Positions 1 through 64,000 of a stretch of DNA of 64,000 nt are shown here, piece after piece. Source of the stretch: Suillus spraguei (taxonomy: Eukaryota; Basidiomycota; Agaricomycetes; Boletales; Suillaceae); NCBI GenBank assembly GCA_016800925.1, contig JABCPU010000001.1, positions 496,001-560,000 on the forward strand, given 5' to 3'. Position numbers and translations under genes: made by a program. The notes under the pieces are model-generated. The model was not told the DNA's origin. It saw nothing but the letters and a program-made list of their open reading frames with translations, and did no database searches. The stretch's first letter is position 1, and the number at the start of each line of letters is the position of its first letter.

Positions 1-1102
1 TAAGCACGTCTTGGTCATTCAAGAGGCGAGCAAAAAAGGTTGACTGATCAACGAGCCTAGAACGGTGAAGTTTGAACAGCACGCCTCCAACCTCGAGGAC
101 CGTGTTGCCATCAAGGATCCAGAATTGTTCGTGTTTGTGTACTACAGGTGGAGCCAGTTCCAACTTTGAACGCTTTGTGGGGCGAACATTCTCCTGTGAG
201 ACATCTTTTTTACAGTTGTGAAATGATTCAATCGAAGCCCTTCTCTTCCCCTTGCCGTCACTCTTGTTCCTGTCCCCAACTTCATCATTAGGGGTAGCAG
301 GGCGGGATAAAGTCGAAGAGCTCTGAGGCTCAATTGGGAGAGCCCGGGGCTTTGTCTTGCGAGCCACAGGACGTGGACGTTTGGGTTGCGCTACTGACAG
401 TGAGGGAGATGCAGCATTATGAATTGCCATAGATGATTTCGAGACATTCGAGGAGATATTGTCCTGTGAACCAATAGCAGAAACGTGAGCAGAGCCTTGC
501 GCCTGACCTTTCTTGAAAGTGGATTTCGCAGGCTGCACTACCGGAGGACGCGTCATTTCGAGTAGCTGAAGCACGGAAGGAAAGTCAGGCTCGGGAGAGG
601 ATTCCAGCTCTGGTAACTCGCCCGTCAAGAAGAAAATATCAACGCCCGGGTCCAAGGGAGTCATAGGGTCATATGATGGTAGGGGGAAAGGTTGAGACTG
701 AGAAGGCGCGCAGGGAGGTGGTGAAGGAGATAAAGTATCCCTAGGTGACTTCCCTTTTGGTTTAGCCCTAGGCCGTTTGCTGGAGCCAGGCATAGGAGAC
801 AACAGTAATGGTCTGTTTGCTGCTTCGGTGTCAGAAGTATGAACTGAAGCGTTGTCGTCATGGTTGTTTTCAATCTTTTCGTCGCTGCCTTCAAGTTCGA
901 CACCTTTGTTTTCAGTCTCATCTTCACTTTCTTCGTGTTCGTCTTCACCTTCCTCGTCTTCGTCTTCGTCTTTGCCTTGACCTTCCTCGCCTTCACTTTC
1001 GTCTTCACCTAGGTCAAAGTCGCCTTCGCGTACAGAGTCTGATTCAGTGTAAGTCTGATCACTTTCATCTTCAAGTTTATAATCTTCATCGTCTTCATTC
1101 AT
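1..1102 (-). CDS. BTB/POZ domain protein, first of three tandem paralogues, cut by the window edge
   Basis: An open frame runs from an ATG at 1102 to the left edge without a stop, about 367 codons. The N-terminal half is very acidic (long Asp/Glu-rich stretch between about 950 and 1100). A Ser/Pro/Lys-rich linker follows, and then the start of a BTB/POZ fold at about 1-135 with the motif ILDGNTVLEVGGVLFKLHRS, nearly the same as in the two neighbouring paralogues. An in-frame stop lies just upstream of the ATG, but a 61-codon open stretch at 1095-1277 in another frame could be an upstream exon, so the start is uncertain. BTB domains mediate homo- and hetero-dimerisation, often in chromatin or ubiquitin-ligase complexes; no more precise role can be read here. 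The low-complexity linker contains a PSQSQP-type motif shared with the next paralogue. Confidence 0.72.
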   Translation of the reverse strand, partial: MNEDDEDYKLEDESDQTYTESDSVREGDFDLGEDESEGEEGQGKDEDEDEEGEDEHEESEDETENKGVELEGSDEKIENNHDDNASVHTSDTEAANRPLLLSPMPGSSKRPRAKPKGKSPRDTLSPSPPPCAPSQSQPFPLPSYDPMTPLDPGVDIFFLTGELPELESSPEPDFPSVLQLLEMTRPPVVQPAKSTFKKGQAQGSAHVSAIGSQDNISSNVSKSSMAIHNAASPSLSVAQPKRPRPVARKTKPRALPIEPQSSSTLSRPATPNDEVGDRNKSDGKGKRRASIESFHNCKKDVSQENVRPTKRSKLELAPPVVHKHEQFWILDGNTVLEVGGVLFKLHRSRLVDQSTFFARLLNDQDVL

Positions 1103-1605
1103 CGCTATTGTCTTCAGATCCCATTAAAAGGTCAGATGTCCGTGGTTCCCAAGGTTCAGCGTTATTGTGGACATCTGCACATTTTTCGCTTCGATGAGAT
1201 GACAGCTGCACATGATCTTTTACTGATGAGGTATGGCCAATGTGACCAGACGCTGACAGTGATTTACCTGTGGCCATTTTTGTGTGCGCGTTAGAAGCCG
1301 CGTGCGTACTACCTACAAGGTCAGCCCATAATTATGGCTCCACTATTCAATCGTGAGAATTTATTTACATTACATAACGCTAGTACTGGATAAGTATCAC
1401 TAGGATAGGAAATCGAGCCAGTGAAAATCGGTATCCAGATGACTGGGTCCATGGCTGGTTGCCAAAAAGGGGCTTAGGAAGGAAGATGGCCAGTAACTCG
1501 GTCTTATACTATTTCATGCATTATACGTGCAGACAAGAATGACATTGTCCAAAGTGTGTCGTTGTACAAATACATCACTATCGGCTTGAATGACACAGAC
1601 ATTGG
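1103..1605. other. Intergenic region upstream of the first BTB gene
   Basis: No convincing complete gene. A 61-codon open stretch on the minus strand (1095-1277) may be a 5' exon of the BTB gene. The part up to about 1300 is repeated in degenerate form near 6180-6530, so it was duplicated together with a BTB gene. Confidence 0.4.
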
Positions 1606-3470
1606 TCATTTATCAAGACCCATCCATACTCCTATGCGCTCCCAATTTTTCTGACGCATTGTTCTCCAAACTTCTCGTTTTGTGCGCACACAGTCTGAGC
1701 ACCAACCCTCGTCCTCGTCCCATTTTATGTCGATCAGGGCTTGAAGTCCACACAAAGGGTCAAACTGGAACTCGGCATAGAGCCCAGAATCATGCACGCG
1801 CCTATCCCAAGCATCTCGTTTAGAATAAAGAGGCGGACATTTGGGTAAAGTAGAAGACTTCGATTCAGAACCCGAAGTGGGCTCCTTTGATTGGTTCGGA
1901 CATATGAAGGCGCGATCCACGCGCACTGCAACCTGCAACCAGGCCAAAATAAGATGTTCCCTCATGCGTTCCAGACGCCTTTCGTCTGCGCGGCTGATTT
2001 CAAGGGTCACATTCACCGTCGCCAAGACCATAGCCTGGCATCTGAACCATTTCATAAAAGGCCCTTTTCAACATGCTATCAATACCGCAGGTCCGCGCGA
2101 GAACCACAACTTTCACTGCATTAGATTTTTTTCTGTGGTGAGATCTGTGACCAAAGAAGACCATGCATTCTCTAAATGTTTCACAGCGAAAGCTCGATAC
2201 GTATCGAAATGTAACGCAGTCGCTGCACGAATGATAGCAGCCAAGACTGGGAATGGAGGGGGGGTGAGATAATATGCCCTGTGGGTAACAATTAATATTA
2301 TACAAAAGTGAGAAAAATAGACCCTACATCGGGTTCTTATCGAGCTGTAGCAGTGCCTCCAAGTCTTTTGGCGTAGTATTCGACAGGTGGTACACTATCC
2401 CATTTTCATCACTTTTTACCACTACGCCATCCGTGTGCACATCGTAGAGGCGAGCAAAAAATATTGACTGATCAACGAGCCTAGAGCGGTGGAGTTTAAA
2501 GAGCACGCCTCCAACCTCAAGGACTGTTTTCCCATCAAGGATCCAGAATTGTTCATTTTTATGGGCAACAGTTGCAGCTCGTTCCAACCTTGGACGCTTT
2601 CTGAGGTGGAGGTTCTCCATTGAAATGACCTCTTTGGAACTCGGGACAGATTCAATCGATGCCTTTCTCTTTCCTTTGTCATTATTCGCGTTTCTGTCCC
2701 TATCCTCGTCGTAAGAAGTAATGAGGGTTATGATGGAAGAACTCGAGTATTCAATCGGAGCCTGAGGCTTTAACTGAGCTACCGTTGGTGTCTTCAAGGG
2801 GCATGAAGAATTATCGGCCTGTGAACAGGCAGAAATCATATGAACAGGGTCTTGCACTTGACTATTCTGAAGAGTAGACTTCGCAGACTGTGATGCCAGA
2901 GAGTGTGCCTTCGGGATCAAGGAAGGGAGATCAGGCTCTAGGGAAGATTTCAACTCTGCCTTTGGTTGTAGGTAGCCCTTGGCAGAAAGATCAATGCTCG
3001 GTTCTGATGAAGGGATAATGTCACACAGCAACAGCGGGATAGGTTGAGATTGAGAAGGCACACAGGGAGGTTGAGCGCAAGCCCCAGTTGGAACCAGATG
3101 GTGATGGTGATGGTGATGTGCCTTTGGCTTCAGCTCTAGGCGAGTTGATATAGCCAGACGATGTCGGTATTGACCTCGTAGAATTGATGTCCGCCGCTTT
3201 AATATCAGATTCATTTTTCGGAGAAGCATGAACTGAAGCAATGGTTTGGTTGTCTTCACCGTTACAGCGAGAGGGGTCGAGATGACTGTTGCTCTGTTGT
3301 TTTGCCGCTTTTAGACGCTGCCGTGAAGCTCGCTTGTTTTCGGTATTCCTTGTTCTCATCCTCTCTTTCTTCTCAGGGTCCTTTTGCGCTTCAATGTGCC
3401 ACAGTCTTATGCGCTCAGCCTGCCTTCGCTCTGGGGCGATGTGTTGCAAGTCATATTTGCGCCGTGGCAT
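1606..3470 (-). pseudogene. BTB/POZ domain gene, second paralogue, frameshifted
   Basis: From an ATG at 3470 the product begins with a very basic Arg/Lys-rich segment (3470-3290), followed by a Ser/Pro linker and a BTB core at about 2330-2560 (ILDGKTVLEVGGVLFKLHRS, then a VYHLSNTTPKDLEALL motif). A 49-base GT-AG intron (2279-2327) joins this to the C-terminal helical part (YYLTPPPFPVLAAIIRAATA, near 2230), and the tail ends WDRRVHDSGLYAEFQFDPLC before the stop at 1606. The reading frame shifts inside a CATCAC repeat at about 3110, inside a run of seven A near 2130, and again near 2000. The gene is therefore probably dead, unless some shifts are sequence errors. The shift near 2130 has an exact counterpart in the third paralogue. 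Confidence 0.68.
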
Positions 3471-4296
3471 AATAAAACTGTACACGTCTTGATATTGGAG
3501 TGGCAACACACGATGGTGTGGAGGAGTGAAGCTCTTGCAATTCGATTTTTCATCATTGCATCGTCACATAAATAACCAGGAAGCAGGCGTTCCTCGTGCT
3601 GTGGCGACAAAGGGTTCTTTGTTTGCCGATCTGCACAAGCCCTACCTGCCCAATGTCAACGACATTGGGAGACTAGTCTGTCGGTTCCTGGCCATTGTTC
3701 TTTTGCATACTACTGTTTTCATTTCCACCATGACTCGGATGTATGCCTCTATTACTGCGCTTACATCCTTTGTCTCCGCAGTCGTGCACTTCGTCGTCAC
3801 GAGGAGCTGCGTCCTGGCCTTGGCAATGCACACTACTTCAGGTATGTTTCCAACCCACCCAGTGTTTGAGCACTAGAGGAAGGTATGACAGCACAACAAA
3901 TGAATCGCATCGAACTCTTTAGTCCCTTCAAGAAATAAGGTTGATTTTCCAGCAAGGACTTACCTGCGAAGAGCCAACAACCCTGCTACGGCTAGGAATA
4001 CATCTATGATCTCGTTCGTCTTTGCTGGCGAGTTTCTAAATCTGGTACCCAATTTATCTGCCAACGTCTTTCCCTGCTCCTTCATTATAGTTCATGTGTC
4101 TAGCCCATTTGCTTGTTTACAAGGAGCATCGCATTGACTATTCTACTTGATATGCTCATGTCATGCATGGATGTCTATCGAGGTGAACAGTCCTCCTGAG
4201 TTTGATTCTATTTTCGTTGTTTTATTCTTATATTTTTTGTATAGTCACTCAGTTCGTGAACATATCATTGCGAGATTAGAAGCAACTGAAGTCGTG

Positions 4297-4327
<31 letters not shown>

Positions 4328-4648
4328 ATGCAAAAAAGAATCGTGAACAAGATCTGCTAATCATTAACATTAATAAGGCTGCCCAATAACATCATATTTC
4401 TTCTCTTCGTTACAGAGTCGAATTCGGCCTCAATCGACCATGTGAAGAACCACTACTCCCACGATAAGATGATCCATTCGCAGTAAGGCCGAGTCTTCAA
4501 GTCTCAGTTCGGCACTACAGGAGTCTGATGGCGGAAACTGAGCATTAACAGCTACTATATAGGTCATAGAAGGGTTCACGTACACTATGTCGGGTTTGTC
4601 TCCTCGGCGTCTTGCTCCATTATCACTCATGGCCAGGAATCCACTTAT
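3471..4648. other. Intergenic stretch between BTB paralogues two and three
   Basis: No gene recognised. A 116-codon open stretch on the plus strand (3526-3876) has no domain I can name and may be chance. The stretch contains a 30-base A tract at 4297-4326. The last 250 bases hold AT-rich sequence and the 3' flank of the third BTB gene. Confidence 0.4.
4297..4326. repeat. Homopolymer of 30 A
   Basis: Thirty uninterrupted A residues followed by an A-rich tail (catgcaaaaaag). This could be the 3' end of a retroposed copy or a plain mononucleotide microsatellite. I found no clear target-site duplication around it. Confidence 0.9.
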
Positions 4649-5950
4649 CTATGTCGCTCCAAAGTTTATGTTGTCTCTTTTTCCACGTAGCTTGTTTTGA
4701 CTGGATACAATCTGTGCACCAGTCTTCTTCCGCCACGGAATGTCGATCAATGCCTGGGCACCGCACACTGGATCGAACATAAATTTTGTGTACAGCCCAG
4801 AGTCATGGACACGCTTGTCCCAGGTAGCCTGATCACTGCCAAAGTCAAATGAACATGTACCTGACGCAGATGAAGAAAGGAATATAAGTCAAAAGTTTGA
4901 AATAAACCAGGGAGCAATATAGCAGTACCTGCAGTACGGAAGACTTTCCTTTTTTGCGGGAGAAATTCCCCTGGTACTTGCAAGAAGACGTGCCGATTCG
5001 CATAGCAATCTCTGACCAGGTGGTAACCGACAGTTCTCTTATGAGCTCCACGCACTTCCGATCTGCATGATCAATCTGCTCGAGCCCTAGCTGCTCAATG
5101 ACGTCATTGCCATTCAAACCAATCCAGCGAGTCCTGGAAAGTTCGTACAAAGCACGCTTCACACCATTGTTCACGTTACACGAACGTGCAAGGGCAATAA
5201 TCTCCGCAGCATTTTCCCTCGGCTCGGGGTCAAATCCGTCAGGGAGGACGACCATGTTTGCCCAAGAACTCCAGCTGCCCAAACGCGATATGTTTCGAAG
5301 CGCAAGGCAGTCGCAGCGCGGAGAATGGGGGCGAGAACTGAGAATGGGGGAGGTTGAAAATAATATTCGCTAAAGATATGTAGTCAGATTGATCCATGCA
5401 AATATAATGATGTGTTACGTTGGATTATCATCAAACTTTAAAAGAGCCACGAGGTCGTCCGCCGTAGTAATGTTGCCAAGATGGTATACTGTCACTTGCC
5501 GTCATTTTCCACCCACACGTCGTTATCGGGGAAACTATCTTTGGAGTTATGTTCAAGAAGCTGCGCGAAGAATGATGACTTGATGACCAGCCTCGAACGA
5601 TGAAGCTTGAACAACACCCCATCAACCTCGACGACAGTATTGCCATCCAAGATGTAAAAATCTTCGTGTTTTTGAGTGATACCGCAATCAGATCTAGCCC
5701 GCTTGAGAGGGCGCCCTTGGCCAGGATCACTGGTGGTCGTTCCGGAGCCCTCCCTTTTTTCCTTGACCTTTCTATAGCTCTTCGCACTGTCCTTCGAGTT
5801 ATCCACGCATGCGGAAGTTGTGGAGTTACTTGGAACCTTCTGAAGAGCTGTTGACGACTGCTCCATGTCAACGCTGTTGATCTGCAAGCTTGAAGGACTG
5901 TGTGCAGATAGGCCTGTCTCCTGATCTAGCCGAATAGAATATTCAGCCAC
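4649..5950 (-). pseudogene. BTB/POZ domain gene, third paralogue, frameshifted
   Basis: The BTB core lies at about 5490-5690 (YILDGNTVVEVDGVLFKLHR and FFAQLLEHNS). The continuation VYHLGNITTADDLVALLKFD (5420-5480) is in a different frame from the core, separated by a TGA, so the BTB fold is interrupted. A 49-base intron (5370-5418) joins to EYYFQPPPFSVLAPILRAAT, matching the second paralogue. The frame then shifts again before ENAAEIIALARSC. A 68-base intron (4861-4928) leads to the last exon, which carries WDKRVHDSGLYTKFMFDPVC and ends at TAG 4649-4651. No ATG is evident at the 5' end of the open frame (5950); the start is either the ATG near 5865 or in a lost upstream exon. Introns, gene order and sequence show common descent with the gene at 1606-3470. 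Confidence 0.66.
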
Positions 5951-6179
5951 CTTTGTGCTTTCGTGCGAGCTCGCTACCGCGTCGATTCAGGTACCTTGGA
6001 AATTGGTCGACAAAATCTACCTTTGAAAGGGGTTGTGCACCTCCTGGTGAGTGTCTAGCGGTGTCCCAACCAACTTGCTGAGTTCAAAATGACGTCCATA
6101 GCATCATGATATTACGTCAGTCGTTCACCGAAAGTTAACGCGTTACGGTTCCATTCAGATCGCTGCGTTCCCAGCATCC

Positions 6180-6530
6180 TCACAGAGCACGACTGAGTGC
6201 ATGCCCTCACCTTCGCCTTCACTCTCTTCGCCTTCACCTAGGTCAAAGTCGCTTTTGTCACCTGATAAGCAGAGTAGTCTCATTCAGTGAGTAGTCTCAT
6301 TCAGTGAGTCTTATCATCGACTTCATCTTCATTATAATATTTATCGTGTTCGGCTCCCATTAAAGGGTCGGACTTGTGTGGTTCCCGAGGTTCAGCGTTA
6401 ATGTTGACATCTGCGCATTTTTTCTTTGCTTGGACTGGACATGATCTTTTACTGATGGGCCGATGACCGGATGCTGAAGCTGAAGCCTGACGGTTGATTT
6501 ACCGTGCAGGTTGACTAGGAATTCTAAAAT
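6180..6530 (-). repeat. Degenerate copy of the 5' part of the first BTB gene
   Basis: This stretch resembles 950-1300 closely in order and wording: the cttcacctaggtcaaagtcg block, the ccattaaa(a/g)ggtc(a/g)gac block, the gttcagcgtta block and the catgatcttttactgatg block. It has gained a short tandem duplication (agtagtctcattcagtg twice, near 6270-6307). It has no open frame of its own and is best read as the decayed 5' end of a duplicated BTB unit. Confidence 0.75.
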
Positions 6531-6708
6531 TACCATAGGACTTAAACATCAATATCAGACAAATATATAAATAGCTCGCAAGAAGCACTCTAGAGTCCTG
6601 AGATGGAAATCTGTCATCAGATGGTCAAGTCTAGAAGTTAATACTACATCGTCTCCGATTGTATTCAAGGTGCTGATCTATAGCGCCATTTTCTACTACA
6701 CCATCATC

Positions 6709-7780
6709 ATGTCGCTTTACACCTCTTTCGCAGTTGTAGGTGCAGGCCCCACAATCGGTGGCCGTATCGTAAAGGCACGGTTCAATAATTATTGATCGGC
6801 GCTTCCTCAGTTTATCTGACTATTTGGCAGGCTTTGGTTGAGCGAGGCGCTTCAGTAGTTGCTGTCGTTCGACCATCGAGTACATCGATAGCGAGCCCAC
6901 TCCTCGAGGGCGCTAAGATTGCCACGGCTGACTACACTGATGTAGAATCAGTTACCTCTATTCTCCGCGAGCACAATGTGGAAGTCCTGATTTCTGCAGT
7001 GGCATACGGCGCATTATCTTCGCAATCTACTTTCGCTGATGCTGCCAAGGAAGCCGGTGTGAAACTCTTTGTTCCATCTGAGTTCGGTATGCCCACAGAG
7101 GGAGGAAAGGGCGGTCACCTGGTCATCAAATCACAGTTTGCTGGTGAGCCTTTTTTGTCCTTGGACTAGTCGCAAGTCGTGGAATGCTCACGTTATTGTA
7201 GACTACCTGAAGTCCTCGGGCATTCCTTCATTGCGTATATATGTAAATGACTGTTATTCCATGTACCCGGCAGAGCTAGTTAACACCTTTCCATAGAATG
7301 GGATGTTCATGGAGTTCATTCCGAAGTTCGTTGGAGTTGACATGGGAAAATTCTTAGTCCTGGGCAAGGGTGATACATCTTTTTCTACCACTGCCTTGGA
7401 CGACGCTGCAGGTATTGTGATAATCATCTTTCGGTGATCATAGTGACATATGATGCAATCTAGGTTTTACCGCTCACATTCTTACATCACTCCCACCAAC
7501 CAAACTCCATGATGCCACGTTCCGCATCGAGGGAGAACGCACATCCTTTAATAAAGTTGGCGCCTTATATGCACCCAAGAATATTGTAGTGGAGCATGTC
7601 ACTTCCCTTCCCGAAGGATTCGCCAAGGCGACTCTTCTGCAAGGGTTGTTTGAGCAGGGTCGGGGCAGCTCTGGATGGGACAACTACGCTGACAAGGACG
7701 TCCCGGAGAATGCTTGTAGCGGTAATGCAGCCTGGGCTGGGCATCAGTGGAAGAGTGTCAAGGAGGTGTTGGGATTGTAG
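6709..7780 (+). CDS. NmrA-like / isoflavone reductase-like NAD(P)-dependent protein, copy 1
   Basis: Exons 6709-6768, 6831-7143, 7202-7242, 7297-7411 and 7464-7780 join in frame to 281 codons plus stop. The N-terminus has a Rossmann dinucleotide-binding loop (VVGAGPTIGGRI), then ALVERGASVVAVVRPSS, a conserved Asp/Tyr region (ADYTDVES) and LFVPSEFG, typical of the PCBER/isoflavone-reductase branch of atypical short-chain dehydrogenases, which are usually about 300 residues. Members either reduce small aromatic substrates with NADPH or sense NAD(P) redox state (NmrA); the substrate cannot be read here. The first intron donor is ambiguous: GT at 6769, or GC at 6775, which adds two residues (Val-Lys). 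The gene converges on a decayed laccase. A second copy lies 8040 bases downstream with the same exon lengths. Confidence 0.85.
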
Positions 7781-7824
7781 CCCTTGAGAGCAGCCGCTGC
7801 TTCATCTTCATCTGTATTTTCAAG

Positions 7825-8170
7825 TTGTACTATTGGTAACTGCTATATTGGCTTGGTAGACCCGTAAAAATTGCATCAGCAGCCATATGCCAGCCAATAA
7901 CACAGTGGACCACCCGGGGCCCTGGGTTGTCGGTGATGCATCCCAATGAAAGCCGGACAGTGGGAGAGACGTCCGGAGCGTGAATGCCGCATGGTGCACC
8001 ACCAACCGAAACCGCCCTCGCACGATCTCGACCAGAAATTTGGACGAATATACGACATATTTTTGTGATCAATGCTTGCATGCGAGAGAGAGAGAGCACG
8101 AGTGGATAATGGGTTCAATGAACGACTCCAAACTAAGTACGACTTACCACACTGCGGCGTAGCCCATCTC
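7825..8170 (-). pseudogene. Decayed 3' fragment of a laccase (multicopper oxidase)
   Basis: The minus strand reads ITDNPGPRVVHCVIGWHMAA and LPSQ, aligning with ITDNPGLWAFHCHIGWHMAA and LPSQ of the complete laccase at 16004-18124. The trinuclear-copper ligand His in HCH is replaced by Val, the flanking frame is shifted, and the upstream exons are missing, so this is a relic. It converges on the NmrA-like gene exactly as the complete laccase converges on the second NmrA-like copy, which shows that both genes were duplicated together. Confidence 0.72.
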
Positions 8171-8828
8171 AACTGCACGCTGTCGGCTTCCTGATTAGCA
8201 GCTTAACACAACAGACCCTAATCGTTTCCTAAGTCCAAAATGCTGCAGAACATGTCAAAGTATAGCAGGTGTAACGGCCAGGCATTCGGTCTCAGTGTCG
8301 CACTCACTCTCTTGTTGGCAGGAACCTCCCAAACCGCAAGTTTACATCATCCAGTAGAAACCATTTTGTGAATCTTGTTGTTGGCCTTCTTGATTTTCTT
8401 ATTCAACCATCCGATCAGCTCGCCGTGTCATGCTTCAGGGTTCCGAGTTGGCCAACTGGAAGTTAACTTTCTACCCTGGGTGGAGACTTGAATATTGAAT
8501 CAATTTCGACTGAGAGTAATGATCCGCTGTCTCTGGCATGGTATGGTGTATAGCATGAGGATCGTGCAAAGAAAATTCCCTAGTGCTTCCATAACATGGA
8601 CGACGTATCGAAGTCGAGGCGGAGGTGCAAGTAGTAAGTCCGTGACTATGGTTTCGAAGTCCGGTGATGCCGTGGTATCACCATCGAGTCTGAAACAGCC
8701 AAGTTTCATGCCAATACAGATCATCAACTAGATCCTCGATCGATATTAACGGAGTCACGTTTTGTGGTATACAATTCAAAAAATGATGCTGTCAAAAATA
8801 AGGAAAGAACACGACAAAGCATGCTGAG
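8171..8828. other. Intergenic region, no gene recognised
   Basis: Short open stretches on both strands around 8495-8731 overlap each other and match nothing I know. The stretch separates the laccase relic from the 3' end of the NACHT repeat gene. Confidence 0.4.
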
Positions 8829-11800
8829 CTACTCTTCATCGCTTGCCATCAGGTATTCATCATCACTGACCACATCAATCACGTTCCGAGGCCTGCCTCG
8901 CTGCAGCCGCTTATCCTCATCCATAGGCGTAAGCGCGGTGTCATATGCTGCAGAGCTTGAGGATCCACCTAGAGCTGATACATCACCTGCTTTTGTTTTT
9001 CGTCCTTTCTAGATGTCAACGATTTCATCAGAAGAACTTTCTAAAGCAACACCCAAAATTAGCTTACCATGTCACGCTCTTCGTCGTCATCATCGATCAC
9101 CGAAGGAGTCATAGACATGGACTTCATCCCAAGTTTCCGCTTGCCAACCGTACCAGGTGTATCATTGGCAGTCATCTTCCCCTTCCCCTTCTTCCCTTTG
9201 CTCCCGACACCCACATCCGACGCCGGAGTATTACGGCCAGGTGGATCAGTTTCCTTGAGAAGCTTGTATGCACAGGTCAGGCGTTTCAACGTAACAATAA
9301 TTGAAGGTCAGCGTACTTTTGCAATTTTCCGCCCTTCCGACAAAACAACGAGACACGACTGTAAACCCTTTAGACACCACTGCCGTTCGAGCCAAGCGAG
9401 GAGATACCGATTCCAGAATGACTTAAATATTCTCTCAAGCATGTCATTCCATGGTGGAGGAGATCGCGAGAGATGGAAAGCCCAGTTTTGGCATGCATAC
9501 TTGAGAGCATCAGAGGTTGATTGACTTCGCTCCCGTGCTTCGGTTGCGAAAATCGTGAACGCAGTCACAGCATAGATGACCTCGATGTCTGGGCAATCTT
9601 GCAGAGATGCAGATGTAGAATGATCCTGGGACCTCAACGCCAGGAACACGGGAAACATCAAGAAATCTGGTAAGCTCTTGAACTCCTGGATTGCTTGAAA
9701 AGCTGATGGTAAATGCAATAGTGGGACATCTGTACACTTGCTGATTGTTTCAAACGTGTTCGAGAAGTCTTCCATCGCCACCCAGACAGATGCTGCAGGG
9801 GTCAACTGCCATGCTTGTCCATGGGATGTCTCAAGCCACCCTCGCCCGCTCTGGGTCTGTAGCCACTCTCGTCCGCCCACCGCCTGTAGCCACTCTCGTC
9901 CACTGAGGGTTAGCAGCCACTCTTGCCCACTCTGTGTCTGTAGCCATTTTTGGCCATGTTCCGTCTGCAGCCCACCTAGGGTTTGCAGCCACTCTCGTCC
10001 GCCTGAAGTCTGCAACCACTCTCGCCCTCCAGCGGTTAGGAGCCAATCTTGTGCATTCTGGGTCAGTAACCACTCTTGCCCATTGTGGGTCAGTAGCCAC
10101 TCTCGCCCATAAAAGGTGCATAGCCATGCATGCCCAATCGGAGTCTGGATGTTGCCCTGCCACTCTCTCCCACCCTGTGTTCGCAGCCATTTTTTCCCAT
10201 ACTGTGTCTCCAGCCACTTTCGCCCGCTCTCCGCGTCCAGCCACTTGCATCCTCTCTTGCTGTCCAGCCACTTACGTCCGCTTTCAGTGTCCAGCCACTT
10301 TCGTCCGCCCTCCGTGTCCAGCCACATTTGCCCGCTCTCGGTGTCCAGCCACATTTGCCCGCTTTCGGTGTCCAGCCACATTTGCCTCCTCCAGGTGTCC
10401 AGCCACTTTCGCCCGCTCTCGGTGTCCAGCCACTTTCGCCCGCGCTCGGTGTCCAGCCACTTTCGCCCGCTCTCCGCGTCCAGCCACTTGCATCCTCTCT
10501 TGCTGTCCAGCCACTTACGTCCGCTTTCAGTGTCCAGCCACTTTCGTCCGCCCTCCGTGTCCAGCCACATTTGCCCGCTCTCGGTGTCCAGCCACTTTCG
10601 CCCGCTCTCGGTGTCCAGCCACTTTCGCCCGCTTTCGGTGTCCAGCCACTTTCGCCCGCTTTCGGTGTCCAGCCACTTTCGCCCGCTCTCGGTGTCCAGC
10701 CACTCTCGCCCGTTCTCGGTGTCCAGCCACATTCGCCCCCACCTGGTATGCAGCCACATTCGCCCCCACCCGGTGTGCAGCCACTCTGACCCACCCTGGG
10801 CGTCTAGCCACTTTCGCCTACGTTTGGTGTCCAACCACTTTCGTTCGCTCTCTGCGTCCAGCCACTCTCGCCCGCTCTTGGTGTCCAGCCACTTTCGTCC
10901 GATCTCCGCGTCCAGCCATATTTGCCCGCTCTCGGTGTCCAGCCACTTTCGTCCGCTCTCCGCGTCCAGCCATATTTGCCCGCTCTCGGTGTCCAGCCAC
11001 TTTCGCCCGCTCTCCACGTCCAGCCACTTTCGTCCGCTCTCCGCGTCCAGCCATATTTGCCCGCTCTCGGTGTCCAGCCACTTTCGCCCGCTCTCCACGT
11101 GCAGCCACTTTCGTCCGCTCTCCGCGTCCAGCCATATTTTCCCGCTCTCGGTGTCCAGCCACTGTCGCCCGCTCCCCAGGTCCAGCCACTTTCGTCCGCT
11201 CTCCGCGTCCAGCCATATTTGCCCGCTCTCGGTGTCCAGCCACTTTCGCCCGCTCTCCACGTCCAGCCACTTTCGCCCGCTCTCCATGTCCAGCCATTGC
11301 CCGCTCCCGTTGTCCAGCCACTTTCGCACGCTCTCCACGTCCAGCCACTCTCGCCCAGGAGTGGTTTGCAGCCAATCTCGTCCCTTCCAGGTCTGCAGCC
11401 AGTGTTGGCCACTCGGGGTCTGTTGCAACCATGCTTGTCCGGTCGAGGTCTGAAGCCACTCTTCGCCGCGTCGGCTCTGCAGCCACTCTTCCCCAGTCTG
11501 TGTCTCCAGCCACTCTCCCCCGCTCTGGGTCAGCAACCATTTTCTCCCGCCCGGTGTCTCCAGCCAACCTGGCCCGCTAATCGTATCTAGCGAGTCTTGC
11601 CCGTTCCAAGTCACCAATGGCATTTGCTCGCCAGCATCTCCGGCAACCTGTAGCCGTCTCTTCTGAGTCCACAACCACCCTGGCCCACTTTGCAGCCACT
11701 CTCGCCCCCTCTCTGTCCGCAACCAAGTGTCCCCCGCATGGGTCTGTAGCCAATGTCCCCCGCCCCGGGTCTGCAACCAGTCTTCTCCTTTCTGAGTCTG

Positions 11801-13474
11801 CAGATAATCTTTCCCATCTTGGGTTTGCAGCCATGCACGTCCGTCCAAAGTCTCTAGCCAGGGCCGTAAACCCAGCCTGCGACCTCCCCGAAGCCATAAC
11901 AGACCCATGAGAACACGTAGTGGCTCTGGCGGTTCGACGACGAAGCCTAATGATTGTTGCAAGCACTTGGGGTCGTGGGGTTCCATAGCCCCATTCTGTG
12001 ACTTCAATTCTAAGAGAGCATCCATGAGAGCAGTGCGTTCTGGAATTTCTTGCATCATCAAGCGGAAAGAAGAATAAGCGAGTAGGGAATCTGGTGCTGT
12101 GATGGGTTGTGATCCAAGGAGGCTGCAGTTTGAGGAATCTGAAGCATAGTCACGAATCGACGAGTGGTAGATATTCACGGGCTGGTCGCCGTCGGCGGGA
12201 ATGTCTATGAAAGACCGTAACTGTACAAGTGTGGTCACGATATCTTTGCCTTGACCAGGGCCAAGGAGTTTCAAAATCTGTGACATCGGTAGAGGGTCTG
12301 CAAGCGCAGCAACAATGGACAAGTGCTGATATGCCCGGCTGGGGTCCGAACAGGTTGCGAGAATACGGTTGTATAAGTCGTACACTTCCGTTCCAGGAAG
12401 CAATTCATTGGTCAGCTCGAGCATCAGCTCAAGGCGATCCCGGGGGTCATTGTATCCGTCATCGACAAATTTCATCATTGTAGAAGCCACAATGAAGCGT
12501 CTCCCAGCTCGGTTCGACAGCCGCGTAAGCTTATCTGCACTGGGCTGCGGGAAATCAGGATGGCTACTTTGCAGCTCTGTGAAGGAATGCTGCAAGAAGA
12601 TATAGATGTCCTTGTCAACGTCTTCGCCGTCTAACGAAATCGTGCCAGCAACGCCTCGTCCAGAAGTGTTCACTGGTATCTCGCACACCAGTGTGCGCAT
12701 CTCTTCTTTTTGGACGGCTTTGCGGATACGCTCTTCTGGACGACTTGTAAGTAAAATGTGGATCACGGGAAGCTCAGGGTCACGAAGAGCTTCGCCAAGG
12801 AGGGAGATGAGATCGGCGACGGTTTCAGATTTGCATTCATCGAGGGCATCGATAACAAACACCGGATGCGGACACCCAGGCTCGCACAGCCTGGATTTCA
12901 GGTGCCGGAGAGGTCTGCAGAATAACACCTCCATCTGGTCGCGGAGAGAACTATCGGGGTTTAGAACTGCAGGCTTCTCGCGTATAAATCTGTCCATGTC
13001 GTTCTTGACGCTGGGAAAATTGGTCGCAAGCTGGTAAGCAAGGGTCGCAAAGAAATGACCAGTCGTGCTGCGTTTTGTGTGCTCGCGCGAGAAAAAGAAC
13101 GTCCCCGCAAGCCTTGTTTCGACTGTCGTCTCCTTTGTCATTTTCAGACCTTTCATCGTCTCAGCTACAGTGAATGCCACAGCAGACTTTCCGACGCCTG
13201 CCGTGCCATGCAGCCAAATAATTCGACTCCCAGGCTCCTTACGCTCCACTGGCCTCTCTGGGTTCTCTAGCGCCTCTAGCTCCTCCGGCTTTTCTGGGTT
13301 CTTTGGTTCCTCCGACTCTGGCCGCTCCGGCTTGTCCAATAGTCCATGGATGAATTTAAGAAGGTCTATCCGAGTCCCTTTCAAACATTTTGGATGGGGC
13401 ACGCGTTCAGGGGAGTCATATTTAGCACCCGGCACAGCAACGTTGGACAGCTTTTCCCAAGGTCCTTCGGCCAT
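8829..13474 (-). CDS. NACHT NTPase with about 76 nine-residue Trp-Leu repeats (NLR-like), paralogue 1
   Basis: The proposed join is complement(8829-9008, 9068-9262, 9317-13474), 1510 residues, starting at MAEGPWEKLSNVAVPGAKYD. Domains in order: a short N-terminal segment with YDSPERVPHPKCLKGTR; a Pro/Glu-rich insert; Walker A HGTAGVGKSAVAF (about residues 88-100); Walker B VFVIDALDEC (about 205-214); HILLTSRPEERI as sensor; a helical arm; about 76 tandem nonapeptides (about 537-1226, consensus WLDTESGRK); a C-terminal cap beginning VWVAMEDF; and a tail rich in Lys then Asp/Glu that comes from two small 3' exons (introns of 54 and 59 bases). STAND NTPases of this type switch on ligand binding and act in fungal self/non-self recognition. 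The Trp-Leu array replaces the usual WD40, ankyrin or TPR sensor. The start could lie in a further upstream exon. Confidence 0.8.
9795..11862 (-). repeat. In-frame array of about 76 x 27-base units
   Basis: The array codes for the nonapeptide repeats of the surrounding NACHT gene. Units between about 10190 and 11370 are nearly identical (core ccgctctcggtgtccagcc), while those at both ends are diverged. A nine-unit block starting near 10219 recurs exactly 243 bases later, near 10462, showing recent block duplication. Almost all length changes are multiples of 27, so the frame stays open. Confidence 0.93.
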
Positions 13475-13845
13475 TGCTAGAAAGTTGTCAGTCAGATCAG
13501 AGAGTAAGAGATGTGAGGAGACATTACACTGATCTCTTTTGATAAACGTTGATGATGGAATATGACACAAAATGTGAGTTAGCACTAGTCAAGTTGAACG
13601 GTGTAATCAGAAATTGTTATATTGATCGATATCTCGGAGGGGGCAACCTACGACAACGCTAATTGAACAATCAAAGTCTAATCTGTAATTCGTTTGAAGC
13701 AAAACGGGTTGAGTGGTGAAACGATCAAGCAACGGGGATATAAGCAAATGTTTGAGATGATCAGCGATTGGTTGCATGCAAAGGACGATCAGGCGCTTAT
13801 CTGGCTGCTGCACACCCACGGACTTCAGGATTGGTTTTAACTTAA
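13475..13845. other. 5' flank of NACHT paralogue 1
   Basis: An intron-like stretch ends CTTTCTAG just before the proposed ATG and may follow a small first exon, as in the two other paralogues. No ATG exon comparable to theirs was found. No other gene is seen. Confidence 0.35.
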
Positions 13846-14167
13846 AATGGTTTAGTTTGATTTGCTACTACGTGCTGTAGCACTCAACAATTACTGTAGC
13901 ATAAGTTTTGCCACAGCGCTTCCCATTGCTTCGAAGCACTACGTAGCTCAAAACATCTCCATGATGCCATAGTATTTACTTTTTTAATGGTATCACCAAC
14001 AGTTGAAACATCAGCGCTCATCGAGAACACGATCATCAAAGTCATCAGTGAGATGTTTTGAGCTACGTGGTGCTTCGTAGCAATGGGAAGCGCAGTAGCA
14101 AATACAGTAATTGTTGAGTGCTACAGTAGCTCGCGTAGCACGTAGTAGCAAGTCAAACTAAACCATT
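13846..14167. mobile_element. Foldback MITE with long terminal inverted repeats and TTAA flanks
   Basis: The left arm (13846-13967) starts AATGGTTTAGTTTGATTTGC and the right arm (about 14048-14167) ends with its near-perfect complement. Inside the arms the blocks TGCTACTACGTGCTGTAGCA, CAACAATTACTGTA, CGCTTCCCATTGCT and AGCTCAAAACATCTC all have inverted partners. TTAA lies on both sides (13842-13845 and 14168-14171), as expected for piggyBac-type integration. There is no coding capacity in the roughly 80-base loop. The complementarity extends past the TTAA into CTTCAGGATT, so the exact ends are uncertain. Confidence 0.8.
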
Positions 14168-14748
14168 TTAATCCTGAAGTTCGAAAGTCCCGGAGCCAGT
14201 ACGAATGTTTTAGTTCTTCCAGCTGCTACTGTTGTTTCAAAAGAAGCACTGTGCTACGCGATGCTACGAGTCACTGCGCTCGGCAGTGGGTTTCCTGATG
14301 TCAACTTCCGCTGTGGCTGTGCCCGGATGGAATCAGCACAGGAACTCACCGTGACTCACAATTTGTCAGAAAATTCAGAATTTGCCATACAGTGGAATCG
14401 AGCAACTCATCCAGATGGTCTGATTTATTTACTGTTGGAAATGCTTGTTTTTCGCCATGAACTGGTGCGAGGACGTGTTGTGGTTGGGAATATGTACGCG
14501 TACCGGTCTCCGTCCGAGTCACGCGACTTTCAACAATTTCCTTTTCGGTGCGATATTACATTCTAAACTTGCAAGCAACAGAAACTCATCTGTAATCCCT
14601 TGCGGATTGAGTTACCCATTGTTTCAAGTACGAAAATAAAATAGCTTTCCGGCATCCCCTGACTCAACATGCCTCGCGCTCAGAGGTCCATGCTTGCCTA
14701 TAAATTTCCCGTATTTTTCAGCCTGAGATTCGTCATATACCACCATCC
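14168..14748. other. Intergenic region before NmrA-like copy 2
   Basis: A 101-codon open stretch on the plus strand (14261-14566) has no recognisable domain. The last 60 bases hold a TATA-like ctataaatt and the immediate 5' flank of the NmrA-like gene. Confidence 0.35.
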
Positions 14749-15820
14749 ATGTCTCTCTACACCTCTTTCGCAGTTGTAGGTGCAGGCCCCACAATCGGTG
14801 GCCGTATCGTGAAGGCAGGACTCAATAATTATTGATTGGTGCTTCTTCAGTTTATCTGACTGTTTGATAGGCTTTGGTTGAGCGAGGCGCTTCAGTAGTT
14901 GCTCTCGTTCGACCCTCGAGTACATCAATATCGAGCCCACTCCTCGAGGGCGCTAAGGTTGCCACGGCTGACTATACTGACGTCAAATCAGTGGCCTCCA
15001 TTCTCCGCGAGCATAAAGTGGAGGTCATGATTTCTGCAGTGGCATACGGCGCATTGTCTTCGCAGTCTACTTTTGCTGATGCTGCCAAGGAAGCCGGCGT
15101 GAAACTTTTCGTTCCCCCTGAATTTGGTTTGCCCACGGAGGGAGGGAAGGGCGGTCACATGGTTATCAAATCACAGTTCGCTGGTGAGACTTTTTGTGCT
15201 TGGTTTGGTTACAAGTCACTGAATGCTGGTGTTATCGTAGACTACCTGAAGTCACTGGGCATTCCTTCATTGCGCATATACGTAAATGACTGTTATTCCA
15301 TGTATCCGGCAAAGCTAGTAACACCTTTTGACATAGAATGGAATGTTCATAGAGTTCATTCCACAGTTCACTGGAGTCGACATTGGGAAGTTCTTGGTCC
15401 TCGGCAAGGGTGATGCATCTTTTTCTACCACTGCCCTGGACGACGTTGCAGGTATTGTGATAATCATTTTTCAGTGATCATAGTGACATAGGATGCAATC
15501 TAGGTTTTACCGCTCACATTCTTACATCACTCCCACCGATCAAACTCCATGATGCCACGTTCCGTATCGAGGGAGAACGTACATCCTTCAATAAAGTTGG
15601 TGCCCTGTATGCATCTAAAAATATTGTAGTGGAGCATGTCACTTCCCTTCCCGAAGGATTCGCCAAGTCGACTCTTTTGCAAGGGTTATTCGAGCAGGGC
15701 CGGGGCAGCTCTGGATGGGACAATTACGCTGACAAGGACGTCCCGGAGAATGCTTGTAGTGGTAATGCAGCGTGGGCTGGGCACCAGTGGAAGAGCGTCA
15801 AAGAGGTGTTGGAATTGTAG
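14749..15820 (+). CDS. NmrA-like / isoflavone reductase-like NAD(P)-dependent protein, copy 2
   Basis: Exons 14749-14808, 14871-15183, 15241-15281, 15337-15451 and 15504-15820 give 281 codons plus stop, the same lengths as copy 1. All coordinates are exactly 8040 higher, including intron lengths. The Rossmann loop VVGAGPTIGGRI is unchanged. Differences are mostly single substitutions (for example LFVPPEFGLPTEG against LFVPSEFGMPTEG), and both copies look intact, so the duplication is fairly young or under selection. The first intron has the same GT (14809) or GC (14815) donor ambiguity. The gene converges on the complete laccase with about 180 bases between the stops. The exact substrate is unknown. 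Confidence 0.86.
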
Positions 15821-16003
15821 ATCTTTAAAGCGGCTGCTGGTTCATCTGCATTCCGAATCGTTGTATCACGAGTCCTCTCTAGTCTGAGTTGCGCTCAACC
15901 GTCTTTACGTTCAACCGTTCGACGTACATCATCATTCTCTACACAACAATTATCCAGCTTGCATGACTTCCTAGAAGGCACCAGTATGCCCAAAGACTGC
16001 ACA

Positions 16004-18124
16004 CTAGTTGAGCACCGCACCCCCACTCTGCTCTGTGCATTGACTACTCAAATAAGATGGTATCTGGAATTCCTGTATTTGGCTTGGTAGACTCGCAAAC
16101 TGCATCAGCAACCCTGCAGCCATGTGCCAGCCAATATGACAGTGAAACGCCCAGAGCCCTGGGTTATCAGTGATGAAGCGAATGGCGATCCAGCCGTAGC
16201 CGGGAAGAGTCAATGTGTCGCGTCTCGGCGGGTTGGTCGTATTGAATTGTGACACCCCAGACTCATAAAGGCCATCACCTTCACCAACAATCCAAAATAC
16301 GTGCCCATGAAGATGGAATCTACACAGGGCGTCAGTCAAAAGAATTTAGGACTAATATATAACCAATGACACATACGGGTGGCTAGCATCATCGTAGTTA
16401 TTCAGGATTAAGTCAAGGACAGTGATATTATCGTTGACAACGACAAGCTGGTTTTCATCGAAGACAGTTTGGATCCCAGCCTGCGACATCTGCAGCACAG
16501 TAGGATTTGTGGTGTCTGCTAGCCAACTCGTGGTGTTCATGTATGCCAGCGTTTGTGTTCCGCCAGATTGAGTTGTTTGCTGGAAAGACATAAAGACTTG
16601 AACAGTCTCCGTACTGTTGGGTGGGTTCATGGCGATTTGTGGTACAATCATTGAGTTGTTGAGGTCGAGACAAAGCATGGGGTATGCGTCTGCCCAATTT
16701 TGGGTGTTCGGCGTCGTTTGAGAGGCGCCGTATGTCATCGTAGCCAGCACCATTGTGTCGAGTTCTGGATTATCGAGCTTGTAGCAAGAGCTCTGCATCT
16801 CTGCACGTACATTGTACGATCCTGCTGTCTGATTTGTGGTCAAGATAGCAGAGTAGCGCTGTGCGACGTGTATAGGGACACGGTGCACATCCACCGGTAC
16901 AAGAGATGTCCCGTCCGCTTCAACAACGCTCAGCATGTGCGAGTCTACGCTGAATATGAACTGCGTCAGTGAGCCCATATTGATGAGACGAAGCCGATAG
17001 CGCAAATTTGGTTCAAAATCAAATGAGGAACCAATCATCTTGCCGTTGATGAGACCGCTATTCGGAGGAGGTTCCGCTCCAGGGTTAATTCCACCATAAT
17101 TAGAGCCATCAACGCCAGCGGAGCTCAAGTACTGAACAAGCAATCCGGAAGACGGCACGTCATACCAATCTGAAAAAGAGAGTTGTCGTGAGAATACAGA
17201 CAGAAACATAATACGGATACAAACCTGAAAGTATGACAAGCGCATCGCGGTCGTATTGACCATAAATAGGCTCACTGGGAGAGTGAATTACAAGCGGTCC
17301 GTAAATGCCGTCTGTGTACCTTGTTTTATCCACGTCAGTCCTAAGGAGAAACTACCATGTGCTGCAGATGTTTACTGTGTGGATGCATGAGCATGGTACC
17401 AAAACGTGCCGTACTGGTTTGGATTAATGGTAAAACGATACGCTAAATATATTAGACTCGTGGAAACGTGGTCACAAGAAGCAAACCTACTAAAATTCAT
17501 TCCTGGAGGAATAGGGCACTGAGTGATACCGTTGGTGCCATCCATGTAGTTGGTCCCGTTTTGAAGTTGACCATGCCAGTGAATAGTGGTGCCGTTGGGT
17601 AATTGGTTGAAAACATTAACCACAAGCTCATCACCGCTGTTCACCTCAATAAGAGGGCCAGGGAATTGATCTAAAATTATATCAGCGGGATCATCATCAT
17701 GTATGGAGTATAGAGTAACATGACGTACTGTTTACCACCAACATAGGTCTCTGGACACCATCAGGTGAGCCAGATGCTTCAGATATGGTGAATTCGTAGT
17801 ATCTGGTTGTTGTTGTATTCGTAATAACAAAATCCTGATCCAGGAGAAATGAAGAGTTTGTCGTGACATAGCTCGTGTTCGATGTCTTCTTCAATCCCAA
17901 TCCGAGGCCCAAACCAAGAGCCAAAGCGAGCACGACGACAATGACACCAATTGTGCCTGTGATTATGAACAACTTTCGACGACCTATTGGAAAATCTAGT
18001 TGGAATCAAATCAAACAGGTGAGACGCAGGGCCACGAACCACTCCGCTGGATGGGTGTCTTGTTTAAAGCCTGGCCCTCATGGTCGCTCGAGCTACCCTC
18101 CTTCGAGAGTGGCATCGTAGACAT
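16004..18124 (-). CDS. Laccase-type multicopper oxidase with N-terminal membrane anchor
   Basis: Seven exons, complement(16004-16319, 16377-17169, 17225-17319, 17376-17442, 17491-17670, 17729-17983, 18040-18124), join in frame to 596 residues. All four copper-ligand motifs are present in order: IHWHG, WYHAHAST, HPFHLHGH (spanning the last intron) and HCHIGWHMAAGLL. Leu occupies the position beside the type 1 copper, as in many basidiomycete laccases. The enzyme couples one-electron oxidation of phenols or metals to reduction of O2 to water. Unusually, there is no cleavable signal peptide. A cytosolic tail of about 30 residues is followed by a hydrophobic segment (LFIITGTIGVIVVVLALALG) with a Gly/Leu continuation, so it should be a type II membrane protein with the catalytic domain outside. 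The first intron donor (GT at 18039) is the least certain junction. Secreted laccases are usually about 500-520 residues. Confidence 0.9.
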
Positions 18125-18825
18125 CGTGAAAAAGATGTTGCCCCCTGAGGCGCCTATCCGCTCTATATATGCTAGAGATACAGAGATGCACGTTTGTAGT
18201 GATTATTTTGAAGACAGGGACTAATCTGAGTCAGTGATGTATATATCCATCTGTATGAGATTAGGATCCTGAATAGTCGAGGATGATCAATTTAGAACGC
18301 TCGCACACAATACAAATCACCCACAAAGTCCACCTGCTGGCAGGAAGTGGGAAACAAGTGAGAAGAATGAGTCCGCTGATTTGTAGAAAGGCAGGCGCTG
18401 GCCATAGGCTTTTGCGGTTGGCAAATTTAAATGACCATTATATAACTTGAGAATCGCCGTCTGCGTCGGTAGAAACCTTGCTTAATCTAAATGTTAAGTT
18501 GGTGTTCAAGTATGACTTCGTTTCAGCCTCAGCACTTACATGAAAAAGCTACATTACATCACATCATGTGGTCATGTGCTCAGATACAGTTGGTCGTCAT
18601 GTCAAACAAGGTAATCAAGCACGCTGAACAACTTCATTGAAGTTATGGTTTAAAAGTGCCATGTGCCATAGGCTGAGAGGTGGATAGCACGGACTAAGTT
18701 ATACATACGATAGTATGAAACTGGTATTGCAAATAATTATATAGAAATGGCAGCAAACCCCATGCAACACTCCATCATCATTCGGGACCAAATGTACTAG
18801 TACTAGACCCACGATTAAAAAAAGA
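18125..18825. other. Intergenic: laccase promoter side and ALG1 3' flank
   Basis: No gene seen. The first 150 bases upstream of the laccase contain a possible TATA element (ctatatatgc near 18161-18170). Low-complexity AT-rich sequence follows to the ALG1 stop. Confidence 0.4.
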
Positions 18826-20825
18826 TCATTCTGGATCTCCCACCACTAAGGGTTTCACAACACGGTTCCAGTTCTCTGACCAAGAACCCCATTCCCAATT
18901 ATCACCTTCCTGGTGTTCGTGATTATAGACACGATGTTCGACATCGAGCGGTACCAGCAATGCCCGCTGCAAAGTTGTCCGTAAGGAATCGAGTGCAGGT
19001 GAGGAAGGAAAAGAAGTCAGCAGGGTCTATGACGCGTAGTCAGTCTCCATGATATCGTAGGGAGGGCGAGTCACACCTCCAGATGCTTTGCAAGCTCAGA
19101 TGCATTCTTGAAAACCAGGCCGTTAATACCGTCTTTGACAAGCTCTGGAAGACTACGAATGCGGCTATAAATATGACAGAGGCTTAAACACGCGGGCTCT
19201 CACCATGCAAAATCGAGGGCGCAAACGGGGAGTCCGCATCCGAACATATCAACGATCTTCATTGGTAAATCGAGCGCGGACGAACTTGAATGCAAGGAGA
19301 CGCCCAAGTCAGCAGAGCCTAGATAATATTAGTGAACGAACTTGTGACCATGCACGAACGACTTACCTAGCAAAAGAGGATAGTCTTCGGCTTCAAGCCA
19401 TAAACTCGTACACCTGACATACTGCCAGTTTTTTTGCAATAGCTCCACTTCTGCCATGAATCCTTCTTTAAGCGGCCCTTTGCCTGTGATGACCATCCAT
19501 ATGCGAGGCAAGACTTGTCGTTCCTTTGAATCGTGTTTTGATTGCGAATTCTCACAATTTGTAAGGTTTACTTCACGAGCACGAGACTCGTAGAGTTTCA
19601 ATGCCTCCAGGAGAATACCAAAGTCTTCGTCTGATGTCCATGACGTACTACTCACCAGCAGTGCCGGGCGATCTCTTCGAAGACCGGGCGTACTCAGGGA
19701 GTTAAGAGCGGACGGGCGAGAAGCCGAATACGTGGAAGTCCGTGTATTTCGGTGAATTGGGTTGTGTAAGGCAGTGAAGCACTGGGGAGAAAATCTGCAA
19801 GTGATGGTGATATCGAGCGTCCCAGTCGTATGAAGAACTACAACGAAGGTGTCAGACACCACCGGATGTAAGGGTCTCTTGTGTACCTCGTGGACTTCTA
19901 GAGGTAGGCACCTATGAAAGTGGCTGGGTGGACGATCATGCAAGACCGCTTTGTGTCCTCTGGAACCAGTAATTAATTATAAGTCGATACAGTAAACAAA
20001 AAAACAAACGTCAAACCCCATTCCTGCTCCAGATGGTTTCGCATAGCGGTTGTGACAAAAAGGTGAGCGTAGGCAGACCTGCCAAATGTGATCTCAAATC
20101 TAAAGGAGGATGGTAAAGAATGCTTGGAACAGATGATGATGAACATACCGTTTCGCAATATTGACTAGCAAATGTGTTCTTCCCAATTTCAATGCGAGAA
20201 TGCTATACCCAAGGTTATGCCAGTCGATGATTATTTTGCTTCCCATCATCCGTCCGACAAGCCACACTAAAGCGAGAGTGGGAATACTTGGAGGATTCTG
20301 CAAAAATGTATTCGAGTACTGAAGGTTGCAGCGACGGGTATGTCCATACCTGCACCATGATAAACTCGGGCGGGCGGGGTATGTCAAAGACTAGCGTATA
20401 TAGAATGGTGACTATCTGGTATAGAATTTTGATCGGAGCAGCTAAAATAAAAGGAATCTGGGTAACGAGTGGTGGTGATTCTGACAAGTAGCACAACCTG
20501 ATATCCGGGAGGGAGGTAAGCGAAGGGATCGGCTTGGAGCCTGACGTGTCAAATGTCAGTCTAAACGAATGCAATACCGGCATTGCTCACCTTTGTATCC
20601 GATGAGATAGGTGTCAAATCCCAGCTTCGCAAAACTCTCTGCATGATACATCATTCGCGGACTGCGTCCCACATCACCTAATACGAGAATGGCGACTGAG
20701 CGCAATTTCGGGGTTTGTCGCACCTTTTGGAAGACATTTACGATAAGGAACACCAGGAGCGCAAAAAAAGACGATGCTAAAAATGTAAAGAAATGGTGAA
20801 AATCACGACCTTCGTTTGCTATCAT
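18826..20825 (-). CDS. ALG1: Chitobiosyldiphosphodolichol beta-mannosyltransferase
   Basis: Nine exons (boundaries 20825-20591, 20540-20350, 20297-20149, 20099-20017, 19957-19912, 19794-19367, 19318-19204, 19164-19077, 19026-18826) join in frame to 511 residues. ALG1 adds the first mannose to the dolichol-linked GlcNAc2 core on the cytosolic face of the ER. Diagnostic stretches are an N-terminal membrane segment ([18 protein letters not shown]), [71 protein letters not shown], and the C-terminal [20 protein letters not shown] with [13 protein letters not shown] and [11 protein letters not shown], all as in the family. One intron (19795-19911, 117 bases) is longer than the others and may hide a small extra exon. 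This is the clearest single-copy housekeeping gene of the window and lies between the laccase and the NACHT cluster. Confidence 0.92.
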
Positions 20826-21616
20826 CGCTGCATCAGGGACTTGAACTTCATGAGCGCTTGAGCACCAAATATCACTTACCTAATACCTATACGTTTATGT
20901 TTGTTCCTATTTTGAACCAAAGCGGGCACCGCGCATGCAGCTGTCGCTACAAAACTTAAACCAAACAAGAATCTCATCTAATTATGTAGAACAACTCTCG
21001 ATCTTTATCGTTTCCATCTCGAAAAGTGCTGGTTTTTCTAAAGACTGTTAAATGACTAGTACGTGCAAGGTAAGACCATACAGACAATAAAATACATTTT
21101 AAAGTACATCTAGTTATACATGAATTCCGCGTGTAGTGCAAGATGCAGGATGCATAGTGAGTGAATGTCAGATATGAATGCAAATGGGTAGTAATGATAG
21201 ATAATGTCAGGGTCAGTGATGGTGTCAGGCTGTACTACGGGTAAGGGGGTGGTGGAGAGTATGCGCCTCAGACGAATGCCTTACGGCATGGATACCATCA
21301 CCGAGGCAAGTCAAACTCATCTTCGACGATCTGCGAATCTGAAACGGTCGGCGGGAACGACAGACCAGCTGAGGTAGCCCTCGCATGCTGGAACATGTCG
21401 ATACAGGATAATGCATATAAATTGGAACCAAAAAGGGGATAAGAACCGTCAGCTGCTTATGGGGGTAGGTGAATAGACGTATAGATAAGGTGGTGACGGG
21501 AGACGTCGAAAGGCGATGAAAGAAGGGAGAGGGTGGGGATGCACTCGGAGGTGTCGAGATGGGGAGAAGGGTGCGTGAAGGCGGTAGGTGTATGCAAGAG
21601 GTGGGATAATGAGTGA
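20826..21616. other. Intergenic region between ALG1 and NACHT paralogue 2
   Basis: No gene recognised. The part near 21457-21616 may be 3' untranslated sequence of paralogue 2, or coding if its last intron is not spliced. Confidence 0.35.
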
Positions 21617-24605
21617 TTATGGAGCTTGGAGATGTGCCTACATGCGCAGGTCAAGCGATGAGTCACAAAAATCGCACACATACACACCTGTGCAAGTCTC
21701 TGCACTTCGGATAAGATAATGAGGCAAGAGTGCAGACCCTTCAAAATCCACTGCCTTTCGAGCCAAGAGAGGAGGTGACGATCCCAAAAGAGCTTAAACA
21801 AATGGTTGAAATCGTCGTCCCATAAGCTCGGAGCTCGGGATAGATGGAAGGCCCAGTTTTGGCATGCATAGTCGAGAGCACCAGATGTTGATCGACTCTG
21901 TTCCCGTGCTTCTTGTGCGAATACCATAAAGGCTTCCATAGCACGTACGATCTCCATGTTTGGCCGGGGACGATCTTGTGGTGATTCAGGAGTGGAATGG
22001 AGCCTCAACGCTAGGAACGCTGGAAACATCAAGACGTCGGGCAAGCTCCTGAACTGCTGGATGACTTGAAATGCTGGCAGCATGCGTAATTCTGGAACAA
22101 TCGTGTACTGTCTGATAACCGCGACTGTGCTGGAGAATTCTTCCATTGCTACCCACACAGACGCTTCAGGAGTCGACTTCCAGTCTCGGCCATCCTGGGT
22201 CTGCAGCCAGGAATGTCCGCATTCAGTCCGTAGCCATTCTCTTCCAGCCTGGGACTGCAGGAAATTTGGCTCGCCCTCGTCGCTGAACTGCTTCCGACTC
22301 GAAGCTCTATCAATAAGGAATAACTTCGAGGCTTCTTCATCCTGGTTCTGTAGCCACGCTTGTCTGGCTCGTTTTTGTAGTTGTGTTGGCGCAGTAGTCT
22401 GCGACTTCAGCCATGTTCGACCAGGTTGGGATTGCAGCCACTCCTGACCGCTCAGCGTCTGTACCCACTCCCACCCGTTCAACGTTCGTAACCACTCTTC
22501 CCCGCCCTGGGATTGCAACCACTGCCGCCCGTCGTAGGACTGTAGCCAATTTCGCCCGTTCTTGGACATCAGCCACTTTTCTCCACATGATGAATATAGC
22601 CACACTCGCCCCGAGTGCGTTTGTAGCCATGCCCGTCCACCTTGCAGCTGTAGCCACTCTCGCCCACCCTGTAACCGCAGCCACTCTCTCCCGCCGCGGG
22701 TCTGCAACCACTCTCCTCCACCCTGGTCCTGCAGCCAATCTCGACCTGCTTGATCTTGCAGCCAGGAATGCGCATCTTCAATCTGCAACCAATCTCGTCC
22801 TTCTGAGGTGACCAGCCAGCCTAATCCTTCTTCAGTCGATAGCCAGGGTCGCCCGCCCCCATTACGGAGCCAGCGTCTCCCGGCCTGGGTTGGGAGCCAG
22901 TTTAACCCGTCCTGGGTCTGCAACCACGCTGAGCCATGCTGGGTTTGCAACCAGGTGTACCCGCACTGAGTCTGCAGCCAGTCCTTTCCGTCCTGGCTTT
23001 GCACCCAAGCGCGTCCATCCAGGGTCTCTAGCCAGAAGTATAAATCTGGACTGCGACATCCTCGAAGCCATAGCAAGCTTATAAGGCTTGCATTGGCTCC
23101 GGTGGCTGGACGATGAAAGCTAACGACCGTTTTAAGCTCTGGGGGTCATGAAGTTCTATGGCTTGACTTTGCTTGACCAGTTCTGAGAGAGCTCCAGGGA
23201 GGGCCGTGCGTATTGGAATGTCTCGTATCAAACGTAATAAGGATTCAGCGAGTAGCAAGTGGGGTGGTATGATATCTTGTACTCCAGGAAGGGCACACTT
23301 TGATGGGTCTAAAGCGTAGTCGCGAACGGACGAGTGAGAGATATTCACGGGAAGACACCTGTCGACAGGAACATCTATGATCGAACGTAGTTGCACCAAT
23401 GTCGTCTCAACATCACTGCCTTGAAAAGGGCCGAGAAGATTCGAGATTTGTGGAATAGGTAGCGGATCTGCAAGAGCGGCAACGATGGACAAGTGTTGAT
23501 ATGCCCGCTTGGGGTCGGCACATGTGGAAAGGATAAGGTCATATAACTTGTAAACCGCTGTGCCTGGTAAAGAGTCGCAAGTAAAATCGAGCATAAGCTC
23601 AAGCCGATCGTGGGGATCCTTTTTTCCATCACTGACGATAAATTTGATCATCGTAGATGCCACGATGAAACGTCTGCCTGCTAGGCTAACCAACCGCGTG
23701 AGTTGATCTCCTGATGGTTGAGGGAAACCGGGATAGCGATGTTGCAACTGTGTAAAGGAATGCTGCAAGAAAATATAGATGTCCTGGTCGACATCTGCGT
23801 CGTCAGATGAGAAAATGGCACCGTCCATCGGTATCTCATTCACCAGCTGCTCATCTAAGTTCCTAATGGCTTCACGGATATGTGACTTGAAGCGACTTGT
23901 GAGGAGGATGTGAATCGCTGGCACATCAGGATCACGAAGAACTTCGCCAAGCAGGGAGATGAGAGCGGTAACCTCGGTTTCGGATATACATTCATCAATA
24001 GCATCAATGACAAACATCACTGGCAAAGACTCGGCCAATCTGAACCGAAGCGTCCGGAGATGTTGGAGAAACAACGCATCCATCTGTTCGTGAAGCGACT
24101 TGTCGGGACCTAGAAGAGCAGGATTCTCGCGTATAACTCTGCTCACGTCCTCCCGGATGCTAGGAAATTGGTAGCAAGCTGGTATGCAAGCGTTGCGAAA
24201 AAGTAGCCAGTGGTGCATCGCTTCGTGTGCTTGCACGAGAAAAAGAATGTTCCGCCAAGTCGCTTTTCATTAGTTGTGCGGTTTATCACACTGAGAGCTC
24301 TCATCCTCTCAGCTACAGAGAACGCAACAGCAGACTTTCCGCTGCCTGCCGCGGCATGCAGCCAACTGATTTGACTCTTCCGCCGGTTGTTTAGTGTTGT
24401 GCAGATGTGGTTGAGAAGATGTACCCTGGTCCCTTGGAGACATTTCGGATGGGGCTGGCGTTCGGGAGAGTCATATTCAGCGCCCTTGTCGGCCACGTGG
24501 GACAGCTTCTCCCAAGTTTCTTGAGACGAGGAAACTGTTAATATTGAGGTCAGCGAATAAGAGGGAATGAGCAAAGTAGATATACTGACATAGATTTTGA
24601 CTCAT
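21617..24605 (-). pseudogene. NACHT NTPase with about 32 Trp-Leu nonapeptides, paralogue 2, broken by two frameshifts
   Basis: A 16-base first exon (ATG at 24605-24603, MSQNL) is joined by a 55-base intron to SSSQETWEKLSHVADKGAEYD, parallel to paralogue 3. The P-loop reads HAAAGSGKSAVAF, so the first Gly of the Walker A motif is Ala. Near 24165 one base is missing from the ccc of the LATNFPSIRED region, and near 23080 one base is missing at PPEPMQAL, each ending the frame. Beyond each break the homologous sequence continues (Walker B MFVIDAIDEC; then WLRG and about 32 repeats at 22165-23036; then the VWVAMEEF cap). A terminal intron (GTGTGT to CATGTAG) and a short last exon reading AHLQAP mirror paralogue 3; unspliced, the frame would stay open to 21457. 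Two independent one-base losses make real inactivation likely, though assembly error in short runs cannot be excluded. Confidence 0.78.
22165..23036 (-). repeat. 27-base coding repeats of NACHT paralogue 2 (about 32 units)
   Basis: Nonapeptides such as WLQTQCGYT, WLQDQAGRD and WLQLQGGRA are diverged from each other far more than those in paralogue 1. A non-repeat insert of about 45 residues (TAPTQLQKRARQAWLQNQ region) interrupts the array near the C-terminal side, as in paralogue 3. Confidence 0.88.
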
Positions 24606-25569
24606 CAACCAATGATCGATGGATGTTATGATGTAGGTTGTGTTGACGATGTACTAGTTATGTTATACTAAGTTAAAAAGTTAGAGACCATAGAATTCAA
24701 GGACGGACGTACGATTTGGATACTGTGGCCAGCCCGGGGTACTAGTAGTTGTAGAACAGCGTCAATTGATCATGAAGAGAAGTGGATGTTGAATTTTCTA
24801 GCGATTTCGACGGGTAAGAACGATGGTTATAGTGCTCAAGATGATGGAATAATGATATAGCAAGTGTAAAAGCTACTTGAAATCACTATGAAATGGTGGC
24901 CACGGCCCGGGTGTAAGAATGCGGTTGATGATCGATGAATATTTGGTCTTGCTCTTACCGCAAAGTCCAAGAACGTTAGCATGGCAATACACCTCTTTTG
25001 AATGCTTAGGTAATAAGTTGGTGCTGTTAATCGATGATGCGCGTCGTTGTCTTTTCTGCATAAACATACATAGACATGCCGGTCCGTTCCTACCTTCGAC
25101 GGCTGGTACAATTCTTGATAGACCTTTTCACCCGTCTACATGAATTCATTGCCATTACCAGGTGCGACGTACGTCGAGCTTGGCTGTGATCATTGGCCCG
25201 CATTTGTGAACATCATTATTTCTTCAACCTTCAGAAACGGATGTCAATCGGCTTTATGACGGTCATAGTTGGAATTTTCAACCTGTATTCGTTCATCACG
25301 AACATTAAAGATCAAGGTTGGAGGTGGAAGCTGACTGTCAAGAATCGTGTTTGGGCAAACAAGCAAGGTCATCGATGCAGGTACTACCAAACCCTGGTAA
25401 TAAATATATGCAATACAATTGCGATAGCAGTATCAAGATCGATAGTGATTGCAGAAAGCGACCATAGCAGTCTCTGCCGCGAGTGGCCCTGGTATGAAAA
25501 AATACATCAACGTGCAAGACTGAGATTAATCAATAAGGTGTATTGCATAAGTCGACAACTTTAACGTGT
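24606..25569. other. Intergenic region between NACHT paralogues 2 and 3
   Basis: Short open stretches on both strands (24836-25111, 25193-25564) have no recognisable domain. Nothing else seen. Confidence 0.35.
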
Positions 25570-25621
25570 TCATGTGGAATGTGCCTATATGCATACGCAG
25601 TCAGATGCCAAGTCGCATAAA

Positions 25622-28556
25622 TCATTGGGGGCACACCTTTGCAATTTTCTGTCCTTCGGATAAAATAACGAGGCAGGACCGCAGCCCCTTCAAACACCAC
25701 TGAGCTTCAAGCCAGGAGAGAAGATGACGATCCCAGAAAGCCTTGAATATATTGTGAAGCTCGTCGTCCCACGGACTTAGAGCTCGCGAGAGATGGAACA
25801 CCCAGTTTTGATATGTGTACTTAAGGGCGTCCGAAGCAGATCGACTATTGTCCCGTGCTTCCTTGGCGAACGTTACAAACACCGCCATAGCACGGACAAC
25901 CTCCATGTCCGGAAGAAACCGATTTTGTGGGAATGGAGAGGCGGAGCACTCCAAGTAATTCAACGCCAGAAACACCGGAAGTATCAAGGAATCCGGCAAG
26001 CTCTTGAACTGCTGGATCACTTGGAAAGCTGGCGGTGGCAATTCTGGGATGATTGTGTACTCGCGGATGGCCTCCAATGTACTCGAAAAATCTTCCATTG
26101 CCACCCAAACAATTGCTGAAGGAGTGGATTGATGCCGTTGATCAGGGCACTCTTGCTGCCAGGATCGCCCATCATCGGTCTGTAGCCACTCTCGCCCACC
26201 TTGAGACTGTATCCACCCATGTTCACCGCGCAACTGAGCATCTTTGAATTGGTTCAACCAGCAAGCTTCCGCGTACTGAGTTTGAAGCCACGCTCGCCTG
26301 GCCTGTATGTGCAACTGCGTTGGCCTTACCTGAGACTTCAACCACGATTGCCCAGGTTGGGATTGGCACCACTCTCGCCCACTCCGACTCTGCATCCACT
26401 CCCGCGCACTCTGCGTTTGCAACCACTCTCGCCCACTCTTTGTCTGTAGCCACTCTCGGCCGCTCCGGACCTGTAGCCACTCTTGCCCGTCCCGAGTATG
26501 CATCCACTCTCGCCCTCCCTGCGTCTGCATCCACACCCGCCCAGGCAGAGTCTCCAACCAATCTCTCCCACGTGAGGTTTTCACCCAGTCTCTCCCTCGT
26601 GAGGTCTGTAACCATATTTGTCCACCCTGAGTCTGTAGCCAGTCTTGTCCACCTTGGGTTTGTAGCCAGTCTCGTCCACCCTGGGCATGCAGCCACTCTT
26701 GTCCACCTTGGTCCTGCAGCCAGTTTCGTCCATCCTGGGTCTGCAACCAGTATCGTCCAACTTCGGTCGGAAGCCAGTCTTGCCAACCCTGGTTCTGCAA
26801 CCAATATCGCCCTCCCTGTGTCGGGAGCCAGTCTAATCCATCCTGAGTCTGCAACCATTCCAACGCATCCTGGGTCTGCAGCCAGGCATATCCTCGCCAG
26901 GTCTGCAGCCAGTCTCTTCCATCCTGCGTCCCCAACCAGGCGCGTCCATCCAGGGTCTCTAGCCAAAAGTGTAAATCTGAACCCCGATATCCCCGAAGCC
27001 ATAGCAAACCTATGAGAACTTGCATTGGCTCTGGTGGCTGGACGACGAAGGCTAATGACTGCTTTAAGCGTTGGGGATCGCGGGGTTCCATAGCTCGACT
27101 TTGCTTGCTCAATTTTGAGAGAGCATCGAGGAGGGTCATACATCTTGGAGTGCCTTCCATCATCAAGTGTAGACAAGATTTGGCGAGTAAGGAGTGGGGT
27201 GATATGATATTTTGTATGTCAGGAAGCCCACAGTTTGAGGGGTCGGAAGCATAGTCATGAACGGACGAGTGAAAGATGTTCACAGGAAGACAGCTGTCGG
27301 TAGGAATATCCATGAGTGACCGTAGTTGCACCAACACTGTCTCGACATCACGACCCTGACCAGGACCGAGGAGTTTTGAGATTTGTGCGATAGGTAGAGG
27401 GTCTGCAAGAGCGGCAACGATAGACAGGTGCTGGTATGCCCGCTTGGGGTTGGCACATGTGGAAAGGATAAGGTCATACAACTTGTATACCTCCGTTCCT
27501 GGTAAAAAGCCATGCGTTAACTCGAGCATGAGCTCAACCCTATCGCGCGGATCCCTGTATCCATCATTCACAATAAATCTGATCATCGTAGATGCCACAA
27601 TAAAATGCCTGCCCGCTCCGCTAGCCAGCCGGGTGAGTTGATTCACTGGTAGTTGGGGGAAATCGGGATAGCGATGTTGCAACTGTCTGAAAGAATGTTC
27701 CAAAAAAATATAGATGTCATGGTCGACATCTGCGCCATCTGACGAAAGTACGGTTGCAAAACCCTGTCCAGTATCTCTCATTGGTACCTCGCACACCAAC
27801 GGGCGTATATCATCGTCCTGAATTGCTTCATTAATATGTGCCTCCGAGCGACTGGTTAGCAAAATGTGGGTTATAGGTAGTTCGGGATCACGAAGGGCTC
27901 GGCTGAGCAGGAAGATGAGATCAGCAACCTTGGTTTCGGACGGGCATTCATCAAGGGCATCAACAACGTATACCAAAGGCGGACACCCGCTCAGCCTCAA
28001 TCGAAGCTTCCGGAGAGGTTGCAGAAAGAGCGCTTCCATCTGGTCATGAAGAGACTCGTTGGGGTCCAGAAGCGCCGGATTCTCGCGGATAGCTCTGTTC
28101 ACGTCCTCCCGGATGCTAGGAAAATTTCCAGCAAGTTGGTAGGCCAGCGTGGCAAAAAAATAACCAGTCGTGCATCGTTTTGTGTGCTTCCGCGAGAAAA
28201 AGAATGTTCCAGCAAGCCGCTTTTCGTTAGCCGTTTGATCTGTCACTTTCAACGTTCTCATCCTCTCAGCTACAGTAAACGCAACCGCAGACTTCCCGAC
28301 GCCCGCCGTGCCATGCAACCAAATAATATGCCCCTTCTCCCGCTTGTCCAAAAAATTGTGGATGTAGTCGAGAAGGTCCACCCTGGTCCCTTGTAAACAT
28401 TTGGGATGAGGCTGGCGATCGGGGGAGTCATATTCAGCGCCCTTCACAGCAACCTGTGACAACTTCTCCCAAATTCCCGCAGACGATGGAGAGACTATAA
28501 ATGGGGTCAGATAGAGAACGAATCACATAGATACACTGACAAATATTTTGATCCAT
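25622..28556 (-). CDS. NACHT NTPase with about 32 Trp-Leu nonapeptides, paralogue 3, apparently intact
   Basis: A 16-base first exon (ATG 28556-28554, MDQNI) is followed by a 46-base intron (28495-28540) and one long exon, about 960 residues. Order: AEYDSPDRQPHPKCLQGTRV, Walker A HGTAGVGKSAVAF, Walker B VYVVDALDEC, HILLTSRSEAHI, a helical arm, then repeats at 26115-26975 such as WLQTQGGQD and WLQTKSGRE, a short non-repeat insert, and the cap VWVAMEDFSSTLEAIREYTI. The frame has no break. At the 3' end a donor at AAG/GTGTGC and an acceptor near 25585 would replace the last residues VCPQ by AHST, ending at 25570, as in paralogue 2; both ends are possible. It lacks the long charged tail of paralogue 1. 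Likely role: intracellular NLR-type sensor, inferred from architecture only. Confidence 0.82.
26115..26975 (-). repeat. 27-base coding repeats of NACHT paralogue 3 (about 32 units)
   Basis: The units are moderately diverged (WLQTQDGLD, WLPTQGGRY, WMQTQGGRE and so on). The Trp-Leu pair and a Gly six positions after Trp are the most constant positions. This gives a cleaner view of the ancestral repeat than the homogenised array of paralogue 1. Confidence 0.88.
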
Positions 28557-28849
28557 CGACAAAGGGTCGTAACAGCCATTCATGTCGTTAATAAAGTAAC
28601 TAATTGCCAATTGGCAAGGGTGTGTACGGGTGATTAGAGCAACGATGGTAATGTTGAAGGACGACGTACGAAGTTGTTTGAGCTGAAATGGTATGGATTA
28701 TTAATCGACTGTGGAAATGCTTGCTGGATGGTGGTAGTATAGGTGAGGGTGAGCAATACAATAAGCGCACGATGATAAGGACAAGGGTCCCATGAAGTTC
28801 TACATAGAAACTCTGTACACAGCCTCTTTGCTACCATCGGAGTCTATTT
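28557..28849. other. 5' flank of NACHT paralogue 3
   Basis: Contains a 67-codon open stretch on the minus strand (28634-28837) without a recognisable domain. No other gene seen. Confidence 0.35.
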
Positions 28850-28915
28850 CGGGTCCGGTGTGCCTGGGAAATTGCAATTCCGGACACAGCTGTGCCCACT
28901 GGGCCACTGCGCCCC
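28850..28915 (-). other. tRNA-like / SINE-like fragment with a Pol III box A match
   Basis: On the minus strand, GGGGCGCAGTGGCCCAGTGG resembles the 5' end of a tRNA, and TGGCCCAGTGG fits the Pol III box A consensus. A matching 3' acceptor strand is missing and no clear box B follows, so it is not a functional tRNA. A tRNA-derived SINE remnant is possible. Confidence 0.22.
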
Positions 28916-29940
28916 ACTGTCATACTGATCCAGAATAACCTGTCATAGCCATGTCAGGGCTAGCTAGTACTGGCGCCGAGGCAACTTGAATCGAATCGAG
29001 TGGGAAATTGTTGTAACGAATTGTGCCCCGTTTGGCTCACGTTGGTAACGAGTTCGCGAAGCCGGTATGTAGTCAATGAAAAGCCAGCGATGTCGTACAG
29101 TAATCCACTGTTGCGTCAGCAAAACTTCGAGCACGTCTCCCAACACAACAATGCATTTTGAAAAAAATCGTGATTGACCATTACTTTCTAATATATGTAT
29201 CATTGTATATAATGAAATATTGAGGGCATCAGAGCATGTGCTGCGCTGTGGTGAATGAATCAAAAATATGGCCGTTATCTCCACAGGCACTTGCGTCAGT
29301 CCCAAAAATGGTATTTACTATATATAAGCGGCACGATTAATTATTGCTGATAAGCAATATTTAGCTAATATCGGATATAATAATTCATTGATTATGATGT
29401 TTTGTGTAGCCATTCATTGGTATTGAACTGACACATCAGGAATGCTATGATCTTCAATAAAAACACATGTCAGATATCAGTGAAGGTAATGTCCATTTAT
29501 AGATGAAGTCTGAGTGCACAGAAAAAATCATTCAAAGATGCTATGTATGGAAAAGTGAAATTTTGGCTACAAATTGCAACATCGTGACCTTTCCTGCTTG
29601 CAGGTTTGAGACATTGTACTAGCAATACCTAGCTCTATATGCTACAAAAACATATCAGCAAGAATTGTGTCTGAATAATGTGATTTGACAATATGCATCA
29701 GTGAATTAATGAGTCCATGATATGGTAGCCATGAGAAATATAGGTTGATATAATTCTGCTCCTGCTGAATATACCTATGTATCATCAGTGAACTGAGGGA
29801 AACCTGAGAAGGACATATATTGCCTTATATAGAGAACAATCATGAGCATCAGTATAATTCTGCTATGAGTTATCACATGGTCATACATGAGTTTATGGAT
29901 GAAAGACAAGTTCCTAATTGATGTATGCAGGGTTTCAGAC
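28916..29940. other. AT-rich region without recognised genes
   Basis: No coding sequence recognised; a 113-codon open stretch (28964-29305, minus) looks like chance. It marks the change from the gene-rich left part to the transposon-rich right part. Confidence 0.4.
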
Positions 29941-31178
29941 TGTTAAGACCGTACTCAAAGGGTGAAGGATCCGAAGGGCTTTGGCCTCAGTTCGTGCACT
30001 GTGCCCCTTTCCCGAGTAATGCCCCTTATTTCAGAGGGTAGGTATACATCTGAAGATCCGGAAGGAGTTGCGCGACGGATCCGGACGTCTGAAGGTATCG
30101 GATATGATATGTCCAAAGGTTATCTGGAGCGTAGAGATGGAACGAGGATTAAGGCTAGCTTCGGAACGAGTTCCTAACTAGAAACTAACAGAGGTAGACT
30201 ATCTGAAGATAGAGTCGGAGATATAGACTAAAGGAATCAATCCCAAGTCTCAGAAGATGACTAGAGCAGAAAGTAACTCAAGTCCGGAGGAAACAGAATG
30301 AGCAGAATCTAAGATGATATTTGAACTGTCACAAATTCCAAATACAAATCATTACTCTTTTCTCAATTTCCCTAAAGCGTCTAAACCCAGCGCTAAGACA
30401 AACACAAACCCCATCGAAATCCCCACATCCGCTTCTATAACCGAACTTCCTGATGAAGATGAAGAGATCTTTTATGATGCTATTGGATAAGATAAGATAA
30501 GATAGTATCACATGATCTTAGAACCTTCTAGAATATGATGTCATAACAATGTCACAACTATCACATCGTACGATTCTCGTTTCTATTTTATGATTGGCTA
30601 GTAGTTTCAAACTCAGTTTATATCTCAGTTTCAATATGTGTATATAGTTAGCTAGTTTCGCTGTAGTAGTTCTTTAGTTCAAACCTCTTGTATCTACAAC
30701 TGTAGCAATCCAAGACGTCCTTGCTCCTCTCTTTCTCTGTGATAACCTTAGTTTGAGTCCTAGTCTCTGCCCTTGCGTTAATTCGTTTGTGGGTTGTGAC
30801 ATGAACTAAGGTTCTATGGAGATCTACAAGTGGTTTATATACTGTAAGTAACTAGTGCGGATAATCAAGGAGTCTGGGACCGAGGGCTATGTATGAAGTA
30901 TAACGGAAGCCTATTAGTTAATGCACAGCGGAACAGTAAGCACGAGTCGGACATGAAACACAGGTAACGGATCAATAAGCAGGGCAGAAATATACACAGC
31001 CGGAATACTGGAAACAGGAGGGATGCCGAAAGGAGATAGATGCAGATATACACAGGGGAGTTAGAGTGCGAGAAGTGGGCACTTTCGGATGGGTGATCTG
31101 GACAGGATCTGTGGACCGGACAGAAATAGAATCAATCAGATCTGATTGGATCTGAGATCAGAAGTATGGTATATGACA
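29941..31178 (-). mobile_element. Solo LTR of family A, interrupted by another LTR
   Basis: Begins TGTTAAGACCGTACTC and ends GTATGGTATATGACA. The flanking 5-base target duplication CAGAC is present on both sides (29936-29940 and 31179-31183). Removing the 475-base inserted LTR and its duplicated target gives the same length class as the other family A copies (about 770 bases). The strand is given as that of the full-length element carrying these LTRs. Confidence 0.92.
30327..30801. mobile_element. Solo LTR of family C inside a family A LTR
   Basis: Ends TGTCACAA and TTGTGACA are inverted repeats. It is flanked by the exact 5-base duplication TGAAC (30322-30326 and 30802-30806), which is single-copy in the uninterrupted family A LTRs. 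475 bases, no coding capacity; no second copy in the window. Confidence 0.9.
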
Positions 31179-31227
31179 CAGACCACCTAAAACTCATGGA
31201 GTTGGGCGACTTGAAATCAAGTGGCAG

Positions 31228-31525
31228 ACGTGGCAAAAGCCGATGTGTTGCCTCAATGATTCATGGCCGCCACATGGAAAACAATGTCCTTAGTTTGGAA
31301 GGTAAGTCTAAAAATCAGTGTCTTGCAAGTGCAATGATTTGTGCACTGATCCCACAAGAACTAATTTGATTTGTTCAAATCAAATGCGAGTTGTAGTGGG
31401 TCAAAAGCTGATGATTAGCTTCAACAATTCACAGTTGCAACATCAGCATCAAGGTCCACAATTTGGAAGGTAACTCCAAAAGTCAGTATCTTGCAGATAC
31501 TGATAATGCATGTACTTAATTGTTA
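31228..31525. repeat. Two imperfect direct copies of about 120-170 bases
   Basis: The blocks caaaagc(c/t)gatg, tttggaaggtaa(g/c)tc and cagt(g/a)tcttgca occur in the same order in 31230-31330 and 31400-31500. The stretch lies between two solo LTRs and has no coding frame. Confidence 0.6.
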
Positions 31526-31570
31526 TCACTTTGCATTGGCCATAATATTGTGTGTCATTGAGCCTTACTT

Positions 31571-32339
31571 TGTCATATACCATACTTCTGATCTCAGATC
31601 CAATCATATCCAATCATATCCAATCAATTCTATTTCCGTCCAGTCCACAGATCCTGTGTGGATCACTCATCCAAATGTGCCCACTTCTCGCACTCTAACT
31701 TCCTTGTGGATATCTGCGTCTATCTCCTTTCGGCATTCCTCCTGTTTCCAGTATTCCGGCTGTGTATGTTTCCATCCTGTGTCACTGATCCATTACCTGT
31801 GTTTCATTTCCGACTTGTGCTTACTGATCTGCTGTGCATTAACTATTAGACTTCCATTATACATCGTACATAGCCCTCGGTCCTGGACTCCTTGATTATC
31901 CGCACTAGTTACTTACAGTATATAAACCACTTGTAGATCTCCATAGAACCTTAGTTCAAATATCATCTTAGATTCTGCTCATTCTGTTTCCTCCGGACTT
32001 GAGTTACTTTCTGCTCTAGTCATCTTCCGAGACTTGGGATTGATTCCTTTAGTCTATATCTCCGACTCTATCTTCAGATAGTCTACCTCTGTTAGTTTCT
32101 AGTTAAGAACTCGTTCCGAAGCTAGCCTTAATCTTCGTTCCATCTCTACGCTCCAGATAACCTTCGGATGTACCATATCCGATACCTTTGGACGTCCGGA
32201 TCTGTCACACAACTCCTTCTGGATCTTTGTACATATACCTACCCTCTGAAATAAGGGGCATTACTTGGGAAAGGGGCACAGTGCACAAACTGAGGCCAAA
32301 GTTCTTCAGATCTTTCACCCTTTGAGTACGGTCTTAATA
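31571..32339 (+). mobile_element. Solo LTR of family A in inverted orientation
   Basis: Reads TGTCATATACCATAC at the left and GGTCTTAATA at the right (terminal CA mutated to TA). The exact target duplication TACTT lies at 31566-31570 and 32340-32344. 769 bases. Confidence 0.92.
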
Positions 32340-32344
32340 TACTT

Positions 32345-32839
32345 AAACAATGCTTCATATTCATATTTGGAAACTTTAGCTATCACATTGGTCAGTCTAA
32401 CAATGATACTATTGCTGGGCAGTAATAGGGATTTATGACAACTTCCCAATATGCAAGAAAAGACTTGAGAACAGGGCCTATGGTTCACCTCGGTACTCAT
32501 TTAGATATGCTTCATGATTATGGTCATCTCGCTGTTCCCCACTTAATTATCACTACCTTGTGTTGTCGGTAAAGTTGTCTATTTCTGGCCCCCAATGTTA
32601 GTAATTGTTTGTCCATGTATTTAGAAAGTCTGTGATTGCATTTGTTGATCCCAACAATTTTGCTATTGCTAGGTAATACTAGGCATTTATATAAACCTCC
32701 TGAAACTGAAGAGAAGCCCACCGAAAGCCTGTGGATAAAGATAACATTCCGAATACCCCATGTGCAATGTGCGATACTCTTATCTCTGAATTTTCACAAT
32801 TGTTTCCACCCTGCACGTTTATGTTTTTTCTCTTTGGGA
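32345..32839. other. Unassigned sequence beside the tandem repeat
   Basis: No gene recognised; short open stretches at 32524-32721 and 32636-32842 overlap on opposite strands. Confidence 0.35.
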
Positions 32840-33610
32840 TAGGCATGAACACCAGAAGATGCGGATATCACCACTATCGAGATTACAGTTCTTACCTCGT
32901 ACATCTGTGCTTTTGTCCTGGAGGGTTAGAACATACAAATATCACTGCTATCAAGCTGTATTTTGTTACCTCGCATATTTATGCTTTGTGTGTGAGACCG
33001 ATATGAGAACCAAATGATATGGATGTCAAGGCTCTTGAGCTGTATTCCATCACCTTGCACATCTATGCCTCCTGCCTGAGATGAACATGAGAACTGAAAG
33101 ATATAGATATTGTCCTTGTCACACTGTGTTCCATTACCTTGTACATCTATGCCTTGTGTCTGAGATGGACGTAAGAACTAAATGATACAGATGCCACCGT
33201 TCTTGACCTGTGTTGCGTTGTTTCGGATATTTATGCTTTCTGTCTCAGACAAATTTAAGAACTCGAATATTTATCACCCTGCAAATCCATGCTTTCAGTC
33301 TGAGACTGACATGAGAACCAGATGATACAGATATCAAGGCTCTCGAGCTGTATTCCATCACCTTGCACGTCTATGCTTTCCGCCTGAGATGAACATGAGA
33401 ACTGAAAGATATAGGTATCATGCTTGTCGCGCAATGTTCCATTACCTCATATGTCTATGCCTTGTGTCTGAGACGGACACAAGAACTAAGTGATACAGAC
33501 ATCACCGCTCTCAACCTATGTTGCGTTACTTCAGACATTTATGCTTTCTGTCAGAGACGAATATAAGAACTCAAATATTTGTCACCCCGCAAATCCATGC
33601 TTTCTGGCCT
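32840..33610. repeat. Satellite-like tandem repeat, units of about 75-95 bases
   Basis: About nine diverged units share the order 'atgctt(t)..gtctgagac.gacatgagaac', 'gatacagatatca' and 'cctgtgttgcgttacctt'. A higher-order period of about 300 bases is visible: the stretch from about 33000 is repeated, with changes, from about 33300. No open frame is conserved between units. Confidence 0.8.
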
Positions 33611-33900
33611 GCAATTGGAACAGACATTAGTTAATATGAGTCGTGCTGCATTTCCTCATTTCCGTCTGAGGTTTACATTTTTTTATGGCGAACCACCAAT
33701 TCAACCATCATTTGAATTGTCTACCTGAATTTCACACTGAGAAAAGTATGTTTAAATCACCATGGCATTAAGGTGGCAAGCTACTATTGTAATTTAGAAA
33801 TTAAGGTGACTAACAGCATCACCGAATGTGTAACTCTCAGAGAGCAGCAATTGAGGTGGGTTGGAAAGACCGGCATTGTAAAAGTTGCACCAGTACAGAA
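33611..33900. other. Unassigned sequence
   Basis: Nothing recognised between the satellite-like repeat and the stop codon of the DUF6698-like relic. Confidence 0.35.
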
Positions 33901-35476
33901 CTAATCGGAATCAAAGAAGGCATCATCCAGTTGTGCCCGCTGCCAAGCAAGAGCATTTACAGACATGTTGGACATTGCCACATCACTTATTTCTGCACGG
34001 TGACTTGTTCCAAAAACCTTCCTGAGATGGAGATCACTTAGAGACTGTTGATTTGTTTTTACAAAAATGCACCTCGTCCACCATGTCAGTAGTCAATTGA
34101 CATTACGCTGTGCTACTTGACCAGGGGCTTGTTCAAAGAAGTCTACAATATTATGCCAGAATTGGACATAGTCAAAGTCCCCATCAACTGACCACCATGA
34201 AGTCACAGAAGAAAGTGCAAATCACAACTGTCAGATTTACATATTGTTAGTGCTTGGGAGGGAAATGAAGAAAAAACCAACTCACTTGACATGCTACATA
34301 TGCGATTGAATGAGGCGAGACTCTATGCATCTTAATGATTTGCACTGCATGCATCTCAACTTTCTTGCCGGAAAAATCCTTTCGAGTGCATCTATTATTT
34401 TCAATGATATTAGCGCCATCGCCTTCACCGTTGACATCTTTTGCAGAGGACAGAGAGGTGAAAATAGCTTTGAAGGCCTGCCACATATGAGATGTTGTCG
34501 AACTACTTAGTAGGAATGATATACCTGAATCAAAAGAGTGCTTTTGAAGAGACCCTGTTTTAAATTATTCTGATTGGCAGTATTTTTTTATACAGGAATG
34601 TTGGCCAGGACATTTCCGTCACGATGTAGCCATCTGCATGATCCCTAATCCATGCTTTGATGCTAATGAACACTTAGTGTCATGGAATCATGAATGTAAT
34701 ACAACTTACATTGGGTTAAGCCAGTCCAGCTCTGTCAGGCAGAGGAGCCTGCCACAGGTATCATGGATAAATCCATGGCAGTGTTTATCCTCACGATCGA
34801 CTGGGGGATTGGGTTTCAATTCATGGCTGACCCAGTTGGGGATGAGACTCTTGAGCTTTGAGGTGTCATCTCCATGAGCACCATCAGCCCCCTGCCCAAG
34901 CTGGGTGACGACTCAATCATGACAATCACATACACTGCTGAAGCACACCTTTTTCAGCATTTGCAGGTAATCCTCATGTTACAACTCCGAAGCCTTTTGA
35001 TGAACTCACGGTATGACATTGCTAGGGGTGATATACCCCATCTGCAAATGTTCTTGACTGTGTTAACAAACTTGTGAGCACTACTAATATTGTCATGACA
35101 CTGCAACGATGCAGGGGTGGATGCCTTACTCAATAGTCACATTGTCATTTGCATTCTTGTCTTTGCACCTCTTATCGTTCTCGGCAATTAAGTCTTCAAT
35201 CAAATCATATAAGGTGACTATATGCCTGATAGCTCTGCCCTGGGACATGAAGTAGTTTATGTCCCTAACACTGGTCAGCGAGCCAAAGTAGATGGATGTC
35301 AATGAAGCTCATACCTTTTTTTTTGCTGCATGCCTGGCCTCAAGGACTTGTAGCTTCTCCTCCAAGGCAGCAATTTTGCGCCTCTGTCGAGCACTCTCAG
35401 ACGTTGTGACCGCCATGGATGATGCTGAAGACTGGGACGTTGCTGGAGGCTGGATGTCGTTCACTGCCTCAGACAT
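33901..35476 (-). pseudogene. Decayed gene of a basidiomycete-restricted family (DUF6698-like)
   Basis: From an ATG at 35476 the product starts MSEAVNDIQPPATSQSSASS with a coiled-coil stretch (ARQRRKIAALEEKLQVLEAR). Then come GRAIRHIVTLYDLIEDLIAE, a GADGAHGDDTSKLK segment, FIHDTCGRLLCLTELDW, WPTFLY, AFKAIFTSLSSAKD, IAYVACQ, YVQFWHNIVDFFEQAP, and a tail NMSVNALAWQRAQLDDAFFD ending at TAG 33901-33903. Segment order and motifs match, from memory, a very abundant agaricomycete family of unknown function. In-frame stops (for example in the LTWWTR region) and frame changes not explained by introns show it is dead. A likely intron with GTAAGT donor lies at about 34645-34712. Confidence 0.6.
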
Positions 35477-36384
35477 GATGGTTTACAATGAGGAGGGAGA
35501 GGAAGAGAATGTGAGGATAGGGCGATGATAAAACTGACTGGATGCAGCACCGGCTTTATATGATGCAGCCATCCAGCCTGGTCAATAAAGGCAACTGGAC
35601 ATATGCTTATAAGGAAACACTTTAGTGTTACCACAAGAAACAGCAATACTTGCAAAAATGATGATTCCCTAAATGCATAGTGTCTTTCAGGGAAAGCTCA
35701 ATGTAGCTGAGAAGCAAGCTACTTTGAGTGACATTGTCAGAATTTGGGTTAGTGCAAGGAACATGCTGTGTTTCTTGCTTCTGAGTTCAGCAAGGCTCCT
35801 ATCTTGTAAAGAATAGGGATGGACTCACCTCATGTGAGCGATTTCATGAGACTGAGACGGTCAGTCATTTCTTTGCAGGCTTGTCTGCTGTCGAAGAGAA
35901 AGGCGCTGATATGTCCAATGATGAGGCACTCAGGCTGCATTGAAATCACCTTCAGACCACTGACCCTCATGACATTAAATCAAAGATAGTTATCACTAGA
36001 GTATCCAGTTTTGGGAGGTGGCATCCGATGTCGAAAATTTCCTCATAGATCGGGAGGACTTCACTTTGATGTCGAGGGCATGCTGAGCATGGTGAAGAGA
36101 GGTGTGGCTGTCCAAATCTCATCAGCCTGCACTCAGAATTCTGTGAGAATGGGACCTTACATCAATCCCAGTTGCACCCTGACTGTCTGCCAGGGTCCTC
36201 TTCACACTGTCCAGATTCCTCCTGGAAATCCTCATCTCATGGCTGTTGTGTATAGCACGTCTGCGAGATCTCATTACACCACTCCGAAAGCATCTTTATG
36301 GCCAGCGGAGACACATGGTGAGCAAACATTTAGCGACCTCTAGTAGCCTGTAGGTATTATCTTATTAATGGTGTAATGTGTGAG
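35477..36384. other. Unassigned relic sequence
   Basis: A minus-strand stretch near 35820-35950 reads LKVISMQPECLIIGHISAFL, protein-like but unassigned. The 110-codon plus-strand frame at 36011-36343 is not convincing. Probably fragments of dead genes. Confidence 0.35.
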
Positions 36385-37063
36385 GAAGGAGAACGTAACT
36401 TATGCGAAGTATACCGCCCATGTCAAATGGCTTGACTTCTCTAAATGAGAGTAATGCATCTTGGATGACATTCTCTACAAGTGTGTGCATCCCATGTTCG
36501 AGTAGATTCTCTGTGACACAGCTGATCTGCACATAAATCTCAAGTAGATATCATGAGGAGCAGCTCCTTTGCAACAAGTACTACAAACTCATCCAGAGTC
36601 GCATATATTGCGTCCAAAAAGACCTTCCTGATCTTTGATATGAATGCTGGTGGCACAATGTTCAATTGCATTACCTGCAACACGTCCAATCCACTATCTG
36701 TCGATACACCAACCACAATTTTGGATGCTGACATTGAAAAGTGATGCACAAATGATCTGACATGAGCAAGATAGAACATTGTAGAAGGGATGGAAATATC
36801 AGGAGTAAATGATTCGAGCATATACATGTACTTTGCATCTGGGAAAAGTCAGCCCATAGACACACAAGCAATAAGTAGAGCAGCACATACCTCACATCCA
36901 AGATCTCACTAGGACATTATCAGGATGCTGCCACACACTTTCCACTAGCCCTTTCACCAGACTGACTTCTCCAAGTTCAATGCGCCAATCCTTGTGATGC
37001 AACCTTGTTAAAGGTCTTGGTCAGCCAGAGCTGCCCAGCATGAGAGATGCTTCCAGGACCCGT
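36385..37063 (-). pseudogene. Fragment resembling exocyst subunit Sec5
   Basis: The minus strand reads DWRIELGEVSLVKGLVESVW, then an intron-like GTATGT...TTCCCAG, then MYMLESFTPDISIPSTMFYL and VRSFVHHFSMSASKIVVGV. After a gap comes LVENVIQDALLSFREVKPFD with MGGILRI, which matches the Sec5 C-terminal motif (LVEDVADEALRCFRQVKRFG and MGGML as I remember it). A middle portion of the family is missing and stops occur, so it is a relic. Its upstream part probably continues on the far side of the LTR at 37069-38960 (RQVPDLLQI). Confidence 0.5.
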
Positions 37064-37068
37064 ATCTG

Positions 37069-38960
37069 TGTTACAGTTGTATGTGCCCCTATTCATTTTC
37101 CCTTTCTTTCTTGTGTATCACGTGATACGGAGCCTATCGCTCAGACACTTCCACTTCCATCAGACATCACATGACTGCATGACTTGACCGCCACATCATA
37201 TCATGTGATATCCTGACTCCCCATGACTGTTACGACCATGCAAAACCGGAGATTAGTAAGAAGTCCTGGTCTTACATGGGGTTGTACCGGAGGGTTGTAA
37301 GTCAAAGGGGCTTGGCCTCAGCTCGTACGCTGTGCCCCTTACCCGAGTATGTGCCCTTAATTTTGGATGAACTCTAAGGCAGGATAGCTCGACAGAGCTC
37401 CAATGGACTTCCGGATGAGCGCGGGAATGCGCCGGAACTATTTCCGGAAGGTAGGGAGTAATGGTAACACTACTGGAACAAGTTCCAAGTCGAACAGATG
37501 AAGGATGGTCCGCTGGACAAAGTCCAGGGCAGGATAGGAGCAGAGCTCCGGAGGGAAAGATGATTCATAGATGTCAGAGGATAGGATAGGATGGATCCGG
37601 AGGACTAGGGGTCCGAAGGTCCAGAGCTCGGACGAGCGGAGGAGCGGAGGAGTGGATGATCGGATGATTGGATGAGCATAGCTCTGTGGATCTTAGAGGA
37701 AGTGTTGGCTACTAGAGAGGAGTAGGTCCGGATATGGTGTAGAGATAGTATAGACTACTCCGGACAAGGTCTGGAATAGAAACAGACAGTATAAGACTAC
37801 CAACGGTAGAGTCAGAGGTGAAACAGATGATAGACGGAGATGGACGAAGTCCGAAAAGATTTATATGACATAGGATCAAAGCTCCGGCCTAGGGAGTGAT
37901 CCCATAGACCTGAGTCGGAAGCTTACAAGGGCCGGAGCCCAAGTGCAAGAACGGAGATGGAGTTATATAGACATGATAACAGGATACAGAGTAATCAAAG
38001 GAATATACAGAAGTAGGAACAATGAATCAGACTAAGGTCTGCAGGAGTTGTACTACAAGTTTATATACTGTAGGAGCATGCCGGAGGGTAAGTACAGATA
38101 GTCCGAGGCTATGTCTGAAGCATACGGAAACACATTAGTAAGTACAGCGGGACATAAGACTATGAACTCGGAGATGAAGCTTGTACGAAATACTTATCAA
38201 GACGGAGGCAGAGATCACCGAGAACCGGAAGCACAGAGATACCCAGAAGCCGGAGACACAGGTATATTCTAAAAGGGGTAATGCGCAGGTGCGCGGGAAT
38301 AGTTCGGATATGAACTCGGATCAGATATGGACACGGATCGGATATGGACACGGATGGATATGGATTGGAGTGGATGGGTGGATTGGATATGTGAACTGGA
38401 TTGGATGGGTGGATCAGATATGTGTAGGTTGGGTGTCTGGATGTCCATGGATTGGATTTGATCTAGACCTGAATGTACGGTATATGACAATGACTCTGTT
38501 CTTGGACTCAGCTGGTTTAGCATATGTGTATGCTAAACACATGTCTTTATCTTTGACTCATGTGTTTCAACACGCCTGTACAATACATGCCTTCCTTATT
38601 AGGATACGCAGTTATACTCTCACAATTACCTGGTCTGTGCGTACATATACACCTATATAAGCACAGTGTACTTGTAGTAGATTCCTTACTTTAATCTTAC
38701 TGGGTTTTACCTGGATTCCTCTTCGCTAAGGATCCCCAATCCTTAGTCATCTTGAATCGCCTCTGAGTCTAAGCACTCCTTAGCCTTAGTCTCTATTCTC
38801 ATAGAACCTCTTTGACTTGTCATTGAGGCTGAACTCTTGATCATACTCGGAACTAGTCCCTTGTACTTTCACCTTGCTCTCTTGTGAGTATTGTAGAACT
38901 TCCCAGCAGACCATCTGTGTCTTTTCACTGTCGCTGGTGACACCACCCTAGTTCGTAACA
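37069..38960 (+). mobile_element. Solo LTR of family D, interrupted by a family B LTR
   Basis: Begins TGTTACAGTTGTATGTGCCC and ends AGTTCGTAACA. The exact target duplication ATCTG lies at 37064-37068 and 38961-38965. The 3' half is closely similar to the LTR at 56371-56848 (for example the cttactgggttttacctgga block and the cttcccagcagacc block). It splits the Sec5-like relic. Confidence 0.92.
37228..38489. mobile_element. Solo LTR of family B inside the family D LTR
   Basis: Begins TGTTACGACCATGCAAAACC and ends GTACGGTATATGACA; target duplication ATGAC at 37223-37227 and 38490-38494; 1262 bases. It contains only about three units of the GAGGAGCG motif that is hugely expanded in the copy at 50266-52192. 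Confidence 0.92.
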
Positions 38961-39897
38961 ATCTGTAATAAATCAGGCACTTGACGCAATACAATACACC
39001 AGATAGACATTGTACCCAACATTCCTGAATCAGGTGCAACGGACACATCATTCCTCATTCCAAGTAGATCCTGGAGGTACCGAGTAACCTCTTGAGTGGA
39101 GATAGCCAAGGCGGAGGAGGTAACATCAGAAGCAGGTAAGAATGGGGCCTTATTCAATTAAGGAACAGGTATCGGTGACCCCATGATAATCTCCTGAGCA
39201 GCTGGGATCTGCTGGGTTTCCTTGATGTCATGAGCGGCCTTTTTAATGTTCTGACACGAGAATCAGTGAGGTGAGAGAAGGAACTGATGAACAATGAGCC
39301 AATTTTTTGATGCATGTCGAGGTCAACCCTCACATACCACCATACTGGGCATGAGCACATGCTGAAGTAACATTGACTTCGAAGAATGGTCGAATCTCTC
39401 TGTCTTTGCTGCATATGCTGACAAGGGGCATTCCATCTGATTGATGGTAGTTATAAGCAGACTTGAAGAGTCGTGATCAGTATGCCGGTGTGATGGTGGT
39501 AACCTTTGATGTTCCTCAATCACCTGAGCTTTGTGGATGATCGAGGGTGTGAGGAGTTGCTTCGCATCAAGGCCCAATATCCAGTCCAGTGATTCCGTCT
39601 GAAGAGACAGAGCCACTAAGGATCTCGGTCAGCCAGTGGGCTGTTGTTAGGGAGTTTGAATGAGGTGAAATGCTTGGGAGAGTCGGGGTAGGGGAGTTTG
39701 ATGGCATAGGGCATCAAAAAGCCAAAAGGAAATTGATACACAGCTTCATGATGTCAACAACAATGGCTAGAAGAAAGAGTGAGCTATCAGACAAGTGACA
39801 TGACTGTAAAAATGAGACAAACTCATTTGAAATTCCCCTCCAAGAAGCTCCTTGTGATTTCTCGTAGTATCTCTTCCTATTTCCTATGCAACAGTGT
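38961..39897 (-). other. Relic coding sequence left of the full-length gypsy element
   Basis: The minus strand has open stretches reading SIWCIVLRQVPDLLQI (39157-38966), continuous with the Sec5-like relic if the LTR is removed, and MALSLQTESLDWILGLDAKQ (39616-39323), unassigned. No intact gene. Confidence 0.35.
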
Positions 39898-39902
39898 ACT
39901 TG

Positions 39903-41447
39903 TGTTAAGACCGTACTCAAAGGGTGAAAGATCCGAAGGGCTTTGGCCTCAGTTTGTGCACTGTGCCCCTTTCCCAAGTAATGCCCCTTATTTCAGAGAG
40001 GAGGTATACATCTGAAGATCCAGAAGGAGTTGCGTGACGGATCCAGACATTTGAAGGTATCAGATATGGTATGTCCGAAGGTTATCCGGAGTGTAGGGAT
40101 GGAATGAGGATTAAGGCTAGCTTTGGAACGGGTTCCTAACTAGAAACTGACAGAGGTGGACTATCCAAAGATAGAGTCAGAGATATAGACTAAAGGAATC
40201 AATCCCAAGTCTCGGAAGATGACTTAGAGCAGAAAGTGTCTCAATGTTAAGACTGTACTCAAGGGTAGAAAGATCCGAAGGGCTTTTGGCCTCAGTTCGT
40301 ACACTGTGCCCCTTTCTCGAGTAATGCCCCTTATTTCTGGGAGGAGTTATTCGTTCGAAGACCCGGAAGGGTTTGCGTGACGGATCCGGGTGTCCGAAGG
40401 TGTCGGATATGATACGTCCGAAGGTAATTCGGAACGTAAGGAGAGGACAGAGATTAAGGCTAGTTTCGGAACGAGTTCCTAACTAGAAACTAACGGAGAT
40501 GGACTATCCGAAGATAGAGTCGGAGGTATAGACTATAGGAATCAATCCTAAGTCTCGGAAGGTGACTTTAAGCGGAGAGTGACTTAAGTCCGGAGGAGGC
40601 AGAATGAGTAGAATCTAAGATGATATTCGAACTAAGGTTCTACGGAGATCTACAAGTGGTTTATATACAGTAAGTATCTAAGACGGATAATCAGCAAGTC
40701 CGGGACCGAGGGCTATGTATGAAGTGTAACGGAAGTCTATTAGTTATTGCACAGCGGATCAGTAAGCATGAATCGGAAATGAGCACAGGAAACGGATCAG
40801 TAACACAGGACGGAAATATAAACAGCCGGAGTACCGGTAGTAGGAGAGATGACGAAAGGAGATAGACGCAGATGTTCACCAGGGAGTTAAGGTGCGAGAA
40901 GTGAGTACATTCGGATGGGTGGTCCGGACAGGATCTGTGGACCGGACGGATATGGAAACGATCGGATCTGGACAGATATGATCGGATCTGAGATTAGAAG
41001 TATGGTATATGACACTCAAGTCCAGAGGAAACAGAATGAGCAGAATCTAAGATGATATTTGAACTAAGGTTCTACGGAGATCTACAAGTAGTTTATATAC
41101 TGTAAGTATCTAATACGGATAATCAACAAGTGCAGGACCGAGGGCTATGTACGAAGTGTAACGGCAGTCTATTAGTTAATGTGCAGTGGATCAGTAAGCA
41201 CGAATCGGAAATGAAACACAGGTAATGGATCAGTGACACAGGATGGAAGTATACACAGCCAGAATACCGGAAACAGGAGGAATGACGAAAGGAGATAGAC
41301 ACAGATATACACAAGGGAGTTAAGGTGCAAGAAGTGGGCACATTCGGATGGGTGATCCGGACAGGATCTGTGGACCGGACGGAAATAGAATCAATCAGAT
41401 CTGATCAGATATGGTCGGATCTGAGATCAGAAGTATGGTATATGACA
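39903..41447 (-). repeat. Left (3') LTR of the gypsy element, family A, with a family A LTR inserted
   Basis: 770 bases after removing the inserted copy and its duplicated target. Ends TGTTAAGACCGTACTC and GTATGGTATATGACA. Confidence 0.93.
40245..41014 (-). mobile_element. Solo LTR of family A nested in another family A LTR
   Basis: 770 bases, TGTTAAGACTGTACTC to GTATGGTATATGACA, same orientation as its host LTR. The exact duplication CTCAA lies on both sides (40240-40244 and 41015-41019). It is diverged from the host copy, so it came from another family member rather than from local tandem duplication. Confidence 0.93.
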
Positions 41448-41459
41448 GTATCCCCCTTT
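41448..41459 (-). promoter_or_regulatory. Polypurine tract of the gypsy element
   Basis: Minus strand AAAGGGGGATAC immediately precedes the 3' LTR; it would prime plus-strand DNA synthesis during reverse transcription. Confidence 0.7.
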
Positions 41460-41641
41460 AGGGCTGAACCCCTGAGGCACAGGAAGCGTCAATCTGGATC
41501 GGACAAGATTAATGCGGGACAATGGAGAAGTTTGATGGTTGTAGTGCTGAGTCTGTAATCCGACAGATATACGGACATCAGACGTCTGAAGTGATTCCTA
41601 CCCCCACTTCATATCCTTGTTAACAAAACTTGCTTTAAAAC

Positions 41642-42630
41642 ATGTCTGGAAAGAAATCTGATGCCCCTAAGTCTGCTGCTGACATTGTGGCGGATCTGGA
41701 ACAGCAACTGGCTGCTGCTAAGGCTGCAGTGGAAGCCGAGGTGGAACGGAAGCGGAAAGAGGCGGAGGAGCAGAAAAGGCAGGAGGAGTTGAAGCAGATT
41801 GAGTTGGCGGAGATCCGGAGGGAAATGGAGGAAAAGAGACAGAGGGCTCTGATTGAGGCTCGGGTGAGTGATGTGGACTCTTCCAGATCTGGATACTAAT
41901 GGATTGGCAAGGCCAATGCTGCTCCTGCATCCGGAGCAAAGGATGGGTACTGCTCCCATTGCGTCACTAAGGACCGGATGTGTCAGTGGGGTGATGCTGA
42001 GAAGAATCCCTTGGTGAGTTGTCCGAAAGCCTTCGGATCCACTGATTTTGACGTTTCTAGATCAAGTCCTGTGACATCTGTCGGAAGGACAAGGCCACCT
42101 GTCCTGGAAGGCCTGGATTTGTCAAGGGACCCAAGGGCCGGAAGAGGCAGCATACTGCTGGTACTCCATCTCCAAAGGGCAAAGGCAAGCGCTGTCAGAG
42201 GAGTCCTACTCCGGATGTGGTGGATGCAGATGTTTTCTCTAATCCAGTCACTATCGAAGGTACTGATGAGGATGTTGTTGAGTACAATGATCAGGCTTGG
42301 GTGGCCACTGCTAATGGCATCATTGCTGAGCTGGCACGGACCAATGGAGTTCTCCAAGATGGTATTGCAGCGGTGGAAGGGAGTCGGATTGCCATGGAGT
42401 GGATGAGCTCTACCATGGAGGCCTTCCTCCAGCAACAGAGGGAGTTCCAAGCCCTGCTCATTGAGGAAATCTGGACTGGATTTAGGCTTTCCGTTTCTGC
42501 TGGATCTGACAAGGATGGCGCTGGTGAGGAGATTGGGGAAGAGGTGGTGGATGGGACTGGAGGAGAGATGGCGGATGGGAATGGGGAAGAGACTGGAGGT
42601 GCCGGAGGTGAAATGGAGACTGGCACTTAG
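41642..42630 (+). pseudogene. Antisense accessory ORF of the gypsy element (coiled coil plus paired Cys motifs)
   Basis: It runs opposite to gag-pol, between the pol end and the 3' LTR. It starts MSGKKSDAPKSAADIVADLE and continues into a long Glu/Lys/Arg coiled coil. Then two Cys clusters (CSHC...C and CDICRKDKATC) are brought together by a 47-base GTGAGT...TCTAG intron (42014-42060). A basic segment, a helical region (MEWMSSTMEAFLQQQREF) and a Glu/Gly-rich tail follow, ending at TAG near 42630. A TAA after RSGY (41897-41899) breaks the frame. Similar small proteins with CxxC pairs are common near agaric gypsy elements; whether they are element genes or captured host genes is not known to me. 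Confidence 0.6.
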
Positions 42631-42687
42631 TCCAGATCCGGATTTCCGTTACTGCCCTCTATGTACTTGTATTTTGTTATGTACCTC

Positions 42688-45600
42688 TCAAGCAATAGGA
42701 CCAGGTTTGTCTGAATATGCTGAGTGGAAATCCACTACAAGATCTGATGCGTTTCCGAGTTCTGTGGCAAGTAACCAGGAAGTTTCTTCGTCTGTTCCTT
42801 CGTATCTGGACCAATGGACGAGGTATAGGAGTTGGCAATGGTGTCTACAACAGTCCAGTTTAGAGTCCAGGATTTCAGATATCTCATACTCTGGTTCTCC
42901 ATCGACTTCGACTGGTGGTGGAGGAGGTTGGATGCGATCAGGAATGGTGTTCGGAACCGCTGGCTCTAACTGTGAGACATGGAATACAGGATGTACAGAA
43001 CGCATAGAATCCAGAAGTCGGATGGCAAAGGAATGAGTACCCAGGCGGGATATAATTTCAAACAGTCCCAAATTCTTTTCTGAAAGTTTCTTCGATGGAC
43101 AAGTGGAGCGGAAGTACTTGGCTTTGATGAAGACTTGTTCTCCAATCCAGAAGTCTGGAGCGGGTTGTCTTTTAGCATCTGCAGGTCCTTGATAGTGTTC
43201 CTGAGCTTCGGACATCTCTTCTCGGAGGAACTGGTGAATTTGTTAAGGTCTAGGGCATATTCCTAGGCATGGATGGAGGATAGGTCGCATTCCAGATGAA
43301 TGGAAATGTTCAGATGATAACCCTTATTGGCAAAGAAGGGTGAAACTCTGGTAGTGGCACTTGGAGCATTATTATATGCAAACTCTGCAAGGGGCAGTAG
43401 TTCAGACCAGTTGTCCTGCTGATAGTTGCAGTAGATCCAGAGATACTGTTCCAGCGTTTGGTTGGCACGTTCTGTTTGTCTGTCCCCTTCTGGGTGATAT
43501 CCGGATGTGAAGTGTAGTACCATGTCTAACGCCTTTCCTAAGGAACAGAAGAAATGGGATACGAACTCCGTTCCTCAATCCGAGGTTACATGGGATGGAA
43601 CACCATACTTGGAGAATACATGGAGGAGAAAGAGGTGGGTGAGATCCAGAGAAGTAATGGTGTCGTAGGTCAGGACAATATGGCTTGTTTGGATAGACGA
43701 TCTATGATGACAAGGATAGCTGTATAGCCGGATGAGTCCGGAAGTTGCTCAATGAAATCCATAGAGATGGAGTTCCATGGTTTTTCCGGGACGGGGAGTT
43801 GCTTGAGTAATCCATAGGGCTTATATCTCGGAACTTTGGCTCGGGTGCAGGATGTGCAGGATCTGACATACTCTTTGACATAGGCTCGTACTCCAGGCCA
43901 GGTGTAGTTGCGTCGGATGAGCTCGAGAGTACGATTCTGTCCAAAATGTCCGGATAGGGGGTGGTCATGGCAATTCCAGAGGATGTGAAGTTGTAGATCA
44001 TTGGTATCTGGAATGTAGATACAGTTGTCACAACAAAGGAATCCACCATCATCTATTGTCTGTCTTGGATCTGAAGGAACCGGAAAATGTGTTTGTGCGA
44101 TGGGGTCATTAGGGAATGCTATCAGAATGTCTTTCTGGAGGTGTTCGGTGTCCATAAGAACAGCTGCTCTAAGAACTGGAGTTGCTAAAATGGAAGCTTG
44201 TAGGGATGAAGCTAATTGTTCCGAAGTGAATATTGGAGGGAGGTTGTGAGGGTTAATCTGAGCGTAGTCCTTATCCCCCTCTTTAGGGTAGACATCACAT
44301 CGTCTAGTGAGGGAATCTGGCTTGACTCTGAGTTTTCCAGGACAGTAACAGATAACGAGGTTGAACTGATGGAGGAACTTGGACCAGCGGGCCTGATGAC
44401 GGGAGAGGAGTTTGGTGGTAGAGAAGTACTCAAGGTTCTTGTGGTCCGTGACAACATCTATAGGCTCAGACGAGCCTTCTAGGTAATGCCGCCAGGTTCA
44501 GAATGCAGCATAGATGGCTAGTAGTTCCTTATCATGGACATCATAGTTGAGTTCTGCACTGGACAGTGTCCGGGAGTAAAATGAAATGCTACCGGACAAA
44601 GTTCCGAGTCTGGGCATACAATGGACAGTATTGCAGTGATAGCATAATCCGAGGCATCAGTTTCCACAACTATAGGAACATTCGGAATCCAATGTGTTAG
44701 CACCGGAGCGGAAGTAAAGGCTTTCTTGAGTGCATCAAATGATTTCTGGCAGTCCTCGGAAAAGTTCCAAGTGACGCCCTTGCAAGTGAGTCGAGTAAGG
44801 GGGACCATGATATCTGAGTAATTAAAGATGAAACGACGATAGAAATTAGCGAATCCGAGGAAGGATTGGATGTCCTTGACTTTCCAAGGTTCCGGCCAGT
44901 CAATGATAGACTGGATTTTCTTGGACGACATAGTCAAGCCATCCGGAGATAGGAGATAACCAAGATATTTGACAGAGGATGAGTGGAATTCGCATTTCTC
45001 AGGTTTGGCATATAGTCGGTGTTTACGGAGACGTCGTAAAACTTCTCGGACATGTTCCTTATGACTTGCAAGGTCTTTGGAATAGATGAGGATGTCATCC
45101 AGATATACTACAACACATATGTCCAGCATATCAGCGAACACGCTATTGACAAAGCATTGGAAAGCCGCCAGGGCATTCGTGAGGCCTTCCGGCATCACCA
45201 ACCATTCATAGGAGCCATAACACATATGGAAGAAAGTCTTCCATTCGTCTCCTTCTGTTATCCAGACGAGATGGTATGTGGAACGGAGATCAATTTTGGT
45301 ATAGTCTTTAGCGCGGCTCGGGGAGTCTAGGAGGTCAGCAATGAGGGGTAATGGATATCGGTCCTTTTTGGTGATCTGGTTGAGACCACGGAAATCCACA
45401 CAAAGACGAAGGGATCCATCCTTCTTTTTGAAAAATAGGACGGCAGCTCTGTGGGGAGAGGATGAGGAACGGAGGAGTCTGGACAAGATGTTTTCATCAA
45501 GGAACTTCCGGAGGGCTTCAAGCTTGACCGGAGAAAGAGAATATATGGTTCCAAGAGGCAGACTAGCCCCTTCTTCCAACTCAATCTTGAGATCATAGGG

Positions 45601-47660
45601 TTGATGAGGGGGAAGTTGTTCAGCTTTGCCTTTGTTGAAGACATCTGTGAAGTCGTGGTACTCGGAAGGGATTCTGGAGAGGTCTGGAGGATCGGATGAT
45701 ACAGATGCGGATCGAAGATTAACTTTGGAGGGACGGAGGTAGATGCTGAACTGAGTAGATCCTTCTAACTTGCAGGCATGGCAAAAGGCCACTGCATTTA
45801 TCAAAGATATGTTAGGGACTGAAGTGCCAGCAGAGGGTTTGGATTTGGTCAGAGGAGGAGTCTCTGCCATGGATGGGATGCTCTGAGGCAACGGAGATAT
45901 TGGAGGGGAGGATTCTTCATTGGATGAGATACCTGGAGGTAACAGAGGTGTCGGATTGGATTTTCCTGCCATGGACAGTGTGTCTGGAGGCAGCGATGAT
46001 GCGGATGGGGTTAATAGCATTCCCTGTACAGTAGTTCGGAACTTGATGCTGCCCAATACCCAGTCAATCAATGGATTGTGTCGGGTGAGCCAGCTATATC
46101 CGAGAACGATATAACATGAGGAATCCAAAGGGGTGACGTAGAACGTGTCAGAGGTGATTACACTGGAGGAGAATTGGACAGATAAGTTTATGGCTTCGAC
46201 AATATTGTTATTGCATGTACCATCAAACAAACGGAGCAGAAGCGGAGGAATCTGATAGGTGGGAATTTTATATTTTCAGACGAAATCAGTGTGTTACGAC
46301 CATGCAAAACCGGAGATTAGTAAGAAGTCCTGGTCTTACATGGGGTTGTACCGGAGGGTTGTAAAGTCAAAGGGGCTTGGCCTCAGCTTGTACGCTGTGC
46401 CCCTTACCCGAGTATGTGCCCTTAATTTCGGATGAAGTCCAAGGGAGAGTTCTGGTGAAGTCCAGATGGAGGGTCCGGATGAACTCTAAGGCAGGATAGC
46501 TCGACAGAGCTCTGATGGACCTCCGGATGAGTGCAGGAATGCACCGGAACAATTTCCAGAAGGTAGGGAGTAATGGTAACACTACTGGAACAAGCTCCAA
46601 GTAGAACAGATGAAGGATGGACCGCTGGACAAAGTCCAGGGCAGGATAAGAGCAGAGCTCCGGAGGGAAAGATGATCCATAGATGTCAGAGGATAGGATA
46701 GGATGGATCTGGAGGACTAGGGGTCCGAAGGTCCGGAGCTCAGAGGAGCAGAGGAGCAGAGGAGCAGAGGAGCATAGCTCTGTGGATCTTAGAGGAAGTG
46801 TTGGCTACTAGAGAGGAGTAGGTCCGGATATGGTGTAGAGATAGTATAGACTACTCCGGACAAGGTCCGGAATAGAAACAGACAGTATAAGACTACCAAA
46901 GGTAGAGTCGGAGGTGAAACAGATGATAGATGGAGATGGACGAAGTCTGAAAAGATTATAGGACATAGGATCAAAGCTCTGGCCTAGGGAGTGATCCCAT
47001 AGGCCTGAGTTCAGAAGCTTACAAGGGCCGGAGCCCAAGTGCAAGAACGGGAACGGAGTTATATAGACATGATAACAGGATACAGAGTAATCAAAGGAAT
47101 ATACAGAAGTAGGAACAATGAATCAGACTAAGGTCTGCAGGAGTTGTACTACAAGTTTATATACTGTAGGAGCATGCCGGAGGGTAAGTACAGATAGTCC
47201 GAGGCTATGTCTGAAGCATACGGAAACACATTAGTAAGTACAGCGGGACATAAGACTATGAACTCGGAGATGAAGCTTGTACAAAATACTTATCAAGATG
47301 GAGGCAGAGATCACTGAGAGCCAGAAGCACAGAGATACCCAAAAGCCGGAGACACAGGTATATTCTAAAAGGGGTGATGCGCAGGTGCGTGGGAATAGTT
47401 CGGATATGAACTCGGATCGGATATAGACACAGATCGGATATGGACACGGATTGGATATGGACATGGATGGATATGGATTGGAGTGGATGGGTGGATCAGA
47501 TATGTGAACTGGATTGGATGGGTGGGTCAGATATGTGTAGATTGGGTGTCTGGATGTCCATGGATTGGATTTGATCTAGACCTGAATGTATGGTATATGA
47601 CACAGTGTCTATGAAGCAGTGGGAGGAACCACAGTCTATGAGGGCCAGAAAGTCAGATAT
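42688..47660 (-). pseudogene. Degenerate pol of the gypsy chromovirus (protease, RT, RNase H, integrase, chromodomain)
   Basis: Reading downwards: protease active site DCGSSHCF (about 47610-47640), cut off from the rest by a family B LTR (46292-47602); LFDGTCNNN and the remaining protease fold; RT with KIDLRSTYH and VVYLDDILIYSKD (about 45080-45320); RNase H start VVETDASDY; integrase zinc finger ([20 protein letters not shown] and CTSCTRAK, about 43830-44000); integrase core ending in TSGYHPEGDRQTERANQTLE (about 43450-43520); and a C-terminal chromodomain (EYEISEILDSK, LVHWSRYEGTDEETSW, about 42720-42900), which places it among chromoviruses. Several stops and frameshifts (after DTDFV, in the RNase H and in the core) make it inactive. 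Confidence 0.88.
46292..47602. mobile_element. Solo LTR of family B inside pol
   Basis: Begins TGTTACGACCATGCAAAACC and ends GTATGGTATATGACA; exact duplication CAGTG at 46287-46291 and 47603-47607; 1311 bases. The insertion lies a few codons after the protease catalytic DCGSSH motif and would abolish pol expression. Confidence 0.93.
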
Positions 47661-47797
47661 ATTGGAGAAAGACGGAAGAGAGACATATGGACACAGAGAG
47701 TTCGGATCAGGAAGAGTTACAGCATTGAGTCATAGCTCCATTGCACGGGTTGGGCCAATGTGACCCTCATCCTGCATGGAGTCAGGAGGGTCGTGGA

Positions 47798-49929
47798 CTA
47801 ATTTTTTGCCTCATCCGAGGCTTCCAGTTCAGTTTCCGGAGTGAGCATGGTAGCATGGCCTTTGGCAGCGCACAAAGTGGATTTGGTGCATTCCCAGGCA
47901 GTGTGACCAGGTCCGCTGCAGAACATACAGAGCCTTTTGTCAATATGCCTCTGACGCTCCTGGGTGGTTAGCTTTCCGTCCATACCCACAATGTTAGGGA
48001 GATCCAAAGGCTTCGGGGCGAAGGAGGTTGTAGAGGGTATGGGTTTATTGAATTTGGGCATATCGGATCCGGACGAGTTGGAGTTCGTCCGGTCAGATGT
48101 TGACTGCCTAGGAGGAATGGAAGAGGTGGTTTTACTCTCTTGGGTGACTTCGCCCCTCTGCTCCCAGTAATGGGCGTCGATGGTCTGGGCAAGTGTCTTG
48201 AACTCCGAAAGGGTAGTGGGTTTACCCATGTGACTAATCTCATCTTTGATTCGGGCTGGAAGTCCATTGTAGAACTGGCATCATAGGGCTCCGTCTCCCC
48301 ATTTGCGTACTTGGGAGGCAAGTCACTGGAATTCTACAAAGTACTTGTTGATATGCTGTCCGTCATGCATGTGGAGTTGTTCTAACTGCTTCTCTGCATC
48401 TCCGGAGGGATCGTGAGGTCCGAAGTTGGTTTGGAGCTCAAGCATGAACTCAGAGTAGTCATCCATCCAGTCCGGACAGTTGCTATATCTGTCCAAAAGG
48501 AGATCCGGTTCAAACCACTCGAGTGCCATATTCTTAAGGTAGGATTGGGTAAAATTGACTTTAGCGCTGTAAAGATACAACCTAGCTTGGGCTGTAGATA
48601 AACCACTGCCTAAACTAGTATGTTAGTCTTGCGCTCCATCTAGTCTGCTTCACTTGTAAGAACAAGAGTGTTCGACCCTAAAGGGGGATGCCTAATTAGT
48701 ATGGTCAAGTTCGAGTCTAACTTATGTGCAAAACAAGCGTCGTGGTCAGTGGTAAGTTGCCGTGGTCAGCGATGATACCGCTGGAACTAGCATCATGAGT
48801 AGCGGTGCTTCCGTGGTCGAGATAAGGTCAGTAACAGTTGCGTTGAGTGAGCAATGTCGAGCGGTGATCTCAGTGGTAGCGGTAAGGTTGTGAGCAGTGC
48901 AGGGAAACAGTAAAGAAGTCTGCGGTACTTTCAGCGGTAAAGTAGCGGAGTGTGAGAAGTTCAGTCAAAGTAATAGTCAAAAGTCCAGCAGTATGCCAGT
49001 GGTAATGGAGAACGAGCATGATGTATTAACAAGCGATAAGGGAACTTTAAAGACTACGTCCACTACTGGGTTGATCCAGAGCTAGACAATAATCCTGACC
49101 TATAGTATGTGCAATGGTGTAAAATCAGGTACTGTATCGTGTGGGGTACGCGGTGCTTATATCCTAATTTGTATGTACTCGGAATACTCTAGGCGAGATC
49201 AGTAGCGCTGGAGTGTAGTAACCGCCATAAGTAAAAATAGCGTGAGGCAACATGTAATAAGGCTTGCCATGGAATCAGTGATAACGAACAGAGAACAAAC
49301 TATGCACCAAATGGAGCTATGCGGATGCGGCAAGGACATGGAAGGACATTGGTTTGTGGAATGAGGTGCGGCAGTCGGTATGGTGTGCAGTAAGTGTGGA
49401 ATGCTGCCAGTACTGCTAAAGGGGTAAGATGGCCATGGACAAGTGGTAACTCCTGTAGACGTGAGACGAGTGTCAAAATATGGGGTTTTAAGCCCAGCGC
49501 CAATATGTTCGTTACAGCGCGTCTGGAATGGAAAGTGTTAGGTTTGCTCTGGAAGTTGAGCTCACATTGGATGAAGAATGCCTGGAGCCTGCGAGGTTCG
49601 GATTCATTGAAGGTATCTGGTTCACGGACTTTGACTTTGCTATCATCCAAGATGGGGGTACGATGGCTACTGCGAGCGAGGTGATTAATGGCTATGGATA
49701 GTTGGGCTAGGACCCGGTCCTGAGGGCTCAGATGGATATTATCTTCTTCGTCATCTGGGTCCTCATTGTCCGGATCATCACCTTCATCATCCGGTGGGTT
49801 ACCGTGCAGTTCATCATCAAAGCGAATGGTCGGGCATGAATTGGAGTCTGGGTCATCTGGGTTCCGAGTTGGTGTCACCAGATCTGGTCTGGCTTGATGG
49901 GCAGAAATACTTTGACCTATGTTGCTCAT
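47798..49929 (-). pseudogene. Degenerate gag of the gypsy chromovirus, split by a 949-base insertion
   Basis: The start MSNIGQSISAHQARPDLVTP (49929) leads into an acidic Asp/Glu/Asn/Pro segment and the capsid part (KVREPDTFNESEPRRLQAFF). The capsid is interrupted at 49516 by the inserted repeat and resumes at 48567 with SAKVNFTQSYLKNMALEWFE. A frame change near 48320 precedes ISHMGKPTTLSEFKTLAQTI, and the C-terminal zinc knuckle reads CMFCSGPGHTAWEC. Gag forms the virus-like particle and packages element RNA. Confidence 0.85.
48568..49516. mobile_element. LTR-like insertion of family E, copy 1
   Basis: Ends TGTAAAGATACAACC and GTTCGTTACA, with 4-base duplication GCGC on both sides (48564-48567 and 49517-49520). 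949 bases, no credible gene. A 965-base copy in opposite orientation lies at 61103-62067 inside the second gypsy element. Confidence 0.88.
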
Positions 49930-50265
49930 GCTTGCGTGGCATTGAGAGAAACTGGTGAATGTTTGGATGATGGGTGTGGGATCTCATTGGATCAGACCAA
50001 GTCCAGCTCCTCAGAGAGTGTTCTCAGTTTTATGGGGAGGCATGATATGGAATGGTTTAGAAAGTTACTCGGAAAGGTTTGAGTTCGAATATACTGTTAA
50101 GACCATACTCAAAGGGTGAAAGATCCGAAGGGCTTTGGCCTCAGTCCATGCACTGTGCCCCTTTCCTGAGTAATGCCCCTTATTTAAGAGAGGAGGTATA
50201 CATCCAAAGATCTGGAAGGAGTTGCGTGACGGATCCAGACATTTGAAGGTATCGGATATGGTATG

Positions 50266-51697
50266 TGTCATATACCATACATTCAGGTCTAGATCAAATC
50301 CAATCCATGGACATCCAGACACCCAACCTACACATATCTGATCCACCCATCCAATCCAGTTCACATATCCGATCCACCGATCCACTCCAATCCATATCCA
50401 TCCGTGTCCATATCCGATCCTTGTCCATATCCGATCCGTGTCCATATCTGATCTGAGTTCATATCCGAACTATTCCCGCGCACCTGCGCATTACCCCTTT
50501 TAGAATATACCTGTGTCTCTGGCTTCTGAGTATCTCTGTGCTTCCGGTTCTCGGTGATCTCTGCCTCCGTCTTGATAAGTATTTTGTACAAGCTTCATCT
50601 CCGAGTTCATAGCCTTATGTCCTGCTGTACTTACTAATGTGTTTCCGTATGCTTCAGACATAGCCTCGGACTATCTGTACTTACCCTCCGGCATGCTCCT
50701 ACAGTATATAAACTTGTAGTACAACTCCTGCAGACCTTAGTCTGATTCATTGTTCCTACTTCTGTATATTCCTTTGATTACTCTGTATCCTGTTATCATG
50801 TCTATATAACTCCATCTCCGTTCTTGCACTTGGGCTCCGGCCCTTGTAAGCTTCCGACTCAGGTCTATGGGATCACTCCCTAGGCCGGAGCTTTGATCCT
50901 ATGTCATATAAATCCTTTTGGACTTCGTCCATCTCCGTCTATCATCTGTTTCACCTCCGACTCTACCGTTGGTAGTCTTATACTGTCTGTTTCTATTCTG
51001 GACCTTGTCCGGAGTAGTCTATACTATCTCTACACCATATCCGGACCTACTCCTCTCTAGTAGCCAACACTTCCTCTAAGATCCACAGAGCTATGCTCAT
51101 CTGATCATCTGATCATCTGATCATCCGCTCCTCCGCTCCTCCGATCATCCGCTCCTCCGCTCCTCCGATCATCCGCTCCTCCGCTCCTCCGCTCCTCCGC
51201 TCCTCCGCTCCTCCGCTCCTCCGCTCCTCCGCTCCTCCGCTCCTCCGCTCCTCCGCTCCTCCGCTCCTCCGCTCCTCCGCTCCTCCGCTCCTCCGCTCCT
51301 CCGCTCCTCCGCTCCTCCGCTTCCTCCGCTCCTCCGCTCCTCCGCTCCTCCGCTCCTCCGCTCCTCCGCTCCTCCGCTCCTCCGCTCCTCCGCTCCTCCG
51401 CTCCTCCGCTCCTCCGCTCCTCCGCTCCTCCGCTCCTCCTCCGCTCCTCCGCTCCTCCGCTCCTCCGCTCCTCCGCTCCTCCGCTCCTCCGCTCCTCCGC
51501 TCCTCCGCTCCTCCGCTCCTCCGCTCCTCCGCTCCTCCGCTCCTCCGCTCCTCCGCTCCTCCGCTCCTCCGCTCCTCCGCTCCTCCGCTCCTCCCCTCCG
51601 CTCCTCCGCTCCTCCGCTCCTCCGCTCCTCCGCTCCTCCGCTCCTCCGCTCCTCCGCTCCTCCGCTCCTCCGCTCCTCCGCTCCCCTCCCCTCTCCG

Positions 51698-51728
<31 letters not shown>

Positions 51729-52192
51729 CTCCTCCGCTCCTCCGAGCTCCGGACCTTCGGACCCCTAGTCCTCCGGATCCATCCTATCCTATCCTCTGAC
51801 ATCTATGAATCATCTTTCCCCCCGGAGCTCTGCTCCTATCCTGCCCTGGACTTTGTCCAGCGGACCATCCTTCATCTGTTCGACTTGGAACTTGTTCCAG
51901 TAGTGTTACCATTACTCCCTACCTTCCGGAAATAGTTCCGGCGCATTCCTGCGCTCATCCGAAAGTCCATTGGAGCTCTGTTGAGCTATCCTGCCTTAGA
52001 GTTCGTCCGGACCCTCCATCCGGACTCCACCAGAACTCTCCCTTGGACTTCATCCGAAATTAAGGGCACATACTTGGGTAAGGGGCACAGCGTACAAGCT
52101 GAGGCCAAGCCCCTTTGACTTACAACCCTCCGGTACAACCCCATGTAAGACCAGGACTTCTTACTAATCTCTGGTTTTGCATGGTCGTAACA
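50266..52192. mobile_element. Family B LTR with a massive microsatellite expansion, inverted
   Basis: Reads TGTCATATACCATACATTC at the left and GCATGGTCGTAACA at the right; exact duplication GTATG at 50261-50265 and 52193-52197. At 1927 bases it is about 620-660 longer than the other two copies, which is explained by the octamer array and C run at 51119-51727. Confidence 0.93.
51119..51727. repeat. CTCCTCCG octamer microsatellite (about 70 units) plus 30 C
   Basis: Nearly pure CTCCTCCG units run from about 51127 to 51690, with single-base breaks at about 51320, 51438 and 51594. They are followed by 30 uninterrupted C (51698-51727). The other family B LTRs have only three to five units of the same motif at the same place. 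Confidence 0.96.
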
Positions 52193-52801
52193 GTATGTCC
52201 GAAGGTTATCCGGAGCGTAGGGATGGAATGAGGATTAAGGCTAGCTTTGGAACGGGTTCCTAACTAGAAACTGACAGAGGTGGACTATCCAAAGATAGAG
52301 TCGGAGATATAGACTAAAGGAATCAATCCCAAGTCTCGAAAGATGACTTAGAGCGGAAAGTGACTCAAGTCCAGAGGAAACAGAATGAGCAGAATCTAAG
52401 ATGATATTTGAACTAAGGTTCTACAGAGATCTACAAGTGGTTTATATACTGTAAGTATCTAATACGGATAATCAACAAGTCCAGGACTGAGGACTATGTA
52501 CGAAGTGTAATGGAAGTCTATTAGTTAATGTGCAGCGGATCAGTAAGCACGAATCGGAAATGAAACACAGGTAACAGATCAGTGACACAGGACAGAAGTA
52601 TACACAGCCGGAATACTGGAAACAGGAGGAATGACGAAAGGAGATAGACGCAGATATACACAAGGGAGTTAAGGTGCGAGAAGTGGGCACATTTGGATGG
52701 GTGATCCGGACAGGATCTGTGGACCGGATGGAAATAGAATCAATCAGATCTGATCGGATATGGTCGGATCTGAGATCAGAAGTATGGTATATGACAACTT
52801 G

Positions 52802-53914
52802 CCAAGTTCATTGGATTCTGAGATGACAACCTGTAGGCCTTGAAGGTCATTGGTCCGACGCCTCTTTGTCACTTGTGAAGTGACAGTAACCATGAGCCGA
52901 CACATGATTACAAGTTGCAACATGTCTCAGTGTGACCTTGATGGCATGGTTGGGCAATGACACTGAGTCAGAACTGCCAGAGAATAAAGTAGGGGATATC
53001 ACGTATAGAATGTAGACATTCATGACAAGGTAGTCAAAAACTACTAGCAAGCGCAAAAACACTGTATATACTATGAGGGACCTCCAAGCCAAGCAGCACT
53101 CAGGTAGTTAGAAAATGACGAATGTTGACCAGTAAACCATCAAAAAAGGCTGTCTAGTAGGTCCAAGCTGACTCATCATATATATGAGGCTGTTGTAGTA
53201 AGATGTGTTGTCCTCTGTCATAAGCTCAGCGGGTATAAAGACACCTGTTGAGTACTACCTCAACAACCACCTACATAATGTCCCTTCAAGACCCATGATG
53301 TTCGAGAGTCGCGTTTTCCACCTGTCTGAATCATCGAAGAATATAAATCTGTGATATCACTTCTCCGACAGCATGATGTTAATCAGCCTGATGATTGCAG
53401 GATGTCCAAAGGGTATGATGAAGTGCTGAACAGACCCATTGCCCACGGGCAGCTAACATGGCATGTTAGGTGGAGAAGACTTGAGTAACAATTCATGTAC
53501 ATCCATTTCACCATCAAGGTATGAGTCATTCAATAACAATGATTGAATTGTGTTGATGCGCTGTGCTCTGAGCCCATCCCCACACTCGGAAATCATGAGA
53601 GAGAGTCCATATGCCAATAACACTGAGAATCACGCTGTCTTCTTAGATAGATGATCTATAGATAAACACCTATAAAACCAAATATCTCCACGGTCAGTGA
53701 TTCAGACTAATACCAATGACTGATAATGTGGTTGTATGTGGGTGGCTGTTTATGTTCCCCAGGCTACGGTCAGCAAATGAGTCACTTCTGTGAGATCAGC
53801 AAACTTTTGGACAATGACAAAGATTCTCGAAACAACTAAACTTCAAAGAACAAAAACACAGAAGTCAAACAAACTAAGAAACAGAAGTAACTGGCCGAAT
53901 TACTCTCTCCAATG
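52802..53914. other. Right flank of the full-length gypsy element, no gene recognised
   Basis: Continues the sequence broken at 39902. A few minus-strand protein-like stretches exist (for example VFDYLVMNVYILYVISPTLF at about 52990-53050), but no family is recognised. Confidence 0.35.
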
Positions 53915-53919
53915 GAATG

Positions 53920-54664
53920 TGTCATATACCATACTTCTGATCTCTGATCTGACCATATCTGATCAGATCCGATCGATTCTATTTCCATCCAGTCCACAGA
54001 TCCTGTCCGGATCACCCATCCGAATGTGCCCTCTTCTCGCACTCTAACTCCCTTGTGTATATCTGCATCTATCTCCTTTTGTCATTCCTCCTGTTTCCGG
54101 TATTCTGGCTGTGTATACTTCCATCCTGTGTTACTGATCTGTTACCTGTGTTTCATTTCCAATTCGTGCTTACTGATCCGCTGCACATTAACTAATAGAC
54201 TTCCATTACACTTCGTACATAGCCCTCAGTCCCGGACTTGTTGATTATCTGTATTAGATACTTACAGTATATAAAACACTTGTAGATCTCCGTAGAACCT
54301 TAGTTCAAATATCATCTTAGATTCTGCTCATTCTGTTTCCTCTGGACTTGAGACACTTTCTGCTCTAAGTCATCTTCTGAGACTTAGGATTGATTCCTTT
54401 AGTCTATATCTCCAACTCTATCTTCGGATAGTCTACCCCTGTCAGTTTCTAGTTAGGAACCCATTCTGAAGCTAGCCTTAATCCTCATTCCATCCCTACG
54501 CTCCAGATAACCTTTGGACATCCGGATCTGCCATGCAACTCCTTCCAGATCTTTGGACATATATCTCCTCTCTGAAATAAGGGGCATTACTTGGACAAGG
54601 GGCACAGTGCACGAACTGAGGCCAAAGCCCTTAGATCTTTCACCCCTTGAGTACGGTCTTAACA
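53920..54664 (+). mobile_element. Solo LTR of family A in inverted orientation
   Basis: Reads TGTCATATACCATAC at the left and GTACGGTCTTAACA at the right; exact duplication GAATG at 53915-53919 and 54665-54669; 745 bases. Confidence 0.93.
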
Positions 54665-54669
54665 GAATG

Positions 54670-56370
54670 CAGGTGTTTTGCAACAACTGTGCTACCGCAA
54701 TTTGTGGGAAGTTACAACAATCACCTTCTCAAACAAGCAGGTAGGATCCCCAGTCAAGACTAGTCACTACTTCAGAGATCTTCTAGCTTACTATTGAACC
54801 TGCTGCCAAGGAACTCACTATGAGTATTAAGCAGATAGCAGGAACGGATGTCCTTGGATTTCAATACCAAGTCCCCTTTCAATAACTAGAGTCTATCAGT
54901 CAATGAAGACCTTAACTCAGTATCGCTACTCAGATGTGCAAGATAGAGTGTTGCTATCAACTTCTGAAGTCTCTCCCACTAAGCTACTCTGGCCTTAGAT
55001 GGACTAAAGAGACAACACAAATATCAGAAACACAAGGACACTTAGCACCAACAAACTTTGAAAGAGAGAGAGAGACCAGTAATCAAAGAAAAAGAAGAAA
55101 AGAGAAAGATTCAAAAGAAACAGAAGCAAGGAAACAGACAACAGAGAAAGAAAAACAGAGAGAAAGATGATGAAAGAAACTAGAATGAATTTGTCAAAGA
55201 AAAAAGATTTGTTGTCTTGCTGGTTGTCAGACACAGTGAGCTCAGGGTCTTGCTAGTTGTTGAGCAAAGTGAGCTCAAGGTAGTGCTGTCTCACAGAGTA
55301 GACTTCCAATCTTACTGTTGTTGACAATGTGCTTGACAGTGTACTGATAGAGCTGGTCACACTTCACTCTCAGTTATATTTCTGAGGGGGAGAAATCTCT
55401 CATTTATTGACAAAAAGGTGGGTCTTATATAGACAAAATGAATGACTATGCTACTGTTTTCCCACATTTTGTAGGGGTGCTAACCTACCCTATTTATTAA
55501 ATATTGTCATAGTTGATTTGTAATATGCTCAAGGGTGTGAGAAGAAGTCATGTGAGATATTGATGGCTACGCATAAATTTGAGATCAGGTGACTATTAGT
55601 GGCTATCCTAGGAGGAATATCAATTTATGTAATATTTGAAGCATAAATTTGCACTTTTTTTTGTAGATGCATAGAAATGACACAAGTAAAACATAGTGGG
55701 TTTCATGAGTTTCTCTGCAGGGTAACTTTATGTAATTATTTTTCTGGGGTCACCTGACATCTGTGGAAATATTATGAAATAGTTTCTGGAGCCAAACAAA
55801 CATAAACACACCCATGAATGAATTGGAAATAATAAGCGAAACTTTTATGAGCAAAAAGAAACTTTTGGTTCTGAGTCATGGATTGATTTCTGAATAGAGG
55901 AACACTAAGCTATTATAGTCCTGGTACTATTTGTCAGCTGTGGTAGTGCTTAGTCAGTCATGCACCAGACCAGTTTGGTGTGTGTCAATGCCACCATGGC
56001 AAAATCGTCTAGGATGGTGGTCATGGTACCCTTGAGTATCTGGAATTCTTCACAACCTTCTTCACCTTCCTTCCACTGGTTGAGCGCAACTAGTTTATAC
56101 CATAAGCTACTAAAGAAACACATAGAAAGAATTACCATTTGCCTGCTTGTTGATCACAGCAGAAAGTGTGTCGTTCACCATCTGACTCAAGACTGCATCG
56201 ACAGGGAAAAAGGTGGTCTCGAATATGAGTCTCACCATATTTACGTGGGCATCCACCTTCACCTGTTCTAGTTGCTGTGACAAATGGTTTAACTCTGTGG
56301 TCGGTGGTATCATGGACGGGGAAGGGGTTATCATGGGTTTTGAATGATAGATTGCAGGTCGGGCATGCCC
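54670..56370. other. Unassigned sequence before the second gypsy element
   Basis: A purine-rich stretch (gagagagagagacc to agaaaaagaag, 55058-55160) lies near the start. A minus-strand stretch at 56110-56382 reads FETTFFPVDAVLSQMVNDTL, protein-like but unassigned. No intact gene. Confidence 0.35.
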
Positions 56371-56848
56371 TGTTACAGTCATACATGCCCCTACTCATTC
56401 TCTCTTTGTCTCCTTTACTTGTATATTACATAACGAGACTCTGACTCATATGCTCAACGCATCTGTACTATAGTTGCCTTCCTTCTTTGGATACGCACTT
56501 ACGCGCTCACGTCTCTCTTGGTCCATGTGCACATATTGACCTATTTAAGCATGTTTGTATTACGCTTGTATACTTTACTTTAATCTTACTGGGTTTTACC
56601 TGGAACATCCTTCGCTTAGGTCTCCAACCTAAGTCATCTTGAATCGTCTATAAGTCTAAGCACTCCTTAGCCTTAGTCTCTATTCTTGTAGAACCTCTTA
56701 AGACTTGTCTTTGAGGCTGAACCCTTGATAGTACTCAGAACGTGTTCCTTGTACCTTCACCTTGTCCTCTTCTGGACATTGTAGAACTTCCCAGCAGACC
56801 GTCTGTGTCTTTTCACTGTCGCTGGTGACGCCACCCCAGTTCATAACA
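56371..56848 (+). promoter_or_regulatory. 5' LTR of the second gypsy element, family D
   Basis: TGTTACAGTCATACATGCCC to AGTTCATAACA, 478 bases. It contains a TATA-like tatttaag near 56540. It is related to the solo LTR at 37069-38960 but lacks part of the U3 region. Confidence 0.85.
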
Positions 56849-56983
56849 AAAGATTAAAGTCCACTTGATCGTTGACTATCCAGTCTTCAACCCTGAACCC
56901 TGAAACCTGATAAAGCCCTAACGGACAGCAAGACAGCATGTGTAGGCACTGAGAAAGTATAACTCACCAGACGAATCACCATC

Positions 56984-57820
56984 ATGACGACCACCAAAGA
57001 ATTTGAATACAAAATCGGTCTCCCAACCGGTTTTGATGGAGATTGCGACAACTCTCTAGAATTCATCCAATCATGCAATCTATGTTTTGATATCAATGAA
57101 AAGTTCTACACCACCGACAAGCAGAAGATCATTTTCATTACATCCTTCATGACCGAGAAGAACACCAAATCTTGGAAAGAACAATTCCTTGCTCACGCCC
57201 AGTCAACCGATTCCTCTGGACAAAAGGTTGGTTACAGGACATTGAAGGATTTTATGAAAAGTTTCAATGAAGCTTTCAAACCAGTGGATACCAGAGGGAC
57301 TGCACTAACAAAGCTCAGGGACCTCAAACAAGGAAGCGGCGATCTTCATACTTATATCGCTGACTTTGAGGCACTTGCAGCTAAGGCCCACATCACTGAC
57401 GACGCCACAAAGATTCAATTCTTCCAAGACGGCCTCAACCTAGGTATCCTAACCAAGCTTTTCGCACCAGGAGATGTCTCAGAGATATTCTGTAACATTG
57501 TATTGCAATGCGTTTCCATTGACAACTCCCACCACCACCTTCTAGCATTACGAGCACGTCATGCTCCACAGCAGAAGAAGAAGAACTATGGAAACGCGCG
57601 TTACACACCCAATCGTGATTCAAATGCAATGGTCGTAGATCGAATCTCCGATGTGGAGAGATCCGAATGTATGAAAAAGGGAAAATGCTTCAGATGCAAG
57701 AAGACTGGACACCGTATTCATAACTGTCCTGAAAGAAAGAAAAGAACCCCGATTCGTCAAACCGAGGTTAAAGACGAAGAAGAAGAAAAAACCGTGAGGC
57801 AGCTTGTAGAGGATTTTTAA
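56984..57820 (+). CDS. gag of the second gypsy element
   Basis: 278 codons, uninterrupted, from MTTTKEFEYKIGLPTGFDGD to QLVEDF. The retrotransposon capsid region includes FMTEKNTKSWKEQFLAHAQS, FNEAFKPVDTRGTALTKLRD and FEALAAKAHITDDATKIQFF. A C-terminal CCHC zinc knuckle CFRCKKTGHRIHNCP (about residues 245-259) is followed by an acidic tail. Gag assembles particles and binds RNA. It starts 135 bases after the LTR, and pol follows in another frame after a stop, suggesting separate or recoded expression. Confidence 0.9.
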   Translation: MTTTKEFEYKIGLPTGFDGDCDNSLEFIQSCNLCFDINEKFYTTDKQKIIFITSFMTEKNTKSWKEQFLAHAQSTDSSGQKVGYRTLKDFMKSFNEAFKPVDTRGTALTKLRDLKQGSGDLHTYIADFEALAAKAHITDDATKIQFFQDGLNLGILTKLFAPGDVSEIFCNIVLQCVSIDNSHHHLLALRARHAPQQKKKNYGNARYTPNRDSNAMVVDRISDVERSECMKKGKCFRCKKTGHRIHNCPERKKRTPIRQTEVKDEEEEKTVRQLVEDF

Positions 57821-57879
57821 ATTGGAGAAACAAGGATTCGACGTATGTTTCTCCCAATATATTGCTAAGGCTTGTACAT

Positions 57880-58740
57880 GCTGTAGGTGAAAGAAAAGAA
57901 CTTTGTATCCCCATCACCCTTCACTCACAAACATGCTTAAAATCCGTTGACACCACCACTGTTATTGATTCAGGCGCAGCAGGAACGTTCATTTCTGAGG
58001 AGTTTGTGAAACTCCATCAAATCACACGATGAAAACTCAAAACACCATTTCGAGTTACTACGGCAGATGGAACTCTTATCAAAGGAGGGCCGATCATGCA
58101 CTACTGTCTCCTAGTGGTCAAAATTGATGAACGAACCATGTATGGAAAATTCAATATCACTAAACTAGGACGAAGAGATCAAATCCTTCTGGGAATTCTG
58201 TGGTTACGCGCAATGAACCCAAGTATAGATTGGGCCGCTGAAACACTCGTCCTCCCTCAAACGACGAAATCTGATGAAATTGAAATTGACTTAGACACTG
58301 ATCAAAGAAAGAACAGGCTACCCCTGGCTTTCCATTGCCATCCCAAGAAATGGCAAAATTCACAACTTCCGAGACCCTTCGTCACCTTTCCTATTAACAT
58401 TCCTAATGTTCCAAAAGACCCAGAACCTGAAGTACGAATGCCACATACTACAAACTCCACCCCCCATGTACAACTGCCGCGAGCAGTATCACCGATTCCC
58501 CGCGCAGAGAAGCGCAAGAACGAATCCGAGCCTGAATATCGGGCCAGACCAGAACCTATCAAGCAACAACCAATCGAAGAACAGAAGTATGGAAAAGAAA
58601 AGCAACAGAAGAAATCCCTGGACAAGATACAAATGTACAAAAACTATCTAAGTTCTACGTTCCTCCGAAAACTCTTCAAGATACTCTTTCAGCTTCAATT
58701 GAAGAAATCCCTGACGAAGAAGAACCCATGCCCTCTTTGA
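57880..58740 (+). pseudogene. Protease region of the second gypsy element
   Basis: The aspartic protease motif VIDSGAAGTFIS lies at about 57960-57995. One TGA follows in HQITR-KLKTP (58030-58032), after which the frame stays open: FRVTTADGTLIKGGPIMHYC, then the flap-like DQILLGILWLRAMNPSIDWA and a Pro/Glu/Lys-rich linker. A frame change near 58690 leads into the RT frame. The TGA makes this copy defective unless read through. Confidence 0.78.
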
Positions 58741-60971
58741 TCCCAACAGAGGATGATGACCAATTCAATACCATGCAAGATGTCTGGCATGCACCAGAAG
58801 TACGCGAAATTTCCTCTTATGAGCTTGGAGACAGAGAATTCCTTGTGGAATATGACACGGATGGAGTTAGTATGAGAATCATCGAAGAAGTATCCATGGA
58901 TACACCCCTCACATGTGATGGAACTTCCGGACTCGAACAACTCCCCAACTACTCCACAATCTCCCTTCTCCCTCCGAAATACAGCAATAAAGCTCAGGAA
59001 TTCGCTATGGATGAGAAGGAGAAGAAAAAGAAATCCTTTGAAGAATTGGTCCCGGAATACTTGCACGACTTTGCAGATGTCTTTGCTAAAGACAGATTAA
59101 ACAAATTACCTCCTGAACGACCCAGTATTGATCATCGGATTGATACTAAACCTGGTTTTATCCCTCGCGCATCTAAGGTTTACCCGCTATCGGAAAAAGA
59201 ATGCGCTGCCATCAAAACGTTTATCAATGAAAACATTGTGAAAGGCTTCATCTCAGAATCGAAGTCACCCCAAGCTAGTGGTTTCTTCTTTGTGGGAAAG
59301 AAGAGTGGAGAATTGCATCCCTGTCAAGATTATCGCTACATCAATGATTGGACAGTCAAGAACACTTATCCGCTCCCACTCCCTATTTCCCTCGTTGCAC
59401 ACCTTCACAATGCACAGTTCTTTACAAAAATGGATATTCGGTCCGGTTATAATAATATCCGCATCCATCCCAATGATCACTGGAAAGCAGCATTTACCAC
59501 GGAATTTGGCCTCTTCGAACCAAACATCATGTTCTTTGGCCTTTGTAATTCCCCAGCAACTTTCCAAGCATACATGAATCGTACCTTCCAACAGGAAATC
59601 AATGAAGGATGGATGGTTATCTACATGGATGATATCCTGATTTTCTCTACAACAATGGCAGAACACCGCGAACAAACCAGACAGGTTTTGATGAAAATAC
59701 AGAAGGAACATTTGTTCCTGAAACCGGAGAAATGCACCTTCGATGCAGAAGAAGTGGAATACCTCAGAATGATAATTCGCCCCAGACAAGTTGCTATGTA
59801 TACCGCCAAAACCAAGGGAATCGCCAAATGGCCAACACTGAAATCTGTAAAAGAAGTCCGGTCATTCCTCGGTTTTTGCAACTTCTACCACACGTTCATT
59901 TCCCACTACTCTGACATTGCCCGACCCCTTATTGAATTAACAAAGAAAGATAAGGTCTTTGATTGGTCAACCGAATGTATGGACACCTTCGAAGAACTGA
60001 AACGACACTTCACATCCCAACCGGTACTTCGTAACCCTGATCCTTCCCAACAATTTGCTATTGCTACTGATGCTTTGCTTGTAGCAACTGGCGGAGTTCT
60101 CTTGCAGACCAATGAGAATGGTGTTTATCACCCATGTGCATATCTCTCACAGTCTTTGAACCCTGCAGAATGCAATTACCAGATCTTTGATCGGGAACTC
60201 CTTGCCGTGATCCAGGCATTGAATGAATGGCGTCATTATCTTGAAGGAAACCCACACCCTGTCCTGGTATTCACCGACCACAAGAATCTTCTGTACTTTA
60301 GAAGTGCACAGAAGCTTACCTGTCGCCAAGCACGTTGGCAACTGATTTTGTCTATTTACGACATTGAACTGCATCACATTGCAGGTACTAAATTGGCAGT
60401 ACCTGATGCACTATCTCGCCGACCCAACTATGACTCCGGCAAAGACAATAACGAGGACCAGACCCTCCTCCCTGATGCTCTATTCATTCGTCTTATTGAC
60501 ACCGACCTGAAGGATGTTTTATCATCCTCTGACCCCCTCAACGACCCTGTCTTCAAAACTGCATCCAACGCCCTTGATGGCATGTGTCTCCCCCCTATGA
60601 AGTCAGCACTCTCTGATTGGAAAATTGAGGAGAACGTCCTCTACTTTAAGAATCATGCCTACATTCCACCGGCACATCGTCCCAATATCCTGAAAAGGTA
60701 TCATGATCATCCCACTGCGGGACATCCTGGTAGATTCAAAACTGAAGAACTTGTCAAACGAGAAGCCTGGTGGCCTGCTATGGGCTCCTATGTTCGGAAA
60801 TATGTGGAGGGTTGTGCCCTTTGTCAGCAAATGAAAGTGGATACACATCCTGTTCGACCTCCACTTGTCCCGATCCCCTCATCTGCGACTCGCCCTTTTC
60901 TCAGGTCTCTGTCGATCTTATCACTGACCTCCCTGTCTCTGGTGGCTTTGACAGTATCATGGTCGTGGTAG
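58728..60971 (+). CDS. Reverse transcriptase, RNase H and integrase N-terminal part
   Basis: 747 open codons from an ATG at 58728. RT begins near [20 protein letters not shown]; the catalytic region has [20 protein letters not shown] and [17 protein letters not shown], and the thumb has [20 protein letters not shown]. RNase H starts [20 protein letters not shown] (the usual DAS is DAL here), with [20 protein letters not shown] and [11 protein letters not shown]. The integrase zinc finger is [20 protein letters not shown] with CALCQQMK. Beyond 60900 the frame is shifted and the last 20 or so codons are junk; the true continuation is in the next frame. Confidence 0.88.
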
Positions 60972-62908
60972 ACCATGGCCTTACGAAGGGGGTAATTATT
61001 ATCCCTTGTCTGAAAACCGTTACTTCCAAAGGCATTGCCAAACTATTCTTGAAACACGTCTATCGTCGATTTGGACTCCATGACAAAGTCATCTCGGATT
61101 GGTGTAACAAACATATTGGTGCTGGGCTTAAAACCCCATATTTTGACACTCGTCTCATGTCTACAGGAGTTACCACTAGTCCATGGCCTTCTTACCCCTT
61201 TAGCAGTACCGGCGGCATCCCACGCTTACCGCACACCGTACCGACTACCGCACCTTGTTCCACGAACCGATGTCCTTCCATGTCCTTGCCACGTCCACAT
61301 AGCTCCATTTGGTGCATAGTTTGTTTCCTGTTCGTTATCACTGATTTCATGGCAAGCATTATTACATGTTGCCTTGTGCCGCAGCACCTCGCGCTATGTT
61401 TACTTATGGCGGTTACTACACTCCAGCGCTACTGATCTCGCCTAGAGTATTCCGAGTACATATGAATTAGGATATAAGCACCGCGTACCCCACACGATAC
61501 AGTACCTGATTTTACACCATTGCACATACTATAGGTCAGGATTATTGTCTAGCTCTGGATCAACCCAGTAGTGGACATAGTCTTTAAAGTTCCCTTATCG
61601 CTCGTTACTACATCACGCTCGTTCACTGTTACCGCCGGCATACTGCTGGACTTTTGATTGTTACTTTTGACTGAACTTCTCACGTTCTGCTACTTTACCG
61701 CTGAAAGTACTGCGGACTACTTTACTGTTTCTTTGCACCACTCGCAACCTTACCGCTACTGCAGAGACCACCGCTCGACATCGCTCGCTAGATGCAACTG
61801 TTACTGACTTTATCTCGACGATGGTAGCACCGCAATACACAATGCTAGTTCCGGCGGTATCATCGCTGACCGCGGCAACTTACCGCTGACTTGGACGCTT
61901 GTTTCTCAAATAAGTTAGACTCAAACTTGACCATACTAATTAGGCATCCCCCTTTAGGGTCGAACGCTCTTGTTCTTACAAGTGAAGCAGACTAGACGGA
62001 GCGCAAGACTAACATACTAGTTTAGGCAGTGGTTTATCTACAGCCCAAGCTAGGTTGCATCTTTACATCGGGGCCTGCAATTCCTATCTCACTTCTCCAA
62101 GGAGCTTGCCTGACTTCTCGACTACGTCATCACCCCATCTACGGCTTATCAGACTGATGGTCAAACTGAGCGGCTCAATCAAGAGCTAGAAATGTACCTA
62201 CACATCTATTGCCGCAATAATCCTGAAGATTGGGTAGAACACTTACCAATCGCCGAATTTGTCCACAACCACCAAAAACACGATGCAAGGAATGCATCAC
62301 CTTTCTATCTAATGATGGGATACAAACCACATGCTATCCCTCACCTGATCCCTGATTCATCTGTCCCTGCAGCAGAAGATCGAGTATGATCCCTACAGAA
62401 GATAAGAGAAGAAGCAATCGCCTGCCATAACCTTGCGATGCAAACAATGGCCGAACAATCCCGAGGAGAAAAGTACATCCCATGGAAGATCAGAGAAAAG
62501 GTCTGGCTATCTGCTGCTAATCTTAGACTCAAACTCCCATCGCGGAAACTTGCACCAAAATGATACGGACCTTTCCCAATCATCGATGTCTTATCACCTA
62601 TCACATTTACGCTCAAACTCCCCCCACAATGGAAAATTCATCCCACTTTCCATGCTTCCGTCTTATCGTCCTATAGCGAAACAGACGTACACGGCCCGAA
62701 CTTCCCTGAACCACCACCTGATATTATTGAAGAAGAAGAAGAATACAAAGTAGAAGCAATTCTTTCCCACAAAGGAACTGGCATTCGCCAACGATATCTT
62801 GTTTCCTGGAAAGGATATTCATCGGGAGATAATGAGTGGCTCCCAGAAAAGAACTTGAAGAACTCTGCTCGAATCCTGAATGCTTATAAAAAGCAACACT
62901 CCCTTTGA
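60880..62908 (+). pseudogene. Integrase core and chromodomain, split by a 965-base insertion
   Basis: After the shift, [20 protein letters not shown] and [20 protein letters not shown] (60905-61080) are the integrase core up to KVISD. The family E insertion (61103-62067) interrupts it, and the core resumes with a Gln/Phe motif and TDGQTERLNQELEMYLHIYC (about 62155-62215). Stops occur after ELA and AEDRV and before YGPFPI. The C-terminal chromodomain YKVEAILSHKG with YLVSWKGYSSGDNEWLP (62745-62860) is well conserved and ends at TGA 62906-62908. Confidence 0.85.
61103..62067. mobile_element. LTR-like insertion of family E, copy 2
   Basis: Ends TGTAACAAACATATTGG and TTGCATCTTTACA; flanks TTGG and TCGG (4 bases, one mismatch). 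It is the inverted counterpart of 48568-49516, sharing for example ctaattaggcatcccccttt and the gctgggcttaaaacccc end. It lies in the integrase core of the second gypsy element. Confidence 0.88.
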
Positions 62909-63896
62909 TTATTCTTCAGTCAATCAAACTGCACAAGCACTTGATCAACTAAAACCTTTCGAAATGTCCTTCCCCACTGCTTACATCACCCCAGTCACTA
63001 TTGCCAACAATGACTCTGATTCCGATGCAGAAAACTACGGAACCCTTGCCACTGAAATCGACAACACCTCCTATATTGAAGCCGCCCTTCTATGCGAAGG
63101 ACATGCTCTCAAGATTGAAAGAATCCTCACCAAAAGAGGTGCCTTCCCAGCTTTACTTCTTGTCAACATCATCCGCACCGCCACCCTCATTGAAACTAAC
63201 ATCAATGAAACCACAGAAATCACGTATTGCCAGCGCATCTTACATCTACAGAAACGTATTCGTTCTTACGCAATGCTGTTGCTTCCCCGTTCTTTTAAGA
63301 GCGATGTTGAAGAAGCTATTCACATCATGGCTGAATGCCGAGCAGGTGTTGCTCGACCTCCCTCTCCACAAAGAGATATGGACCCACTTCCTATCCCTCC
63401 ACCCTCTTCTTCACGCATTTATTCTAATATTGATGCCTTTGCTGGCTTATATACTGCTGTCCAGGAGATTGTACAGCTCACCAACACAGTTGTCGAAAAT
63501 ATCCAGCAATCGGTCGCGGAAACAAGAGCAGCCAGAGCTTTAGTCGAAGAAGCTATTACTGGTCTGCAGCAAACTCAATTGGATCTTGCCTCCCCCCGAA
63601 CTCCACCCCCTATTGAACAACCAACTTCACCGTCCCCCATTATAGTCTCCCACGATCACCCCGCATGGCTATATGAATCTTGCACAGAAGAGCAGTGTGC
63701 AGCTGCGAAAGCATTGGGGATCCCTGTCACTGAGTTGGTGACACTTGGCCCTCGACTTTGTGACCTCCATATCCATCCTCCCATGTCCATCCCAGCATCA
63801 TTTGGTCCGATGGACCCTGCCTTGCCAGTCCTCATAAAAGACTTAGGTATAACATCCCCTTCTTCCTCTGACGAACTTCTTACGGTTGCTGAATGA
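62880..63896 (+). CDS. Extra ORF downstream of the chromodomain in the second gypsy element
   Basis: 338 codons if started at the ATG at 62880, which overlaps the end of pol by about 29 bases in another frame; an ATG near 62964 (MSFPTAYITPVTIANNDSDS) is an alternative. No domain recognised. The product is acidic at the start and has a helical middle (LLVNIIRTATLIETNINETT, LHLQKRIRSYAMLLLPRSFK), a Ser/Pro-rich hinge, a likely coiled coil (VVENIQQSVAETRAARALVE) and a Pro-rich tail. It lies where a third gene would sit before the 3' LTR. It is longer and better preserved than pol around it, so it may be functional for the element or a captured host sequence. Confidence 0.6.
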   Translation: MLIKSNTPFDYSSVNQTAQALDQLKPFEMSFPTAYITPVTIANNDSDSDAENYGTLATEIDNTSYIEAALLCEGHALKIERILTKRGAFPALLLVNIIRTATLIETNINETTEITYCQRILHLQKRIRSYAMLLLPRSFKSDVEEAIHIMAECRAGVARPPSPQRDMDPLPIPPPSSSRIYSNIDAFAGLYTAVQEIVQLTNTVVENIQQSVAETRAARALVEEAITGLQQTQLDLASPRTPPPIEQPTSPSPIIVSHDHPAWLYESCTEEQCAAAKALGIPVTELVTLGPRLCDLHIHPPMSIPASFGPMDPALPVLIKDLGITSPSSSDELLTVAE

Positions 63897-64000
63897 GGAA
63901 CTACTCCTGACCTCCCAACGTCGGCATACACTCTTACCACTGAACAGCAGGTGCAGCTCAGACACAACAATGCCTTCACTTTGAGCTGTATGGCGTGACA

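What the first reader, a model, noticed from the sequence alone, without database searches (positions are those of the whole stretch)
8829..28556. Cluster of NACHT NTPases whose sensor domain is a nine-residue Trp-Leu repeat array
Three paralogues share NACHT (GTAGVGKS, DALDEC) plus an array of 9-residue repeats (Trp-Leu at positions 1-2, Gly near 7) and a conserved cap beginning VWVAMED/EF. Established knowledge: fungal NLR-like STAND proteins carry NACHT or NB-ARC followed by WD40, ankyrin or TPR repeats. A 27-base/9-residue unit with two hydrophobic anchors is much shorter than these and may form a different solenoid or beta-roll. That it is a recognition domain is inference.
Basis: partly seen in the sequence, partly recalled or inferred. 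Interest (0 to 1): 0.88.

Follow-up and report, generated by a model that had tools for sequence, protein, structure and literature searches.

The report
Fungal immune-type receptors with nine-residue repeats
A mushroom genome carries a large family of immune-receptor-like proteins in which a long run of nine-amino-acid Trp-Leu repeats, predicted to be an unusually short helical solenoid and gaining or losing whole repeats between near-identical gene copies, is inserted in the middle of the receptor where a recognition surface could be built.

Summary
Three minus-strand paralogues carry a NACHT/NPHP3_N NTPase, a 27-bp/9-residue Trp-Leu array and a conserved C-terminal domain; the middle copy is split over three frames. 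All relatives that bear a name are Suillus or Rhizopogon. In this genome 60 of 81 NACHT hits have the C-terminal domain downstream. That domain is not a repeat cap: an array-free NACHT paralogue has both flanks 45 residues apart, so the array is an insertion. A WD40 gene without NACHT carries the same array. The array looks alpha-helical, not a beta-roll: AlphaFold gives one short helix per unit in two arrays, and position preferences fit a helix start. No solved structure matched well. Four of seven pairs of near-identical loci differ by whole or nearly whole 27-bp units. Half the relatives scanned match Pfam's RTX repeat, but the RTX motif is absent and the match is not safe against controls. 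Best reading: a Suillus/Rhizopogon expansion of NLR-like STAND receptors with a new, variable sensor array. Ligand and output unknown.

The parts
9308..13588 (-). Paralogue 1: NACHT + Trp-Leu array + C-terminal domain, one ORF (P0001, 1426 aa; likely start Met39)
12704..13234 (-). NPHP3_N/NACHT domain of paralogue 1 (residues 119-295; P-loop GTAGVGKS from 13207)
9812..11896 (-). Array of paralogue 1: 71 W-hydrophobic pairs, 62 followed by the next at exactly 9 residues, 42 units in one unbroken run
9308..9787 (-).
24143..24601 (-). Paralogue 2, N-terminal piece in its own frame (first half of NPHP3_N; P-loop reads AAAGSGKS)
23079..24266 (-). Paralogue 2, second half of NACHT to near the array start, second frame (P0004)
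21457..23145 (-). Paralogue 2, array (28 W-pairs, 22183-23070) and C-terminal domain from 22158 down, third frame (P0003). A Suillus placidus relative (P0014, 72% over 87% of P0003) is one continuous model
25622..28522 (-). Paralogue 3: NACHT + array (29 W-pairs, 24 at exact spacing) + C-terminal domain (P0002, 966 aa)
26162..27001 (-). Array of paralogue 3; aligned without gaps to relatives in two other Suillus species
25622..26110 (-). C-terminal helical domain of paralogue 3, used as genome-wide query

Best explanation
The genes encode NLR-like STAND NTPases of the Suillus/Rhizopogon lineage. Shown by sequence: a NACHT module, then an array of 9-residue units inserted between the NACHT/winged-helix part and a conserved C-terminal domain. 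Predicted: each unit is one short alpha-helix, started by Thr at position 4 with Trp1-Leu2 at its end, so that the array is a very tight alpha-solenoid in which positions 3, 5, 6, 8 and 9 vary while L2 and G7 are held. Inferred: a non-self or modified-self ligand binds the solenoid, relieves inhibition and lets the NACHT exchange nucleotide and oligomerise, as in other STAND receptors; the output is passed on in trans, since no N-terminal effector domain was recognised. The repertoire changes by gain, loss and homogenisation of whole 27-bp units.
Against: No ligand, output or expression data. The full-length model is weak (pLDDT 62.6, pTM 0.38), and its last array part, 731-800, is under 50; two of five models of the P1 array failed (36.3, 33.4). 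AlphaFold can over-predict regular helices in repeats, and I could not fold a reversed control. Two glycines per nine residues are unusual in a helix. Avs3 is tied in Z with Cdc6/ORC ATPases, so the fold match does not single out an immune role. Some arrays are stable: P3 aligns without gaps in S. placidus and S. clintonianus, and its array is no more diverged than its NACHT (84% vs 80%; 75% vs 70%). Three of seven locus pairs gave no whole-unit difference or could not be judged. Unit differences between contigs may include assembly errors; unit counts in public models may be cut by mis-called introns. No effector was recognised, so signalling is unexplained.
Confidence: 0.6

Rival explanations
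1. The array is a degenerate RTX-type calcium-binding beta-roll, acquired from bacteria, used as a sensor or calcium switch.
For: PF00353 matches 24 of 50 relatives at E<=1e-3, best 1.6e-19, and L059 at 91.7 bits; the shared register G-x-D-x-L; the WL profile's best PDB hit is an RTX chain, 2.1e-5, 27.3 bits. In the Pfam control 0 of 7 reversed or permuted arrays hit PF00353, while two natural runs hit it at 77 and 51.9 bits.
Against: No GGxGxDxU in 176 proteins, and GG at the RTX slot in 0 of 3275 units. The reversed profile hits Spt5 at 70 bits and the permuted one a LIM-domain protein at 32 bits and RTX chains at 17.8 and 16.6, so period-9 profiles score this high by chance. Permuted arrays hit other Pfam families at up to 49 bits; the window's own P1 run does not list PF00353 at all and hits Anti-TRAP at 49.9. 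Both models are helical. No relative in the bacterial/archaeal collection (one composed query, close relatives only).
Confidence: 0.12
2. The array is a selfish or drifting minisatellite that happens to stay open, tolerated in a dispensable linker of the NLR and without a binding function.
For: 27-bp tandem repeats, open in several frames; array-free paralogues exist; unit number is erratic; about 30 of the 130 C-domain segments carry stops (counted by eye).
Against: Strong constraint at L2 and G7 of P1 while synonymous sites vary; some arrays keep their length between species with 75-84% identity; helix-type position preferences over 2349 distinct units.
Confidence: 0.18
3. The array is an oligomerisation or scaffolding rod rather than a ligand sensor; the specific sensor is elsewhere or another protein.
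For: It lies inside the NLR and not at the C terminus; the same array follows a WD40 domain without NACHT, as a shared interaction module would.
Against: Unit number differs between near-identical loci, unusual for a scaffold. Position 8 of P1 has pN above pS in both unit sets, position 3 in one of two; weak, no formal test.
Confidence: 0.2

Closest known systems
Fungal NLRs with high-internal-conservation WD40, ANK or TPR arrays (HET-E/HET-D/NWD of Podospora; passages of PMC4986451, PMC9815663, PMC10197012)
   Same: NACHT NTPase with a tandem repeat array; near-identical repeats; unit-number change between copies; large families
   Different: Unit is 9 residues, not 20-40; no match to those repeat families; the array is inserted between NACHT/winged helix and a conserved C-terminal domain; no recognised effector
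Array-free NACHT proteins of the same genome (L047, L048)
   Same: NACHT part 30-34% and C-terminal domain 26-34% identical to WL proteins
   Different: 45 residues in L047 where P0005 has 327
RTX nonapeptide repeat (PF00353)
   Same: Period 9 and G-x-D-x-L
   Different: No GG pair, Trp in each unit, predicted helical, and in a NACHT protein
Alpha-solenoids such as Pumilio, MO25, HEAT/ARM proteins (best rows)
   Same: Stacked helices in a row
   Different: Several helices per longer unit there (recalled), one helix per 9 residues here; best Foldseek E 0.4, TM at most 0.37 in the 50 rows shown
Avs3 antiviral STAND NTPase (8dgc)
   Different: Tied in Z with Cdc6/ORC ATPases; sensor and effector differ (recalled)

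Membership tests
STAND NTPase / NLR-like protein | NACHT or NB-ARC P-loop NTPase | tested here: met
   PF05729 44.2 and 37.1 bits against cut-off 26.7, PF24883 80.8 and 83.0 against 24.8, in P1 and P3
STAND NTPase / NLR-like protein | Array of superstructure-forming repeats | tested here: met
   9-residue array, lag-9 identity 0.40-0.56; that it forms a solenoid is only predicted
STAND NTPase / NLR-like protein | N-terminal effector or signalling domain | tested here: inconclusive
   No other Pfam domain (apart from repeat-type matches and one Cyt-b5) in P1, P3 or the 50 members of A1 or before NACHT in seven relatives with longer or other N-termini. P0104 bears a precomputed PF27509 label that one search did not reproduce; missed exons not excluded
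STAND NTPase / NLR-like protein | Ligand-driven oligomerisation | not testable with these tools
   needs biochemistry
RTX nonapeptide repeat protein | GGxGxDxU motif | tested here: not met
   0 occurrences in 176 proteins; GG at the slot in 0 of 3275 units
RTX nonapeptide repeat protein | Match to PF00353 | tested here: inconclusive
   24 of 50 relatives, but the window's arrays stay under the cut-off and controls score high elsewhere
RTX nonapeptide repeat protein | Parallel beta-roll | tested here: not met
   No strand in either predicted array; prediction, not experiment
ANK / TPR / WD40 / HEAT repeat NLR | Match of the array to one of these repeat families | tested here: not met
   No such Pfam match in P1, P2 or P3 at E<=1
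Known alpha-solenoid fold | Structural match to a solved solenoid | tested here: inconclusive

The most novel reading that the evidence does not exclude
The WL array is a new class of protein solenoid: one alpha-helix per nine residues, encoded by a 27-bp unit, the shortest alpha-helical solenoid repeat known to me. It is a portable, rapidly re-shuffled recognition module, moved between NACHT and WD40 hosts, and is the main sensor of the NLR repertoire of a whole ectomycorrhizal lineage.
Probability: 0.4. Interest if true: 0.88.

Novelty: new variant of a known kind. Interest (0 to 1): 0.73.

Why it matters
The passages I saw in three papers on fungal NLRs list ANK, TPR and WD40 repeats as their sensors. 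Here a different, much shorter unit is linked to most NACHT hits of one genome (60 of 81) in a lineage of ectomycorrhizal fungi; one of those papers says that NLR genes are among those regulated during mycorrhiza formation in Suillus (passage). A 27-bp unit that can be gained and lost in frame is a simple way to make receptor diversity, and it makes two questions directly testable: what these fungi recognise, and how small a helical solenoid unit can be. It also warns that the public 'RTX' label on some of these proteins is probably wrong.

Tried and rejected
RTX beta-roll: pursued because of Pfam and PDB matches; put down to shared period and partial motif after the controls and the models. 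Against this: 0 of 7 controls hit PF00353 itself, so the match is not fully explained away.

Cap as a solenoid cap: rejected by the array-free paralogues.

Bacterial or viral origin: no relative in genome contigs or viral contigs; both used one composed query, which finds close relatives only. A Bodo saltans virus model at E 0.027 has rmsd 17 A and was not followed.

Known fold for the array: no Foldseek match at E<=0.001 in PDB or BFVD; no library of predicted cellular structures was on hand. A missing match does not prove a new fold.

An attempt to count W-L without conditioning on Trp gave only 20 cases and is useless. The unit counts require W at position 1 and L, M, V, I, C or F at position 2, so they say nothing on W1 and little on position 2; for these see the alignments A1 and A2, which were themselves chosen by me.

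Locus pairs: L043/L044 and L053/L054 showed no whole-unit difference; L041/L042 aligned badly outside the array and its gap list was cut, so it is not used. The script stopped with an error after two of three comparisons; the third and the P0003/P0014 alignment were not repeated. The tree holds 28 proteins, of which P0002 and P0005 are the same.

Full report
WHAT IS THERE. The window lies in an 86-Mb genome in 1256 contigs. Three minus-strand genes at 9308-13588, 21457-24601 and 25622-28522 encode NACHT proteins with a Trp-Leu array. The first and third are open; the middle one is split over three frames. P1 has 71 W-hydrophobic pairs (62 followed by the next at exactly 9 residues, 42 units in one unbroken run), P3 29 (24) and P2 28 (24). 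The period is far above shuffles, and codon comparison shows purifying selection on Leu2 and Gly7 in this frame.

WHO HAS IT. A search with P3 gave 334 proteins at E<=1e-3 among 8000 scored, 120 listed; with P2's array half, 117; with P3's C-terminal domain, 37 of 416 candidates. P0005, without a name, matches P3 at 100% over 99%. The species of the window is not known to me. No relative was found in bacterial/archaeal or viral contigs (composed query, close relatives only). Other fungi outside these protein lists were not searched.

THE FAMILY IN THIS GENOME. The NACHT model gives 81 hits, the C-terminal domain 130 segments in 106 clusters. 60 of 81 NACHT hits have a C-terminal domain within 6.5 kb downstream on the same strand; the distance runs from 218 to 1096 codons, and 21 have none. 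46 clusters have no such NACHT hit, and about 30 of the 130 segments carry stops (by eye), so there are remnants. Haplotig copies were not removed from these counts, and the tool calls them lower bounds.

THE ARRAY IS AN INSERTION. L047 (760 aa, no array) aligns to P0005 23-508 at 31% and to 836-966 at 33%; 45 residues (506-550) stand where P0005 has 327. L048 shows the same two blocks in two ORFs. Pfam confirms L047 as NPHP3_N/NACHT. So the 'cap' belongs to the NLR frame, and the array sits inside it. That the array was gained rather than lost is inference.

THE ARRAY IS PORTABLE. L059 holds a WD40 ORF (WD40 8.6e-50, six stretches) followed by an ORF with a WL array and a Cys-rich end; no NACHT match in the two ORFs. 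P0161 is a public relative with WD40 and the array in one protein. Its array ends in GQAWQ, as does the majority consensus of the NLR arrays in A1 and A5, though not P3's. That the module was transferred is inference.

NOT RTX, PROBABLY. PF00353 matches 24 of 50 relatives and L059; the window's own arrays do not reach the cut-off. The G-x-D-x-L register is shared, but the GG pair is never present. Controls: 0 of 7 reversed or permuted arrays hit PF00353, yet they hit other families at up to 49 bits. In the PDB the true profile's best hit (RTX, 27 bits) is weaker than the reversed profile's (Spt5, 70 bits), and a permuted profile still lists RTX chains at 17.8 and 16.6 bits. The RTX link is thus not established; the lack of GG and the helical models speak against it.

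VARIATION. Among seven pairs of near-identical loci (haplotigs or recent copies, not distinguished), L051/L052 differ by two 27-bp indels and five mismatches, all in the array; L039/L040 by 54, 27, 27, 54 and 27 bp in the array at 4-7 mismatches per kb throughout; L049/L050 by 27 bp; L045/L046 by 26 and 25 bp; L043/L044 and L053/L054 by no unit; L041/L042 could not be judged. On a tree of 28 proteins, some clades keep 20-23 or 29-30 units, others jump (93% identity with 19 vs 52; 95% with 22 vs 29; the neighbours P0076 and P0001 8 vs 71). P3's array aligns without gaps in two other species. So there are stable and dynamic arrays.

LITERATURE. Passages of PMC4986451, PMC9815663 and PMC10197012 name ANK, TPR (with HEAT) and WD40 as fungal NLR repeats, PMC10197012 gives 20-40 residues per unit, and repeat shuffling is described. 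Searches for Suillus or Rhizopogon with NACHT/NLR, and for nonapeptide, nine-residue or short solenoid repeats, listed no paper on this array that I recognised (listings; passages of PMC13055192). The papers were not read whole, and subscription journals are largely not covered.

Noticed in passing
window 51105-51744: An 8-bp satellite (TCCGCTCC)n of about 77 copies, open in several frames on both strands.
   Followed up: no
window 43670-46275 and 56963-61435: Ty3/gypsy-type retrotransposon pieces on opposite strands beside the NLR cluster (reverse transcriptase at 44518-46275 by Pfam; the second only by reading its translation).
   Followed up: partly
window 32966-33604: Nested 84-bp and 308-bp tandem repeats.
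   Followed up: no
window 16352-17287 and 14871-15413: Multicopper-oxidase and NmrA-like gene pieces lie between paralogues 1 and 2.
   Followed up: no
L059 (G000:C902:112000-116000): WD40 gene without NACHT followed by the same WL array and a Cys-rich C-terminal end, possibly a lipid anchor.
   Followed up: partly
P0099, P0104: Public gene models with 9-residue repeats of another kind (LAADPGSTR..., AGDTERESV...) that may be the WL array read in another frame.
   Followed up: no
P0027: A public name, 'Ca2+-binding RTX toxin-like protein', on one of these NLRs is probably a wrong label that follows from PF00353.
   Followed up: partly
The reversed WL profile matches the end of Spt5 at 70 bits: a warning on period-9 profile matches.
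   Followed up: yes
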